DNA from: Isoetes taiwanensis
Lineage: Eukaryota > Streptophyta > Lycopodiopsida > Isoetales > Isoetaceae
Direction of reading: 5' to 3'
DNA length: 64,000 nucleotides
NCBI GenBank assembly: GCA_021234155.1
Contig: JAJEKV010000431.1
Location: forward strand, 62,001-126,000
Shown: positions 1 through 64,000 of the stretch, piece by piece
Layout of the letters: the number at the start of each line of letters is the position of its first letter
Position numbering within the stretch: position 1 is the first letter of the stretch
The notes under the pieces: model-generated
The model's database searches: none
What the model was told of the DNA's origin: nothing
The model's input: the letters and a program-made list of their open reading frames with translations, nothing else
Made by a program: the position numbers and the translations under genes

Positions 1-748
1 ACATTCACCAAGTATGTTAAAAATCGTAGATCAACATCTTGCCAATCCATGTTGTTAAAGCTTTAGATCAACATCTTGCCAACTCCGCATAAGCGGTTTT
101 TTGCACAAGCAAGAGACTTCATAAATGGTCCTTCCCAAATTAAAGCAAGCAGAGACTAAAGAGGCGTGACCCCCATTTCTTTTATGCCATTTTTGTTCAT
201 ATCCGCTTCTTTCTCAACTTCCTTGTGTACTTTACATAGACCAAGACCTTATTCTTGAAACTTAGCCAATGTTTTAAACCTCATATGCCAAATATTTGCC
301 ACAAATTGCTTCCAAATTGCATGTCCACAGACCGCCTAAGTGCATGCATTATTCAGACTCCCCAATGGTATTATCCAAGGCAATAGATACATCATGAATA
401 ATAAACCTTTATCTCCGACAGCGGTGACAGGCTAGGCATACTATAAATAAAACCACTCACAAGTCATATGGTTCCACCAACTTGTACATTTGGTTGGTCT
501 TACATCGGGGCACACATATTCCAACTTCCTCAGGCGTAGTCTTTGTAATTTCACCTTGGTCCAGTATGCTTGCACAAGCCTCAGAATTGGTCATTAAACC
601 TTAGCAACCTCATTATAGAAGTGCCTTCATTGCCAATTTTAGAAGCGGCTCCAACGCCCAATTTTTAGAAGTGGTTCCTTGCCCAATTTTTATGTTCCTT
701 TTTCCAAAAGTGAGCACATCAACCTTAAGACTTGACAAACTCGTTTGG
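1..748 (-). repeat. 5'-end part of 4.6 kb tandem element (copy E0)
   Basis: This stretch matches 4643-5404 and 9285-10044 along its length, apart from small differences at CAG/CTG-type sites. By the orientation of the 3'-terminal structures in the array, it is the 5' end of a minus-strand element whose remainder lies left of the window. It runs into a TA tract and then the 3' end of the next element. No ORF of note is visible. Confidence 0.85.
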
Positions 749-780
749 ATATATATATATATTTATATATATATAAAAAT
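749..780. repeat. (TA)n junction between tandem elements
   Basis: An alternating TA tract with an ATTTATAT interruption separates the 5' end of one 4.6 kb element from the 3' end of the next. The same kind of tract sits at 5405-5436, 10045-10085, 18847-18878, 27283-27422 and 35145-35172, next to other PLE-like 3' or 5' ends. TA-rich DNA therefore looks like the preferred insertion site or an element terminus. Confidence 0.8.
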
Positions 781-870
781 GCCCTACCTCCAACCGGAAG
801 GCATGAGCTGGTCTCAGATGTAGAAAAGGGAGGGAGGGTCCCTATTCTACATAAGGACCCCCCCCGCCCA
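781..870 (-). other. 3'-terminal RNA pseudoknot of copy E1
   Basis: On the strand shown, GTAGAA (820-825) pairs with TTCTAC (845-850), and GGGTCC (836-841), inside that loop, pairs with GGACCC (855-860) outside it. This is an H-type pseudoknot. A small terminal hairpin (GCC...TCC AACC GGA...GGC) lies at 781-802. The same layout occurs at 27422-27504 and 35177-35270 with different helix sequences. Confidence 0.65.
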
Positions 871-1229
871 CTATCATTTATTGCAAAATACGTAATGTAA
901 ATTTAGTCATACCCGTATAATTTGAGTGCCCTAATAGTGATAGCTATCCCGAAGCTCAATCTTGTGAAAAGGTTCTGTGATTAATCGCGGCCTTAAATGT
1001 CCTCATCAAAGCCTTTGTTTATGAATGTCTTTACTCATGGATCCGGGATAAAAGAAGTTGTTTGACCAATGCTAGGGTCGCAAGATGCATCAATTAGCAC
1101 ATATTTGGAGATGTAGAACGGGTAGTTTATCCCTTTATCATAATGTTATCTCCAAGAGATGCCATGGAATTGATGAGTAGAATAAATGATCACCCCGTTA
1201 CAGCTTGGGAAAAATATCTGCAAGGCCCC

Positions 1230-1287
1230 TCAAGTAAAGGCATAATAGCCGCTTTTGCCCAAGGGGCTAACACTTGCAAAGCAAGTT
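1230..1287 (-). repeat. Hairpin-forming 59-bp motif, diverged single copy
   Basis: A diverged copy of the 59-bp motif found twice at 1714-1831. It keeps the paired blocks CTTGCAAAGCAAG and the AGCC/GGCT stem around a GCCCAAGGGG core. The matching copy in the second unit is near 5889-5945. Confidence 0.6.
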
Positions 1288-1713
1288 CGTGTTTTCAATC
1301 ATAGTTAATTCGTAAGAAGAATAACTACTTACCACATTAGCGATCTCTTGCAAGGCAAGAACTTTAAAAAGACACTAAATATTAAGCAAGTTGATGCATA
1401 ACAACCATAGTAAGAGATACCTTATTTGTGTGTCTCAAATGATCATGTTAATGGGTAATGCTCCATTAATAGCAGTAAAAATTTGAGATTACCCGTGAGT
1501 TTTGAAAGTTTTATGGATTCTAATGATGGTTGTAGTGTCAAAGCTCAGCTTGAAAGGTATCCTCCTCAATTGTCATGTAACGTTGTGCCACCTCAATTGC
1601 CATGTATTAGCCGTTGCAGATTTCTCGCAAAGAATGTGGTTTTTATGCCATGAAATGGACCAATAAATGCACGATCAACCTTATTAGCTTGGGACAAGTA
1701 TTGGGGCAAGGCC

Positions 1714-1831
1714 CTGAAGTAAAGGCATAATAGCCAGTTTTGCCCAAGGGGCTAATGCTTGCAAAGCAAGTTCTGAAGTAAAGGCATAATAGCCAGTTTT
1801 GCCCAAGGGGCTAATGCTTGCAAAGCAAGTT
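1714..1831 (-). repeat. Tandem pair of 59-bp hairpin motifs
   Basis: Two adjacent copies (1714-1772, 1773-1831) each contain a self-complementary CTTGCAAAGCAAG block and a second stem in which TAGCC pairs with GGCTA around GCCCAAGG. The pair is conserved in the next tandem unit at about 6372-6490. It is not seen in the coding PLE, so it is specific to the non-coding family. Confidence 0.7.
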
Positions 1832-2134
1832 TGTGTCTTGAATATGTAACCAGAGTACCTTGTTTGTATGTAAAAAACCACCCTGGTGGGTACTGCTCCA
1901 TTAATCTGCCATGATTGACGTTTGTTGGTTTGCCCCAAAGCAACAAGGTCTATGTATCACTCTGAAGATTCCTTATTTGCAAGATGAGTACTCTCCATTT
2001 CAGGAATTTGAGAGATTTCCTCATTTACGTCGTATTCCCTCCTAAAATTCAGGAAAACATTAGAACTTCCGAATCGAATGATAAGTGTAAACGCATATAA
2101 AATGCTATTTAAGACAAGAAAAACAATCCACCTT

Positions 2135-2305
2135 GGTTCCTAAGGCTCAAATTGGTTGAACCAATAAACTGAAGTCAATGAATATATCCAAGCCTTTCCG
2201 CTCCTTTAACGCGTACAGACCATTCCCTTTGGCCTTAAACATAAAGCTTAAAGCCAAAGAGAACTTATCGGGTCCCCTAGTCAAACTAGGGGAGCCTTAG
2301 GAACC
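2135..2305 (-). ncRNA. Conserved RNA fold, module 1 (copy E1)
   Basis: A 14-bp closing stem (GGTTCCTAAGGCTC with its complement) encloses a hairpin with CCCCTAGT/ACTAGGGG arms, a joining strand containing ACTTATC, a middle stem, and a hairpin ATTGG-TTCAA-CCAAT (listed as on either strand). The coding PLE intron (32444-32574) has the same arrangement with different helix sequences: closing stem AGTTCTCATG, hairpin CCCTAAG/CTTAGGG, and GCTGG-TTTAA-CTGGC on the transcript strand. Unpaired joining segments are almost unchanged. Function unknown; a ribozyme or a replication/packaging signal are possibilities, but I matched no known ribozyme core. Confidence 0.65.
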
Positions 2306-3031
2306 AAAGATTTTAAATCATTATATCCTTGAAACATGCAAGAAACCTTATCATGTCGTTTCTAAATTTAGGATCATAGATCATAATGCGATCCTTATGC
2401 AAATATTTACCATCAAATTCCATATCTTGAATTTCCATTGTACCGTTGTGTTTAAACAAATACAATTTTAAGTTTTAAAACCTTTGAATCCAAATTCAAA
2501 GTTCTTTCCCACTAGTATCTTATGTGTTTTAAATTCCATTAATATTGCAGAATAAACCAGAAATATTTCCCAAATTCGCGCCATATTTATAGATTTGTTG
2601 CTTTACTCATTAGAATTTTTCTAAAAAGGACCCCTAAGTCATATGTTCCATACTCCAATCATGCAAGATGCTTAAAAATGATCCCAAATAGTCTTAAATT
2701 CTTTCTTAAAAAATATCTCATAGAAATGTCTCAGATATTCATGTCATGCTTAAAAGCAAGCAGCTTTTACAACATAGGTCATAGGTCATCCCGCTTTTCA
2801 AAACCACAAAAAGATCTCAAATACTCATGTCATGCTTAATAGCAAACAAAATAAGGCAAATAAGAAGATTTTTATCCACTTGTTCAGCCTATAACACTTA
2901 CCACTTTTTAGTGAAAGCATAAAGCAAACCGTAATATGTCAAATGTAAATCCACGCTTCGAGGTATTGCAAGAGCAAGAATTTTCTTCAAAGTCAAGACT
3001 TCATCCTAAACCAAATATGAGCATATTTGAA

Positions 3032-3125
3032 GAGTAAAGTTGGTTACCCGCATTGAACCAAGCCTAAGTTAGCTTTTAAACAAGGTAACTAGACCAAAGA
3101 ATGACAGTAAGCTATAACTCTACTC
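3032..3125 (-). ncRNA. Conserved nested pseudoknot, module 2 (copy E1)
   Basis: The outer helix is GAGTAAAGTT (3032-3041) with AACTCTACTC (3116-3125). Inside, GGTTACC pairs with GGTAACT's GGTAAC, and TTAGCTT pairs with AAGCTA in interleaved order, which gives a pseudoknot. The coding PLE has the same fold at 33310-33400: its outer helix is ATTATACTC/GAGTATAAT, so pairing is kept with different bases, while inner helices and the GAATGACA segment are conserved. Confidence 0.7.
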
Positions 3126-5404
3126 GGCCATCACCCTTTACCAAATAATTATAAGAGCTCAAAATAAATTGTAGGCCATGCCTCAAGACAAGTCCACAGT
3201 TACCCATATGGTTATAGTGAAAGGAAACCTCCGGGAGGAATAAACTAATCCATAAGCATATAAAATGCATTCTCGCTGCAATTTTTCAACCCGCATACTT
3301 CCTTACCATTTGTAGGCAAAGATAAGCAACAAAATTTTCAGATTATAAGCAACAAAACCATGCAATCTACCAACAAAGAGCTAGGCTATGATTTAATTTC
3401 GTAAGCAATGCTAGCAAAACTGCTGATCTACACAAGCAAACTATCAAGGTTTAGAAACCAAGTTTCCATTTCCTAAAAGATCATGTTAAAACACCTAGTT
3501 ATGCCCCCAAAGAGAGCTAGTTATGCCCCAAAAAAGAGCAAGTGCTATAAATTTCAAATAAGACAAGAGAAATGAGATTTCGCTTATATAATTATCTTAA
3601 AGATACATTACCGAACCCGTTGCATTGGATGTCTAAACTTCTTGAATATTTTTATGTGCTCCTCAGCTTCAAAGAAATCAGCTATATTAGTGCTGGTGGA
3701 TACGCTTGAATGAGCTTTCAGCATTACTAATGACCTCTCTTTGGATGCCAATTGCTGGTTTCGCAAAAGGAATTGAAAAAGAATCTATCGTAAACAATGC
3801 AATGGGGCTATGCCACGGATTTTCCTTCCGTGCCATGGATTCTCCCCGCTTTTATAGAATAACAACGGATTGTCATCAGAACTCCGACGGATTTCGTCGC
3901 TGCCAAAAAGCTTGATCGGCCATACCCGAAGCCATCCTGGGCCTCGCCGATTCTCTTCACACAAACAGTTTAGGGTTTGATGCCACGCTCGTCACTACTT
4001 GCCCTAAAATCATTTTTTTGTACAACCATTGTATTTTAATAACCTTTGATTTAACAAAGAGCCCACGTCTCCAATATCACCCCTTAAGTCATAACAATGA
4101 AATGCCCTTTTGTTAGCAAGTTACGTACCTTTTTTGTGCCCCTTCATGTGTCCCTTTAGAACAAAGCTAGAAGCCCACAATAATAAAGCAATAGGTGTCC
4201 TACGGTGCCCATGAAGAGCATTACTAGATGCCAAATAAAATTTAGTAAGAAAGGCATGCAAGCTCATTAAATCATTTAAAAGCCAATGGCAAGCATGCAC
4301 TAAAAGGTTGCATGTACTTTCTTACAAAGTGAAGCCCACCTTATTTTTTACCTTAACATTTTCTGCCATAGATGACCATGCAAAAGGTAAAATGAATCAA
4401 ATCCTTAGCTTAAATGAACAAGTTAGATATTGCTCACCCTTTGCTAATACCTTCCGCTAGTGCATGTGAACATGTAAACCCTTGTTAGAACATGTCAACC
4501 CTTGTTAGAACATGTCGCTAGAGTCTCATTGCAAATTTAGAAGCACATAGCTTAGTGGCGATTATTCCAAAAAGGCTAGTCATGTCCAAAGACAAGATCC
4601 ATGCAAGTTCCCCTTTAAAGATTCATTCACAAGACTCATTGAACATTCACCAAGTATGTCGTTAAAACGTAGATCAACATCTTGCCAATCCATGTTGTTA
4701 AAGCTTTAGATCAACATCTTGCCAACTCAAGATAACCGGTTTTTGCACAAGCAGAGACTTCATAAATGGTCCTTCCCAAATTAAAGCAAGCAGAGACTAA
4801 AGAGGCGTGACCCCCATTTCTTTTTATGCCATTTTGTTCATATGTCCGCTTTTTCTCAACTTCCTTGTGTACTTTACATAGACCAAGACCTTATTCTTGA
4901 AACTTAGCCAATGTTTCCGTAAACCTCATATGCCAAATATTTGCCACAAATTGCTTCCAAATTGCATGTGTCACGCCGCACTCTAAGTGCATGCATTATT
5001 CAGACTCCCAATGGTATTATCCAAGGCAATAGATACATCATGAATAATAAACCTTTATCTCTCGACAGCTAAGTGACGTGCTAGGCATACTATAAATAAA
5101 AACCACTCACAAGTCATATGGTTCCACCAACTTGTACATTTGGTTCGCTTACATCAGGGCACACATATTCCAACTTCCTCAGAGACGTAGTGTCTGTAAT
5201 TTCACCTTTGGTCCAAGATGCTTGCACAAGCCTGTAATTGGTCATTAAACCTTAGCAACCTCATTATAGAAGTGCCTTCATTGCCAATTTTTAGAAGCGG
5301 CTCCATCAGCCCAATTTTAGAAGTGGTTCCCTTTGCCCAATTTTTATGTTCCCTTTTTCCAAAAGTGAGCACATCAACCTTTAAGACTTGACAAACTCGT
5401 TTGG

Positions 5405-5436
5405 ATATATATATATATATTTATATATATATAAAA
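5405..5436. repeat. (TA)n junction between elements E1 and E2
   Basis: An alternating TA tract identical in design to 749-780. The left side is the 5' end of E1 and the right side the 3' end of E2. Confidence 0.8.
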
Positions 5437-5438
5437 AT

Positions 5439-5520
5439 GCCCTACCTCCAACCTAAGGCATGAGCTGGTCTCAGATGTAGAAAGGGAGGGGAGGGTCCCT
5501 ATTCTACATAAGGACCCCCC
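5439..5520 (-). other. 3'-terminal RNA pseudoknot of copy E2
   Basis: Same helices as at 781-870: GTAGAA (5477-5482) with TTCTAC, and GGGTCC with GGACCC in interleaved order. Confidence 0.65.
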
Positions 5521-6786
5521 CGCCTAATTATATCATTTATTGCAAATACAGTAACGTAAATTTAGTCATACCTGTAGATAATTTGAGTGCCCTAATAGTG
5601 ATAGCTATCCTCAAGCTCAATCTTGTGAAAAGGTTCGCATAATCGCGGCCTTAAATGTCCTCATCAAAGCCTTTGTTTATGAATGTCTTTACTCATGGAT
5701 CCGGGATAAAAAGAAGTTGTTTGACCAATGCTAGGTCAAGATGCATCAATTAGCACATATTTGGAGATGTAGAACCGGTAGTTTATCCCTTTATCATAAT
5801 GTTATCTCCAAAGAGATGCCATGGAATTGATGAGTAGAATAAATGATCACCCCTGCTACAGCTTGGGAAAAAAATATCTGCAAGGCCCCAAGTAAAGGCA
5901 TAATAGCCGCTTTTGCCTAAGGGGCTAACACTTGCAAAGCAACTTCGTGTTTCGAATCATAGTTAATTCGTAAGAAGAATAACTACTTACCACATTAGCA
6001 GATCTCTTGCAAGGCAAGAACTTTAAAAAGACATCAATATTAAGCAAGTTGATGCATAACAACCATAGTAAGAGATACCTTATTTGTGTGTCTCAAATGA
6101 TCATGTTAATGGGTAATGCTCCATTAATAGCGTAAAAATTTGAGATTACGTGAGTTTTGAAAGTTTTGGCGGATTCTAATGATGGTTGTAGTGTCAAAGC
6201 TCGTGCTTGAAAGGTATCCTCCTCAATTGTCATGTACGTTGTGCCACCCAATTGCCATGTATTAGTCAAGGCAGATTTCTCAAAGAAGAATGGTTTTTAT
6301 GCCATGAAATGGACCAATAAATGCACGCGATCAACCCTGTTACGCTTGGGACAAGTATTGGGGCAAGGCCCTCAAGTAAAGGCATAATAGCCGCTTTGCC
6401 CAAGGGGCTAATGCTTGCAAAGCAAGTTCTGAAGTAAAGGCATAATAGCCGGCTTTTGCCCAAGGGGCTAATGCTTGCAAAGCAAGTTTGTGTCTTGAAT
6501 ATGTAACCGTGAGTACCTTGTTTGTATGTAAAACCACCCCGGTGGGTACTTGCTCCATTAATCCGCCATGATTGACGTTTTGTTGGTTTGCCCCAAAGCA
6601 ACAAGGTCTATGTATCACTCAAGATTCCTTATTTGCAAGATGAGTACTCTCCATTTCAGAATTTGAGAGATTTCCTCATTTACGCCGTATTCCCTCCTAA
6701 AATTCAGGAAAACATTAGAACTACGGAATCGAATGATAAGTGTAAACATATAAAATGCTATTTAAGACAAGAAAACAATCCACCTT

Positions 6787-6953
6787 GGTTCCTAAGGCTC
6801 AAATTGGTTGAACCAATAAACCAAGTCAATGAATATATCCGAAGCCTTTCCGTTCCCGAACGCATGAGACCATTCCCTTGGCCTTAAAACATAAAGCTTA
6901 AAGCCAAAGAGAACTTATCGGGCCCCTAGTCAAACTAGGGAGCCTTAGGAACC
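6787..6953 (-). ncRNA. Conserved RNA fold, module 1 (copy E2)
   Basis: Second tandem copy of the fold at 2135-2305. The long closing stem GGTTCCTAAGGCTC/GAGCCTTAGGAACC minus one base, the CCCCTAGT hairpin and the TTCAA pentaloop hairpin are retained. Confidence 0.65.
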
Positions 6954-7679
6954 AAAGATTTTAAATCATTATATCCTTGAAACATGCAAGAAACCTTATC
7001 ATGTCGTTTCTAAATTTAGGATCATAGATCATACGCATCCTTATGCAAATATTTACCATCAAATTCCATATCTTGAATTTCCATTGTACCGTTGTGTTTA
7101 AACAAATACAATTTTAAGTTTTAAAACCTTTGAATCCAAATTCAAAGTTCTTTTCCCACTAGTATCTTATGTGTTTTAAATTCCACAATATCACAGAATA
7201 AAACCGGAAATATTTCCCAAATTCGCGCTCATATTTATAGATTTGTTGTTTTTACTCATTAGAATTTTTCTAAAAGGACCCTAAGTCATATGTTCCATAC
7301 TCCAATCATGCAAGATGCTTAAAATGATCCCAAATAGTCTTAAATTCTTTTCTTAAAAATATCTCATAGAAATGTCTCGATATTCATGTCATGCTTAAAA
7401 GCAAGCAGCTTTTACAACATAGGTCATAGGTCATCCCGCTTTTCAAAACCACAAAAAGATCTCAAATACTCATGTCATGCTTAATAGCAAACAAAATAAG
7501 GCAAATAAGAAGATTTTTATCCACGTGTTGCCTATAACACTTACCACTTTTTAGTGAAAGCATAAAGCAAAACCGTAATATGTCAAATGTAAATCCACGT
7601 TTCGAGGTATTGCAAGTAGCAAGAATTTTCTTCAGCGCCCAAGACTTCATCCTAAACCAAACATCTGAGCATATTTGAA

Positions 7680-7773
7680 GAGTAAAGTTGGTTACCCCGC
7701 ATTGAACCAAGCCTAAGTTAGTTTTTAAACAAGGTAACTAGACAAAGAATGACAGTAAGCTATAACTCTACTC
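7680..7773 (-). ncRNA. Conserved nested pseudoknot, module 2 (copy E2)
   Basis: Second tandem copy of the fold at 3032-3125, with the outer helix GAGTAAAGTT/AACTCTACTC and both inner helices retained. Confidence 0.7.
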
Positions 7774-10044
7774 GCTCATCGCCCTTTACCAAATAATTAT
7801 AAGAGCTCAAAATAAATTGTAGGCCATGCCTCAAGACAAGTCCACGATTACCCATATGGTTATAGTGAAAGGAAACCTCCGGGAGGAATAAACTAATCCA
7901 TAAGCATATAAAATGCATTCTACAACGTTAATTTTTTCAACCCAGCATACTTCCTTACCATTTGTAGGCGATATAAGCAACAAAATTTTCAGATTATAAG
8001 CAACAAAACCATGCAATCTACCAACTTGTAGCTAGGCTATGATTTAATTTCGAAAGCAATGCTAGCAAAACTGTTGATCTACACAAGCAAACTATCAAGG
8101 TTTAGAAACCAAGTTTCCATTTCACGAAAGATCATGTTAAAACACCTAGTTATGCCCCAAAGAGAGCTAGTTATGCCCCAAAAAGAGCAAGTGCTATAAA
8201 TTTCAAATAAAGATTAGAAATGAGATTTCGGTTATATAATTATCTTAAAGATACATTATCGAACCGGTTGCATTGGATGTCTAAACTTCTTGAATATTTT
8301 TATGTGCTCCTCACTTCAAAGAAATCAGCTATATTAGTCTTTGGTGGATACGCTTGAATGAGCTTTTCAAAGATTACTAATGACCTCTCTTTGGATGCCA
8401 ATTGCTGGTTTCGCAAAAGGAATTGAAAAAGAATCTATCAGAAACAATGCAATGGGGCTATGCCACGGATTTTCCTTCTGTGCCATGGATTCTCCTGCTT
8501 GCCATAGAATAACAACGGATTGTCACTGTAAACTGACGGATTTCCTGCTGCCAAAAAGCTTGGCGGTCATACCCGAGCCATCCGGCTCTGCTCAGATTCT
8601 CTTCACACAAACAGTTTAGGGTTTGGATGCCACGTTCTGTCACTACTTGCCCTAAAATCATTTTTTGTACAACCATTGTATTTTAATAACCTTGATTTAA
8701 CAAAGAGCCCATGTCTCCAATATCACCCCTTAAGTCATAACAATGAAATGCCCTTTTGTTAGCAAGTTACGTACCTTTTTGTGCCCCTTCATGTGTCCCT
8801 TAGAACAAAGCTAGAAGCCCACAATAATAAAGCAATAGGTGTCCTACGGTGCCCATGAAGAGCATTACTAGATGCCAAATAAAATTTAGTAAGAAAGGCA
8901 TGCAAGCTCATTAAATCATTTAAAAGCCAAGTGGCAAGCATGCACTAAAAGGTTGCATGTACTTTCTTACAAAGTGAAGCCCACCTTATTTTTTACCTTA
9001 ACATTTTCTGCCATAGATGACCATGCAAAAGGTAAAATGAATCAAATCCTTAGCTTAAATGAACAAGTTAGATATTGCTCACCCCTTGCTAATACCTTCC
9101 GCTAGTGCATGTGAACATGTAAACCCTTGTTAGAACATGTCAACCCTTGTTAGAACATGTCGCTAGAGTCTCATTGCAAATTTAGAAGCACATAGCTTTA
9201 GTGGCGATTATTCCAAAAGGCTAGTCATGTCCAAAGACAAGATCCATGCAAGTTCCCCTTAAAGATTCATTCACAAGACTCCCGAACATTCACCAAGTAT
9301 CTTTTAAAATCGTAGATCAACATCTTGCCAATCCATGTTGTTAAAGCTTTAGATCAACATCTTGCCAACCAAGATAACTGGTTTTGCACAAGCAGAGACT
9401 TCATAAATGGTCCTTCCCAAATTAAAGCAAGTGAGACTAAAGAGGCGTGACCCCCATTTCTTTATGCCATTTTTTGTTCATATGTCCGCTCTTTCTCAAC
9501 TTCCTTGTGTACTTTACATAGACCAAGACCTTTTATTCTTGAAACTTAGCCAATGTTTCCAAAAACCTCATATGCCAAATATTTGCCACAAATTGCTTCC
9601 AAATTGCATGTCCGCAAGACCGGCCTAAGTGCATGCATTATTCGTACTCCCCAATGGTATTATCCAAGGCAATAGATACATCATGAATATTTTAAACCTT
9701 TATCTCGACAGCTTAAGTGGGCTAGGCATACTATAAATAAAAACCACTCACAAGTCATATGGTTCCACCAACTTGTACATTTGGTTCGTTTACATCAGGG
9801 CACACATATTCCAACTTCCTCAGAGACGTAGTCTTTGTAATTTCACCTTGGTCCAAAGATGCTTGCACAAGCCCTGTAATTGGTCATTAAACCTTAGCAA
9901 CCTCATTATAGAAGTGCCTTCATTGCCAATTTTAGAAGCGGCTCCACTGCCCAATTTTTAGAAGTGGTTCCCTTGCCCAATTTTTATGTTCCCTTTTTCC
10001 AAAAGTGAGCACATCAACCTTAAGACTTGACAAACTCGTTTGGA

Positions 10045-10660
10045 TATATATATATATTTATATATATACATATCTGTTATATATATACAATTACTTTATG
10101 GGTCCTATGGGGGGTTAAAGTTATGTAGAGATTCATCCTGGCCGTCGATTTTTTGAGGTGGCGCGACAATAGCCCTTGGATTTGATGGGGGGGCATGCAT
10201 GGGGCATGCATGGGGCATGCACCCCATCCCTGGGCCGTCGATCGGGCACGCGAGAAATCGTGGCCCTTGATTTCTTTTAGGGAGAGTGCAAGGAAGTTTC
10301 CTCCCATAGAATTAAAGGGGAAATTTAATCTTGGTTGTCAAAAATAGGCATTTAATTCTACCTAAATGCATTAAATGCTAAGTTCTGAGGTGGCAAGATT
10401 TTAATTGCCTATATTAATTAATATTAATTCTATTTGACGAGGTGGCATTAGAGATCTAGGGATGATAGGTATATATTGAATGAACCTATATAAAAAAATG
10501 TTTTATAGAATGTAGGAAGGTGCATGCTGTGGGATATAATTAAGGCATTTCATGATGGTGTGGGATATAATTAAGGCAGGGAAGTAAAAACGTGGGCATG
10601 CATCTGGCGACGTCTAAATTCACAATAAATTGCATTGGGAAGTATTCGCATGACAATGAG
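10045..10660. repeat. TA-edged non-coding repeat with 'ggccgtcgat' motifs
   Basis: After the TA tract the sequence contains ATATATATACAATTA, then phrases such as GGCCGTCGAT, repeated GGGGCATGCAT and 'gaggtggc', which also appear at 49320-49600, 54540-54800, 61900-62050 and 63600-63780. The family looks like a non-autonomous interspersed repeat. No coding potential was recognised. Confidence 0.5.
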
Positions 10661-11857
10661 AGAAAATTCTGGAAGCATAAACCTTAGAAGCTTCTTTGAT
10701 CATCTTTTCTAACGATTCCGCCTCTCTCCTCAACGTAACTTATCCGGCATTGGCGGTTTTGTCCAAGAAATCTCAAGATTTAAGTCCGCAGCCAGATCTT
10801 CGAAATTTGTGGAGACGGCCACGAGATCAATCAAGCACCACCGAAGCCGCCAAATTCATTTAGCGTAAGTCCAGAAAGCAAAGGTAGATCTCTAAACTTC
10901 GGATTTGGGCAAGGAATCGCAGATCCAAGACTTGCTTCTTCGTGAACTTAGCAATCCTCGGCCGGTAATTCATATTTCTTGGTGGAATCGGCAAAGCATG
11001 GGGATCCGACATGCAATATTTTGGCAATGGTTGGGCCTGGTTGATTTGTGCCATGTGGCTACCGGATTTGTATTCAAGGTTTCCATTTTTTCTTGCTTTG
11101 CTCAGATCTCCAACTTTGAAGCCCCCGCCGCTTTTGCCAGTGCCGTAGTCCGACCTAGAAGCCAGCCTTGAGTTCCTCCGACAATGTGCTCGCGGGCGTA
11201 ATGCCGCGCTGGAATGCAAATAAAAGCCTCGATAAATGGCAAAGACGGCCATGGCTGCCTAAACTCGTGCTCCCGCTTCCGCAAAAAATGGATCATACAC
11301 GTTTTTCCCCTATGTTCCAGCCAGAGGTTTTGCCTTTTCCAATTTCGTATTGATCTTGACATGGGTTTGGAGCTGCTGAAAACTAGCCGTAATGAATAGG
11401 TCATTTTCCGTGATTTGGATGTTTGCGCTTGTTCCGCTAGATTCGAGGTTCCGGGCTTAATAGAAAAGAAAGGGAAAAAGCTTAATGCTTTGTTCTTCCG
11501 CTTAATCGATGAGCCAAAAGAAGCCTCTATTCTTGAGTTTTGTCCGGTCAATCCCCTTTCGTGATTCTGTGCCGGGGCTATTGAGGAGATCACTCCGACG
11601 AAGAACACTCTCTGCTTCTTCTACCTCGTTACGCTCTTCATTGTTCTAAAATCTCACATTCCTTTCACTCAATATTAGTGCTACTCGGCCCTATTTTAGC
11701 CTCTTGATTTCGGGCTCGGGCTTTGTTTCTCTTATCATGGAGATCTTGAAGTGCCTATGCGTAAAAAATAGTCCTCAAATGATTCTCAAACTGCCGCCTA
11801 CAAATGTTAAGAAGAAAATGAGAATCCCATGTGAGCTTCCGCCTAAGAGGCAAGATT
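10661..11857. other. Unannotated interval, no recognised gene
   Basis: The base composition is more GC-rich than the flanks and several overlapping short ORFs occur on both strands. None resembles a family I know, and I found no consistent exon chain. A decayed gene or repeat is possible. Confidence 0.4.
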
Positions 11858-11866
11858 AAAGCTGCC

Positions 11867-12316
11867 GGACGTCCGTATTTAGAGTCCGGGATGTGGTATT
11901 TCCGGACTTTCTTGGTGGTATTTCGACATCCGTTATCAGCCGATGGTATTTCCGCCAAAAGTGGTATTTCCTACCAAAAGAGTGGTATTTCCGCCAAAAG
12001 TGGTATTTGGACAAAACCAAGCGCCGAACCGGAAAGCGGAAATCTTTGGTCTGGATCGTTTGCAGCTCAGGTGCGGGCGGGTTGAACTGCTTCAAAAGCC
12101 CTTCTAATCACTTTGTCCGCCTCTTTAACGTTAGTTTGATGAAGAGAGGAAGCCGATTTGAGCCTGTGATAGAGCCGGATTGATCCAAAAATGCCCCAAA
12201 ACAGTTGATTCTGGGCTTGAAACCGTGAAGTTACAAATGGCTGATAACGGGTGGCCAGAAATACCACAAAAAAAGTCCTGAAATACCACATCCCGGGACT
12301 CTAAATACGGCGGTCC
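11867..12316. mobile_element. MULE-type MITE (copy 1), 450 bp
   Basis: Terminal inverted repeats of about 75 bp begin GGACGTCCGTATTTAGAG at the left and the near-complement at the right, and are flanked by a perfect 9-bp direct repeat AAAGCTGCC (11858-11866 and 12317-12325). Long TIRs with a 9-bp target duplication are typical of Mutator-like MITEs. The interior matches the MITE at 53264-53694 in opposite orientation, including the block containing GTTGATTCTGGGCTTG. Confidence 0.85.
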
Positions 12317-12325
12317 AAAGCTGCC

Positions 12326-15300
12326 ATATTCGCACGCCTATGGAATGCTTCGCTTCTTACATCCTAAAAGTTGCAAAATGGTTGTTGCCCGCTTGTCGCT
12401 GGTCCGAAAGCTTCTGCGATTGCTATGCCTCAAATAACTTGAAGCTGCCTTTATTCTACCGTAAGTAGATATGTCTTTATGCATTTTACAATATACTACC
12501 ATAGATTTTTGTTTGTACAGACAACGTTAATGGGTGGTGAAACAATCAATCGTGATATTGACTTTCTTTGTAAATTCCGGTGGAATTTGCCCGGTTACTA
12601 GTTTACGAGTATGATTGTTAGTCACTTGGTTAGATTTAAAAATGCAGATTAGGGTAAGTGATTCCCAAATGTCAACTTAATTAGCCATTTGTCTATGTTT
12701 AATGCTCTTTAGAGGTGTTGATGTTCAAGTCTATTTGATTAAGCCGTTCATCTTTTTAGGGTTTGTATAGGTGGTGTAAGATGAGCACTTTCATGGTGCC
12801 GCGCCGTAAACGGGGGCTTAGTATGGCCTTGGCCCTTACGCCTCGAGTATGCTCGGTCGGTCGGCCCCCAAGATCTCAAGGTGCCGGTGGTGGCCCTTGT
12901 TTCCCTATGTTATTAATGGGTGATCTTTCAATGTTCTTGATGCTTTATCAATACCTTCTCATTCATTATAGCATGGGAATTTTCATGCAAGCGATTGAGA
13001 ATTGAAAGCTTATTGTCTTCTAATATAAGATATGTTGTGTAAAATTGTCATAGGTAATGTAGTTGTGCATATAGAAGTCGTTTTCTTATTCAAATTGCAT
13101 TTGAATGCCGATTTTTCCAATGGTCTTGTAGAAGATTATTGTTCTACTTAGTTATTTAAGTATGCAGTGTCAGTGAAAGAGCATGTGATAGAGCGGGGAC
13201 ATTTTAGATTTGCCACCACATCAAGTCATCTTATCTCCAATAATCCGGTCTTATTCCTAGAACATCGAACGACTCTCTCCCTTGGACACATTTCAACCGC
13301 CTCCAAGGTCTTTGCCATATGATGCAGATTTTAAGGTACATTAGAGTGCGAAGAGATGGTCTTTATTTGCATTTCTTTTTTATAGCTTCAAATGCGTTCT
13401 TCATTGAGGGCCTTGCAACTATTGCCTAGGTGAATGCGAGCCTTTGAAGAAGCAGAGCATGAGGTAAATATGCCTAGGTTGTATTTCAGGTTCCATACTA
13501 CTTAATTTGGCATATCATTTTGCTTCTCTGTTGTTGAGGACCATTAACTCCTCATATTGGTAATAATTGAGATAAATATCGTAATATGGGAACATTATCT
13601 GCTTGGCCGACCACTTTTTCAAAGACAATGATTAAATGACAACCAGTTTTACTTCAAAACTTTGCTACGTTGGTGCTATTTTCAATGTTGTGAGAATGGA
13701 CAGAAATATGAACTTAGCTTATTCACCATAGGGTAATACGATGAAGCCGATGTTTTTACTTACTCTTGGCCCACATTCACTAGTTGCAGGCAACTATGTG
13801 AAGGCAAGCCCACCCTCAAGTACGTATGTAACAGTCTCATTACCTGTTTCCATGCAACAAATCCATGCAACAAATCGTTTCATGCCATATCTTCAAGCTG
13901 TAAAGGCAAAGTATTAAAAGAACTATTGCTTGCACCTGTATTTCTAAAAGTAAGGCATGCGTTTATCTTTTGCAAAGGCAAGATTTTGACATACAATGTT
14001 GTATAAGTAGGTGCCATTTTTTGTTGCGTCGGTCGTTCGTACTAAAGTTTGCACACATTGAGAATTGTGTAGGAGCAAGTATTAAAGCTATTCAAAGCTA
14101 TTTGGGTCCTCTGCATGTGTATCTTCTCTTTTTTTAATAATAACTCAAGTATTGTGTAGAAGAGATGGATTGTGCAAGGTTCAACCCTTTGGAATTTTCA
14201 AGTCACTCTTGTTAGTTAATTTAGGTAACAATATTGCCAAGCCAGGAGTAGTTTAGAATAGAGTGACGATCAAAAACTTTATTGAAATCCCCAACTAGAT
14301 GAATATGCATTTCAATAACATATGCAAAATAGCAAGAGCAAATTATAGCAGAGTTGTAGGACCATCATAAATGTAGGACCACCAAGAGAAGTTGTTGATG
14401 CAGCTGTGTACTTGTTATCTGCAAGGTACATTCTTGATGCATTTAAATGGAGGAAAGAAGCGCGGACATCCATTCTTTCAAAGTCTCCTAACGAATATTG
14501 ATAGGAGATTCAAAATGTACAAGGTGAAATGCTCAAATTGGGCCCAACATATCAACTTTTTGTATTCATGTTCAAATGTCTATACAATTTTAGGATTCTA
14601 GCACATTATGTAGTCTTTTGGCTGATGTGGTTAATTTGTCCTTGGGTTGCATAGAAGCAGCTTATGATCCTTTTTCTAGATTCTCTTGATAGTATGCGAG
14701 TTTGTCTAGTCATATGGTGCAAGTTTCTCTTTTAAAGATAAGCTTGTTGATTGTCGAGGTGTCTATCCACCCACGTTGACTCATCAACAAAAGTCATTTT
14801 GAAGCCAGAGCTCATATCTATTGTATTAATTGGCATTTTCCTTTATAATTTTAATTGTCGGATGTTGGTTAAGCTCTTACATGTCCGATAGACTTTTGGT
14901 CGCCGTGGATGTTAAAAACCAATTCAATTTATAAACATATGAATACTCGTTGCTTCGTTTGTGCTAATATGGCATGTGTATTTCACCGAGACTCTCTCCG
15001 AGACAGTGCCCAGATTGTAACGCATTTCGTGCAGGTCGAAACTTACCCGGCAAAGAATTTTGTTAATCGTTATAGTTACGACCATAGTTCATTGGGGCTA
15101 AGAGTGTATTAAGAGCATGTCTAATGGGACCACCATCTTGAGATGAACACGACATGGTAGATGATGGGAGGATTGAATTGTTGGTATATGGCAGAGCTTG
15201 AGGTATCAGAAGCATAATGGCGAAGGGAATTGGTTGAGAAGACCCAGTGGTAGAGTAATCATAAAGCAAAGGATTAGAGCATTGCCAAAATTGCAAGGCA

Positions 15301-16428
15301 TGATATTCACCAAAAATGGGCAGAGTTTGCTTCGTTATCGTAGAGTCATCAGATGAAATCTAATTGCAAGTCTCCATTCTAATAGACAATGGTCAGCTGC
15401 ATTGAATGGCCATCGGGCAAAGGGTTTAGCTTAAAACTTCATGAGTTTGGGCTGGATGCATGCTGCCATTCCTGCCATTCTTAATCTTGAATTTTGTTCC
15501 CATATTTCGTAAACCATAGTTCATAGACCCATTGATAGTACAAAAACTAGGGTCTAATCTAGCCAAGTCCATACTCCTAACTTGGTCACTTAACCGAAGC
15601 TAGAGAAATTCTGTCCTGGCACTACCCAGGCCCTAAACCAAATGAGTCCAACAAGAGTACTAAATAAGCTCAATATTTGTCTGAAGCTGTTCATTATTTT
15701 CACATAAACAAGTTTTTCCTTTCAACATGCAGCATTATTGAAAGTATATCTTTATAAAGCAAAAAGTGTAGTAGAAATAAAAAATAGTTTTACATTTCAT
15801 TCTTTACCAGAAAGTATGGTATAATACTTATCCAAGCCGATCATAATCCTAGTGTTCACATTTCCAGCTCATGTGCAAATATTCCATTCTTTTTTTCGTC
15901 AACAGCTTCCCTGAAAGCAAAGGAGAGACAATTGGAGGAGAGAACCCGTACCTGCAGCCAATCATGCAAACGTTAGCAGTAATCCCGGTAACGATGCAAG
16001 GGCCAAAAGGTACATTGGTCTCTCCGGTTTATCACCGATCACCAATTGTATCCTTTTGCCCCGAAAGAAACCATTAATCGAGAAAGAGAAATGGAATTAT
16101 AACATAAATGTTTTCAAATCAATAAGTTTTTCGGATTTGCTATTTTATACAACTAACATGTTTAGTGCATTCCATGTATAAACATAGTGCATCCAGTCTA
16201 TAATAATTTCTAGTTTCAGCAATTGCAAATATTGTCTAAGTTTAAGCCCTAGACCATGTCTTGAAAAGAGGGCAATAAATATTTTTTCCAGGAAAAACAA
16301 GCATACAAATGCAAGGAAATTCCCATATATCATAACTAGTATACTCATGAAGCATGAATCCGTTTATATCTTTTTATTTTAGCCCGAGGCATGTTCATGT
16401 AATCAAAGTACATAGGTAGCATTAACCT
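12326..16428. other. Gene-poor interval
   Basis: AT-rich DNA with only short ORFs. An exon-like piece on the plus strand at about 15896-15975 follows an acceptor (tttcgtcaacag) and is open in two frames, but it joins to nothing I recognise. 15547-15688 is one arm of an inverted pair with 27136-27275. Confidence 0.4.
15547..15688 (+). repeat. Inverted-pair partner of 27136-27275
   Basis: Begins CTAGGGTCTAATCTAGCC and continues through 'cactacc.gg.ccctaaaccaaatgagtcc'. The reverse complement of 27136-27275 matches along about 140 bp. The short phrase 'gcctagggtctaatct' also forms the left edge of the palindromic array at 19397-19414. Confidence 0.75.
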
Positions 16429-16717
16429 TTAATGTAGCACTCCAAGAATGTCTCGAAGCTCCATTATCCAAGTATGAGAGTTCAAGGTTATTTCATTTCT
16501 TGCTTGACCTTCCCAAGGCAGCATAATATCATCATAGCTGGCTGCCCCAAACTGTAGCAGAATAGCAAAAAAGGTTTTAAGGCAATATATGCCTACATCC
16601 GTTATTATTATGATCAATAACAATTAGTAATCACAACTCAAACCTGAACCGCCTCGACTAGTTTTGCATTCACTAGTTTAGCTTCATTGGCTATGTCATC
16701 CGGGTCGAAAATCTCTT
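16429..16717 (-). CDS. Last two exons of an unrecognised host gene
   Basis: Two exons join in frame on the minus strand. The first runs 16717-16644 (acceptor tttttag, donor cag|gtttga; 74 nt, entering in phase 1). The second runs 16551-16429 (acceptor ctacag; 40 codons and stop). The encoded tail is about 65 residues, acidic then amphipathic, with segments EIFDPDDIANEAKLVNAK and SYDDIMLPWEGQARNEITL and the end RDILGVLH. Exon lengths and phases fit exactly, and the peptide is protein-like throughout, so I believe it is coding. I do not recognise the family, and upstream exons between 16720 and 17400 could not be resolved. Confidence 0.6.
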
Positions 16718-18846
16718 CTAAAAAGCAACAATGTAATTAATGAGTCTAGAACCATCACCTGCCTTTATATCAAGGATCGAAACCTAGTAGCCAGGCTTTT
16801 GGTACAGCCAAAACCTACACATACATGGCCAGTTCTGTGTCTTGCTAAGTAGCCATAATTATCTGATAGGAACAGATGATAAAAGCAAACAAATGTGTTG
16901 GTTCTCTGCCATTGCTTATCAAATAGTACAGAGAATAGAAAATACCTCATGGCATATCCAAGTTGCCATTCTACCAAATTCGACCAGCCTAATGTTGGCA
17001 ATGGCAAAGAATATTAACCAATCTTCTTACATCCATCAATTTGTGATAGAGCAACAAGCCTAAGTATAGATCCAGCATTTTATCCAGCTGCAAGGCAGAT
17101 CCGGCATACAGGGCATAAAGACACCAAGCCGATTTTGAGAGCTAGGTAGATCCGGGATGCTGAAACCCTTTGGGCGGCCATGTCCGAGCAAATCCGAACA
17201 TTCCATAGTAATCCGGCCATTTTTGCATGAGAATCCGGTTTGCTATCACATAGTATGCAAGCAGATGCGAATCCAGATACAGCACGCCAGTTTTGGCCTC
17301 TCTGAATATAGATCCATGTGGCCAACAATCATGCAATCGGCCATGTAGCCGCTTGGCTTTAGGCAAAAACCTAAATCGATTTCTATGTTGCCCTAAATCA
17401 ATTTCCAAAGTACTTTGAATCAATTATCAGAAATACCCATTTAAAAGTTATTTTTAAAGGGTAAACATTTACTATACTTTATATTTGTGCTTTCTGATTT
17501 GCTTCACATGGCCACTAAATCAAAGGTGAAACTTGGCCCCAATGTTCTTAGCGGAATATCCACCCAAAACCATAGTATTTGCAACCATGAACCATAGGAC
17601 TTACGTTTTCTAACCGTAAGCCAAATTGCATTGTAAGCCAAATTGCATTAAAGGCCACCGCGGCCAGAAATGTGTTGTGCAGAGCCCCAAATCTCTAAAA
17701 GTCTCAACCATAGCATCTTGACAAAACAATACTCATTATCAAAGGTCCCAAAAGGTCTCATGTAGTCCAACACATGAGAGGCAATGGTGGTCAAAGATAA
17801 AAAATTCCCTTTGCCATTTTACCTCGCCTTGTTCCCCATGCACCTCTCGTGCATGTGGTGAAGTAACCCAAAAAATATGCAACAAATGATGTGCATGCAT
17901 TCTAGATATAGCAAAAAGCAAAAAGTGCTAAAGCAACAAGTGGCTAATGTGCAAAAGCCACATGCATGCAAGTAAAGATTGCTTTTTAAGCCATTCTTTA
18001 CAAAACCGTTTTTAAGTTAAGGCAAATATAAACCTAAGACCACATAGGACCATAGGCAGACCCACATCTTTACAAGCAATATGTCGCTTCCAAGTAGCAT
18101 AAGCATATTGCTTATATCTACTCTAAATATATTTTTTTGTGTCCTTTACACAATGTGGCCAAACCAAGCATGTCTTTTATAAGTGTGTGTGTACATGTTT
18201 TTGCATTTTAAATATGGTGCTCTATTGCACCCATACAAGAAAATAGTCAGAGTACACCATTGTTAATTTTATGCCACAAAACAATAGCTTTCAACAGTAT
18301 AAGAATTCAATTTGGTGGTTCTATGTGGATCTGATTGGAAGCTATGTGGATCTCAATGGAAATCTTGGAAGCTTTGCAAGGAGCTCCGGACACTATTTAG
18401 CTCTAGTAATTGAGCGCCAAAGGGGGAGTTCAAGACCACTCAAACCGGTCCGAGTTTCTACATATCTTTGTATCTAGCTCATATGTTTCAGCTAGCTCTA
18501 GTATTTTGAGCTTATTTTGTGGGAGTCCAAGACCTCTCAAATCGATTGAGCTTCCACAAATGTTGTAACCGGCTAATGTGTTTATACTTGTGCCCAAAAT
18601 ATTGTTTTTTGACCAAGTGTGTGTACATGTTTTTGCACTTCAAGATATTGTTCTATTGCATCCATACAAAGAAAAGTACAGTGGTGCCATAGCAAATTAG
18701 GCCACCAATGCAATAAAGGAGACTACATAACTCTTAGTATTTTGAGCCGGTGTAGTGAGAGTACTTGACATCTCCTCATGGGTGGTATGAGCTTCACAAG
18801 TCTTTTGTAATCCAGCTCTTGTGTCTTAAACAAATCTCCAACTTTG
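16718..18846. repeat. Gene-poor interval with a diverged tandem duplication
   Basis: No gene was recognised beyond possible upstream exons of the 16.4 kb gene. The segments at about 18180-18260 and 18618-18690 share 'gtgtgtacatgtttttgca' and 'ctattgca.ccatacaa', which indicates a diverged duplication with a period of about 440 bp. Confidence 0.45.
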
Positions 18847-19396
18847 TTATATATATTTATATTTATATATATATATAGCAACCTACCTCCTACCGCAGAA
18901 GTAGGGTCCTAAAAAAGAACATTAGGTGTATTGCTAGGTAGGCAGGGGGTACCTAGCATGCTAGGAGACCCTACGTTACATAAATCAAAAATGTAAAAGC
19001 TAAAAGATAAATCACATAGCGAGATATTCATACCTTTATGGTGGAGTGCTCAAGTTTCAAGGCGCCCAATTTTTTAATGTTCATAAACCATAGAAATCGT
19101 CATCATTCGTGCGTGGCTAATACTTTTCATTTTTGAAATTTCCCAATGCATTAGTAAATAGCAAAACATAGCAAAACCGTAAGTAAGTAGCAAACAAGTA
19201 ATAGCCAATGTAATCCAGAAACGGTAAGCAAGTAGCAAACAAGTATTAGCCAATGTAACAGTAGAGCGGTGCCAATGGAAAACATAATGTTCAATAAATC
19301 ACGAGAGGTGCACTGTGTTCAATTAATTCAGGTGGACTCAAAAGGATAGAGTTTCATATCCTTGAATATGATAACAGATGTTTCAGCATATATACT
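18847..19396 (-). mobile_element. Fragment with PLE-like 3' end
   Basis: A TA tract is followed by 'cctacctcc' and a strongly structured segment. GTAGGGTC (18901-18908) pairs with GACCCTAC (18967-18974), enclosing TGCTAGGTA/TACCTAGCA. The next segment contains CATACCTTTATGGTGGAGTGCTC, matching the 'gtcatacc.gtat...gagtgcc' order that follows the terminal structure in the 4.6 kb elements. It looks like the truncated 3' part of a third, more distant member of this family. The fold here is nested rather than clearly pseudoknotted. Confidence 0.5.
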
Positions 19397-20317
19397 TTCC
19401 TTTTGCCTAGGGTCTAATCTTCTGGGTTGGTAGCAACCAGCTGGGTTTTGCCCAACGGATGTCTGGTGAGTTGGTATAGGCCTAGTAATGCCAAAATAAA
19501 TGTGCACTTGGTCGGGGGTTCAAACCCGGCCAGTGTATGTTTATATTTGGGAGTTGGTTACTGGGGTTATACGGCCATGATCCTCGACGTGGTAGAACTT
19601 GTGCCTATACGTGTCCTCCACTTTGGTTGCCTTGACCGGCAGTAGGATATTTCTAGCTAGTCTGTACAAGATGATATTCTAGTGACAAGACTAGTCTAGC
19701 TGGACCAAAAATAAAAAATACAAAAATTTCCGTGACTTCCTAAGGTGGGAGATATCCTGCCTACAAAGTGTGCATGTATGGCTAAAGTTTTGCCCAACGG
19801 ATGTGTGGTGAGTTGGTATAGGCCTAGTAATGCCAAAATAAATGTGCACTTGGTGGGGTTCAAACCCGGCCGCTGTATGTTTATATTTGGGAGTTGGTTC
19901 TTGGGGTTATCTGACCATGATCCCCGACGCGTGGTAGAACTTGTGCCTATATCGTGTCCTCCACTTTGGTTGCCTTGACAGCGATGGGATATTTCTAGCT
20001 AGTCCGTACAAGATGATATTCTAGTGACAAGACTAGTCTAGCTCGACCAAAAATAAAAAAATACAAAAATTTCCGCGGACTTCCTAAGGTAGGAGATATC
20101 CCGCCTACAAAGTGTGCATGTATGGCAAAAGTTTTGCCCAAGCGGATGTGTGGTGAGTTGGTATAGGCCTAGTAATGCCAAAATAAATATGCACTTGGTG
20201 GGGTTCAAACCCGCCGGTGTATGTTTATATTTGGGAGTTGATTCTTGGGGTTATACGACCATGATCCCCGACGTGGTAGAACTTGTGCCTACATGCATTG
20301 GTCGGGATCATGGATTT

Positions 20318-20794
20318 TTATTATTGGCCACAAAAGAACTTGTGCATATTTCTTTGTCTTGAAAAAATTAATAAAAAAAAAATCCGATTCCACGCTAGCC
20401 ATAGCAAAAGCCAACTAGCCATGACATCTACTCGGGTCAATCCCGATGTAGTATTATATTCGCCCACATCTAGATCATAAATCTAGAGTGGCATTTGTAT
20501 TCCGAGACTCAAGTATATAGTACATATCCTAACCGTAAAACATACTCCAGAAAAACAAGAATTATAGAGACCCCAATGTAGAATCATTTTAATATTAGCC
20601 TATGGCCTCTTCTCAATAATTCGAGTGCATTTGGTCATCAAAACCAAAGTAAACAGTTTCAGTTCAATATTAAAGTGTAGAATATTGAGCCACTAGCTTG
20701 CAAATCCAGCATATTTTTCAAGGGATATACTACTGCAAATACACCTTTTCAATCATTTGTCAAAGTGCATATAAAAGATAAACTTCCTATATTG
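20318..20794 (+). repeat. Direct repeat X1 (477 bp) inside the array
   Basis: Near-identical to 21117-21591. It includes a short A-rich run after 'attaat' and a body that starts near 'cacgctagccatagc'. Together X1 and X2 flank a 95-codon ORF. I saw no primer-binding site after X1, so calling these LTRs is not supported. Confidence 0.8.
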
Positions 20795-20807
20795 AGAAAG
20801 TGCACAT

Positions 20808-21095
20808 ATGAGGTTGTCTGTTCTACCAACTCTACCAGATGAAAATCAAGAGTTAGGAGCTAAATCATCATCAGATTTTGCCAAGATGACATCCTCTGAG
20901 ATACAGCCTCCTTTTACAAGCTCTCTGGAAGATGAAGCTACCTTTGCAGAGCTCAAAGAAGTAGCTCTAGCTACTATTCCTGAAGAGACTGTTGACACCA
21001 GCAAAGATAAAACTGTGCCAAAGGAGCAAACTGAAGAGATAGAAAAAAGTGAGACGAGCAAACCACACACTGAGGACTTCGATTTAGACCTCTGA
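20808..21095 (+). CDS. 95-codon acidic ORF between direct repeats
   Basis: An ATG-initiated ORF of 95 codons lies in the gap between X1 and X2. The product is hydrophilic and acidic, rich in Ser, Thr, Glu and Lys, with segments TSSEIQPPFTSSLEDEA and PKEQTEEIEKSETS and the C-terminus FDLDL. It has no signal peptide, membrane segment or motif I recognise. It is followed within 90 bp by 'attaat' and a 13-base A run, as in a reverse-transcribed mRNA end. It may be the tail of a host protein carried in by retroposition; the ATG may not be its original start. It is unlike everything around it in the array. Confidence 0.45.
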   Translation: MRLSVLPTLPDENQELGAKSSSDFAKMTSSEIQPPFTSSLEDEATFAELKEVALATIPEETVDTSKDKTVPKEQTEEIEKSETSKPHTEDFDLDL

Positions 21096-21116
21096 GTTTT
21101 CTTTTGCTATATTATT

Positions 21117-21591
21117 TATTATTGGCCACAAAATACTGCCATATTTACTGTACTGAAAGAAATTAATAAAAAAAAAAAAATCCAGTCCACGCTAGCCATA
21201 GCAAAAGCCAACTAGCCATGACATCTACTCAGGTCAATCCCCGATGTAGTATTATCTGCCCACATCTAGATCATAAATCTAGAGTGGCATTTGTATTCCG
21301 AGACTCAAGTATATAGTACATATCCTAACCGTAAAACATACTCCAGAAAAACAAGAATTATAGAGACCCCAATGTAGAATCATTTTAATATTAGCCTATG
21401 GCCTCTTCTCAATAATTCGAGTGCATTTGGTCATCAAAACCAAAGTAAACAGTTTCAGTTCAATATTAAAGTGTAGAATATTGAGCCACTAGCTTGCAAA
21501 TCCAGCATATTTTTCAAGGGATATACTACTGCAAATACACCTTTTCAATCATTTGTCAAAGTGCATATAAAAGATAAACTTCCTATATTGA
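21117..21591 (+). repeat. Direct repeat X2 (475 bp) inside the array
   Basis: Second copy of X1. It ends at 'cttcctatattga', after which the 340-bp array unit resumes at 'caaagtgtgcatg'. Few differences separate X1 and X2, so the duplication is young. Confidence 0.8.
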
Positions 21592-24250
21592 CAAAGTGTG
21601 CATGTATGGCTAAAGTTTTGCCCAACGGATGTGTGGTGAGTTGGTATAGGTCTAGTAATGCCAAAATAAATGTGCACTTGGTCAGGGGTTCAAACCCGCC
21701 GGTGTATGTTTATATTTGGGAGTTCAAAGAAGGTTATACAGCCATGATCCCCCGACGTGGTAGAACTTAAGCCCATAATCGTGTCCTCCACTTTGGTTGC
21801 CTTGACCGAGCAAACCACACACCGAGGATATTTCTAGCTAGTTTTCTACAAGATGATATTCTAGTGACAAGACTAGTCTATTTGGACCATAAACAAAAAT
21901 ACAAAAAAAATGCGACTTCCTAAGGCAAAAGATATCCCTGCCACAAAAGTGTGCATGTCAATGGCTAAAGTTTTGCCCAATCGGATGTGTGGTGAGTTGG
22001 TATAGGCCTAGTAATGCCAAAATAAATGTGCACTTGGTCTAGGGGTTCCAAACATACGGTGTATGTTTATATTTGGGAGTTGATTGTTGGGTTATATAGG
22101 CCATGATCCCAAGCGTGGTAGAACTTGGTCCTCAAAATCGTGTCCTCCACTTTGGTTGCCTTGGCCGGTGTAGGATATTTCTAGCTAGTGCGTACAAGAT
22201 GATATTCTAGTGACAAGACTAGTCTAATGGACCATAAACAAAAATACAAAAATGCATACTAAAAGATAAGGAGATATCCGCCTACAAAGTGTGCATGTAT
22301 GGCTAAAGTTTTGCCCAACGGATGTGTGGTGAGTTGGTATAGGCCTAGTAATGCCAAAATAAATGTGCACTTGGTCGGGGGTTCAAACCCGGCCAGTGTA
22401 TGTTTATATTTGGGAGTTGATTACTGGGGTTATACGGCCATGATCCCCGACGTGGTAGAACTTAAGCCTATCGTGTCCTCCACTTTGGTTGCCTTGGCCG
22501 TGATGGGATATTTCTAGCTAGTCTGTACAAGATGATATTCTAGTGACAAGACTAGTCTATTTGGACCATAAACAAAAATACAAAAATTTGTGACTTCTGA
22601 CTTAAAAGGCAGGAGATATCCGCCTACAAAGTGTGCATGTATGGCTAAAGTTTTGCCTAACGGATGTGTGGTGAGTTGGTATAGGCCTAGTAATGCCAAA
22701 ATAAATGTGCACTTGGTGGGGGTTCAAACCGGCCAGTGTATGTTTATATTTGGGAGTTGATTACTGGGGTTATACGGCCATGATCCCCGACGTGGTAGAA
22801 CTTAAGCCTATCGTGTCCTCCACTTTGGTTGCCTTGACCGGCGTTGGGATGTTTTTCTAGCTAGTGCGTACAAGATGATATTCTAGTGACAAGACTAGTC
22901 TAGTTTGGACCATAAACAAAAATACAAAAATGCTCGTGACTTCTAAAAGGCGAGGGAGATATCACGCCTACAAAGTGTGCATGGCTAAAAGTTTTGCCCA
23001 GCGGATGTGTGGTGAGTTGGTATAGGCCTAGTAATGCCAAAATAAATGTGCACTTGGTGGGGGGTTCAACCCGGCCGATGTATGTTTATATTTGGGGAGT
23101 TGATTCTTTGGGGGTTATCTCGGCCATGATCCCAAGCGTGGTAGAACTTAAGCCTATATCGTGTCCTCCACTTTGGTTGCCTTGGCCGGCGATAGGATAT
23201 TTCTAGCTAATGCAGTACAAGATGATATTCTAGTGACAAGACTAGTCTAATTGGACCATAAACAAAAATACAAAAATTTAGTGACTTCCTAAAGGCGGGA
23301 GATATCGCCTACAAAGTGTGCATGTATGGCTAAAGAAGTTTTGCCCAACGGATGTGTGGTGAGTTGGTATAGGCCTAGTAATGCCAAAAAATAAATATGC
23401 ACTTGGTGGGGGGTTCAAACGGTGTATGTTTATATTTGGGAGTTGATTCTTTGGGGTTATCGACCCATGATCCCAAGCGTGGTAGAACTTAAGCCTATCG
23501 TGTCCTCCACTTTGGTTGCCTTGGCCGTGATGGGATATTTCTAGCTAATGCGTACAAGATGATATTCTAGTGACAAGACTAGTCTGGCTGGACCAAAATA
23601 AAAAATACAAAAATTTCCGTGACTTCCCCAAAGTAGGGAGATATCCTGCCTACAAAGTGTGCATGTATGGCTAAAGTTTTGCCCAGCGGATGTGTGGTGA
23701 GTTGGTATAGGCCTAGTAATGCCAAAATAAATATGCACTTGGTGGGGGTTCAAACCCGGCCGGTGTATGTTTATATTTGGGAGTTGATTCTTTGGGGTGC
23801 TCTGACCCATGATCCCGGCGTGGTAGAACTTGTGCCTATCGTGTCCTCCACTTTGGTTGCCTTGGCCGTGATGGGATATTTCTAGCTAGATGCGTACAAG
23901 ATGATATTCTAGTGACAAGACTAGTCAAATTTGGACCAAAAATAAAAAAATACAAAAATTTAGTGACTTCCTAAAGGGGAGATATCACGCCTACAAAGTG
24001 TGCATGTATGGCTAAAGTTTTGCCCAGCGGATGTGGTGAGTTGGTATAGGCCTAGTAATGCCAAAATAAATATGCACTTGGTGGGGGTTCAAACCCGGCG
24101 GTGTATGTTTATATTTGGGAGTTAATTCTTCGGGTTATCGGCCATGATCCGACGTGGTAGAACTTGTGCCTATAAAGTCCTCCTCACTTTAGTTGCCTTG
24201 ACAGCGATGGGATATTTCTACCAAAACAAAAAGACATGTTTATGGTCAAG

Positions 24251-24460
24251 ACTAGACTAGTCTTGTCACTAGAAAATAAAAATTGTAAAAATTAGCGTAG
24301 AAATATCCTGGCCGGCCAAGGCAACAAAGTGTGACATGTATGGCTTAAAGTTTTACCACGCCGGGGATCATGGTGAGTTGGTAAGGCCTAGAATCAATCC
24401 CAAAATAAATATGCACTTGGTGGGGGTTCAACCCGGCACTGCAGGTGCATGTTTATTTAT
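24251..24460. repeat. Mosaic centre of the palindromic array
   Basis: Short pieces of the 340-bp unit in both orientations are joined here (for example 'ccaaggcaac' in inverted sense followed by 'ggtgagttggtaaggcctag' in forward sense). This is the turning point between the forward and inverted arms. Confidence 0.65.
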
Positions 24461-26632
24461 TTTGGCATTACTAGGCCTATACCAACCACCACACATCCGC
24501 TGGGTAAAACTTTAGCCATACATGCACACTTTGTTGCCTTGGATATCTCCCGCCTTTAGGAAGTTTCGGAAATTTTTTGTATTTTTTATTTTTGGTCCAA
24601 GCCTATAAGCAAAACTAGTCTTGTCACTAGAATATCAAATTTCATGCATCCCTAGCTAGAAATATCCTCCGCGGCCAAGGCAACCAAAGTGGAGGATGTA
24701 TAGGCACAAGTTCTACCACGCCGGGATCATGGGTGAGATTGGTATAAGAATCAACTCCCAAATATAAATGATACACCGCCGGGTTTGAACCCCACCAAGT
24801 GCATATTTATTTTGGCATTACTAGGCCTATACCAACTCACCACACATCCGCTGGGCAAAACTTTAGCCATACATGCACACTTTGTAGTTGGATATCTCCC
24901 GCCTTTAGGAAGTCACTGGAAATTTTTGTATTTTTTATTTTTGGTCCAAGCTTTAGACTAGTCTTGTCACTAGAATATCATCTTGTACTGCATAAAGCTA
25001 GAAATATCCCATCACAAGGCCAAGGCAACCAAAGTGGAGGACACGTGATAGGCACAAGTTCTACCACGCCGGGATCATGGCCGTGATAACCGAAATTTTG
25101 TATTTTTATTTTGGTCCGCAAGAATCAACTCCCAAATATAACATACACCGCCGGTTTGAACCCCCTCCCAAAGTGCATATTTATTTTGGCATTACTAGGC
25201 CTATACCAACTCACCACACATCCGCTGGGCAAAACTTTAGCCATACATGCATTACTCCTTTGTAGGCGGTGGATATCTCCCTTTTAGAAGTCACGGAAAT
25301 TTTGTATTTTTTATTTTTGGTCCAGCTAGACTAGTCTTGTCACTAGAATATCATCTTGTATGCACTAGCTAGAAATATCCCATCACGGTCAAGGCAACTA
25401 AAGTGGAGGACACGATAGGCACAAGTTCTACCACGCCTGGGATCATGGCCGATAACCCCAAGAATCAACTCCCAAATATAACATACACCGCCGGCTTGAA
25501 CCCCACCAAGTGCATATTTATTTTGGCATTACTAGGCCTATACCAACTCACCACACATCCGCTGGGCAAAACTTTAGCCATACATGCACATTTTTGTAGG
25601 CGTGGATATCTCCTACACCCCGCACTTTAGGAAGTCACGAAATTTTTGTATTTTTTATTTTTGGTCCAGCCTAGACTAGTCTTGTCACTAGAATATCATC
25701 TTGTACGCACTAGCTAGAAATATCCCATCACGGCCAAGGCAAATTAAAGTGGAGGACACGATAGGCACAAGTTCTACCACGCTTGGGATCATGGCCGAGA
25801 TAACCCCAAGAATCAACTCCCAAATATAAACATATTACCGGGCCGGGTTTGAACCCCACCAAGTGCATATTTATTTTGGCATTACTAGGCCTATACCAAC
25901 TCACCACACATCCGCTGGGCAAAACTTTAGCCATACATGCACACTTTGTAGGCGTGGATATCTCCCGCCCTTTAGAAGTCACGAGAAAATTTTGTATTTT
26001 TATTTTTGGTCCATTTAGACTAGTCTTGTCACTAGAATATCATCTTGTACGCACTAGCTAGAAATATCCTATCTGCGGTCAAGGCAACCAAAGTGGAGGA
26101 CACGTGATAGGCACAAGTTCTACCACGCCGGGATCATGGGTCAGATAACCCCAAAGAATCAACTCCCAAATATAACATACACCGCCTGCTTGGAACCCCA
26201 CCTAAGCGCATATTTATTTTGGCATTACTAGGCCTATACCAACTCACCACACATATGGGCAAAACTTTAGCCATACATGCACACTTTGTAGGCGGATATC
26301 TCCCGCCTTTAGGAAGTCACGGAAATTTTTGTATTTTTTATTTTTGGTCCAAATTTAGACTAGTCTTGTCACTAGAATATCATCTTGTACGCATAGCTAG
26401 AAATATCCTATCTGGCCAAGGCAACCAAAGTGGAGGACACGATAGGCACAAGTTCTACCACGCCGGGATCATGGCCGATAACCCCAAGAATCAACTCCCA
26501 ATATAAACATATAATCGCCGGCTTGAAACCCCGACCAAGTGCATATTTATTTTGGCATTACTAGGCCTATACCAACTCACCACACATCCGTTGGGCAAAA
26601 CCCAGCTGGTTGCTACCAACCCAGAAGATTCG
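24461..26632 (-). repeat. Inverted arm of palindromic tRNA-like repeat array
   Basis: About seven inverted units carry the complement ACACATCCGCTGGGCAAAAC near 24497, 24841, 25205, 25556, 25910, 26253 and 26585. The arm ends with 'ccgttgggcaaaacccagc' and 'ggttgctaccaacccagaag', the exact complement of the left end at 19413-19452. The whole 7.2 kb block can therefore form a very long hairpin when transcribed. Confidence 0.8.
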
Positions 26633-27492
<860 letters not shown>

Positions 27493-27504
<12 letters not shown>

Positions 27505-29647
27505 CTTGCCAACCTGGCAGATCTTTTTTGCACAACCAAACAACTTAACCATTAGAGTGTTAATATCGCACCTTAACCTGGGGAAAATCTTCATCATTGG
27601 TACCTTACGCACCTTATGCCATACATCCTGCTTTCTGAAGCCATTTTTAATAAAGGCATTCATGAGATCAGTCAAACAATCTGCTGCCTTAAGTGGATTA
27701 GAGAAAACGTACAGATAGGGCCGAATTTGTGATATGATGATATTGCGGGCCATTAGATATGGCCTACAACCGCTTTGAGTGCACAAACCTACATACTTTA
27801 AAAGGAAGCTTATCTCTTGTCGAATCTGAATGTTTCAGAGTCGCCAAATTGTGGCATAATAATTTCTATGCTCATGTTCAAAAAAATCAACCCATCCGCC
27901 CTTTGATTTACAGGTAGATATCCCAATAAAGCATTCTCGCGTCTTTAATTGTTAAATGCTCTAAATTGTATATATGCAAATCAGTCACTTCTCCTGAAAT
28001 CAGTCCCAAAAATTTCCTGATCATTGGATTATTAATAGCAAGCAAATCATCAATGTACCTAAAGGTGTAACCAAATAGCTTTGCTTCCTGTAGTCTACCT
28101 GTTCGAATCAAATTACCTATAAATCTTAGTTCAAAGAAAGCCAAATAGAGGTTGCACCAGCTGGGGCTTGATGCAAAGCCCATAGGGATCCCTTTGGTTT
28201 GTCTCCAAATCGTATCACCCATCACCAAGTAACAATTATTTAACAGCCATATGTTAAGCTTAACAAAGAGATCCCTGCTCATCAATTTCCATTTTTTACT
28301 ATCCTCAGGTCTGTTTGGTTTCCATTCAATTTTGATACTGTTGTTATCCAAAACAAAATACCATAAATCAGCTTTGGGAAGTATCCTTCTTTGATGTTTC
28401 CATGCCAAATCAATAACCTCCATCATGACATTACAAATTCCATTATCCCCGTTCAACGGGATGTTTTCGTAACATTTTGTGATATCTGCCACAAATACAT
28501 CCTTAATTTTGGCTGGAAGATTACAAACAACATCATAAATAGAATTAACTACCCATGAAGCCTTAATTTGATCCTGTGCAAACAAATTTGCTGCCTGACA
28601 TTTTCTCTGACAAATGCTTGGCCATATATCCATGATACATTTCAGTCCACCCGCAACAATTGAGGCCACTGTTGAAAAAATACTATCGTGTGCATTCGTT
28701 ATCCATCTATATTCCAATTTATGCGCCTTAAAAATGCCAAGTAAATATGGCATATCAGTGGAGCAAACTAGTTTCTCACCAAGCAAACCTACAATGTCAT
28801 TTTCCACTTGGTTGATCAATGCAATTCTAGTCATGTCACATTTAGTAAAGTCACTGCTGTCCAATCTTTTGTAGGCTTCATTTCTAATATGAAAAGGGCA
28901 AATAAAAGCAGGATTATTAGCTGCTTTGTCCACACCAGCAATGTACAGATTATGCACAATCCATTCCATATTCCTACTAACTATTTCATCTTTGATCATA
29001 AACTTTTTCTTATTCATACAATTCTCCTCAATAAAACGCGTTTATTTGCCCCTTAATTTCCTTCTTTAATGCCTTTTTACAGGCCAGCACAGTATCATCC
29101 TCATCCGTTGAAAAAGCATGTCTATGTACCATGAAAAATTGTTCAATAGTCTCAGCCATTTCTGCTTTGTACCTCTCCAAAGTAAAAGGGTAATCAGGTA
29201 TAAAGTTCAGACCCATGCCGAACCATTGTCTAAGTGGTTTGCTGTGCACAATTTCTAACTGCAGTCTCCGATATGTCCTATGGCAGGGTCAATAAACTTC
29301 CTCAAGTTAGGATTATTACATGGGCAAGGTGGTGTACTACAATCAGCAAAAGTCAGTTTAGGTCTGTAGAATAAGTCTTTAAGTGTGTTAGAGTATCTCC
29401 AACCAAACTTAGTCATGTCACAGAGTTCGATACCCTTGTCACCAAAATGTCTACAAATGACTGTTTTAAAAGTATCCTTGAAGTCAATCTTGTCTACTAC
29501 TTTAGAAAAATATGTGACATGCACAAACTTTTCTATTTTTCTTTCTCTGATTGTAACAAGTTTCCATTTTCCATCAACACCAGTGATAAGTTCTCTCCTT
29601 CTTGTCTGTACGAAAATAAAGTTCTTATGAATATTAAAGGTATACAA
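27493..29647 (-). pseudogene. Diverged PLE reverse transcriptase (copy C)
   Basis: Reverse transcriptase related to the copy B enzyme along its whole length, from an N-terminal FVQTRRREL segment (after an acceptor-like 'cataag' that matches the acceptor in copies A and B) to the C-terminal SGCRPYLMARN...SQIRPYLY block. The palm motifs A, B and C are all legible. The reading frame is interrupted several times, so no single product is expected. No GIY-YIG endonuclease domain is seen at either end. Confidence 0.8.
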
Positions 29648-30170
29648 AAAGTATTTGGCACTGTGGCCAGAGTTATATGCTCATGCATATCTCAAACTCA
29701 GTCAAAGCACACATACCAAAATATCATATGTATTTTTCATTTTTCAAAAACTGTGTAACAGATACTATTGTCTGATGCAACAGACTAATAACAGAAACAA
29801 CTGAAACAACTGAAAATAAAGGGGCCATGAACATTTACCATGATAGTAAACCAATCCAGCACATATTCAAAACCTGATTTTATTCTGCCTATTCAGAACC
29901 TGATCTTTCAACATCCCATAGGTGGCAATCATTGCTTCATTGGTCTGTTCCTGTGAATCCAGGTTGACATAGTTAGTTGTAGCAGTCTTCTTGCAGATCT
30001 TTGGAGGCCTCAGAATAGTATCAGCTGGAATTTCAGTCACATGATTCTTCTTTTTTGTAGCATAGGTGGTACTGTTATTATCATGCAGATGCTTGGCCAG
30101 AAAGCTGATTGGTTTAATGGTTTTTTCCAATAAGTCTGCAGCCTTAGAGCCACCAAACTCCCTCTTCAAA

Positions 30171-30439
30171 TCACAGTTTAGGTTTATATAGAATGCTTTT
30201 TAGATTTCCAAGGAATTTCCATCCAAACCTTGTCTTCTCCATCAGTTCATCCCCTATGTCAGGGAATGCATTACTTATGGCTTCTTTGAAGGCCAAATTA
30301 ATTTTGATCTTGTCCATGCACTTAGAGAAAAAGAGGAAGTGCACATATTTATAGCCTTCAATGCTTTTAGTAGTCTTTAACTGCCATCTTCCTTCAGCAT
30401 TTTTGCTAAGTTCTCGTGTTTTGATCTGCACGAAATATT
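30171..30439 (-). pseudogene. RT N-terminal fragment (PLE copy A)
   Basis: Encodes the same first 85 residues or so as the copy B RT (after the acceptor 'catag'), through GNLKSILYKPK. It ends where the sequence switches to copy C. The piece has no palm motifs and cannot be active by itself. Confidence 0.8.
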
Positions 30440-30702
30440 CTATGATTAGGTGGGGGCTGAAGCTAGTTAAAGCTATAGTTGGGGTGATGAATCCCGCTCA
30501 AAGCATGAGCAACATCATTCTTTTAGGGTTCATCCCTTTAGGTAGTAGTAGATCAAAGAGACATGACTATCAGAGAGAAGTACATCACAGAGTAAACTTT
30601 TGAAAACCGAAATGCATGTAAAATATTTCATACCATGTAGTAAACAGAATCAAGTTACCTCTTTTTTTAAAACGAGATTTTACTTCCTTGTATGCCATCA
30701 GT

Positions 30703-32303
30703 TCAAAAACTCCGTTCAGCTTCATTTTTGTTGTTGTTTTTGTTAACTGATTCGTCTGCTATGTTTGCAGCTGAATTGTCACTGATTTCCATGTATGTTC
30801 TGCTACCAGGTGTACGTGAAGTGGATGCATCTGGTTTTTTGTAGACAGATAGAGGTAGAATGACGTCTGGGTCAGTCAGATCAATGATGGGTGCTTTTCT
30901 TTTGCTGGAGGATGTATCCTGGTTATTGTTGGCCAGATTATTGCTGTTATTAGCAGACTTACCAATCAGGAACTTCATGGGGCGTATGGTCTTTTCAAGC
31001 AGTTCTGACATTTTGGTATTGCCAAATTCTACGTTCAGATTGGCTTCAGGGTTGTTGGCATAGCGGATGGTCATGTTTATCAGTGTTTCCCGCACTCGGA
31101 GGTATCCAATATATGCAATGACGGCTGTGCAGTGGGGGATTTCTGAGCAGGGAGCTAAAAAGAACAAAACGTACAGTTGATGAATGCTCGGGCCATATAG
31201 TATCCAGGTGATTCATCATGAACCAAATGGCGTGGTCAAACCACTTGATTCCATCTTTGATCCTTTTTTTTTTGTCGTGTGTATTTCTGGCAGTTACATT
31301 TTATGTAAGGACAATAGCTTCTCCAGATTTTTCTTAGATAGAAATCATTGCGTTTTTCTTCAGATTTGGCCATGTGGTCTTTTTGGCCCATCATGAATCC
31401 ATCCCCTTTACCACACTGTTTGCCAAAGAAGGAGATGTTGAAAGGCAATTCAACATCCATTCTATCTACTGTTCTGATAAAGCTATCAGCATTAGCGTGA
31501 GCCTGCTTAATTTCCTCTGGAGTGATACCAGCTAGCATAATCCATGTTTCTTTGGAAATAGGAGCAATCAGGCCAAGGTTGTTGGATTTCCAGATAGCTT
31601 GCTTGTATTTCTGTCCAAGAGATTCAACTAGTCTGGGGGATAAAATAGGAAAACCGCAACAGTTGGACAGATTAAGAGATTTGAGCTTATAGTCATCAGC
31701 CAGATCAATTTCATTGGAGGCGGTTTGTGCTACAGCACCAGGATTAATGCCAAGAATTGCATTTCTTTCATCTTCTGTGAGGGTATTCATGTCAAATAAA
31801 CAGCTATTGAAGTTGATAGCAGGAGTAGGTTTAGGCAAGCTTTGGCTAGGAGCTTTAGTAAGCGCTGGATTGGAAATCTTTACTCCACTAGCTTTTTCTA
31901 GTGCTGTCACACCTTTAATGTAGGTCTGCACATTGGCTTTATCAAGAATAGTTGCATCAAAGATAGCAGTAGGAAGCTGTTCATATGCACGGTTGATAAT
32001 GGCAGCACAAGGATTGAACTCAAAGTTGTGCTCTTTGAATTTGTTTGCCAGAGCTAGCATATTATTGGTTCCTAGGAACATGATAATAGAAAATTCATCA
32101 GGAGCAAGGTTAGTCTCACAGTAAATGATGTGTTTGTGTATTTCTGGTTTTTTGATGCAGCCAAGGATAAGCTGGACAGCATTATTCGGAGCAATGATAG
32201 GTGTATCATTGTAGCCCATCTCCTTTAGTTCAGGGATCCAGTGTCCTTTGCCAACAATGCTGACTAGATCCGGATCTTTTTTTCTGTTATCAGGGCAAGA
32301 TTC
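30703..32303 (-). pseudogene. PLE ORF1 exon, copy A (interrupted)
   Basis: Corresponds to the 545-codon exon of copy B (37622-39259), beginning after the acceptor 'tactgtgtag'. It is split into two readable parts (30703-31167 and 31236-32303), so there is about one break. Content and motifs are as in copy B. Confidence 0.75.
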
Positions 32304-32443
32304 CTACACAGTAAATATCTCAAGGTTAGTGGTAGGAAAATAGCAGCAGCATGTTCACTTCAGATTATGAGGAAAAGCTTTTAACAGTGTAAGATGACAA
32401 TAGATATATAGAAAATAAATTTAAGGTGCGAAAAGTGGAAGGT

Positions 32444-32574
32444 AGTTCTCATGGCCCATTGCCAGTTAAACCAGCAAACTGAAGTCGCTGAATATATAGA
32501 TATCCTGTCCAGTTCCCAAACAGAACCAAGACTTATCAGTCCCTAAGTCCAGCTTAGGGAAGCACATGAGAACT
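32444..32574 (-). ncRNA. Conserved RNA fold, module 1 (PLE copy A intron)
   Basis: Transcript strand: AGTTCTCATG closes with CATGAGAACT. Inside are hairpin CCCTAAG/CTTAGGG, joining strand ACTGATAAGTC, a middle stem, joining strand ATATATTCAGCGACTTCAG and hairpin GCTGG-TTTAA-CTGGC. It lies immediately downstream of the small exon 2, within the intron before the ORF1 exon. The same plan occurs at 2135-2305 and 6787-6953 with compensating helix changes. It does not match hammerhead, twister or HDV cores as I know them. Confidence 0.65.
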
Positions 32575-32576
32575 TA

Positions 32577-32687
32577 GTGTAGGAAGACTTTGTGATTTAT
32601 CCAGGTTTCAACTAGTCCTGGAATAGGAATAAAGGCAGACTCTATGTCAAACCATTTTGAGCAGTTCTTATCGTCTGATTCAGATTC
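32577..32687 (-). CDS. Small second exon of PLE ORF1 (copy A)
   Basis: Starts after acceptor 'ctattatag' and is open in phase 0 for 37 codons, matching phase 0 of the first exon's donor (cag|gt at 33538/33537) and of the next exon at 32303. The peptide starts ESESDDKNCSKWFDIES, continuing the acidic Ser/Asp tail of exon 1. The donor was not fixed: the frame stays open to 32577, and aaa|gtcttc at about 32589 is one option. RNA module 1 begins directly after it. Confidence 0.55.
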
Positions 32688-33309
32688 CTATAATAGAAGT
32701 TGTATCAAAGTATTTTAGTTAAAAAGCAAATATTTATGCACCTTATTTATGGTCGTATTTATTGCTTTGTGTAATAGAATAAAGCATTCAGAGCTAGAAA
32801 GGATAGTATTTCTTTTTTCTTCATACCTGCTATGCTGTATGCAGTTATTTCGATTATCTAGAATCAGTATTCCATCCATGTATTTACGAGTATTTACTGC
32901 CTAGAGTAAACTGCTATGCATCCTTATCCTTTGCACTAGTTAGCATGTGCATTAAACAAAGAGATGGCTTTTTAAAAAATTTTGCTACAGACTTTACGCA
33001 CTGCTCAGATTTATATTCACTAGAAGAACTAGTACAAAATATTCAAAAGGACCTGTGTTCATATGTTCATAACAGTAAACTGAAAATATTATTTCCGCAG
33101 GTTATATCAAGACTAGAAGTGTCATAAACCTTGATATCATATGAAAGCATCCAAAATATGTGGAAAAACAGAAAGTCATACCTATCTTTCTTGATAGAAA
33201 TTTAAAACAAGTATGGAAATACATAAAAAACAGAGAATCTAGGTGTCCCTTGATGCAGCATTCATCAAAGGCGTCTCCTCATAACCGAAAACAAGAGAAG
33301 AATAGAGAA

Positions 33310-33400
33310 ATTATACTCCGGTTACCTGCATTCAATCAAACCCAAATTAGCTTCATAAAGGTAATCGGGACGGAATGACAGGTAAGCTAGAGAGTATAAT
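33310..33400 (-). ncRNA. Conserved nested pseudoknot, module 2 (PLE copy A intron)
   Basis: The outer helix is ATTATACTC (33310-33318) with GAGTATAAT (33392-33400). GGTTACC (33320-33326) pairs with GGTAAT (33360-33365) with one mismatch, and TTAGCTT (33347-33353) pairs with TAAGCTA (33383-33389), interleaved. It sits in the roughly 850-nt intron between exons 1 and 2. The non-coding elements at 3032-3125 and 7680-7773 share the fold and the inner strands but have a different, still paired, outer helix. Confidence 0.7.
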
Positions 33401-33537
33401 GGCTTTTCGCCCTTTGCCCTATCAAGAACTCAGATTAGTTACATTGAAATCAAACTGTAGAACTGGATCAGTTTGAAACAAAAGGAAAATGAAGAACATG
33501 CATACTTAGATGTAAAATACATATAAGCTAAAGGGAC

Positions 33538-34326
33538 CTGATTTAGTGGTAGGTCATCAGATTCAGAGTCATCATCTGCGTCGCCATTGCTTTCATAGGT
33601 ATCCTCCTTGGGAGTAGAATCATCCAGATTTACAATGCTCTCAGGTGTATTCTTTGTGGCTAAGAATTTAAGCATGCCATCTTGCTTATTCTTCATTTCT
33701 TTCTCAACCTCAGAGTCAAGGCCAGCTTTTCTTATCATATCGATTAAAGTTTTCTTGGGCAGATCCTTAGTAGATGTTCCATCTGCTCTACCATGCTCAT
33801 TCAGCAGTGCTGCCTTCTTGAGAATCTTGATGTACATTTCCCTGGTTGGATTATTGTTGGAGCTGCCTTTGGGACGAGTCATTGCTCTTCTTTTAGAGAA
33901 ACAGTAGTCACAAGTATCACAGATGCAGATTTCAGAAATGGAATGGCTTGTAGGGTAGCTGCAAATATTTAGGGAGATGTTGGCAGCATCAAAGATGATT
34001 TGATCAGGGCTACATGAGCAATTCCAGGCTAGGCGCCATGCTTTTGAATGATGTAAAGGCTTACTTTGCTCTAGAGCCTCAGCTGAACTGCTGGATTTAT
34101 CAGGATCAGAAATGTTACCAAATGTTTCTGAGTTAGATCCACAAGAACACCCCCATCTGTGGCGATTTGCACAGGGATGTTCAGCCTCTTTCCCTTTGTC
34201 AAATGTACCTGGTTCAGGATGTGAGGGAAGCGTCTGCTCAAGATGCTTAAGATCAAATGAAGCGCTAGGGTCAAGGGAGAGTTCCTCAAGAAAAAATGCA
34301 ATGTCTATAAATTCCTCTGAGTCCAT
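33538..34326 (-). CDS. PLE cysteine-rich first exon (copy A)
   Basis: ATG-initiated and open for 263 codons to a donor cag|gtccct (the frame continues another 32 codons into the intron). The product is acidic at both ends. Ten cysteines lie at residues 52, 60, 62, 103, 105, 122, 134, 136, 139 and 142, the last group as CICDTCDYCFSKRR, which suggests metal-binding knuckles followed by a basic patch. Residues 160-215 are helical and charged. No known domain was recognised, and it is not a GIY-YIG nuclease. The start is chosen as the only ATG giving the whole frame. It is intact here and disrupted in copy B. Confidence 0.65.
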
Positions 34327-34613
34327 TTTCCCGCTCTGTTGGAGCTCTTTGTGCGGGAGAAATGCAATATACTGCTTCCATCTTTACTTTCAGCTGATTA
34401 AAATTTAAAAAATCTTTGAATATCTTTGAAAATCATGTGGAAAGGGAATACCATGGTAGCCATAGCTTCAAGACCGTCGTTTTGCAGCTGGTAGGTGCCG
34501 AAATCATCAAGGTGGGTACCATGCAGGCGGTACCATGTCCGGTTTGAGGATTTTTGGCGCTCCCATATCTTCAATATAGTCGTTACCTGTCTAATCGCTT
34601 CCAGGAGAAGAAC

Positions 34614-34632
34614 CCTAAACTTGGAGTTTAGG
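34614..34632 (-). other. Perfect hairpin in PLE 5' region (copy A)
   Basis: CCTAAACT-TGG-AGTTTAGG forms an 8-bp stem. It recurs in copy B at 41579-41596 with a shorter loop. It lies 0.5 kb from the 5' terminus, upstream of the first ATG. The arms resemble the plant telomere unit CCCTAAA, which may be chance. Confidence 0.5.
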
Positions 34633-35144
34633 TTTTCGCATGCTTAAGGTTTTCAGGTATAGGTTTTGACCTAGTAAGGTCGTAATCCTAAACGAAAGCA
34701 TTTAAAATAAATATAACAAGGATTTATGCCTCTCCTCTAATGCTAAAAATTAGATGTTAGGCAAAAATAAAATATCTAGGAGTGTAATGGTGTCAGATAT
34801 TTAAATGTCTCTTAGCCATTGAATTTGGCTTTTCCTTTTGGTTAACGTTGCCGAAACTCCTGTAGTAAAATTCAGGGGTTAATGGTCGAGTGTAACATGT
34901 ATCTACAAGTAAATATAAGGAATATCTACAAGTAAATAAGGCCTTAAAGAAATATCCATTTTCGAGAATTTGTATCTCTTAAACATGAGGACATGGGCTA
35001 GTCTTCCTTCCTTGGGACCCATCTGTAATGTACTTAGAGGGATGGGTATATGCTAATTCCTTGAGCTGAAACAGTCCGGTGCTAGATAAACTCATCAAAT
35101 ACTGTTATTGGTATTTCTAAAGAAAAAACAGACAGTGGCCTTTG

Positions 35145-35172
35145 AATATATATTTATATGTATAGATATATA
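35145..35172. repeat. TA-rich junction between PLE copies A and B
   Basis: Contains ATATATATTTATATGTATAG, then 'atatataaattttt', joining the 5' end of copy A to the 3' end of copy B. The same 5'-end phrase borders copy B at 42112-42133. Confidence 0.8.
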
Positions 35173-35176
35173 AATT

Positions 35177-35270
35177 TTTAAGTCCTACCTCCAACCGGAA
35201 GACAGGGTGAGACAGATATGTGGTAATAAAAGGAGCCAGGAAGGGACCCTTTATTACCAAAGAGTCCCCC
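35177..35270 (-). other. 3'-terminal RNA pseudoknot of PLE copy B
   Basis: TGGTAATAAA (35221-35230) pairs perfectly with TTTATTACCA (35250-35259). GGGAC (35243-35247), in the loop, pairs with GTCCC (35264-35268) beyond it. A short hairpin TCC-AACC-GGA lies at the terminus. This is the clearest member of the series seen at 781, 5439, 18879 and 27422. Confidence 0.75.
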
Positions 35271-35277
35271 CTGTCAA

Positions 35278-37394
35278 CTAAATACTAAGAAAAAGCAAGT
35301 CATACCTGTATGAATGCAGAATGTTGATTAAACATTTGATATCAAATTGTAGTCCAGGGTATTGCTCCTCCATGAGATTATTATTGACAGCTCGCCAAAT
35401 GTCTTTGCTTCCAAAACCCTTATGTGTGAAAGTCTGCACAAGGTTGTAGATATCCAGTGCAGCAGCAGTTGGGTTGCTGTGAGTATACAGGTATGGCATG
35501 ATCTGTGATACAATTACGTTGCATGCCTGGTGGTATGGGCGACAGCCGCTTGCATTAATGAACCTGGAGACTTTGAAAGGAAGCTTTTCCCTCTTGTCGT
35601 ATCTGCAAGTTTCGAAGGTACCATGCATAGGATGTATAATATCGATGGATATGTTTAGAAAGTCTGCATGTTTGCCCCTGTTTTGCCACTGTATAATTTC
35701 AGTCCAATAGATGGTTTCGTCCTTTATTTTCAAGTGCTCAAGATCATAGATGGTAATATCAGCGTTACTGTTGCCTTCCAGGCCTAGAAATTTTCTGATG
35801 TATTTGTTATTGATGGAATTTAGGTCATCCATATATCTGTATGTATTTCTGAAAGCTAAAGCCTCTTCCCATCTGCTGGCTTTTAAAAGTTTTAAAATGA
35901 ACGTTAATTCGAACCAAGCCAGGTAGAGGTTGCACCATCCTGGGCTGCATGCAAACCCCATTGCAATACCTCTATTCTGTCTCCAAATGTGACTACCCAT
36001 CTGTAGATAGCAGTTTTTTAGCAACCAGATATTCAAATTGGTAAAAAGGTCTTGATCCAATAGATTGAATCTTGATCCCTTAGGTTGCTGGTGTGCCCAA
36101 CAGGTTTCGATCTCTCCATTGCACTTAGTGGCATACCATAAGTTATTCTTTCTATGTATTCTCTTTTGGCTTTTCCAAGTCATATTAATGACTTCCTTGA
36201 TAATGGAGCAGATTCCATCATCCCCATCTATGGGAATATTCTCGTAGCATTTCGTAATGTCAGCTACGAATACTTCATGAATACTTTCAGGTAGGTTACA
36301 TGCTATTTCGTATATGGAGTCAATGACCCAAGATGCCTTAGCCTTTTCCTTGTGGAAAAAATTGAAGCCGTCACAGGTTTCCTTGCAAATTCTAGGCCAG
36401 ATATTTAAAATGGTGTTTAGTCCAGCAGCAATGATGCTTGCAGGTAGCGTGAATATTGTGTCATGGGCGTTGGTTATCCACCGATATTCTCCCTTGTGCG
36501 CTTTGTATATTCCCAACAGATACGGCAGTGAGTCATTTGTGGTGGGCCAAAAACCTAGAAGGATTTGGATATCCCATTTGATTTGCATTTTAAGATCATC
36601 TGAGCAAATATCAATTCTGCCAAAATCAGTTCCATCTAGCCTTTTATAGGCTTCATTTCTCATGTGGTAAGGACAAATAAAAGAGGGGTTGTTCCCTGCT
36701 TTATCCACTCCAGAAATGTACAGGTTCTTATTGAGCCATTCAATATTTTTAATGACACTAGGGTCATTTATCATAAATCTCTTTCTTTTCCTCATCTCTG
36801 TTCCCAAATATGTCTTGGCCATATCTTTGGCAGCTTTACTGATGGAGGTTTTAGCATTTGTCAGTAGCAGCTGTGAGTAATCTTGGAGACTGAATCTATG
36901 AACAGTAAAGAATTGTTCAATAGTTTTATCAACTTCTTCCATGAACGTATTCATGGTGAAAGGGTGATCAGGTATGTGGTTCAATCCAATATCCAACCAG
37001 TTTCTCAAAGCTACATTATGCACAATTTGAACATCTGTGGTTCGAATATGCCCTATGCTTGGGTCTACAAAAGTACTTAAAGTGGGATTGCTGCATGGAC
37101 ATGCCATAGACCTAATGTCAGCAAAGACTGTTTTAGGTTTATATAGAATGCTTTTTAGATTTCCAAGGAATTTCCATCCAAACCTTGTCTTCTCCATCAG
37201 TTCATCCCCTATGTCAGGGAATGCATTACTTATGGCTTCTTTGAAGGCCAAATTAATTTTGATCTTGTCCATGCACTTAGAGAAAAAGAGGAAGTGCACA
37301 TATTTATAGCCTTCAATGCTTTTAGTAGTCTTTAACTGCCATCTTCCTTCAGCATTTTTGCTAAGTTCTCGTGTTTTGATCTGCACGAAATATT
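35278..37394 (-). CDS. PLE reverse transcriptase, main exon (copy B)
   Basis: A single open stretch of about 705 codons following acceptor 'atcatag'. Numbering from Met/Val at 37386: a CPCSNP motif at 96-101; a PLE-like fingers block YLLGIYKAHKGEYRWITNAHD at about 289-309; motif A VADITKCYENIP with Asp376; motif B GIAMGFACSP at 473-482; motif C YRYMDD with Asp520/Asp521; and a post-palm YDKREKLPF block with SQIMPYLY, as in PLE enzymes. All catalytic aspartates are present. It copies element RNA in the nucleus. No GIY-YIG domain follows. The end may be spliced: a donor (cag|gtatga) lies at 35306/35305, before the stop at 35278. Confidence 0.85.
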
Positions 37395-37613
37395 CTATGA
37401 TTAGGTGGGGGCTGAAGCTAGTTAAAGCTATAGTTGGGGTGATGAATCCCGCTCAAAGCATGAGCAACATCATTCTTTTAGGGTTCATCCCTTTAGGTAG
37501 TAGTAGATCAAAGAGACATGACTATCAGAGAGAAGTACATCACAGAGTAAACTTTTGAAAACCGAAATGCATGTAAAATATTTCATACCATGTAGTAAAC
37601 AGAATCAAGTTAC
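37395..37613 (-). other. Predicted intron in PLE RT gene (copy B)
   Basis: A 219-nt intron with donor aagag|gtaact and acceptor atcatag|aat. It joins the short first RT exon (phase 1) to the main RT exon (two bases, then TAT TTC GTG) in frame. The diverged copy C keeps an acceptor at the same protein position. Copy A has the identical sequence. Confidence 0.7.
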
Positions 37614-37680
37614 CTCTTTTTTTAAAACGAGATTTTACTTCCTTGTATGCCATCAGTTCGAAAACTCCGTTCAGCTTCAT
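37614..37680 (-). CDS. Short first exon of PLE RT, overlapping ORF1 (copy B)
   Basis: ATG at 37680 opens a 67-nt exon of 22 codons plus one base in a different frame from ORF1, whose stop is at 37622. The peptide begins MKLNGVFELMAYKEVKS and ends with basic residues before the donor. It is inferred from the exact phase match to the main RT exon and its presence in copy A too. The alternative is that the RT starts at a later codon in the main exon without splicing. Confidence 0.55.
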
Positions 37681-39259
37681 TTTTGTTGTTGTTTTTGTTA
37701 ACTGATTCGTCTGCTATGTTTGCAGCTGAATTGTCACTGATTTCCATGTATGTTCTGCTACCAGGTGTACGTGAAGTGGATGCATCTGGTTTTTTGTAGA
37801 CAGATGGAGGTAGAATGACGTCTGGGTCAGTCAGATCAATGATGGGTGCTTTTCTTTTGCTGGAGGATGTATCCTGGTTATTGTTGGCCAGATTATTGCT
37901 GTTATTAGCAGACTTACCAATCAGGAACTTCATGGGGCGTATGGTCTTTTCAAGCAGTTCTGACATTTTGGTATTGCCAAATTCTACGTTCAGATTGGCT
38001 TCAGGGTTGTTGGCATAGCGGATGGTCATGTTTATCAGTGTTTCCCGCACTCGGAGGTATCCAATATATGCAATGACGGCTGTGCGCAGTGGGGGATTTC
38101 TGAGCAGGGAGCTAAAAAGAACAAAACGTACAGTTGATGAATGCTCGGGCCATATAGTATCCAGGTGATTCATCATGAACCAAATGGCGTGGTCAAACCA
38201 CTTGATTCCATCTTGACAGTCACTTTTTCGTCGTGTGTATTTCTGGCAGTTACATTTTATGTAAGGACAATAGCTTCTCCAGATTTTTCTTAGATAGAAA
38301 TCATTGCGTTTTTCTTCAGATTTGGCCATGTGGTCTTTTTGGCCCATCATGAATCCATCCCCTTTACCACAATCTTTGCCAAAGAAGGAGATGTTGAAAG
38401 GCAATTCAACATCCATTCTATCCACTGTTCTGATAAAGCTATCAGCATTAGCGTGAGCCTGCTTAATTTCCTCTGGAGTGATACCAGCTAGCATAATCCA
38501 TGTTTCTTTGGAAATAGGAGCAATCAGACCAAGGTTGTTGGATTTCCAGATAGCTTGCTTGTATTTCTGTCCAAGAGATTCAACTAGTCTGGGGGATAGA
38601 ATAGGAAAGCCGCAACAGTTGGACAGATTAAGAGATTTGAGCTTATAGTCATCAGCCAGATCAATTTCATTGGAAGCGGTTTGTGCTACAGCACCAGGAT
38701 TAATGCCAAGAATTGTATTTCTTTCATCTTCTGTGAGGGTATTCATGTCAAATAAACAGCTATTGAAGTTGATAGCAGGAGTAGGTTTAGGCAAGCTTTG
38801 GCTAGGAGCTTTATTAAGCGCTGGATTGGAAATCTTTACTCCACTAGCTTTTTCTAGTGCTGTCACACCTTTAATGTAGGTCTGCACATTGGCTTTATCA
38901 AGAGTAGTTGCATCAAAGATGGCAGTAGGAAGCCGTTCATATGCACGGTTGATTATGGCAGCACAAGGATTGAACTCAAAGTTGTGCTCTTTGAATTTGT
39001 TTGCCAGAGCTAGCATATTATTGGTTCCTAGGAACATGATAATAGAAAATTCATCAGGAGCAAGGTTAGTCTCACAGTAAATGATGTGTTTGTGTATTTC
39101 TGGTTTTTTGATGCAGCCAAGGATAAGCTGGACAGCATTATTCGGAGCAATGATAGGTGTATCATTGTAGCCCATCTCCTTTAGTTCAGGGATCCAGTGT
39201 CCTTTGCCAACAATGCTGACTAGATCCGGATCTTTTTTTCTGTTATCAGGGCAAGATTC
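37622..39259 (-). CDS. PLE ORF1 main exon (copy B)
   Basis: Open in phase 0 for 545 codons from acceptor 'tactgtgtag' to stop. The first ATG is at 39175. The protein has an N-terminal region of mixed helices, a cysteine group SYCPYIKCNCQKY near residues 329-341 followed by Cys348, a hydrophobic helical section (WFDHAIWFMMNHL; TAVIAYIGYLRVRETL), and a low-complexity Asn/Ser-rich tail. I do not recognise a family; it is presumably the nucleic-acid-binding partner of the RT. Copy C has the same C-terminal motif, so the protein is conserved in this PLE lineage. Confidence 0.7.
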   Translation of the reverse strand, partial: ESCPDNRKKDPDLVSIVGKGHWIPELKEMGYNDTPIIAPNNAVQLILGCIKKPEIHKHIIYCETNLAPDEFSIIMFLGTNNMLALANKFKEHNFEFNPCAAIINRAYERLPTAIFDATTLDKANVQTYIKGVTALEKASGVKISNPALNKAPSQSLPKPTPAINFNSCLFDMNTLTEDERNTILGINPGAVAQTASNEIDLADDYKLKSLNLSNCCGFPILSPRLVESLGQKYKQAIWKSNNLGLIAPISKETWIMLAGITPEEIKQAHANADSFIRTVDRMDVELPFNISFFGKDCGKGDGFMMGQKDHMAKSEEKRNDFYLRKIWRSYCPYIKCNCQKYTRRKSDCQDGIKWFDHAIWFMMNHLDTIWPEHSSTVRFVLFSSLLRNPPLRTAVIAYIGYLRVRETLINMTIRYANNPEANLNVEFGNTKMSELLEKTIRPMKFLIGKSANNSNNLANNNQDTSSSKRKAPIIDLTDPDVILPPSVYKKPDASTSRTPGSRTYMEISDNSAANIADESVNKNNNKNEAERSFRTDGIQGSKISF

Positions 39260-39399
39260 CTACACAGTAAATATCTCAAGGTTAGTGGTAGGAAAATAGC
39301 AGCAGCATGTTCACTTCAGATTATGAGGAAAAGCTTTTAACAGTGTAAGATGACAATAGATATATAGAAAATAAATTTAAGGTGCGAAAAGTGGAAGGT

Positions 39400-39532
39400 A
39401 GTTCTCATGGCCCATTGCCGCTAAAACCAAAGAAACCAAGTCAGCGAATATATAGATATCCCGCCCGGTTCCCAAAAGAAACAAGACTTATCGGGCCCCT
39501 AAGTCCAAATTTTAGGGAAGCACATGAGAACT
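39400..39532 (-). ncRNA. Conserved RNA fold, module 1 (PLE copy B intron)
   Basis: Same as 32444-32574, with the AGTTCTCATG/CATGAGAACT closing stem intact. Interior differences from copy A fall on CAG/CTG triplets, including the small hairpins, which suggests sequencing error rather than evolution. Confidence 0.6.
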
Positions 39533-39534
39533 TA

Positions 39535-39645
39535 GTGTAGGAAGACTTTGTGATTTATCCGGGTTTCAACTAGTCCCGAATAGGAATAAAGGCGTAACTC
39601 TATGTCAAACCATTTTGAGCAGCTTCTTATCGCCCGATTTGATTC
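39535..39645 (-). pseudogene. Small second exon of PLE ORF1 (copy B)
   Basis: Counterpart of 32577-32687 in copy A. The acceptor 'ctattatag' is retained, but the frame is not clean in this assembly. Confidence 0.45.
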
Positions 39646-40268
39646 CTATAATAGAAGTTGTATCAAAGTATTTTAGTTAAAAAGCAAATATTTATGCACC
39701 TTATTTATGGTCGTATTTATTGCTTTGTGTAATAGAATAAAGCATTTGAGCTAGAAAGGATAGTATTTCTTTTTTTTCTTCATACCGCTATCTTTGTCAT
39801 GCGATTATTTCGATTATCTAGAATCAAGATTCCATCCATGTATTTACTTTAGTATTTATTGCCTAGAGTAAACCGCTATGCATCCTTATCCTTTGCACTA
39901 GTTAGCATGTGCATTAAACAAAGAGATGGCTTTTTAAAAAATTTTGCTCTCAGGACTTTACGCGATCGCCGATTTATATTCACTAGAAGAACTAGTACAA
40001 AATATTCAAAAGGACCGGTTCATATGTTCATAACAAGAAACTGAAAATATTATTTCCGCAGTTATATCAAGACTAGAAGTGTCATAAACCTTGATATCAT
40101 ATGAAAGCATCCAAAATATGTGAAAAAAAGAAAGTCATACCTATCTTTCTTGATAGAAATTTAAAGCAAGTATGGAAATACATAAAAACAGAGAATCTAG
40201 GTGTCCCTTGATGCAAAGATTCATCAAAGGCGTCTCCTCATAACCGAAAACAAGAGAAGAATAGAGAA

Positions 40269-40359
40269 ATTATACTCCGGTTACCTGCATTCAATCAAAC
40301 CCAAATTAGCTTCATAAAGGTAATCGGGACGGAATGACAAGTAAGCTAGAGAGTATAAT
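40269..40359 (-). ncRNA. Conserved nested pseudoknot, module 2 (PLE copy B intron)
   Basis: Copy B counterpart of 33310-33400, with ATTATACTC/GAGTATAAT and both inner helices present. Confidence 0.7.
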
Positions 40360-40495
40360 GGCTTTTCGCCCTTTGCCCTATCAAGAACTCGATTAGTTAC
40401 ATTGAAATCAAACTGTAGAACCGGATCAGTTTGAAACAAAAGGAAAATGAAGAACATGCATACTTAGATGTAAAATACATATAAGCTAAAGGGAC

Positions 40496-41294
40496 CTGAT
40501 TTAGTGGTAGGTCATCAGATTCAGAGTCATCATCTGCGTCGCCATTGCTTTCATAGGTATCCTCCTTGGGAGTAGAATCATCCGTTTACAATGCTCTCGT
40601 GTGTATTCTTTGTGGCTAAGAATTTAAGCATGCCATCTTGCTTATTCTTCATTTCTTTCTCAACCCTCGAGTCAAGGCCGACTTTTCTTATCATATCGAT
40701 TAAAGTTTTCTTGGGCAGATCCTTAGTAGATGTTCCATCCGCTTCTACCATGCTCATTCAAAGAAGGTTGCCTTCTTGAGAATCTTGATGTACATTTCCT
40801 CGGGTTGGATTATTGTTGGAGCTGCCTTTGGGACGAAGTCATTGCTCTTCTTTTTAGAGAAACAAGAGTCACAAGTATCACGGATGCAGATTTCAGAAAT
40901 GGAATGGCTTGTAGGGTAGCCGCAAATATTTAGGGGAGATGTTGGCAAGATCAAAGATGATTTGATCGGGGCTACATGAGCAATTCCGGGCTAGGCCATG
41001 CTTTTGAATGATGTAAAGGCTTACTTTTGCTCTAGAGCCTCAAATTTGAACTCGGCTGGATTTATCAGGATCAGAAATGTTACCAAATGTTTCGAAGTTA
41101 GATCCACAAGAACACCCCATCCGTGGGCGATTTGCAATGTGGATGTTCACCTCTTTCCCTTTGTCAAATGTACCGGTTCGGGGATGTGAGGGAAGCGTCC
41201 GCTCAAGATGCTTAAGATCAAATGAAGCGCTTAGGGTCAAGGGAGAGTTCCTCAAGAAAAAAATGCAATGTCTATAAATTCCTCTCGAGTCCAT
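40496..41294 (-). pseudogene. PLE cysteine-rich first exon (copy B, disrupted)
   Basis: Counterpart of the intact exon at 33538-34326. The ATG and donor positions are kept, but the frame is interrupted several times. Differences from copy A are concentrated at CAG and CTG triplets, so the damage may be an assembly artefact. Confidence 0.6.
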
Positions 41295-42133
41295 TTTTCC
41301 CCTCTGTTGGAGCTCTTTGTGCGGGAGAAATGCAATATACCGCTTCCATCTTTACTTTTCAGCTGATTAAAATTTAAAAATCTTTGAATATCTTTGAAAA
41401 TCATGTGGAAAGGGAATACCATGGTAGCCATAGCTTCAAGACCGTCGTTTTTGTACCGGTAGGTGCCGAAATCATCAAGGTGGGTACCATGCAAAGGTAC
41501 CATGTCCGGTTTGAGGATTTTTGGCGCTCCCATATCTTCAATATAGTCGTTATTGCCTAATCGCTTCCAGAGAAGAACCCTAAACTTGAGTTTAGGTTTT
41601 CGTGATGCTTAAGGTTTTCGTGTATAGGTTTTGACCTAGTAAGGTCGTAATCCTAAACTAAAAGCATTTAAAATAAATATAACAAGGATTTATGCCTCTC
41701 CTCTAATGCTAAAAATTAGATGTTAGGCAAAAATAAAATATCTAGGAGTGTAATGGTGTCAGATATTTAAATGTCTCTTAGCCATTGAATTTGGCTTTTC
41801 CTTTTGGTTAACGTTGCCGAAACTCCTGTAGTAAAATTCAGGGGTTAATGGTCGAGTGTAACATGTATCTACAAGTAAATATAAGGAATATCTACAAGTA
41901 AATAAGGCCTTAAAGAAATATCCATTTTCGAGAATTTGTATCTCTTAAACATGAGGACATGGGCTAGTCTTCCTTCCTTGGGACCCATCTGTAATGTACT
42001 TAGAGGGATGGGTATATGCTAATTCCTTGAGCTGAAACAGTCCGGTGCTAGATAAACTCATCAAATACTGTTATTGGTATTTCTAAAGAAAAAACAGACA
42101 GTGGCCTTTGAATATATATTTATATGTATAGAT

Positions 42134-42960
42134 ATATATACAAGAAAATTAGCACGTCCTACGGTGCATGTTCCAAGGGTGCAAGTTCCAATTTTAGCAT
42201 GTTCCTACAGTGCAAGTTGAAATTCTCTTGGATTTGATGTTGTAGATTCCCCTTTAATTCCATGATATTCCTCGCTTAGATTATATGAAGATTCCTTTGG
42301 TTCTCCAAGAATCCATTAGATTTTGATCCTATCAAGATTGCCCTAGATTCTCTAAGATTTATGAAGATTCTCTTAGATTTGCCTCAAATTCCACGAGATT
42401 CTCGTAGGTTCGCTTAAATTTACTTAGATTTTATGAGATCCTCCTAGGTTGGCTATTTGCTTGGCAAATACACTGGTTAGCAAGGATATATTCATAGATT
42501 ACCTTCTAGTATAATCTTGGCATCAAGGTCATGTAAGTATGGACTTAGGCTTTAACCGTGGTCATCACCCTTATGTCACTATAGGATTTCAGAGAAAACC
42601 ATTATATGGTTGCATAATTCTGTTACTGACAGGGAGGTGCAGGGCAATTCAAGGGACACTAAAAAATTCATGGTTCCAACACTAAAAAAGTATGGACATT
42701 AAGCATCATAGGGGTGACTTCCCTTATGCCACAACAGGATTTCAAGGACATCCACTATATGGTTGCCACTTTTATGCTATTGACAGGGGAGTGCTGGGCC
42801 AATCAGAGACCATTGAATATATATTTATATGTATATAGATATACAAGTTTTTGTACTATGAGGGGTTGTATTGTAAGAGGTTGTACTGCGAGGGGATTTG
42901 CAAAGTCAACAGGTTGCAAAGACTTTATTAACCTGTTAATGTCGAATTTGTACCATGTGA
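42134..42960 (+). repeat. TA-led repeat with degenerate AGATTCC minisatellite
   Basis: 42134-42335 is the same as 63803-64000 apart from isolated differences ('acaagaaaattagcacgtcc...'). It runs into a stretch rich in variants of AGATTCC (42230-42450), as at 62100-62420. A second TA-rich edge with 'gatatacaag' and 'ttgtactatgagg' lies at 42820-42870. It is non-coding, and PLE copy B is inserted at its TA edge. Confidence 0.7.
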
Positions 42961-44861
42961 AACCTAAATAACATAAACTCCAAACACTAAACCTGACAGT
43001 AACCCTTAAAATCCTAAACCCTTAACCCTAAACCAATGCTAGTAGTCAATAGTTACTCTGATCGTAAATCTTAAACTCGTTAACCTTGGGAACTGTGGGC
43101 ATGTACCTCTAAGGATACTTAGTTCCAACCAATCAACATATATTGAACATGTAGATGGTCAAATTCTTTGTCAACAACCATAGCCAACTTGGATCAAACT
43201 CCCGAGTCAATCTCGATGAGAACACCCTTCTTTACGCATGTTTGTTGAATACCCTTACAAAAAGTAGGCTACTAAAATAGCATACAGAAAGTGTGTGTAC
43301 CCACAAACTGGAATAAAATAGAATGCATAGATAGTTTGAATTGTTAGAGCCAAAGATTGTTGAGGAAACTTTAACTTGCATCCTTCTTCTTTTATATCAA
43401 GCATCCCAAGATTACACTATGGCAGTAAAAATTGGGTAGGAAGTAAAACCCAAGTACGAACTGATAATTTTGCATTGCTTCCAAAGATGTAATGCGCGAC
43501 AGAAGGTCTATCATTATAATGTGAGGGGAGAGCTCTATGAATTGGCAATCGTTATAATGGCAGCTTCTTAACTCCTGAAGTGGAATCTAGCTCTAAATAG
43601 AATGGAGTGTGTAGACTTTAGAATATTATTGCATTAAGACGATGGTAGTTTATCTATTTATTAGACTTTGGCTTTGTCAACGTGTGCAAATGTAATAGGT
43701 AGTGAACACAAATGTACTTCAAACGAGGTTAAATAGATGTGTGAAGATGTTGCAAATGTTTACACGTTTATACATACGGTCAAAGATCCAAGTAAATGGT
43801 GGGTATAATATTAGATTATACTTGGGCTAGTGGCCTTGCAATACGGTCCATACCCCCTTTATGTATTTATGTATAAGTGCACTTCCCGAGGCTTAAATAG
43901 GGATAAAATATTCATGATCAATCAAATATAAAAGTGTCTATGAAACCTACAATGAGAGTGAGATCTATCCAGCAACAGTAGAATCATCTAAAATGAGCTT
44001 GGATTTTTCAAGTTATAGTGTTCAAAAAAGAATCATAAAAGACAACTCAAATGAGCAAGTAGACGGAGAAAATGAGAAAATGGGGCAAGTAGACAGAGCA
44101 AATGAGTTTAGGGAGAGAGAAAATGGGCTTCGTGGGGAATAGGCAAGGGATCCTCGAGCGGGGATATTTTTCTGGCCTGGATTCACAAATCTAAAGTCTA
44201 TCTTAATCCAAGATTATCACCATACAAAATCTAACACTCCAAGGTCACCAACTACCCTAAGTTTAATGCACATTTGCCCAAGCAACCTTGGCCATGTGTT
44301 GAAAATCTAAGATTCCATGGTCACCAGCTACCGTAGGATTAATGCATTTTGCTCAAACAACCTCGATCACATTTCTTCTTCATTGCCATCACAATGAAGT
44401 TCTTGACTACATGAACAACCTCATATATCTTGCATTGAGGGGCTGATAGAGTAGAGATGACAAATATCATGAGTATGACTAGCCACAATGATTTTTTCGT
44501 AGCTTGGATAATGAATTAGGTCCATATTCTGACATTCAATTAGGTTCTGCACTAGAATTGTAATAATGCAAATAATGCATAAAGTGAGCTTTCATGCCGA
44601 TTCTGTTATTTCAACATTTGTGCTGATTTGGGATTTTTATAGGCCAATACTCACATCAATGCCAATCCAGAGCTGAAAGATGTTAAATTGTGGCATCATG
44701 TGTGTGGACAACTAATGGCAGAATTTGTTGGCGGGGTTAACAGGACATATGACGGGGTTAACAGGACAAATTCTTCATGTCCTGTTAACCCCTGTTACCC
44801 CTGTCCAGCTGCAAAAAAGAATCCTCAGCACCAGTGTGCCATACAGAGTAAATGAAGAATT
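42961..44861. other. Gene-poor interval with telomere-like patch
   Basis: No gene was recognised. 43005-43036 contains imperfect telomere-type units (CCTAAACCCTTAACCCTAAACC is 22 bases, positions 43011-43033 approximately). 44740-44812 holds repeated GGGGTTAACAGGACA and its complement, forming hairpins. Confidence 0.5.
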
Positions 44862-44863
44862 AC

Positions 44864-45225
44864 CATGTCATCCTTGAAAAAGTAGAATAGGCGCTTCTCT
44901 GCAAAAAAAAAAAATTAATCGAATTCATATGACATTCAGAATCTAACTAGAGGTAGCTGATGACACAACTTGATTGGAGGATGAAGAATTCCAAGAGGAT
45001 CTGTAACCAACTCTGGATGCCCTGGATCTACATTTCCTGTTGCAAGTGAATGAGGTGCACGGCAACAAACACCATAGGAACATGTAAGCTGGATAGACAT
45101 GTGGAGTTATACAATCTGCAAGACCATACATACGTTCCAGGCAATGAATTAAAATCCCCAACCACCAGCATTGGAATATCTGCACTCGCTGCAATTTTCT
45201 CTAGCCCCTTAAGAAGAGTATGAAC
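44864..45225 (-). CDS. CCR4-type deadenylase exons (fragment)
   Basis: Minus strand. Exon 45225-45134 follows acceptor 'gatatag' and encodes VHTLLKGLEKIAASADIP and MLVVGDFNSLPG, the conserved EEP nuclease segment of plant CCR4 (the GDFN Asp/Asn are active-site residues). It is followed by a gtatgt donor-like site. A second piece encodes APHSLATGNVDPGHPELV and DPLGILHPPIKLCHQLPL, and a third (44898-44864, after a T-rich acceptor) encodes SAYSTFSRM, all in the order of CCR4. The acceptor before the second piece was not found, and the C-terminal catalytic part (SSDH region) is absent. It is probably a gene fragment or a decayed copy. In function, CCR4 shortens mRNA poly(A) tails in the cytoplasm. 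Confidence 0.75.
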
Positions 45226-45679
45226 CTATATCAAACATAAACCCAAAGGAGTCAAAACTTTATCCCAACTTAGAATAGGAAAAGAGTGCAGAAAATGAGT
45301 TGCAGAATATGTGACAAACCAGAAAATTGAATGGAGTTGTGTTTTTATTAAATGGCTCATATAAATCTCAATTTTTGGAAGAGCTTTATTACCCTTTGTG
45401 GTACAGAGAATCTCGTTATGTGAGCTCCAAGTTTATTGCCAGTGTCTGTTTAATTCATATGCACTTGTTAACACTCTAGCGAGCTGTCTTTAACTGGGAG
45501 AAAGAATAAAGCAAAGAGTCTGAATGAGCTATACAAAGCAACCTCCGTTTTAGAGAAGAGAGCCATGGCAAGAGAGGATGCAAGGTTTAAACTGCAATAT
45601 TTCTAGCTTCTTGCTAGGCTGCCATCCTGGATCATAGGGAACTTCGAACTCCGCGGTCATAAGAACAAAAAAGCAATAA

Positions 45680-45990
45680 TGGATCCGAACTTGGGATAAG
45701 CCAACCTTTGATGCTGCAGAGCCTCTTCCTTGGCAAACTAAATTCAATATTGCTATTGGAGTGCCGACAGGCATGGCTTATCTGCATGATGCCTGCAAAG
45801 AAAAAGTCATTCACCTGAATTTGAAGCCCCAAAACATTCTACTGGATGAAAGTTTGATTTTGGAGTATCTCGGCTGATGAGCAGAGATCAGAGTTTCGAT
45901 GTTACAGCAGCGTGATGGGCACTTTTGGGTACCTTGCACCGGAAAGTTTGGATGGCAGTTTCACAGATAATCATAACATAAGGTACCAGA
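45680..45990 (+). pseudogene. S-domain receptor-like kinase fragment, decayed
   Basis: Plus strand. Readable kinase segments in order: LPWQTKFNIAIGVPTGMAYL, then HDACKEKVIHLNLKPQNILLD, then DFGVSRLMSRDQSFDVTA (from 45856), then VMGTFGYLAPESLDGSF. These are subdomains VIa to VIII of G-type lectin S-receptor-like kinases. The catalytic HRD-type Asp is replaced (HLN). Two shifts of frame separate the segments, and a short piece before DFG is missing. The C-lobe and the extracellular part are absent. It is a non-functional host pseudogene. Confidence 0.8.
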
Positions 45991-46339
45991 GCTCAAGCTT
46001 CAAGATCTCATACACAAGCCGGATTGCCGGACTGCCATAGACAAAATGCATCTCTGAATCCCAAGGTAGAAACAAAAACCACTTCAATGCTTTGCTACAG
46101 CACCGGTCCAGCACTTGCACTTCACACGGCAATGATTTACAGACATAGGAGCCCTGGCTCCATATCTGCAACCGTGGAGCAATTGAAGACCTAAACCAAT
46201 GCCTTCTAGAAATGTGTGGGAGAAAGCAAAGGGCCGCGGACTCAAAGGAAGCTGATGCCATGAAGAATCTCAGAATTCCAGCATCACAGCAAACTCAATA
46301 CAATGCATTATACCCTTTAACTGCAAAATCCTGGTCCGA

Positions 46340-48377
46340 TCACAGTGCCACAAATTCTTCATGCCTTATTACCATGTCATCATCGTAAGAGTAGCCATAG
46401 CCAAAAGCAGACTGCATCGACGACGACTCCTGACAATGCGAAAATGCAAGGAAACAGATATTATACGACCCTACGTGCATAAATGAAAATAGAAATCTAA
46501 AATAAAAGCTCTATTCAAGATCTGAAACAAAGATCTGCAAGTTTTTTCTCTGGAATAGAAAGGATTTGTCTTAAATAGAGTTAACATAACACACAATGAA
46601 CTTACAACACATCTCTTCTCCACAGAGAAGATCTGCTCACTTGCTGCTTATACGGACGATGACTCTTGTAGCTCCTCAGTAATATCAATATCTTGTGTAA
46701 CTTGCAGATCCGTTAGCAATGCCTAAAACCAAAACATTATACGGCTGATCCTCTAGCTCCAGGCACCCAGGTAATTAAAATACTCACTCCTGCGCCATGC
46801 ACAGCACCCAACATTTTGTTAACCTGTACATGTGAAGTCATTATAAACCTGGTGCAAATAAAATCCCAGTCTAGACTAACAATAAACTTGCCCAATGCCT
46901 GCAACCTAAGTTTGCAATTCTCTGCTCTTAGTCCATCTAAGTCCTGGTTACACTGGATGCAAATATTTTAGTTAGAACACTTCCATCATACACTTTATTT
47001 CATGCACAATTCTTTTATATACCTTCCGTCAATTTCTTTTATATACCTTCTTTTATATACCTTCCTGGTTATTCCCTCAATTTCTGCTTGAAGGGTGTTG
47101 GCAAAATGATCATGCTGAAATCCAAGAACATAAGTTATTGCTAAATCCAAGGTGATCGTTTAGGTCAGGAATAAATAAATGATTATAATACACGCTGGAA
47201 AAAAAAGGACATTTACTTGCCTTCATCTTGAGCTTCTGCTTTTCAACTCTTAATTCCTACATGAGCTCAATTATAAGGATGGATGACAAAGGGGCAACAG
47301 TTGGTGCCATCACTGCCATGCTAACCTGAATGACTTCTTTGTTACCATCTGCAACTGGAAAACATGGCATATACAATGTTCGTATATCCTTCAATTCGGC
47401 GTTCCGGTTGCATGGGTTACCTTCATTTTACAGAGCAAAACATGCAAAAGAAAAAGAAAAAGCCCATTTCCAGCCCTCAAAATAAAACATATGTCTTCTG
47501 AATTCAACAGTCTGTAAACTGGAGTGAACCTTCGAAGCATTCGCATTAGGCAAACAAAAGGCAGCGCCATTATGGGAAATCTTGAAGAAACGGCCAAATG
47601 AGAAAGCTCGCCCTTGATTCAGCTAGATATGTGTCTTCCCAAGAATGTCAGATCCTTATTATCCAGGAAATATAGCATGAATATTTGCACAAATAGCATC
47701 CAATTCATACCTTGTAATGCTAATTTTAAGCAAAAGCCACACATTCTAGAGCGAAAGGCCTGGTTATATTGCCAGTTTCCAGGTTTCCAGGCCGAATGCC
47801 AAAGCATAAATAGTATTAACAGGTCAGGGACCATCATTAGAGAGATCAATCAACTCCAACATTACTATATTCAGTTAAGGCACATACCAACAGTGGAAGT
47901 TCGGCTGCTACCAGCATATCTAAAATGCCCATTCTTTAGCAAAACTTCTATCGATTAGAACCCAGGCATGTTTTCCAGCCATATTCAGCATTGAATAGGT
48001 ATTCTGCATTCGAATCATCTCAAGCAGACATCATTTCGGCGCAGTATAGCAACAAATATATCCGGAACTGCAATATTAGCTGGTAACATCAGAGATAAAC
48101 TGACTTACTGTGTCGGCAACCTATTTTGGCTGAAAAAAATGACTTACAGACCAAATTGAAATCGTTGGATACCTGGGAAAAGCGGGAACAGAAATAGAGA
48201 GGCCTAGTCAGCCTTTAGATATGGAGATAATCACCGGAAGAGTCATTCCATCGCCGAATGAATGAGGAAAGAATGTTACAGTTCTCAAGAAAAAGAAATG
48301 CTTCAGGATATGACCATTTTTTCAAGCGACGGATTAGTACGACATTCTCGCCATCTTGCTCGTTCTTCTTCAATAAG
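46340..48377 (-). CDS. Unrecognised coiled-coil gene, 3' exons
   Basis: A chain of small exons with exact phase agreement on the minus strand: 48377-48315 (LIEEERARWRECRTNPSLEK), unresolved exons, then 47354-47326, 47256-47221 (GC donor), 47114-47061, 46943-46881, 46823-46788, 46722-46651 and a last exon 46429-46340 with stop. Almost all introns are phase 0. The product is charged and helical (ELRVEKQKLKMK; HDHFANTLQAEIEGITRK; DLDGLRAENCKLRLQALGKF), then VNKMLGAVHGAG and an acidic/Ser end with FGYGYSYDDDMVIRHEEFVAL. It looks like a coiled-coil protein with a disordered tail. I do not recognise it. It appears intact in the part seen; the 5' end was not found. Confidence 0.6.
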
Positions 48378-49411
48378 CTGTGGTATGTTTCCCAACTTGA
48401 AAAGATTATTGTGAAAAAACCTATCTTAGATAGCTGATTCAAGTGTGGTTAAGCCATCAGAAAAAATCAGACATGCCAGATTCAACAGTCTGTGGCCTAG
48501 ATTTTTGTAGTAGAAAAATACCGAACGGCATTGCAACTCATCCTCACCATAGGCCTAAGTGAAAAAACCAATGAAATCTGTAAGCGACTGCTCTGATCAA
48601 AAGAGGGAAGAGGCAAATCTCCCAGTGATAGCCAGCTTAGCCAAATCTTCACCTTGAGCTCAAACCGGATTTAACAAACTTCACCGCAAAAGAAATCGTC
48701 ATTAAACCATTGAGGAATTCGACCGCCTAAATGGTCACTGATTGTTCCTGGTTGCCCGAATCTGTCGCTATGCCTGATGCATGCAGAGAGACAGCTTTAA
48801 TTTCTTGTGCAGCTAGGTCTTGATGCACATTTGTGTAGAAAACAGAGTCGGTCGAAAAGAAATGCGATAAGAATAGACGAAAAAGAAAAGACAAAAAAAA
48901 AAAAAACCCGCAAAAAAAGTTGTGCCACTACACAAGGTCACATTAATTTCCAATGACACCTCACAAAATAAGCCCCTTTGGCATAAAACGTGGTGGAATT
49001 ATAGGCCATTGATGCGGCTTGGCGATGGTCGTACTTCGAATCCCAGGAAGAAATCAATTTTTTTCCTTTTTTTTCTCTCTGTATTTCTTTTCAAGGCCTC
49101 ATGCTGCCATTAAACTAATGGGTCATTAAATATTGCTATGCCACCTCATCACCTACATTAAATGCAATCAATAGGTGGCTAAACCTAGGCCATTATGTAA
49201 CATATAAGGTGGCGCCACCTCAAGGTGGCATTTAATAACATTAACTTTTTAATCAACGGCCGAGATCAAACGCCTAAATCCAATGGCCTAAATCAAAAGC
49301 CCCAAATAAGGGTGGCACCATCTGGGCCGTCGATCTCACACGTTCAACGGTCCAGATGACAACACCTCAATCTCTACCACCAAGGGGGCTGCTTGGGGTG
49401 ATTCGAGGTGT

Positions 49412-49620
49412 CATCATCTCGGCCGTCGATCTCAGATCTGGACGGTCCAGGCGGCGACACCAAAATCTCTATATACATTTGGTACACTTGGGGTGGATTG
49501 AGGTGGCTCCACCAGGGCCGTCGGATCTCAAATCTGGACGGTCCAGGCGGCGACACCAAAATCTCTATATACATTTGGTACACTTATATAATTGTATATA
49601 TACAAGTGTTTGTACTATGT
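49412..49620 (+). repeat. Duplicated 'ggacggtccaggcggcgacacc' type repeat with TA edge
   Basis: Two direct copies of about 80 bp (49420-49490 and 49510-49585) share GGACGGTCCAGGCGGCGACA and 'tctatatacatttggtacac'. The second runs into TATATAATTGTATATATACA and 'ttgtactatg', the same edge as at 61988-62050. Confidence 0.7.
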
Positions 49621-50444
49621 AGGGCCTGTACGGAGTTGATGTGTATATGTATTGAGGATTGTAGACAGTAGATCACTATATTCCATAAGTTTTTGTGGAG
49701 AATATATTATTACTGATAGTGTTGGGTAAATAAAGGCATCCCTTAAGAATATCATCAGATCTTTAAAAAGGCTTCTAGGTTTCTCCATATGCCAGATTAT
49801 TCTTCCGACCAATGGTCAGGATAGCAATGAAGCAAGATTTAGTGATTATGTAGTACAGAATAGTCACATAAATGCTCTATGATTGACAAATACATATAAA
49901 TTATACACAATGGTTAATTAAGGTATCCAAAATACACCAGAGACACACACAATGGTCGTAAAAGCCCCCCAGAAGTCAAACTTGGGCACATCCAAAATGC
50001 ATCAAAAGGGATGATGTGCACAATGGACCATTAGAGGGATCCACGTCGTGCCACCACTTGGGTGGGTCAACATCAACATTATGTAGGTTTTTAACATTTT
50101 AAGATTCCCTGTATTTCATGAAGATTGTAGTAAATTCCCCAAGGCTCTGTTACAAATGCGAACCATTTAGTGTTCATTGTAGTCATCTGAAGAGTTATTT
50201 AATGTTGTGGAAGAAAGCTAGATAGAACCGATCATATGATATAAGCCAACTAATCCCTAGCACCATAAAGATATCGCCTTCCAACTCCATGCTGCTTTCA
50301 TGAATTAAGTTTCCAATTTACCTATTGAACCTTAGAATCAACAGATGCAAGTCGTAGGAATGAATATACATGCAGGAATTTGATATATTCGATATATTCC
50401 TACGATGTAAATTCGAGATGGCGACAACATGGAGTGCTTTTAAC

Positions 50445-50590
50445 TAGTTTAGGAGTGTTGACTGGCGCTTTATGTGCTCGTTCGCACAATTAACTATCAA
50501 CCTTCTCAAAAAACACCTAGTTTAGGAGTGTTGACTGGCACTTTATGTGCTCGTTCGCACAATTAACTATCAATCTTCTCAAAAAGCACG
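50445..50590 (+). repeat. Tandem duplication, about 73 bp unit
   Basis: Two adjacent copies contain 'tagtttaggagtgttgactgg' (21 bases; key part TTTAGGAGTGTTGACTGG), 'gctcgttcgcacaatt' and 'cttctcaaaaa'. There are only a few differences. Confidence 0.8.
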
Positions 50591-53263
50591 CCATATCATC
50601 TAGAATCTCTAGTAAAAATAGCATAAATTCATATGATGCAAAGTCAAGATTGCGATCGTGTGCGAAGTGAGGTAAAAGGTGTGAAAGAGCCTTGGTATAT
50701 GAGAGATGCGCCTTATACCCTATGGAACTCGCCTACATTAACATAATTGAAGTGTTTATCAAGTGACAACCGTCTGAAAACTCCAATTTTTTATTAGGGT
50801 TTTCGCGTCGGAAACATCTAGCAAGAACAATCTTCATATCATCGGACCCAAAGGCACTCAGTTCACTTAGCTCACTTGACATTTCACTTTAAAAATGGAC
50901 CCCCTCATGGCGTGGGATCAAAGATATCGGATATAGAATACAGAGATCACAGTAATTACGCAGTAATTACACTCCATTCCATTCGCATATACTTTGTGCA
51001 CAAGTTCAAGAAGATACGATCAATTTTTTTTAATATTGAGGGCAAAGCCAAATATAGCCAATCCTGTCAGAGATTTATAAACCTCTAACAGTTGTGATAC
51101 ATTATCGTATTTAGACAAATAATATGTCATAATGTAATGAAAAAGTTGCTTAAGGTATCAAAATGCGCTAGATTTTCTAAAGGCTAGTAGGGGTCCACAA
51201 ACCTCTCTGTGACAATGCCGTTTGCATTGTCAAATGCAATTGCAAATATCCAGAAGAAATGGAGACAAAAATCCTATTTCAACTCCAAATCCAAGCTTGG
51301 CCGAGCCGCGTTAGGGGGACGGTGGAAGAATTGATTGATGTAGCCGGGCCCCTTCTCAGTGAAGCTTGCCCTAGAGCCGTATACACAGCATACTTACCTG
51401 GAGCATCTCAAGCCCTTCCATGTTATTTGCAAACCACGTATTTACAAAAGTCCATTGCCATCCTCCAAGTATATTTAAGTTCAATTTGCTCACGAAAGCC
51501 CAAAGTATCAGAATTTAAAAAAGTACTTTTGAACCTTCAACAACCCAAGCAAGACAAAACGTTATCAAGAGATTATTCCACGATCTAGAAGTAAGACGTT
51601 GAATACATACCTATAAGAACATTTATTTATGAGACACGGATTCACAAACAAAGAAAAAAAAAATAGAAAATATAAAATTTGACCTTATGCAATTCACATC
51701 CCCAATGAAACAAAAATTGGTAAAGAAAATCATAAAATACACAATGCTTCAATCGGGTGTATGAAGTTACATCAACCCACAACCTCTGGAGCTTCCATTC
51801 TTCTAAAGTCATGTAACACATTTGCTGCATTAACAATATTCACATCTCATTTTTTCTCTTCTTTTCATTAAGAATGTCCATTACGTCTATCAAACAATAG
51901 CGTTTCAATTGATCCCTGCCTAAGCTCTAAAATATCTAGGGTGTTAGATACTACTGGCTCTGCACCTAGAAATAGAGCCTGTATGTTCTGTTGTGTATTA
52001 TCTATTAGCCAAGAAGGCAGATCATGAACCCATGGCATCCCATGGATACAATCTCATCAATCCCTGGATGATGCAAGTGAAAGCGACCTTGCCAACAGAC
52101 CATGTGCAAGCTGTTGGCTGCATGCCAAGGTAGAAAACTTCACATGGAAATGAAGGTCTAAAGACATGCAAGATGCAGCGAAATATGGCCTAATTATGGA
52201 AGTTCTACTCTGCATACTGAACCCAAATTCCATGTTGGTGATTACATATAAAGAAAGAGATTTTAATCCTATAAAGCAAGAGAAGTAAGATTTCCTAAAA
52301 TTCATGAATCATGCCGATCCTTTGAAACCTTTAGAAGGACTCCAACTCCAAAAAATACGCTCCAAATATTTGCATATAGCTTTGCATCAGGAGAAACTAT
52401 AGTCAAAAGCTTCGATAAAAGAAGAAACCAGGTTCTATAAAGCAAGAGAGAGCAAGCTAATTCCTACAGTTCCTAAGTCTTGCACTATCTTGACCCTTTA
52501 AAATCCTTATCACATACCCCTCCAAAAACTATGCAGCAATGCCTTATTTTGCAAAATGGAGTCTTGGCTACTTGTAAATAAAGAACACATCATAGTACCA
52601 CATGGATTTGAGAGTTGAATATAAAATGATACGAGAATTAAGGCATGTGAACATCTTTGGATTTAGAGCTGTTAGACAGATTGTAGCCAAGGAGGTTAGT
52701 TACCTGTAAAATAAAGAATAAAAGAGAGTAAAAAAAGCTCCTGCAGATTCTGTCTTTTCACCTCTCAATGGGTTCTGAAACAGCTGGTTCTGCTTCAAAT
52801 TTGGCAACTTCAACTTTGGAGAAATTTGCCCTTCTAAATTATTTTGCCACAGATGAAGCAAATTTAAATTTTGAAGCTTACCAATGCTTGCCGGAATTTA
52901 GCCGCGTACACATTTGCAACACCTATATCAGAGGTTGCGGAAGCATTAGACTGAAATGCTTTGCCATGCACTTTCAGTTAGAATAATTAGCTAGAGATGC
53001 ATGAAGAACATGATACAAAAACATCAAACCGAGGGAATGCATGGTGACTAAAGGGTAGAACCATCTACAGACTGTAGACAACCTTCAGTAGCTTCAAGCT
53101 GCAGCTCCATAAACGCAGTTTCTCGCCAGTTAACGGTCTATCAGAAGGCAAGAAGAAAATTAGAACAATGTTTAAAGGTCTGTGTACTGATTTCAATAGA
53201 TCTTAAGTAGATCTCAAGTTTATCAGATATCATTTCTAATGTAGATTCAAAAAACAAAAAAAC

Positions 53264-53694
53264 GGGCGCCCGTATATCGAGTCCGGGATGTGGTGTTTCC
53301 GGACTTTTTTTGTGGTGTTTCTGGACGCCGTTATCAGCCACTGTGCACTTCACAGTTTTAAGCCCAGAATCAACTGTTTTAGGTCATTTTTTGCTTGATC
53401 CGGCTCTATCTGAGCTCAAATCACTTCCTCTCTTCATCAAACTAGTGTTAAAGAGGAAGGCAAAGCGATTGGAAGGGCTTTTGAAGCATTTCAAGCCGTC
53501 CAGGGAGCTGCAAGAAGGATCCGACCAAAGATTTTGGCTCCGCCGCGCAGTTTCGCGCTTGGTTTTTGGCCAGAAATACCACTTTTTGGCCAGAAACACC
53601 ACTTCCAGAAGCATTGGGTGTTTCTGGACGTCCAGAAACACCATAGGCAAATTGTCCGGAAACACCACATCCCGGACTCGATATACGGGCGCCC
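53264..53694. mobile_element. MULE-type MITE (copy 2), 431 bp
   Basis: TIRs of about 40 bp begin GGGCGCCCGTATATCGAG and are flanked by a perfect 9-bp duplication CAAAAAAAC (53255-53263 and 53695-53703). The interior is related to the MITE at 11867-12316 in the opposite orientation. No transposase is encoded. The near-perfect TIRs suggest a recent insertion. Confidence 0.88.
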
Positions 53695-53703
53695 CAAAAA
53701 AAC

Positions 53704-56700
53704 TACAAACCGCCTAGAGCACAGAAGTTATATTTGCTCAATCCATGAGAAGCAAAGCATACAAAGCGCAGAGACGTAGATGAGGCCCTTAGCAAATGGA
53801 CCTGAGTTTTCTCTCTGATTGGTGGTTACATTCCAGCATCTACTGTCTAAGTTTACTAAGCATAAAGCTAACATGCATCAACATGGAAAAATTGGAAAGA
53901 AAACCAAATATTATCCCAGAGCTAAAAGAATTCTTAAAAAAACTGGCCGTGTGTTGGATTTGAATTCGTAGACTCCTGGCCAGCAAAGATTTAGAATCAA
54001 GTTACTTTTAGCTTCGATCACTAGAAAAGAATTCCGGTAAAAATCCTACACAAATCCACCGTCTCAAAAATTCCTGAGTTAGCGCCGCTCCTCCGCTCCT
54101 TAATGCAAGGTTTTTGCTTCTACTAAGAAATACTTTCTTTCCCTTAATCGGCTTGGCTTGCCGGCAGCATCCCACAAGCTGAGAGGGTAACGCCTAACAA
54201 AGAACATGATACAAACTATGGAAAAAAAAACCCTGATACTTCCAGCCTGGATATTCACAATGGCATTTCTCCCATTCATTTTGCAAGGCGTTATCTATTT
54301 CGCAGCTCGCTATGGCAGCCTTGAAATGCACAGCAAAGCTGCAGATCCGGCAATAGATAAGCTGAAGAAGAAATCGATTGCAGAATGCTTTTGGCATGGC
54401 GGCGTGTTGTTGCGGGAGAGAGAGGAGCAATGCACGGCTGCAAAATTTTCAATAAGCCATCTGAACACCTAAGGAAACATTAAATTATGACTGCCGCATT
54501 AATTGCTAAGGGTTGAGATGATAACCCCAATGGTTGCACACCTTCCTAGCACCTTCCAACCTATTTTTTGACGGCCAAGATTAAACTTTTCCTTTAATCC
54601 TACGATGCCGAGATGTGGAGCAGGCCCACATGCATGCCCATGCATGCCCCCATAGAGATCTGACGGGCACAATTGCGCCACCTCTTTTTCCCAATAGTGA
54701 ATGGCCGAGATCAATTTAAATATATAAACGATCTATATCACAGGACACATCCAAATAATTTTATATATATTACGATATAATAGGACAAGTCTTTGTACTA
54801 TTAATGGGCCTATTAGCCATGGTTTATGAAGATCCGAGATAAAATCCAAGCTTAAACATATCTGTGCCTAAAGTTCAGTGTCAAGAATTAAGTTAGAAGA
54901 AATCAATAATAGTGGAAGTTGGATCGATCAATTGTTCTGTCACACAAATGGGAGTATGCATCTAGACTAAAGTTGTGAAATTTTGAGTTAAGTCCCTTGC
55001 CTGATAGCTATTTGATGATCATCTCCAAATAGGAACTAATATGTTGCATTGCACATTCCACTCCTAATTCCCTTGTTAAAACACTCGTCCTTTAGCCTGT
55101 TAGAAGATTCTCTAGCAGTCAGTTGTACTATAAGAATTATACGAAATCGACAGGTAGTTTGTGATTGAGATTTTTTTATGAATATTTTGGCATAAAGGTT
55201 TTAAACAACACCTGGTTAAACTCGTATGAAGTTGAGTTGTTAATGTTTTAGTAGGTTTGATCCACACAGTTTCTTATGCCGTCATGGTAATTGTAAATCA
55301 TGGTAAACTTGAATAATTTAATATGAAGAAAACTAAGACCAATCATTTTACTCGAATTGTTAGCCATTGAGAATTTGAGCAAGAAGTTGTTAATTGGTTG
55401 AGGAGTGCTTATTTGACTTGAGCTTATACTTAGAACCTCACATTAAAAGACCACAAGGAAGAGAAAAAATGTGTTGCACGATCAAATTTACAAAGCAGGC
55501 AAATTAAATGAATCCAGACTATTGCAAAACCCCAACATCACAAAGAAGACATCACCAATAACACTACAACTTCTTCATGTTGGTAGGTTAAACGTGCGAT
55601 ACAAATTACACATAGTGATTACCAACAAAAAAACTTGTGTGTATACCAATATTTGTAGCCCCGAGTCCAAGAAAATTTAGCATTTTCATCTCCCTTAAAC
55701 CTGCTCCCTATTTGTCAAAAAGTCACAAAAAACAATGGTTAGAACATATTGCCATAGTTATAGAATCAATGTTACTGGCCCATGGACATTGTAAATATAG
55801 GGATTCTAATGCGTAAGACATTTTGCCTTGCGACATGCATGCAAAAAATAAATAGATGTTTGATTGTCACCTCATTAGTTCTAGATATTCACCTTAAAGA
55901 GTATATATGAATGAAGCCAATGCAAATACAAAGAAAAACACAATTAAGGGATAACTTATGACACATTCCTTTTATGTGGTGCACGTTTAGGAAGTTGGCT
56001 TTTAATTTGGATTTTGGTGCTTAGGTTAAAGGTGAGCTGCTTCAGAGATGGAATTCCTTCAGCTACTTTCTAGTCTAGCTTATATTTTCATATTAAAATA
56101 AAGTATATGGCAGTCTCAAACCTTAGCCAACGTACATGTACATATAAAACAACACTATATTTCATAATTGGGTTGATCATGATTTCAAAAGTAATGACCA
56201 AGAACCAAGATCACACCTTAGCCATAAAGTGACCACAAATTAACAGAAATTGTTTGGCCGCAGATTACCATTTAACAAATAGGTCTTGGGATATGGTTTA
56301 AAGGTCAATGAGAGAGATTTTGCCTCAGATTAAGGGATTAAAATAAAAAAAAGAAAAAAGAAAAAATGAATGTCTAGTCTATAATGAACCTCATAAATTT
56401 TCATTGCAAATGAAGTTTACACACCTTAATTTAAATTATGAAACCTCACTTATTTGCATTTGATCTAGATGGTATACAAATAATGTTTATTTCCAAACCA
56501 TGCAAATGCACTAAAGGCACTAAAAGCTAAAAATATTTTAAATGCAAACTGCACTAAAGCCAAACCATTTTAGATTATAAGTTGAATGCAAGACAGGACA
56601 AGTTGTCCAACTTCACAGGCACACTTTATCAAAGATTAACTGGGCTTGCATAATTTTCATAAGCACAGCAAGATTATGAAAACTATGCAACCTCCATTCA

Positions 56701-59700
56701 CAAAGACATCAAAGGGCATTTCCACTTGGAAAATTACACGTTTTCGGTGCTTGGGCAGGTTACGTTGGTACCAAATAAGTAAAAGATATCGAATTCAAAC
56801 ATGAGAGTTGAGTGTTCAAGACATTGCAGATCTTATTGCCCAAGATAGTTCTTCTTTTCCTTTTTTTCCAAGTGCCAAATGTTCTAAACCAAACAGCTAG
56901 AACTCTCAGCAAAAGCAGAATGAATTTCATTTGCGACGTTTTCACCCTCCCAAACCAAAGATAAAAGCTCAAACCTGTTTATGGACATAATTTATACGAG
57001 TACCTCTAAGTCGAGGTCGTGTCATTTGCCAAATTTTAGAATTAGTGGCTTTAAAGGGCAATTTAAAGTGACTTGATGAGTTTATTTAAGATTGTGTCTT
57101 ATACTGTAACTTTCGAATTTCCCCCGACTTAAACTCCTGAAAATCAACCTGGAAAACGTCATCACCAAAAGGCAACATGAAACAAGAGCCATAAAATAGA
57201 ACCGTGCAAGTAAAACTTAACACGCATACATTTCTCATAATCAAACCGCGACATCATACATATAAATCTCCAAAATTTGTCTTTGCTGTATGAACCCCTA
57301 GCTAGAAATATTCGACATTAGCTGTGAAGATTAGAGTTATTTGTTTCCTATAGCAATGACTATAATGAAAGCGCACTTAAGCTACCAAGAAAAATGCATT
57401 CCTTTATAAGGAGAGATGAGTTTATTCAGGCTATTTTATAGCTAGTAGCTAGAAGTCATGCATGCTTACTTTGGTCTCAATCTGCTGGGTCTAGTCAAGA
57501 TTTCTACAGCAACAGATATAGTGGATCTGGCCAGTCTAGTTGTTGAACACGGGGAAAGAAGGACACAAACTTGTTGCTGGAATCGGTGGGACCTTTGTGT
57601 CTTTTGTTTACCTTTTTCCCTGGCCCGCATATCACAGCAATATTTCAAGCAGAAACATGTCTTCTGCTAATGCAATCATAAATATGATTGCCAGCAACAC
57701 GGCCACTGCATTTTTATTCTTAAAAGATAAATGTTAATAACCATCTAGAATTCCTTTTTCCTGGATATTCAGTTAGCTCTTGTTAATGACTTATATGAAA
57801 TTTGGGCGTGTCCTGTCATCCACCATCTCCCTCTGGATTGTAACTGTTTTTCGTTTTTAGCAGTTTGTACGAAGCTCTTAACAGATGCAAGAAGCATGTA
57901 TGAGTTATAAGATGTAACAATTATACCACTTGTGGGTTCGCATGTGTGGGTCTTCTGAAACTCCATTTAGCATATGAGAGGGCACCCAAAAAAGGGGCCA
58001 AGCAGCAGTTTGTTGACATGCTGAAAAATGCAGGTGTCACAGGGATACATGGAATAAACTGGATGGCAACATCGACAAAAGGGTCGACAAAGGCCGCTTG
58101 ATGGAATTAGTGATTGATCCCTTTCTTGGAAAGGAGAGTAAATTCATAATAAATGTTAAAAGTAGCTTGAATGGGAATGATCAAGGACCTCTCAACATTG
58201 GATCCAAAAGATTATGAAGTTCAATCATTTAAAAACTTTCTTTGATCCTCTCAACTGGTAATAAAAATTACCTCCCAAACTTTCTTTTGGTGATGAATCG
58301 TTATGCAAGTGCATTCTGGCCGGGTGCGAAAAAAAGCTTCCATCTTTAGTTTGTTGTACACACTTGGTAAGCATTAAGCACCTGAATTAAGTTAGACCAG
58401 AACTATGAGACATTGAACTGTTAGCACAAATGCAACTATCCGGAAGGAAGGCATATGCTACGACATCAAACATGTGGACAGCACATTAATGACCAAGTTA
58501 TAAGAGTTGACAAAGATGCTAGGTGAAGTAGAAGCCCAACATCCGGTGTTCTCATTCATCATCCGGTTTGTCACCCAAGAATTTGGCTAGAAGTCCATCT
58601 ACCTCCCATGCGGCCTAGAATAAAGAGCATTGGTTTATCCATCCCGATACAAACGATTAACAGATAGGGGCATACACGCGCCACATATTTGCTTATGATG
58701 GAGCAACCGCACAACAGAAACCAACAATATTGATTATCGAAATGGGTTTCAAATTTAGAAAAAACGGACATAATATTTTAAAACCATGGGTCGCATGCCA
58801 AAACGATCCATAAGATCCGAATATGGCTATGAATGACATCCAAACAGAAATTTGTTGTGCACACACAAACTTAAAAGACAAACTCTTCTTTGTTCTTTAA
58901 ATCATGAGAAAATACAAATCGGTTATTGCTTCATCGCTCTTTTGAATGACCTCCGACATCAAGCCGAGGTTTCAACCTCTCGACGTCGAGATTTTAACAT
59001 GCCGCGTAACATCCAACACGAGCAGAGCATGAAAATATGATGTAATGGAGAAAAAGAGAGGGATGAGAGCACATAAATAAACAACCTCTCAAATCAGAAA
59101 TAGAAATGGCGAGTCATTCATCTTGGCATTTATAATGAGAAGCATGCATTGAGCAACATTTTGCATAAACAATATACAACATGAACTTATACCTAGTGCA
59201 AAATAAAGACATGGCTTCCAAAGAACAGGTCCCCTATTTGTAATCGGGCAAGGACCCTAGATTTGCCAAAGAACAAGCGCAAGAAGTTATCTTGAAGTTA
59301 AAAGAATTTATGAAGGTGCAAACTTTGCAAATTTAGAGAGCATTATGGCTTGATTTACATGGAAACAATAGGATTTAGTGAAGCTCTACATCCGGGACTT
59401 AATCGAGGTCTACAATCCCATTAACAACAACAATCGCATCACAACAAAGCATTCTTGCCCACAAAGGATGTGGATTCAATTTTCCATTTGTGTCCAAAAT
59501 ACGAAAAGATAAAAATATTTATGCCATACCACTATGCAACTCAATAGTACAATCAGGTTTGCACGTCCCAAGAATCGGCAAGCAAATACAACTCTCCTTA
59601 GCCACAACTCTATGTAGTCACGGAAAAGCCAAAAAATAAACCGATGCAACAGAAGTAAAAAAGGTGGATATCGCGAATCGCTTGAATGAAATTTAATTTT

Positions 59701-61720
59701 GAATGTTACAATTTCTCCCATCGCGGCTGTTTTAGAGGCACCCTTCTTTTGTAATGAAGGAAATGGAGATATCGTGCAACATGCACTTTGGAAGAACATA
59801 ATTTCCACTTCATGGAACGATCTGAAGAGGAAATATACCTCATAATATCCTTAAATGATGTTTTCTCAGTGGCAATTTCGGATGCCACGGTTCCAAAAGC
59901 TGCGCTATACAATCCCGCCCCGAATATTGAAGCAAAATTTTTGAATCACATGTAAAGTTGGCCTACATGACAAAACTATAGAATCATAATCCTTACAGGC
60001 GCCCTTCTTGGAAGCCATGGTCCCCAAGATAACTTGTCGGGTTCTCGATAAAACGTTCACACAAATATGAACATTATAATTGGATGTGCCTAGATAAACG
60101 AAAAGCTGCATAAATGGAAAATATTCCATCTTAGCGGGGAGTTCTCACGTGTTACCAAGAATAATTGGCACTTGCAAAATAAAGGATATAAATGACTTAA
60201 GGACCATAGGCGACATTCTCATTCACTTAGACAATGCAAACTGTTTTTAATTATCTCAAATGACGAAGAGCTTGCCCCATTTTTATGCACAAACTGTTTC
60301 AATATCACAGCCCCAAAGAGCTTACACCATTCTTATCGATCGCAAGATTTTCTCCAAGAGGGTGGAAATGTTCCAAGTACCATCCGTGCAAACAACTCGC
60401 CATAGGATCTTTTTCATGCTTCATGCATGCTTCACCACGTGAGCCATGGATGTTGTCAAACTCGCATGAAAACCCATGGAGTCCAATATCGATTAAGCCA
60501 CGGATCCATTTGGGCGAAATAACATGTGCTATGCATCATACCCAAATGTTTTCCCCTTACAGTGAAATGATTCTCGCATTAATCTGAAGCGAGAGATAGT
60601 AATCATTTTTGGAAACCAACCGCTAAAAATATCAAGCGAAAAGAGGGCGTAGAAAAACCTTAGGTTGGGATTACGTTTCACACCATGTCGCTTTATCCTT
60701 TGAGATAGCAAGAACCAAAGAAATATTCGAAGCTTCGTAAGACACTTCCACCACAAAGAATGTACGTGAGTGTAACTGCAAATTCAGCCCAACCAGGTCA
60801 ATTGCAAACCCCTGGACGCCGGAAGAGTTGCCATAGTAGAATAAACCTTGACGTAGACATGCCACAACAATTGACTGTTGAACCAATTCTTGATCCGTTG
60901 GAAGTTGCAAAACCGGGGATTATTGACTTTGTTTTCATGTTATCCTCGATCATGTTAAATTCAGATTTTAACCAATCTACCCTAGAAGTTTTGCCTAGTT
61001 GCATCTTGTGTAGATAGACACTACAATGTAAAATCTCACGCCTAGCTTCAAGGGAGAAATTACAAATAACGCTGATGATCAACATGCAACAAAGCTTTTG
61101 TCCATGACATCCTGAAAAGCCCATCCTGATTTTCTGCGAGTAAAGAATACGGTTCATAATAATGTGCATGACAAAATGAATGCAAGAATTAAACTAATAT
61201 AAACACCTTGCAGAGCAGATCAAAAACAGGTTACTCATCCTACTAGGATGCACCAGCCTATGATTACTATCAAAGCTAAACCACAGAGAACGCACAGACA
61301 GGAGAACGCAAATGATCAGAAAATGAATTACAGGTCTGCACGAATCTATATAGAAAGTAATATCAAACATGCAGCGACAACGAATTTCTGGCATTGTAAA
61401 GTATAACCTTATAAATGTCACCTGGATCAATTGAAATTGACAGAATCAAACTCCACCAACAGACTACATGCAACCTCAAGATTCAATCATCGTAAGACTA
61501 CAGAGCAAGAACAAGTAAAATGCAATACAGACCTATAAATGAAGGTATATATTTAGACAACACAACAATGTAGGAAACCTCTGTCAATGTGTGGCGCCAG
61601 CAATCCGCCATAGCCTCATAGCCAACAGAAAAAAAATCACTCCAAGTTTGCTTGAAGAAGGCTCAGCTCCGGCGACCTGTTTTCTTAAGGAGAGGCGGCC
61701 AGTGTGGTCGGATTAGCTTT
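53704..61720. other. Gene-poor interval
   Basis: Only short, unrelated ORFs. 54540-54800 belongs to the 'ggccgagatcaa' repeat family with a TA edge ('acaagtctttgtactatt'). The remainder (55-61 kb) gave no recognisable exon chain or domain on either strand. Confidence 0.4.
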
Positions 61721-61760
61721 GACCAGGCTCGGCTACTTGCGTATCAACATGCCGGAATCA

Positions 61761-61884
61761 TAACTTCAATCGATGGTCCAGATGAAATGCCTCAATTTCA
61801 AGGGCCAAGATTAAAAGCCCCAAAACTTCAATCGATGGTCCAGATGAAATGCCCCAATTTCAAGGGTCGAGATTAAAAGCCCCA
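61761..61884 (+). repeat. Tandem duplication, 61-bp unit
   Basis: Two adjacent copies share 'acttcaatcgatggtcc', 'agatgaaatgcc' and 'agattaaaagcccc'. They lead directly into the repeat edge at 61900-62050. Confidence 0.8.
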
Positions 61885-62420
61885 AATCAGGGGGCTGCCT
61901 GGGGTGATTCGAGGTGTCACCATCTGCACCGTCCATCTCAGAGATGGACGGCCGAGATCAATCTCTACCAACATGTTGGTAGAGCTCATATAATTGTATA
62001 TATATGAGTGATAACAGATATATATATACAAGTATTTGTACCATGAGGGAGTGTATGAAGTCGAATGTACGCACATTAGAAAGTATAACCCAAGTTTTGC
62101 CAACATTCTATTAAGACTGTCCAATATTCTAAAAACATCCCTAGATCCCTGTCATTTCTCGTAGATTCCCTAAAATTCTACAAAGTTTCTCTTGGATTTC
62201 CTAAGATCCTACAAAGATTCCACATTATTCTACAGGGATTCACATGAATTTGTTTAAGAATCCCTAGATTCCCTTAAGATTCCCCTATATCCCCTTAGAT
62301 TCCCTAAGGTTCCTTAAGAATACCCCCGTGATTCTCATAAGATTCCCCTATGTTCCCAAAGATTCTCCCAAGGTTCCTTAGATTCTTTTTTAGACTCTAT
62401 GAAGATTCCCCTAGTGCGAG
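61885..62420 (+). repeat. TA-edged repeat followed by AGATTCC-type minisatellite
   Basis: Contains ATATAATTGTATATATAT and 'acaagtatttgtaccatgaggg', then about 300 bp of variants of 'gattccctaag'. It matches the organisation at 42134-42460 and 63800-64000. Confidence 0.65.
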
Positions 62421-62554
62421 AGTTTTTTAGCGGACGCTCATGGAGTCTTGAAGCTAGAACTTCAGAGAGAAGAAGGAGAGGAATAATTTTCCAAAGATTC
62501 TAGGCCCTTAGTTTAGAAAAAAAAAAAAAAGGTGTTGGAAGGAAAACCAAATAG

Positions 62555-62820
62555 GTTGCCACGTAGTTCACATGACATCAAGCTCGTCCTCATGGTTAAA
62601 GATCGAAAGAAAACATGAAAAGAAAGCAAAATATAGCTTTGCCACGTTCCACATTAAGGTTTTTCTATAATAAAAGGCAAAAAATGTTGCCATGTAGTTA
62701 CATCAAGCTCGTCCTCATGGTTAAAGTTTGAAAGAAAACTTGAAAAGAAAGCAAGATATGGCTTGCCACGTTTCACATTAAGATTTTTATATTCCATATT
62801 AAAAGGCAAAAAATGCATAA
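62555..62820 (+). repeat. Diverged tandem duplication, about 130 bp unit
   Basis: Two copies contain 'atcaagctcgtcctcatgg' and 'gaaaagaaagca', then 'ttgccacgtt.cacattaag'. No coding potential. Confidence 0.75.
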
Positions 62821-63802
62821 ATTAATTACAATGCCACCTCAAAATCTATATATTAAATATAGATAAGATATGGTGGCAAATAAATGCACATGCCACCTCA
62901 ACTAACACCTCATGATTACAATAAATGCTTGCATGCGCATGTATGCCACCTAACCACATGCATAGGAACTTCCTCTCTTATAGTTTGAACGATCCAGATT
63001 TCACCTTCCCCCATCTAACGGCCCATGTGCATGGTGCATGGCCCATGCATGTATGTGCATATGTATGCATGTGCACATCGTGCCCATCCATGCATCACAT
63101 GAGGTGGAATTATAACAACCCTTGATTTTGTCATTTGACGACTAGGATCAATCTCTATGAATATGACCCATGGGATGACAAAATCACACATCGATCACGC
63201 TGGCTCCAAATGCGACAAAATAGTGCCAAAGCACCACTCCTTAGAAAGGTCTCGACGAGAGAAATCCAATGGCGTAGGCCCCACCTTCATCCGACCCCTC
63301 TCGCAAGCTACGGACGCCTTCAAGACGATTAAGCGGAAGGAAGCTTCCTAGAAAGTCCATTCATAAATACTTTGCCACCTCACTACCTTTTTATTAATGA
63401 GGGGTGCCTTTTTATTAATGAGGGTGCCACCTCACCTCCTTTAAAAAAAAAAAAAAATCAATTTAATATTAAAAGTTAATGGCTAGGATTTATGCTCACC
63501 TTTTAATCTAACGGTTGAGATCCGGCCAGACCAACTTTTTTTTTGGCACCTTCCTTGCGGCTTCTTCACAAAAATCAAGGGCTAGGATTTATTCTCCCTT
63601 TTGATCCAACGGTTTGGGGATGTGGTGCATGCCCCCATGCATGCCCATGCATGCCCATCATGGCCATCCATGCACCTCAATGAGGTGGCATTATCCCGCC
63701 TTTCATTTCATTGGATTGGGACGGTGGGATGAATCTCTATGAACATGGGCATGGGATGACAAAACACACATCTAATACGTGTATATATATTAGTGATATA
63801 TA
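62821..63802. repeat. Non-coding repeat with 'catgcatgcccatgcatgc' runs
   Basis: Repeated CATGCATG/CCATGCATG phrases and 'gaggtgg', 'gccacctca' motifs occur here, related to 10086-10300 and 54600-54700. No gene was recognised. Confidence 0.5.
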
Positions 63803-64000
63803 TACAAGAAAATTAGCACGTCCTACGGTGCATGTTCCAACGGTCCAAGTTCCAATTTTAGCATGTTCCTACAGTGCAAGTTGAAATTCTCTTGGATTTG
63901 ATGTTGTAGATTCCCCTTTAATTCCATGATATTCCTCGCTTAGATTATATGAAGATTCCTTTGGTTCTCCAAGAATCCATTAGATTTTGATCCTATCAAG
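63803..64000 (+). repeat. Second copy of the 42134-42335 repeat, cut by window end
   Basis: Apart from isolated changes (for example 'caacggtccaag' against 'caagggtgcaag'), this matches 42134-42335 and continues off the window. Confidence 0.85.

Follow-up and report, generated by a model that had tools for sequence, protein, structure and literature searches.

Many known Penelope-like elements (PLEs) carry hammerhead ribozymes in their terminal repeats, or pseudo-LTRs, and the accessible part of one account describes the role of these hammerheads as unknown (PMC7761336), how PLEs choose and process their own RNA being poorly known in general. Our analysis of a 64,000-nucleotide stretch of the Isoetes taiwanensis genome (hereafter the window) concerns a PLE-like element with a structured RNA of a different kind. 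Like the PLE and Terminon hammerheads covered in that part of the account (PMC7761336), it is a small conserved RNA located in the terminal repeats of tandem reverse transcriptase (RT) elements and it is shared with non-autonomous relatives. It differs from them in its length of 127 model positions as compared to a minimal hammerhead, and in showing neither an Rfam hammerhead match nor a hammerhead core pattern. All results on the motif were obtained from one genome of 1.66 Gb, which 66 matches to the chlorophyll a/b-binding family identify as that of a plant.

Copy 1 of the motif occupies positions 33298–33423 on the minus strand, where the element also has its coding sequence. The original prediction had described an interval of 33310–33400, which does lie within the motif although the real unit is larger, and had named four copies, all of which are present at the positions given, to which a fifth, decayed copy can now be added. 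Searching with cmsearch gave 126.9 bits for copy 1 and 123.3 bits for copy 2 (40257–40382), which lies in the second unit of the same 6955-bp tandem, and 84.0 and 81.2 bits for copies 3 (3021–3147) and 4 (7669–7795) of a non-coding 4643-bp tandem. The decayed copy 5 (15926–16048; 73.7 bits) is located outside both arrays and carries the helix P2 variant GUACCU/AGGUAC; all five copies are on the minus strand.

The fold is a nested three-way junction that consists of a closing helix P0, a hairpin GGC-GAURA-GCC and a long arm P1-P2-P2b/c-P3. In copy 1 (minus strand throughout) the 5' arm of P0 (33417–33423) pairs with 33301–33307, and four of these seven pairs were changed on both sides among 12 aligned copies. 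The hairpin between P0 and P1 reads GGC-GAAAA-GCC (33401–33411) and has GGU/ACC in locus L027. P1 (33391–33400 with 33310–33319) is the outer helix of the original prediction, which had it kept by different bases in different copies, and all 10 of its pairs were indeed changed on both sides in the same 12 copies. P2 and P2b follow as UUACCUG-U-CAUUC (33373–33385) paired with GAAUG-CAGGUAA (33322–33333), with 100% of cells paired and three P2b pairs changed on both sides in the 12-copy alignment. The P3 hairpin (33347–33364) is composed of UUA-C-CUU, a loop and AAG-C-UAA, in which the U-A next to C-G becomes A-U or C-G with pairing kept. The unpaired nucleotides UGAAG, GAURA and YUGKUU are conserved as well, and some of these sit at the three-way junction in the 12-copy alignment. 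RNAalifold, unprompted, returned nearly the same fold from this alignment (43 pairs, 21 changed on both sides), and four single sense-strand sequences also folded in this way with small variations.

We reject the pseudoknot originally proposed from two interleaving and supposedly conserved inner helices, as these helices showed no pair changed on both sides, with 71.4% and 78.6% of cells paired in the 12 copies, and their pairing is lost in many families. Among 98 copies they paired in 69.1% and 79.5% of cells, in comparison to 99.3% for P2 and 97.8% for P3, and one P3 pair was held in all 98 copies (UA 26, AU 26, CG 43, GU 2 and UG 1). The interleaved helices could be seen at all because UUACC and GGYUAA each occur twice in the motif.

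The 12 copies were picked among those in loci found by a 95-nt query, where near-identical copies were omitted, as were copies with a damaged P2 (both 4.6-kb copies of the window, L014 and the second copies of several arrays). Their MAFFT alignment gave a nested structure of 44 pairs with 94.3% of cells paired and 23 pairs changed on both sides, against 14.7 in shuffles. A covariance model (R1) matched 109 times in 97 sources, all 80 newly fetched loci among them, and in these matches 35 of the 44 pairs were changed on both sides against 29.1 in shuffles, with a covariation score of 0.596 against 0.189. The 80 loci were selected visually, so as to be diverse, from listings of patterns in which most of P2 is fixed and, for part of the loci, also GGGCGA of the hairpin; since damaged-P2 copies were omitted from the 12 as well, the invariance of P2 is partly by construction. 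When the listing was made without fixed P2, the P2 5' arm was intact in 60 of 91 class-I copies and changed in 31 (100 places were listed by this pattern, from which eight class-II rows and one chance row were omitted).

Shared ancestry was taken into account with our own R-scape-like implementation, in which substitutions are re-placed along a FastTree tree in 60 simulations, applied to 98 distinct rows of an alignment (A3) from which the low-scoring L014, L030, L044, L068, L090, L103 and L108 were dropped and in which L054 and L088, also low-scoring, were retained. Sixteen pairs reached E<0.05 and all 16 fell within the nested structure, distributed as P0 2, P1 8, P2b 3, P2c 2 and P3 1, so that half of them belong to the outer helix. 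A structure-blind MAFFT alignment gave 12 pairs at E<0.05, 10 in the nested structure and two outside, both of which join a P3 column to one P2b 3'-arm column. The selection on RNA structure that had been suggested from four copies is supported by the shuffle, tree-aware and structure-blind tests alike. Many further homologues were found as well, and compensatory changes preserve the outer helix in them, contrary to the outcome that had been named as refuting the original prediction.

G.U exceeded A.C on the minus strand by 33:2 in one count and by 359:50 in the structure-blind alignment, so that selection acts on the RNA of the coding strand. The two strands cannot be distinguished by folding energy, as z-scores of -2.98, -3.65, -1.71 and -3.35 were obtained for sense sequences and -3.37 for the antisense of copy 1, which folds well too. 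Of 3630 candidates from an RT-core search of the genome, 113 were scored, and long open frames were present in most of these. At least 21 of the 113 had a listed motif within 6 kb, based on motif positions copied by hand from the pattern listings, and the nearest motif was on the same strand in 20 of 21, the exception being an RT locus next to an opposite-strand array. On contigs C1–C111 three of three RT loci had a listed motif within 6 kb, two of them by the core-pattern listing and one by the listing without fixed P2 arms.

The host of copies 1 and 2 is a tandem made up of a single 6955-bp unit and a direct terminal repeat of ~5 kb (30177–42138, minus strand), and all of its exons described here are on that strand. 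No Pfam match was obtained for the ORFA exon (37622–39259; broken copy at 30667–32303) or the ORFC exon (33538–34383, to the limit of the open frame). The RT open reading frame (35278–37452) has motifs that we take to be those of PLE reverse transcriptases; RVT_1 is weak in this copy (E 0.0036, below cut-off) and matches six of the seven members of the RT alignment (best 3.2e-6). Comparison of the RT with PDB gave no significant match (best E 0.43 and 0.31), and a GIY-YIG endonuclease, a domain likewise absent from EN(-) PLEs, had no Pfam match in five window ORFs and seven RT members. Tandem or partial-tandem copies with pseudo-LTRs, a hallmark of PLEs, are present, and together with the RT motifs this layout suggests that the element is a PLE. 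A second, divergent PLE-like RT copy was observed at 27283–27423 and 27550–30184 of the window (minus strand), adjoining a perfect (AT)70 tract, which is what insertion at a microsatellite would produce. At 19445–26601 a ~341-bp tandem repeat forms large arrays in either orientation, with a GGTTCAAACCC box that to us resembles a tRNA B box.

Copy 1 lies between the ORFC and ORFA exons in a predicted intron of 1234 bp (32304–33537, minus strand; CAG^GUCCCU...ACUAAC-N-UGUGUAG^GAA, where ^ marks the predicted junction). The intron is predicted because coding similarity among families is interrupted between LNQ^GU and UGUAG^GAA (^ESCP), beyond which it continues in frame. The motif is thus placed within a predicted intron of a PLE-like gene, in agreement with the original prediction, and would be removed from the spliced mRNA.

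A core pattern, GCTTACCN{50,70}GCAGGTAAC, was found at 2683 places in the genome in comparison to 6 for a reversed control, and a pattern without fixed P2 arms at 2083 places against 55. Among 100 places listed, eight were assigned by eye to a second motif class with GUACC instead of UUACC in P2. Copies of this class were seen on contigs C1, C12, C17, C26, C79 and C113, and window copy 15926–16048 also belongs to it, its 3' arm being changed correspondingly (AGGUAC). The core pattern had no match in viral contigs; in prokaryote contigs it gave 25 stretches, none of which had an R1 E below 0.01 (best 12.9 bits), and these were taken as chance. As had been supposed, no named RNA family was found for the motif: Rfam 15 gave no match above the gathering threshold for the window and eight loci, and the surroundings of copy 1 gave three weak matches (E 3.1–8.3). 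The hammerhead family likewise had no gathering match in the window and the eight loci, the CTGANGA...GAAA pattern occurred five times in the window where 4.4 are expected by chance, and the motif itself has no hammerhead core pattern. A hammerhead or other known RNA was rejected on these grounds, as was a retrozyme, there being no hammerhead in the window or eight loci. Among the matches listed from an open-access literature subset, no description of the motif was recognised.

Of all the sequence compared across ten units, the motif was the most widely shared, being present in coding units (window PLE, L013, L021 and L027) and non-coding ones (L012, L015, L017, L018, L025 and the window 4.6-kb repeat). 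The 4.7-kb repeat of L012 keeps ORFA residues 18–119 and RT residues 639–717, which identifies it as a PLE derivative with an internal deletion and not as a repeat of other origin; it keeps two motif copies. These RT and ORFA fragments were located at 4878–5114 and 5250–5552 of the locus. L025 gave no protein similarity and keeps three motif copies, and in the window array at 1–10072 no PLE protein fragment of the L012 kind was found. Among arrays searched with the model, the motif occurred once per period in L012, L013, L018, L021, L024, L025, L027 and both window arrays. Several loci consist of one unit plus a direct terminal repeat, and since the terminal repeat contains the motif, such insertions hold at least two copies of it. 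In a tree of units within arrays most units clustered by array, those of L015 and L018 by unit, and L024 fell within L025, a topology that favours neither circular nor tandem templates.

L016 and L017 are different loci with identical element ends. For L016, L017 and L021 both ends are located in tracts of A or TTC, L012, L025 and L027 each have a single visible end, which is in (AT)n, and the window PLE end at 30177 shows no microsatellite or such tract. In sense orientation an insertion starts at a site A, just past a conserved block, and ends at a site B, past a third block. The site-A block, GGGYCCYUAU...CUUCCGGNNGGAGGUAGG, was present in eight of the ten units compared; cross-family comparison places this second conserved non-coding block, with its AT-rich site A, at 35117–35293 (minus strand), and its sequence is conserved without covariation in eight copies. 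It was also observed at 5398–5542 of the window, and it is located directly 5' of the AT-rich insertion end. L013, L015, L018 and L025 have the third block in common, which is weaker and ends at site B. Between the motif and the B end, six loci have 607–1341 bp and the window PLE has 3121 bp; given this variation, and the position of the window PLE end at 30177 away from a microsatellite, the motif is not a simple priming structure. A further motif copy (83.9 bits) was noted at 8311–8437 of L016, a short way beyond the element end at 7978, which means that another element adjoins this one.

The reading we prefer, tentatively and at somewhat short of an even chance, is that the motif is a cis-acting template-recognition signal of a large plant PLE-like family, present only on unspliced genomic RNA. 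It is favoured by the position of the motif in a predicted intron, by its retention in derivatives lacking intact genes and by the conservation of P2 and P3 in sequence as well as pairing. Because it sits in that intron, the motif would be kept only on unspliced, genome-length RNA. An element protein, either the RT or its ORFA/ORFC parts, would bind it and thereby select full-length RNA, whether its own or that of motif-bearing non-coding parasites, as the template for reverse transcription. Copying may begin at site B, which is downstream and rich in AT, A or GAA, and proceed as far as site A upstream, which would yield one unit plus a terminal repeat. Several features count against recognition: the distance from the motif to the B end varies, folding energy does not separate the strands, the splice-like letters GCUAAY...UGCAG^GUAAC in the motif are unaccounted for, and the conserved unpaired UGAAG, GAURA and YUGKUU would be equally expected of a catalytic core.

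The main rival, owing to the position of the motif and these unpaired nucleotides, is a self-cleaving ribozyme of a new class, in place of the hammerhead known from other PLEs. Cleavage in both terminal-repeat copies would cut tandem transcripts to RNAs of unit length, which might then form circles and be used as templates; we consider this rival rather unlikely. The motif does take the position of a hammerhead, being located in the terminal repeat and, in coding and non-coding elements alike, once in each period of the arrays searched, in the window and eight loci where no hammerhead was found and with the core pattern at chance in the window; conserved unpaired nucleotides are located at its three-way junction, and PLE and Terminon hammerheads are themselves described as conserved in the accessible part of their account (PMC7761336). 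Against this, no known ribozyme core was matched, the insertion ends inspected are not at the motif, and a cutter within the intron of its own gene would need to be slower than splicing. That an undescribed, possibly protein-assisted self-cleaving class has displaced the hammerhead in a plant PLE lineage, has thousands of genomic copies and supplies coding and non-coding elements with unit-length, possibly circular templates is a distinctly unlikely proposition in our estimate.

Many copies have small changes in the P2 arms that resemble scars of cleavage, and 10 of the 31 class-I copies with a changed P2 5' arm have no listed relative above 80% identity. Twenty changed loci were fetched, 11 of them with a sibling copy, and with L140, in which the 3' arm is changed, these made 12 pairs chosen for their P2 changes (changed loci among L110–L127 and L140; siblings among L129–L138); one earlier listing of P2-changed copies used a gap of 45–65, which selected for insertions. 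In the 12 pairs 64 of 105 difference events were at CAG/CTG sites, which make up 372 of 2872 nt, and outside P2 such sites account for 243 of 2575 nt and received 37 of 71 events, which is a tenfold excess; the excess at ACG/CGT was weaker. Since the same pattern runs throughout the ~240 bp compared, the P2 changes are no evidence of cutting, and cleavage or junction scars at P2 were rejected. The clustering at CAG/CTG suggests CHG-methylation-linked sequencing error or mutation in the assembly. In 13 within-array pairs the motif was not a substitution hot spot (2.66% vs 2.83%, totals that include a window PLE row with a misplaced motif), and indels fell inside the motif in three of four cases in L017 and three of 11 in L016.

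The splice-like letters could alternatively belong to a structure that controls splicing, either by keeping the intron in genomic RNA or by acting as a recursive splice site, a reading to which we assign little probability. It would be composed of a branch-point-like GCUAAY and a back-to-back UGCAG^GUAAC whose 5' splice site is paired to CUUACCUG, presumably like the 5' end of U1 snRNA. The invariance of GCUUACCUG and GCAGGUAAC beside helices that covary fits this reading in the 12-copy set, from which damaged-P2 copies were omitted, as does the position of the motif in a predicted intron with weak-looking 5' splice sites. The motif is, however, kept in non-coding arrays that have no intact gene to splice, and the splice-like letters may be coincidence because P2 resembles P3 (UUACC...GGYUAAC in both). 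A lariat template was rejected, as the lariat-copy product, the motif minus its branch tail, occurred 0 times in the single predicted junction form searched, in comparison to 2683 intact cores, and this also counts against splicing control. A feature of the DNA rather than the RNA, such as a cruciform or a recombination or insertion site, would suit a long inverted repeat in arrays that could grow by recombination, but the tolerance of G.U on one strand (359 vs 50 and 33 vs 2) and the orientation fixed relative to the RT (20 of 21) leave it hardly any probability.

In this plant lineage without a detected hammerhead, thousands of copies of an unrelated and strongly selected RNA take its position, and the non-coding units provide natural smaller substrates, so that a recognition signal and a ribozyme can be directly tested against each other. 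If a recognition signal, the motif may mark transcripts for copying back into DNA. A retroviral packaging signal is a structured signal found only on unspliced genomic RNA, as is proposed for the motif; the element and the fold are unrelated and the comparison is an analogy only.

Among plant elements, the EN(-) PLEs of Selaginella and conifers and the Dryad elements of conifers (PMC9033089) are comparable in being plant PLEs, some of them without GIY-YIG, and the accessible part of that account mentions no such RNA element. PAc, a Poseidon element of Anolis carolinensis, shares with the present element its tandem copies and AT-rich targets, together with an internal start in a stem loop and a structured RNA upstream of the start site, according to the accessible text (PMC11167929). 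PAc differs in having a GIY-YIG endonuclease and a hammerhead, neither of which was found in the sequences scanned here, and the start site of the present element is deduced from insertion ends. Plant LTR retrozymes, as far as the accessible part of their description goes (PMC4918200), are similar as non-coding plant retroelements with a conserved RNA motif and differ in that they carry hammerheads, whereas the non-coding units described here are about 2.5–4.7 kb and that of L012 is derived from a PLE-like element.
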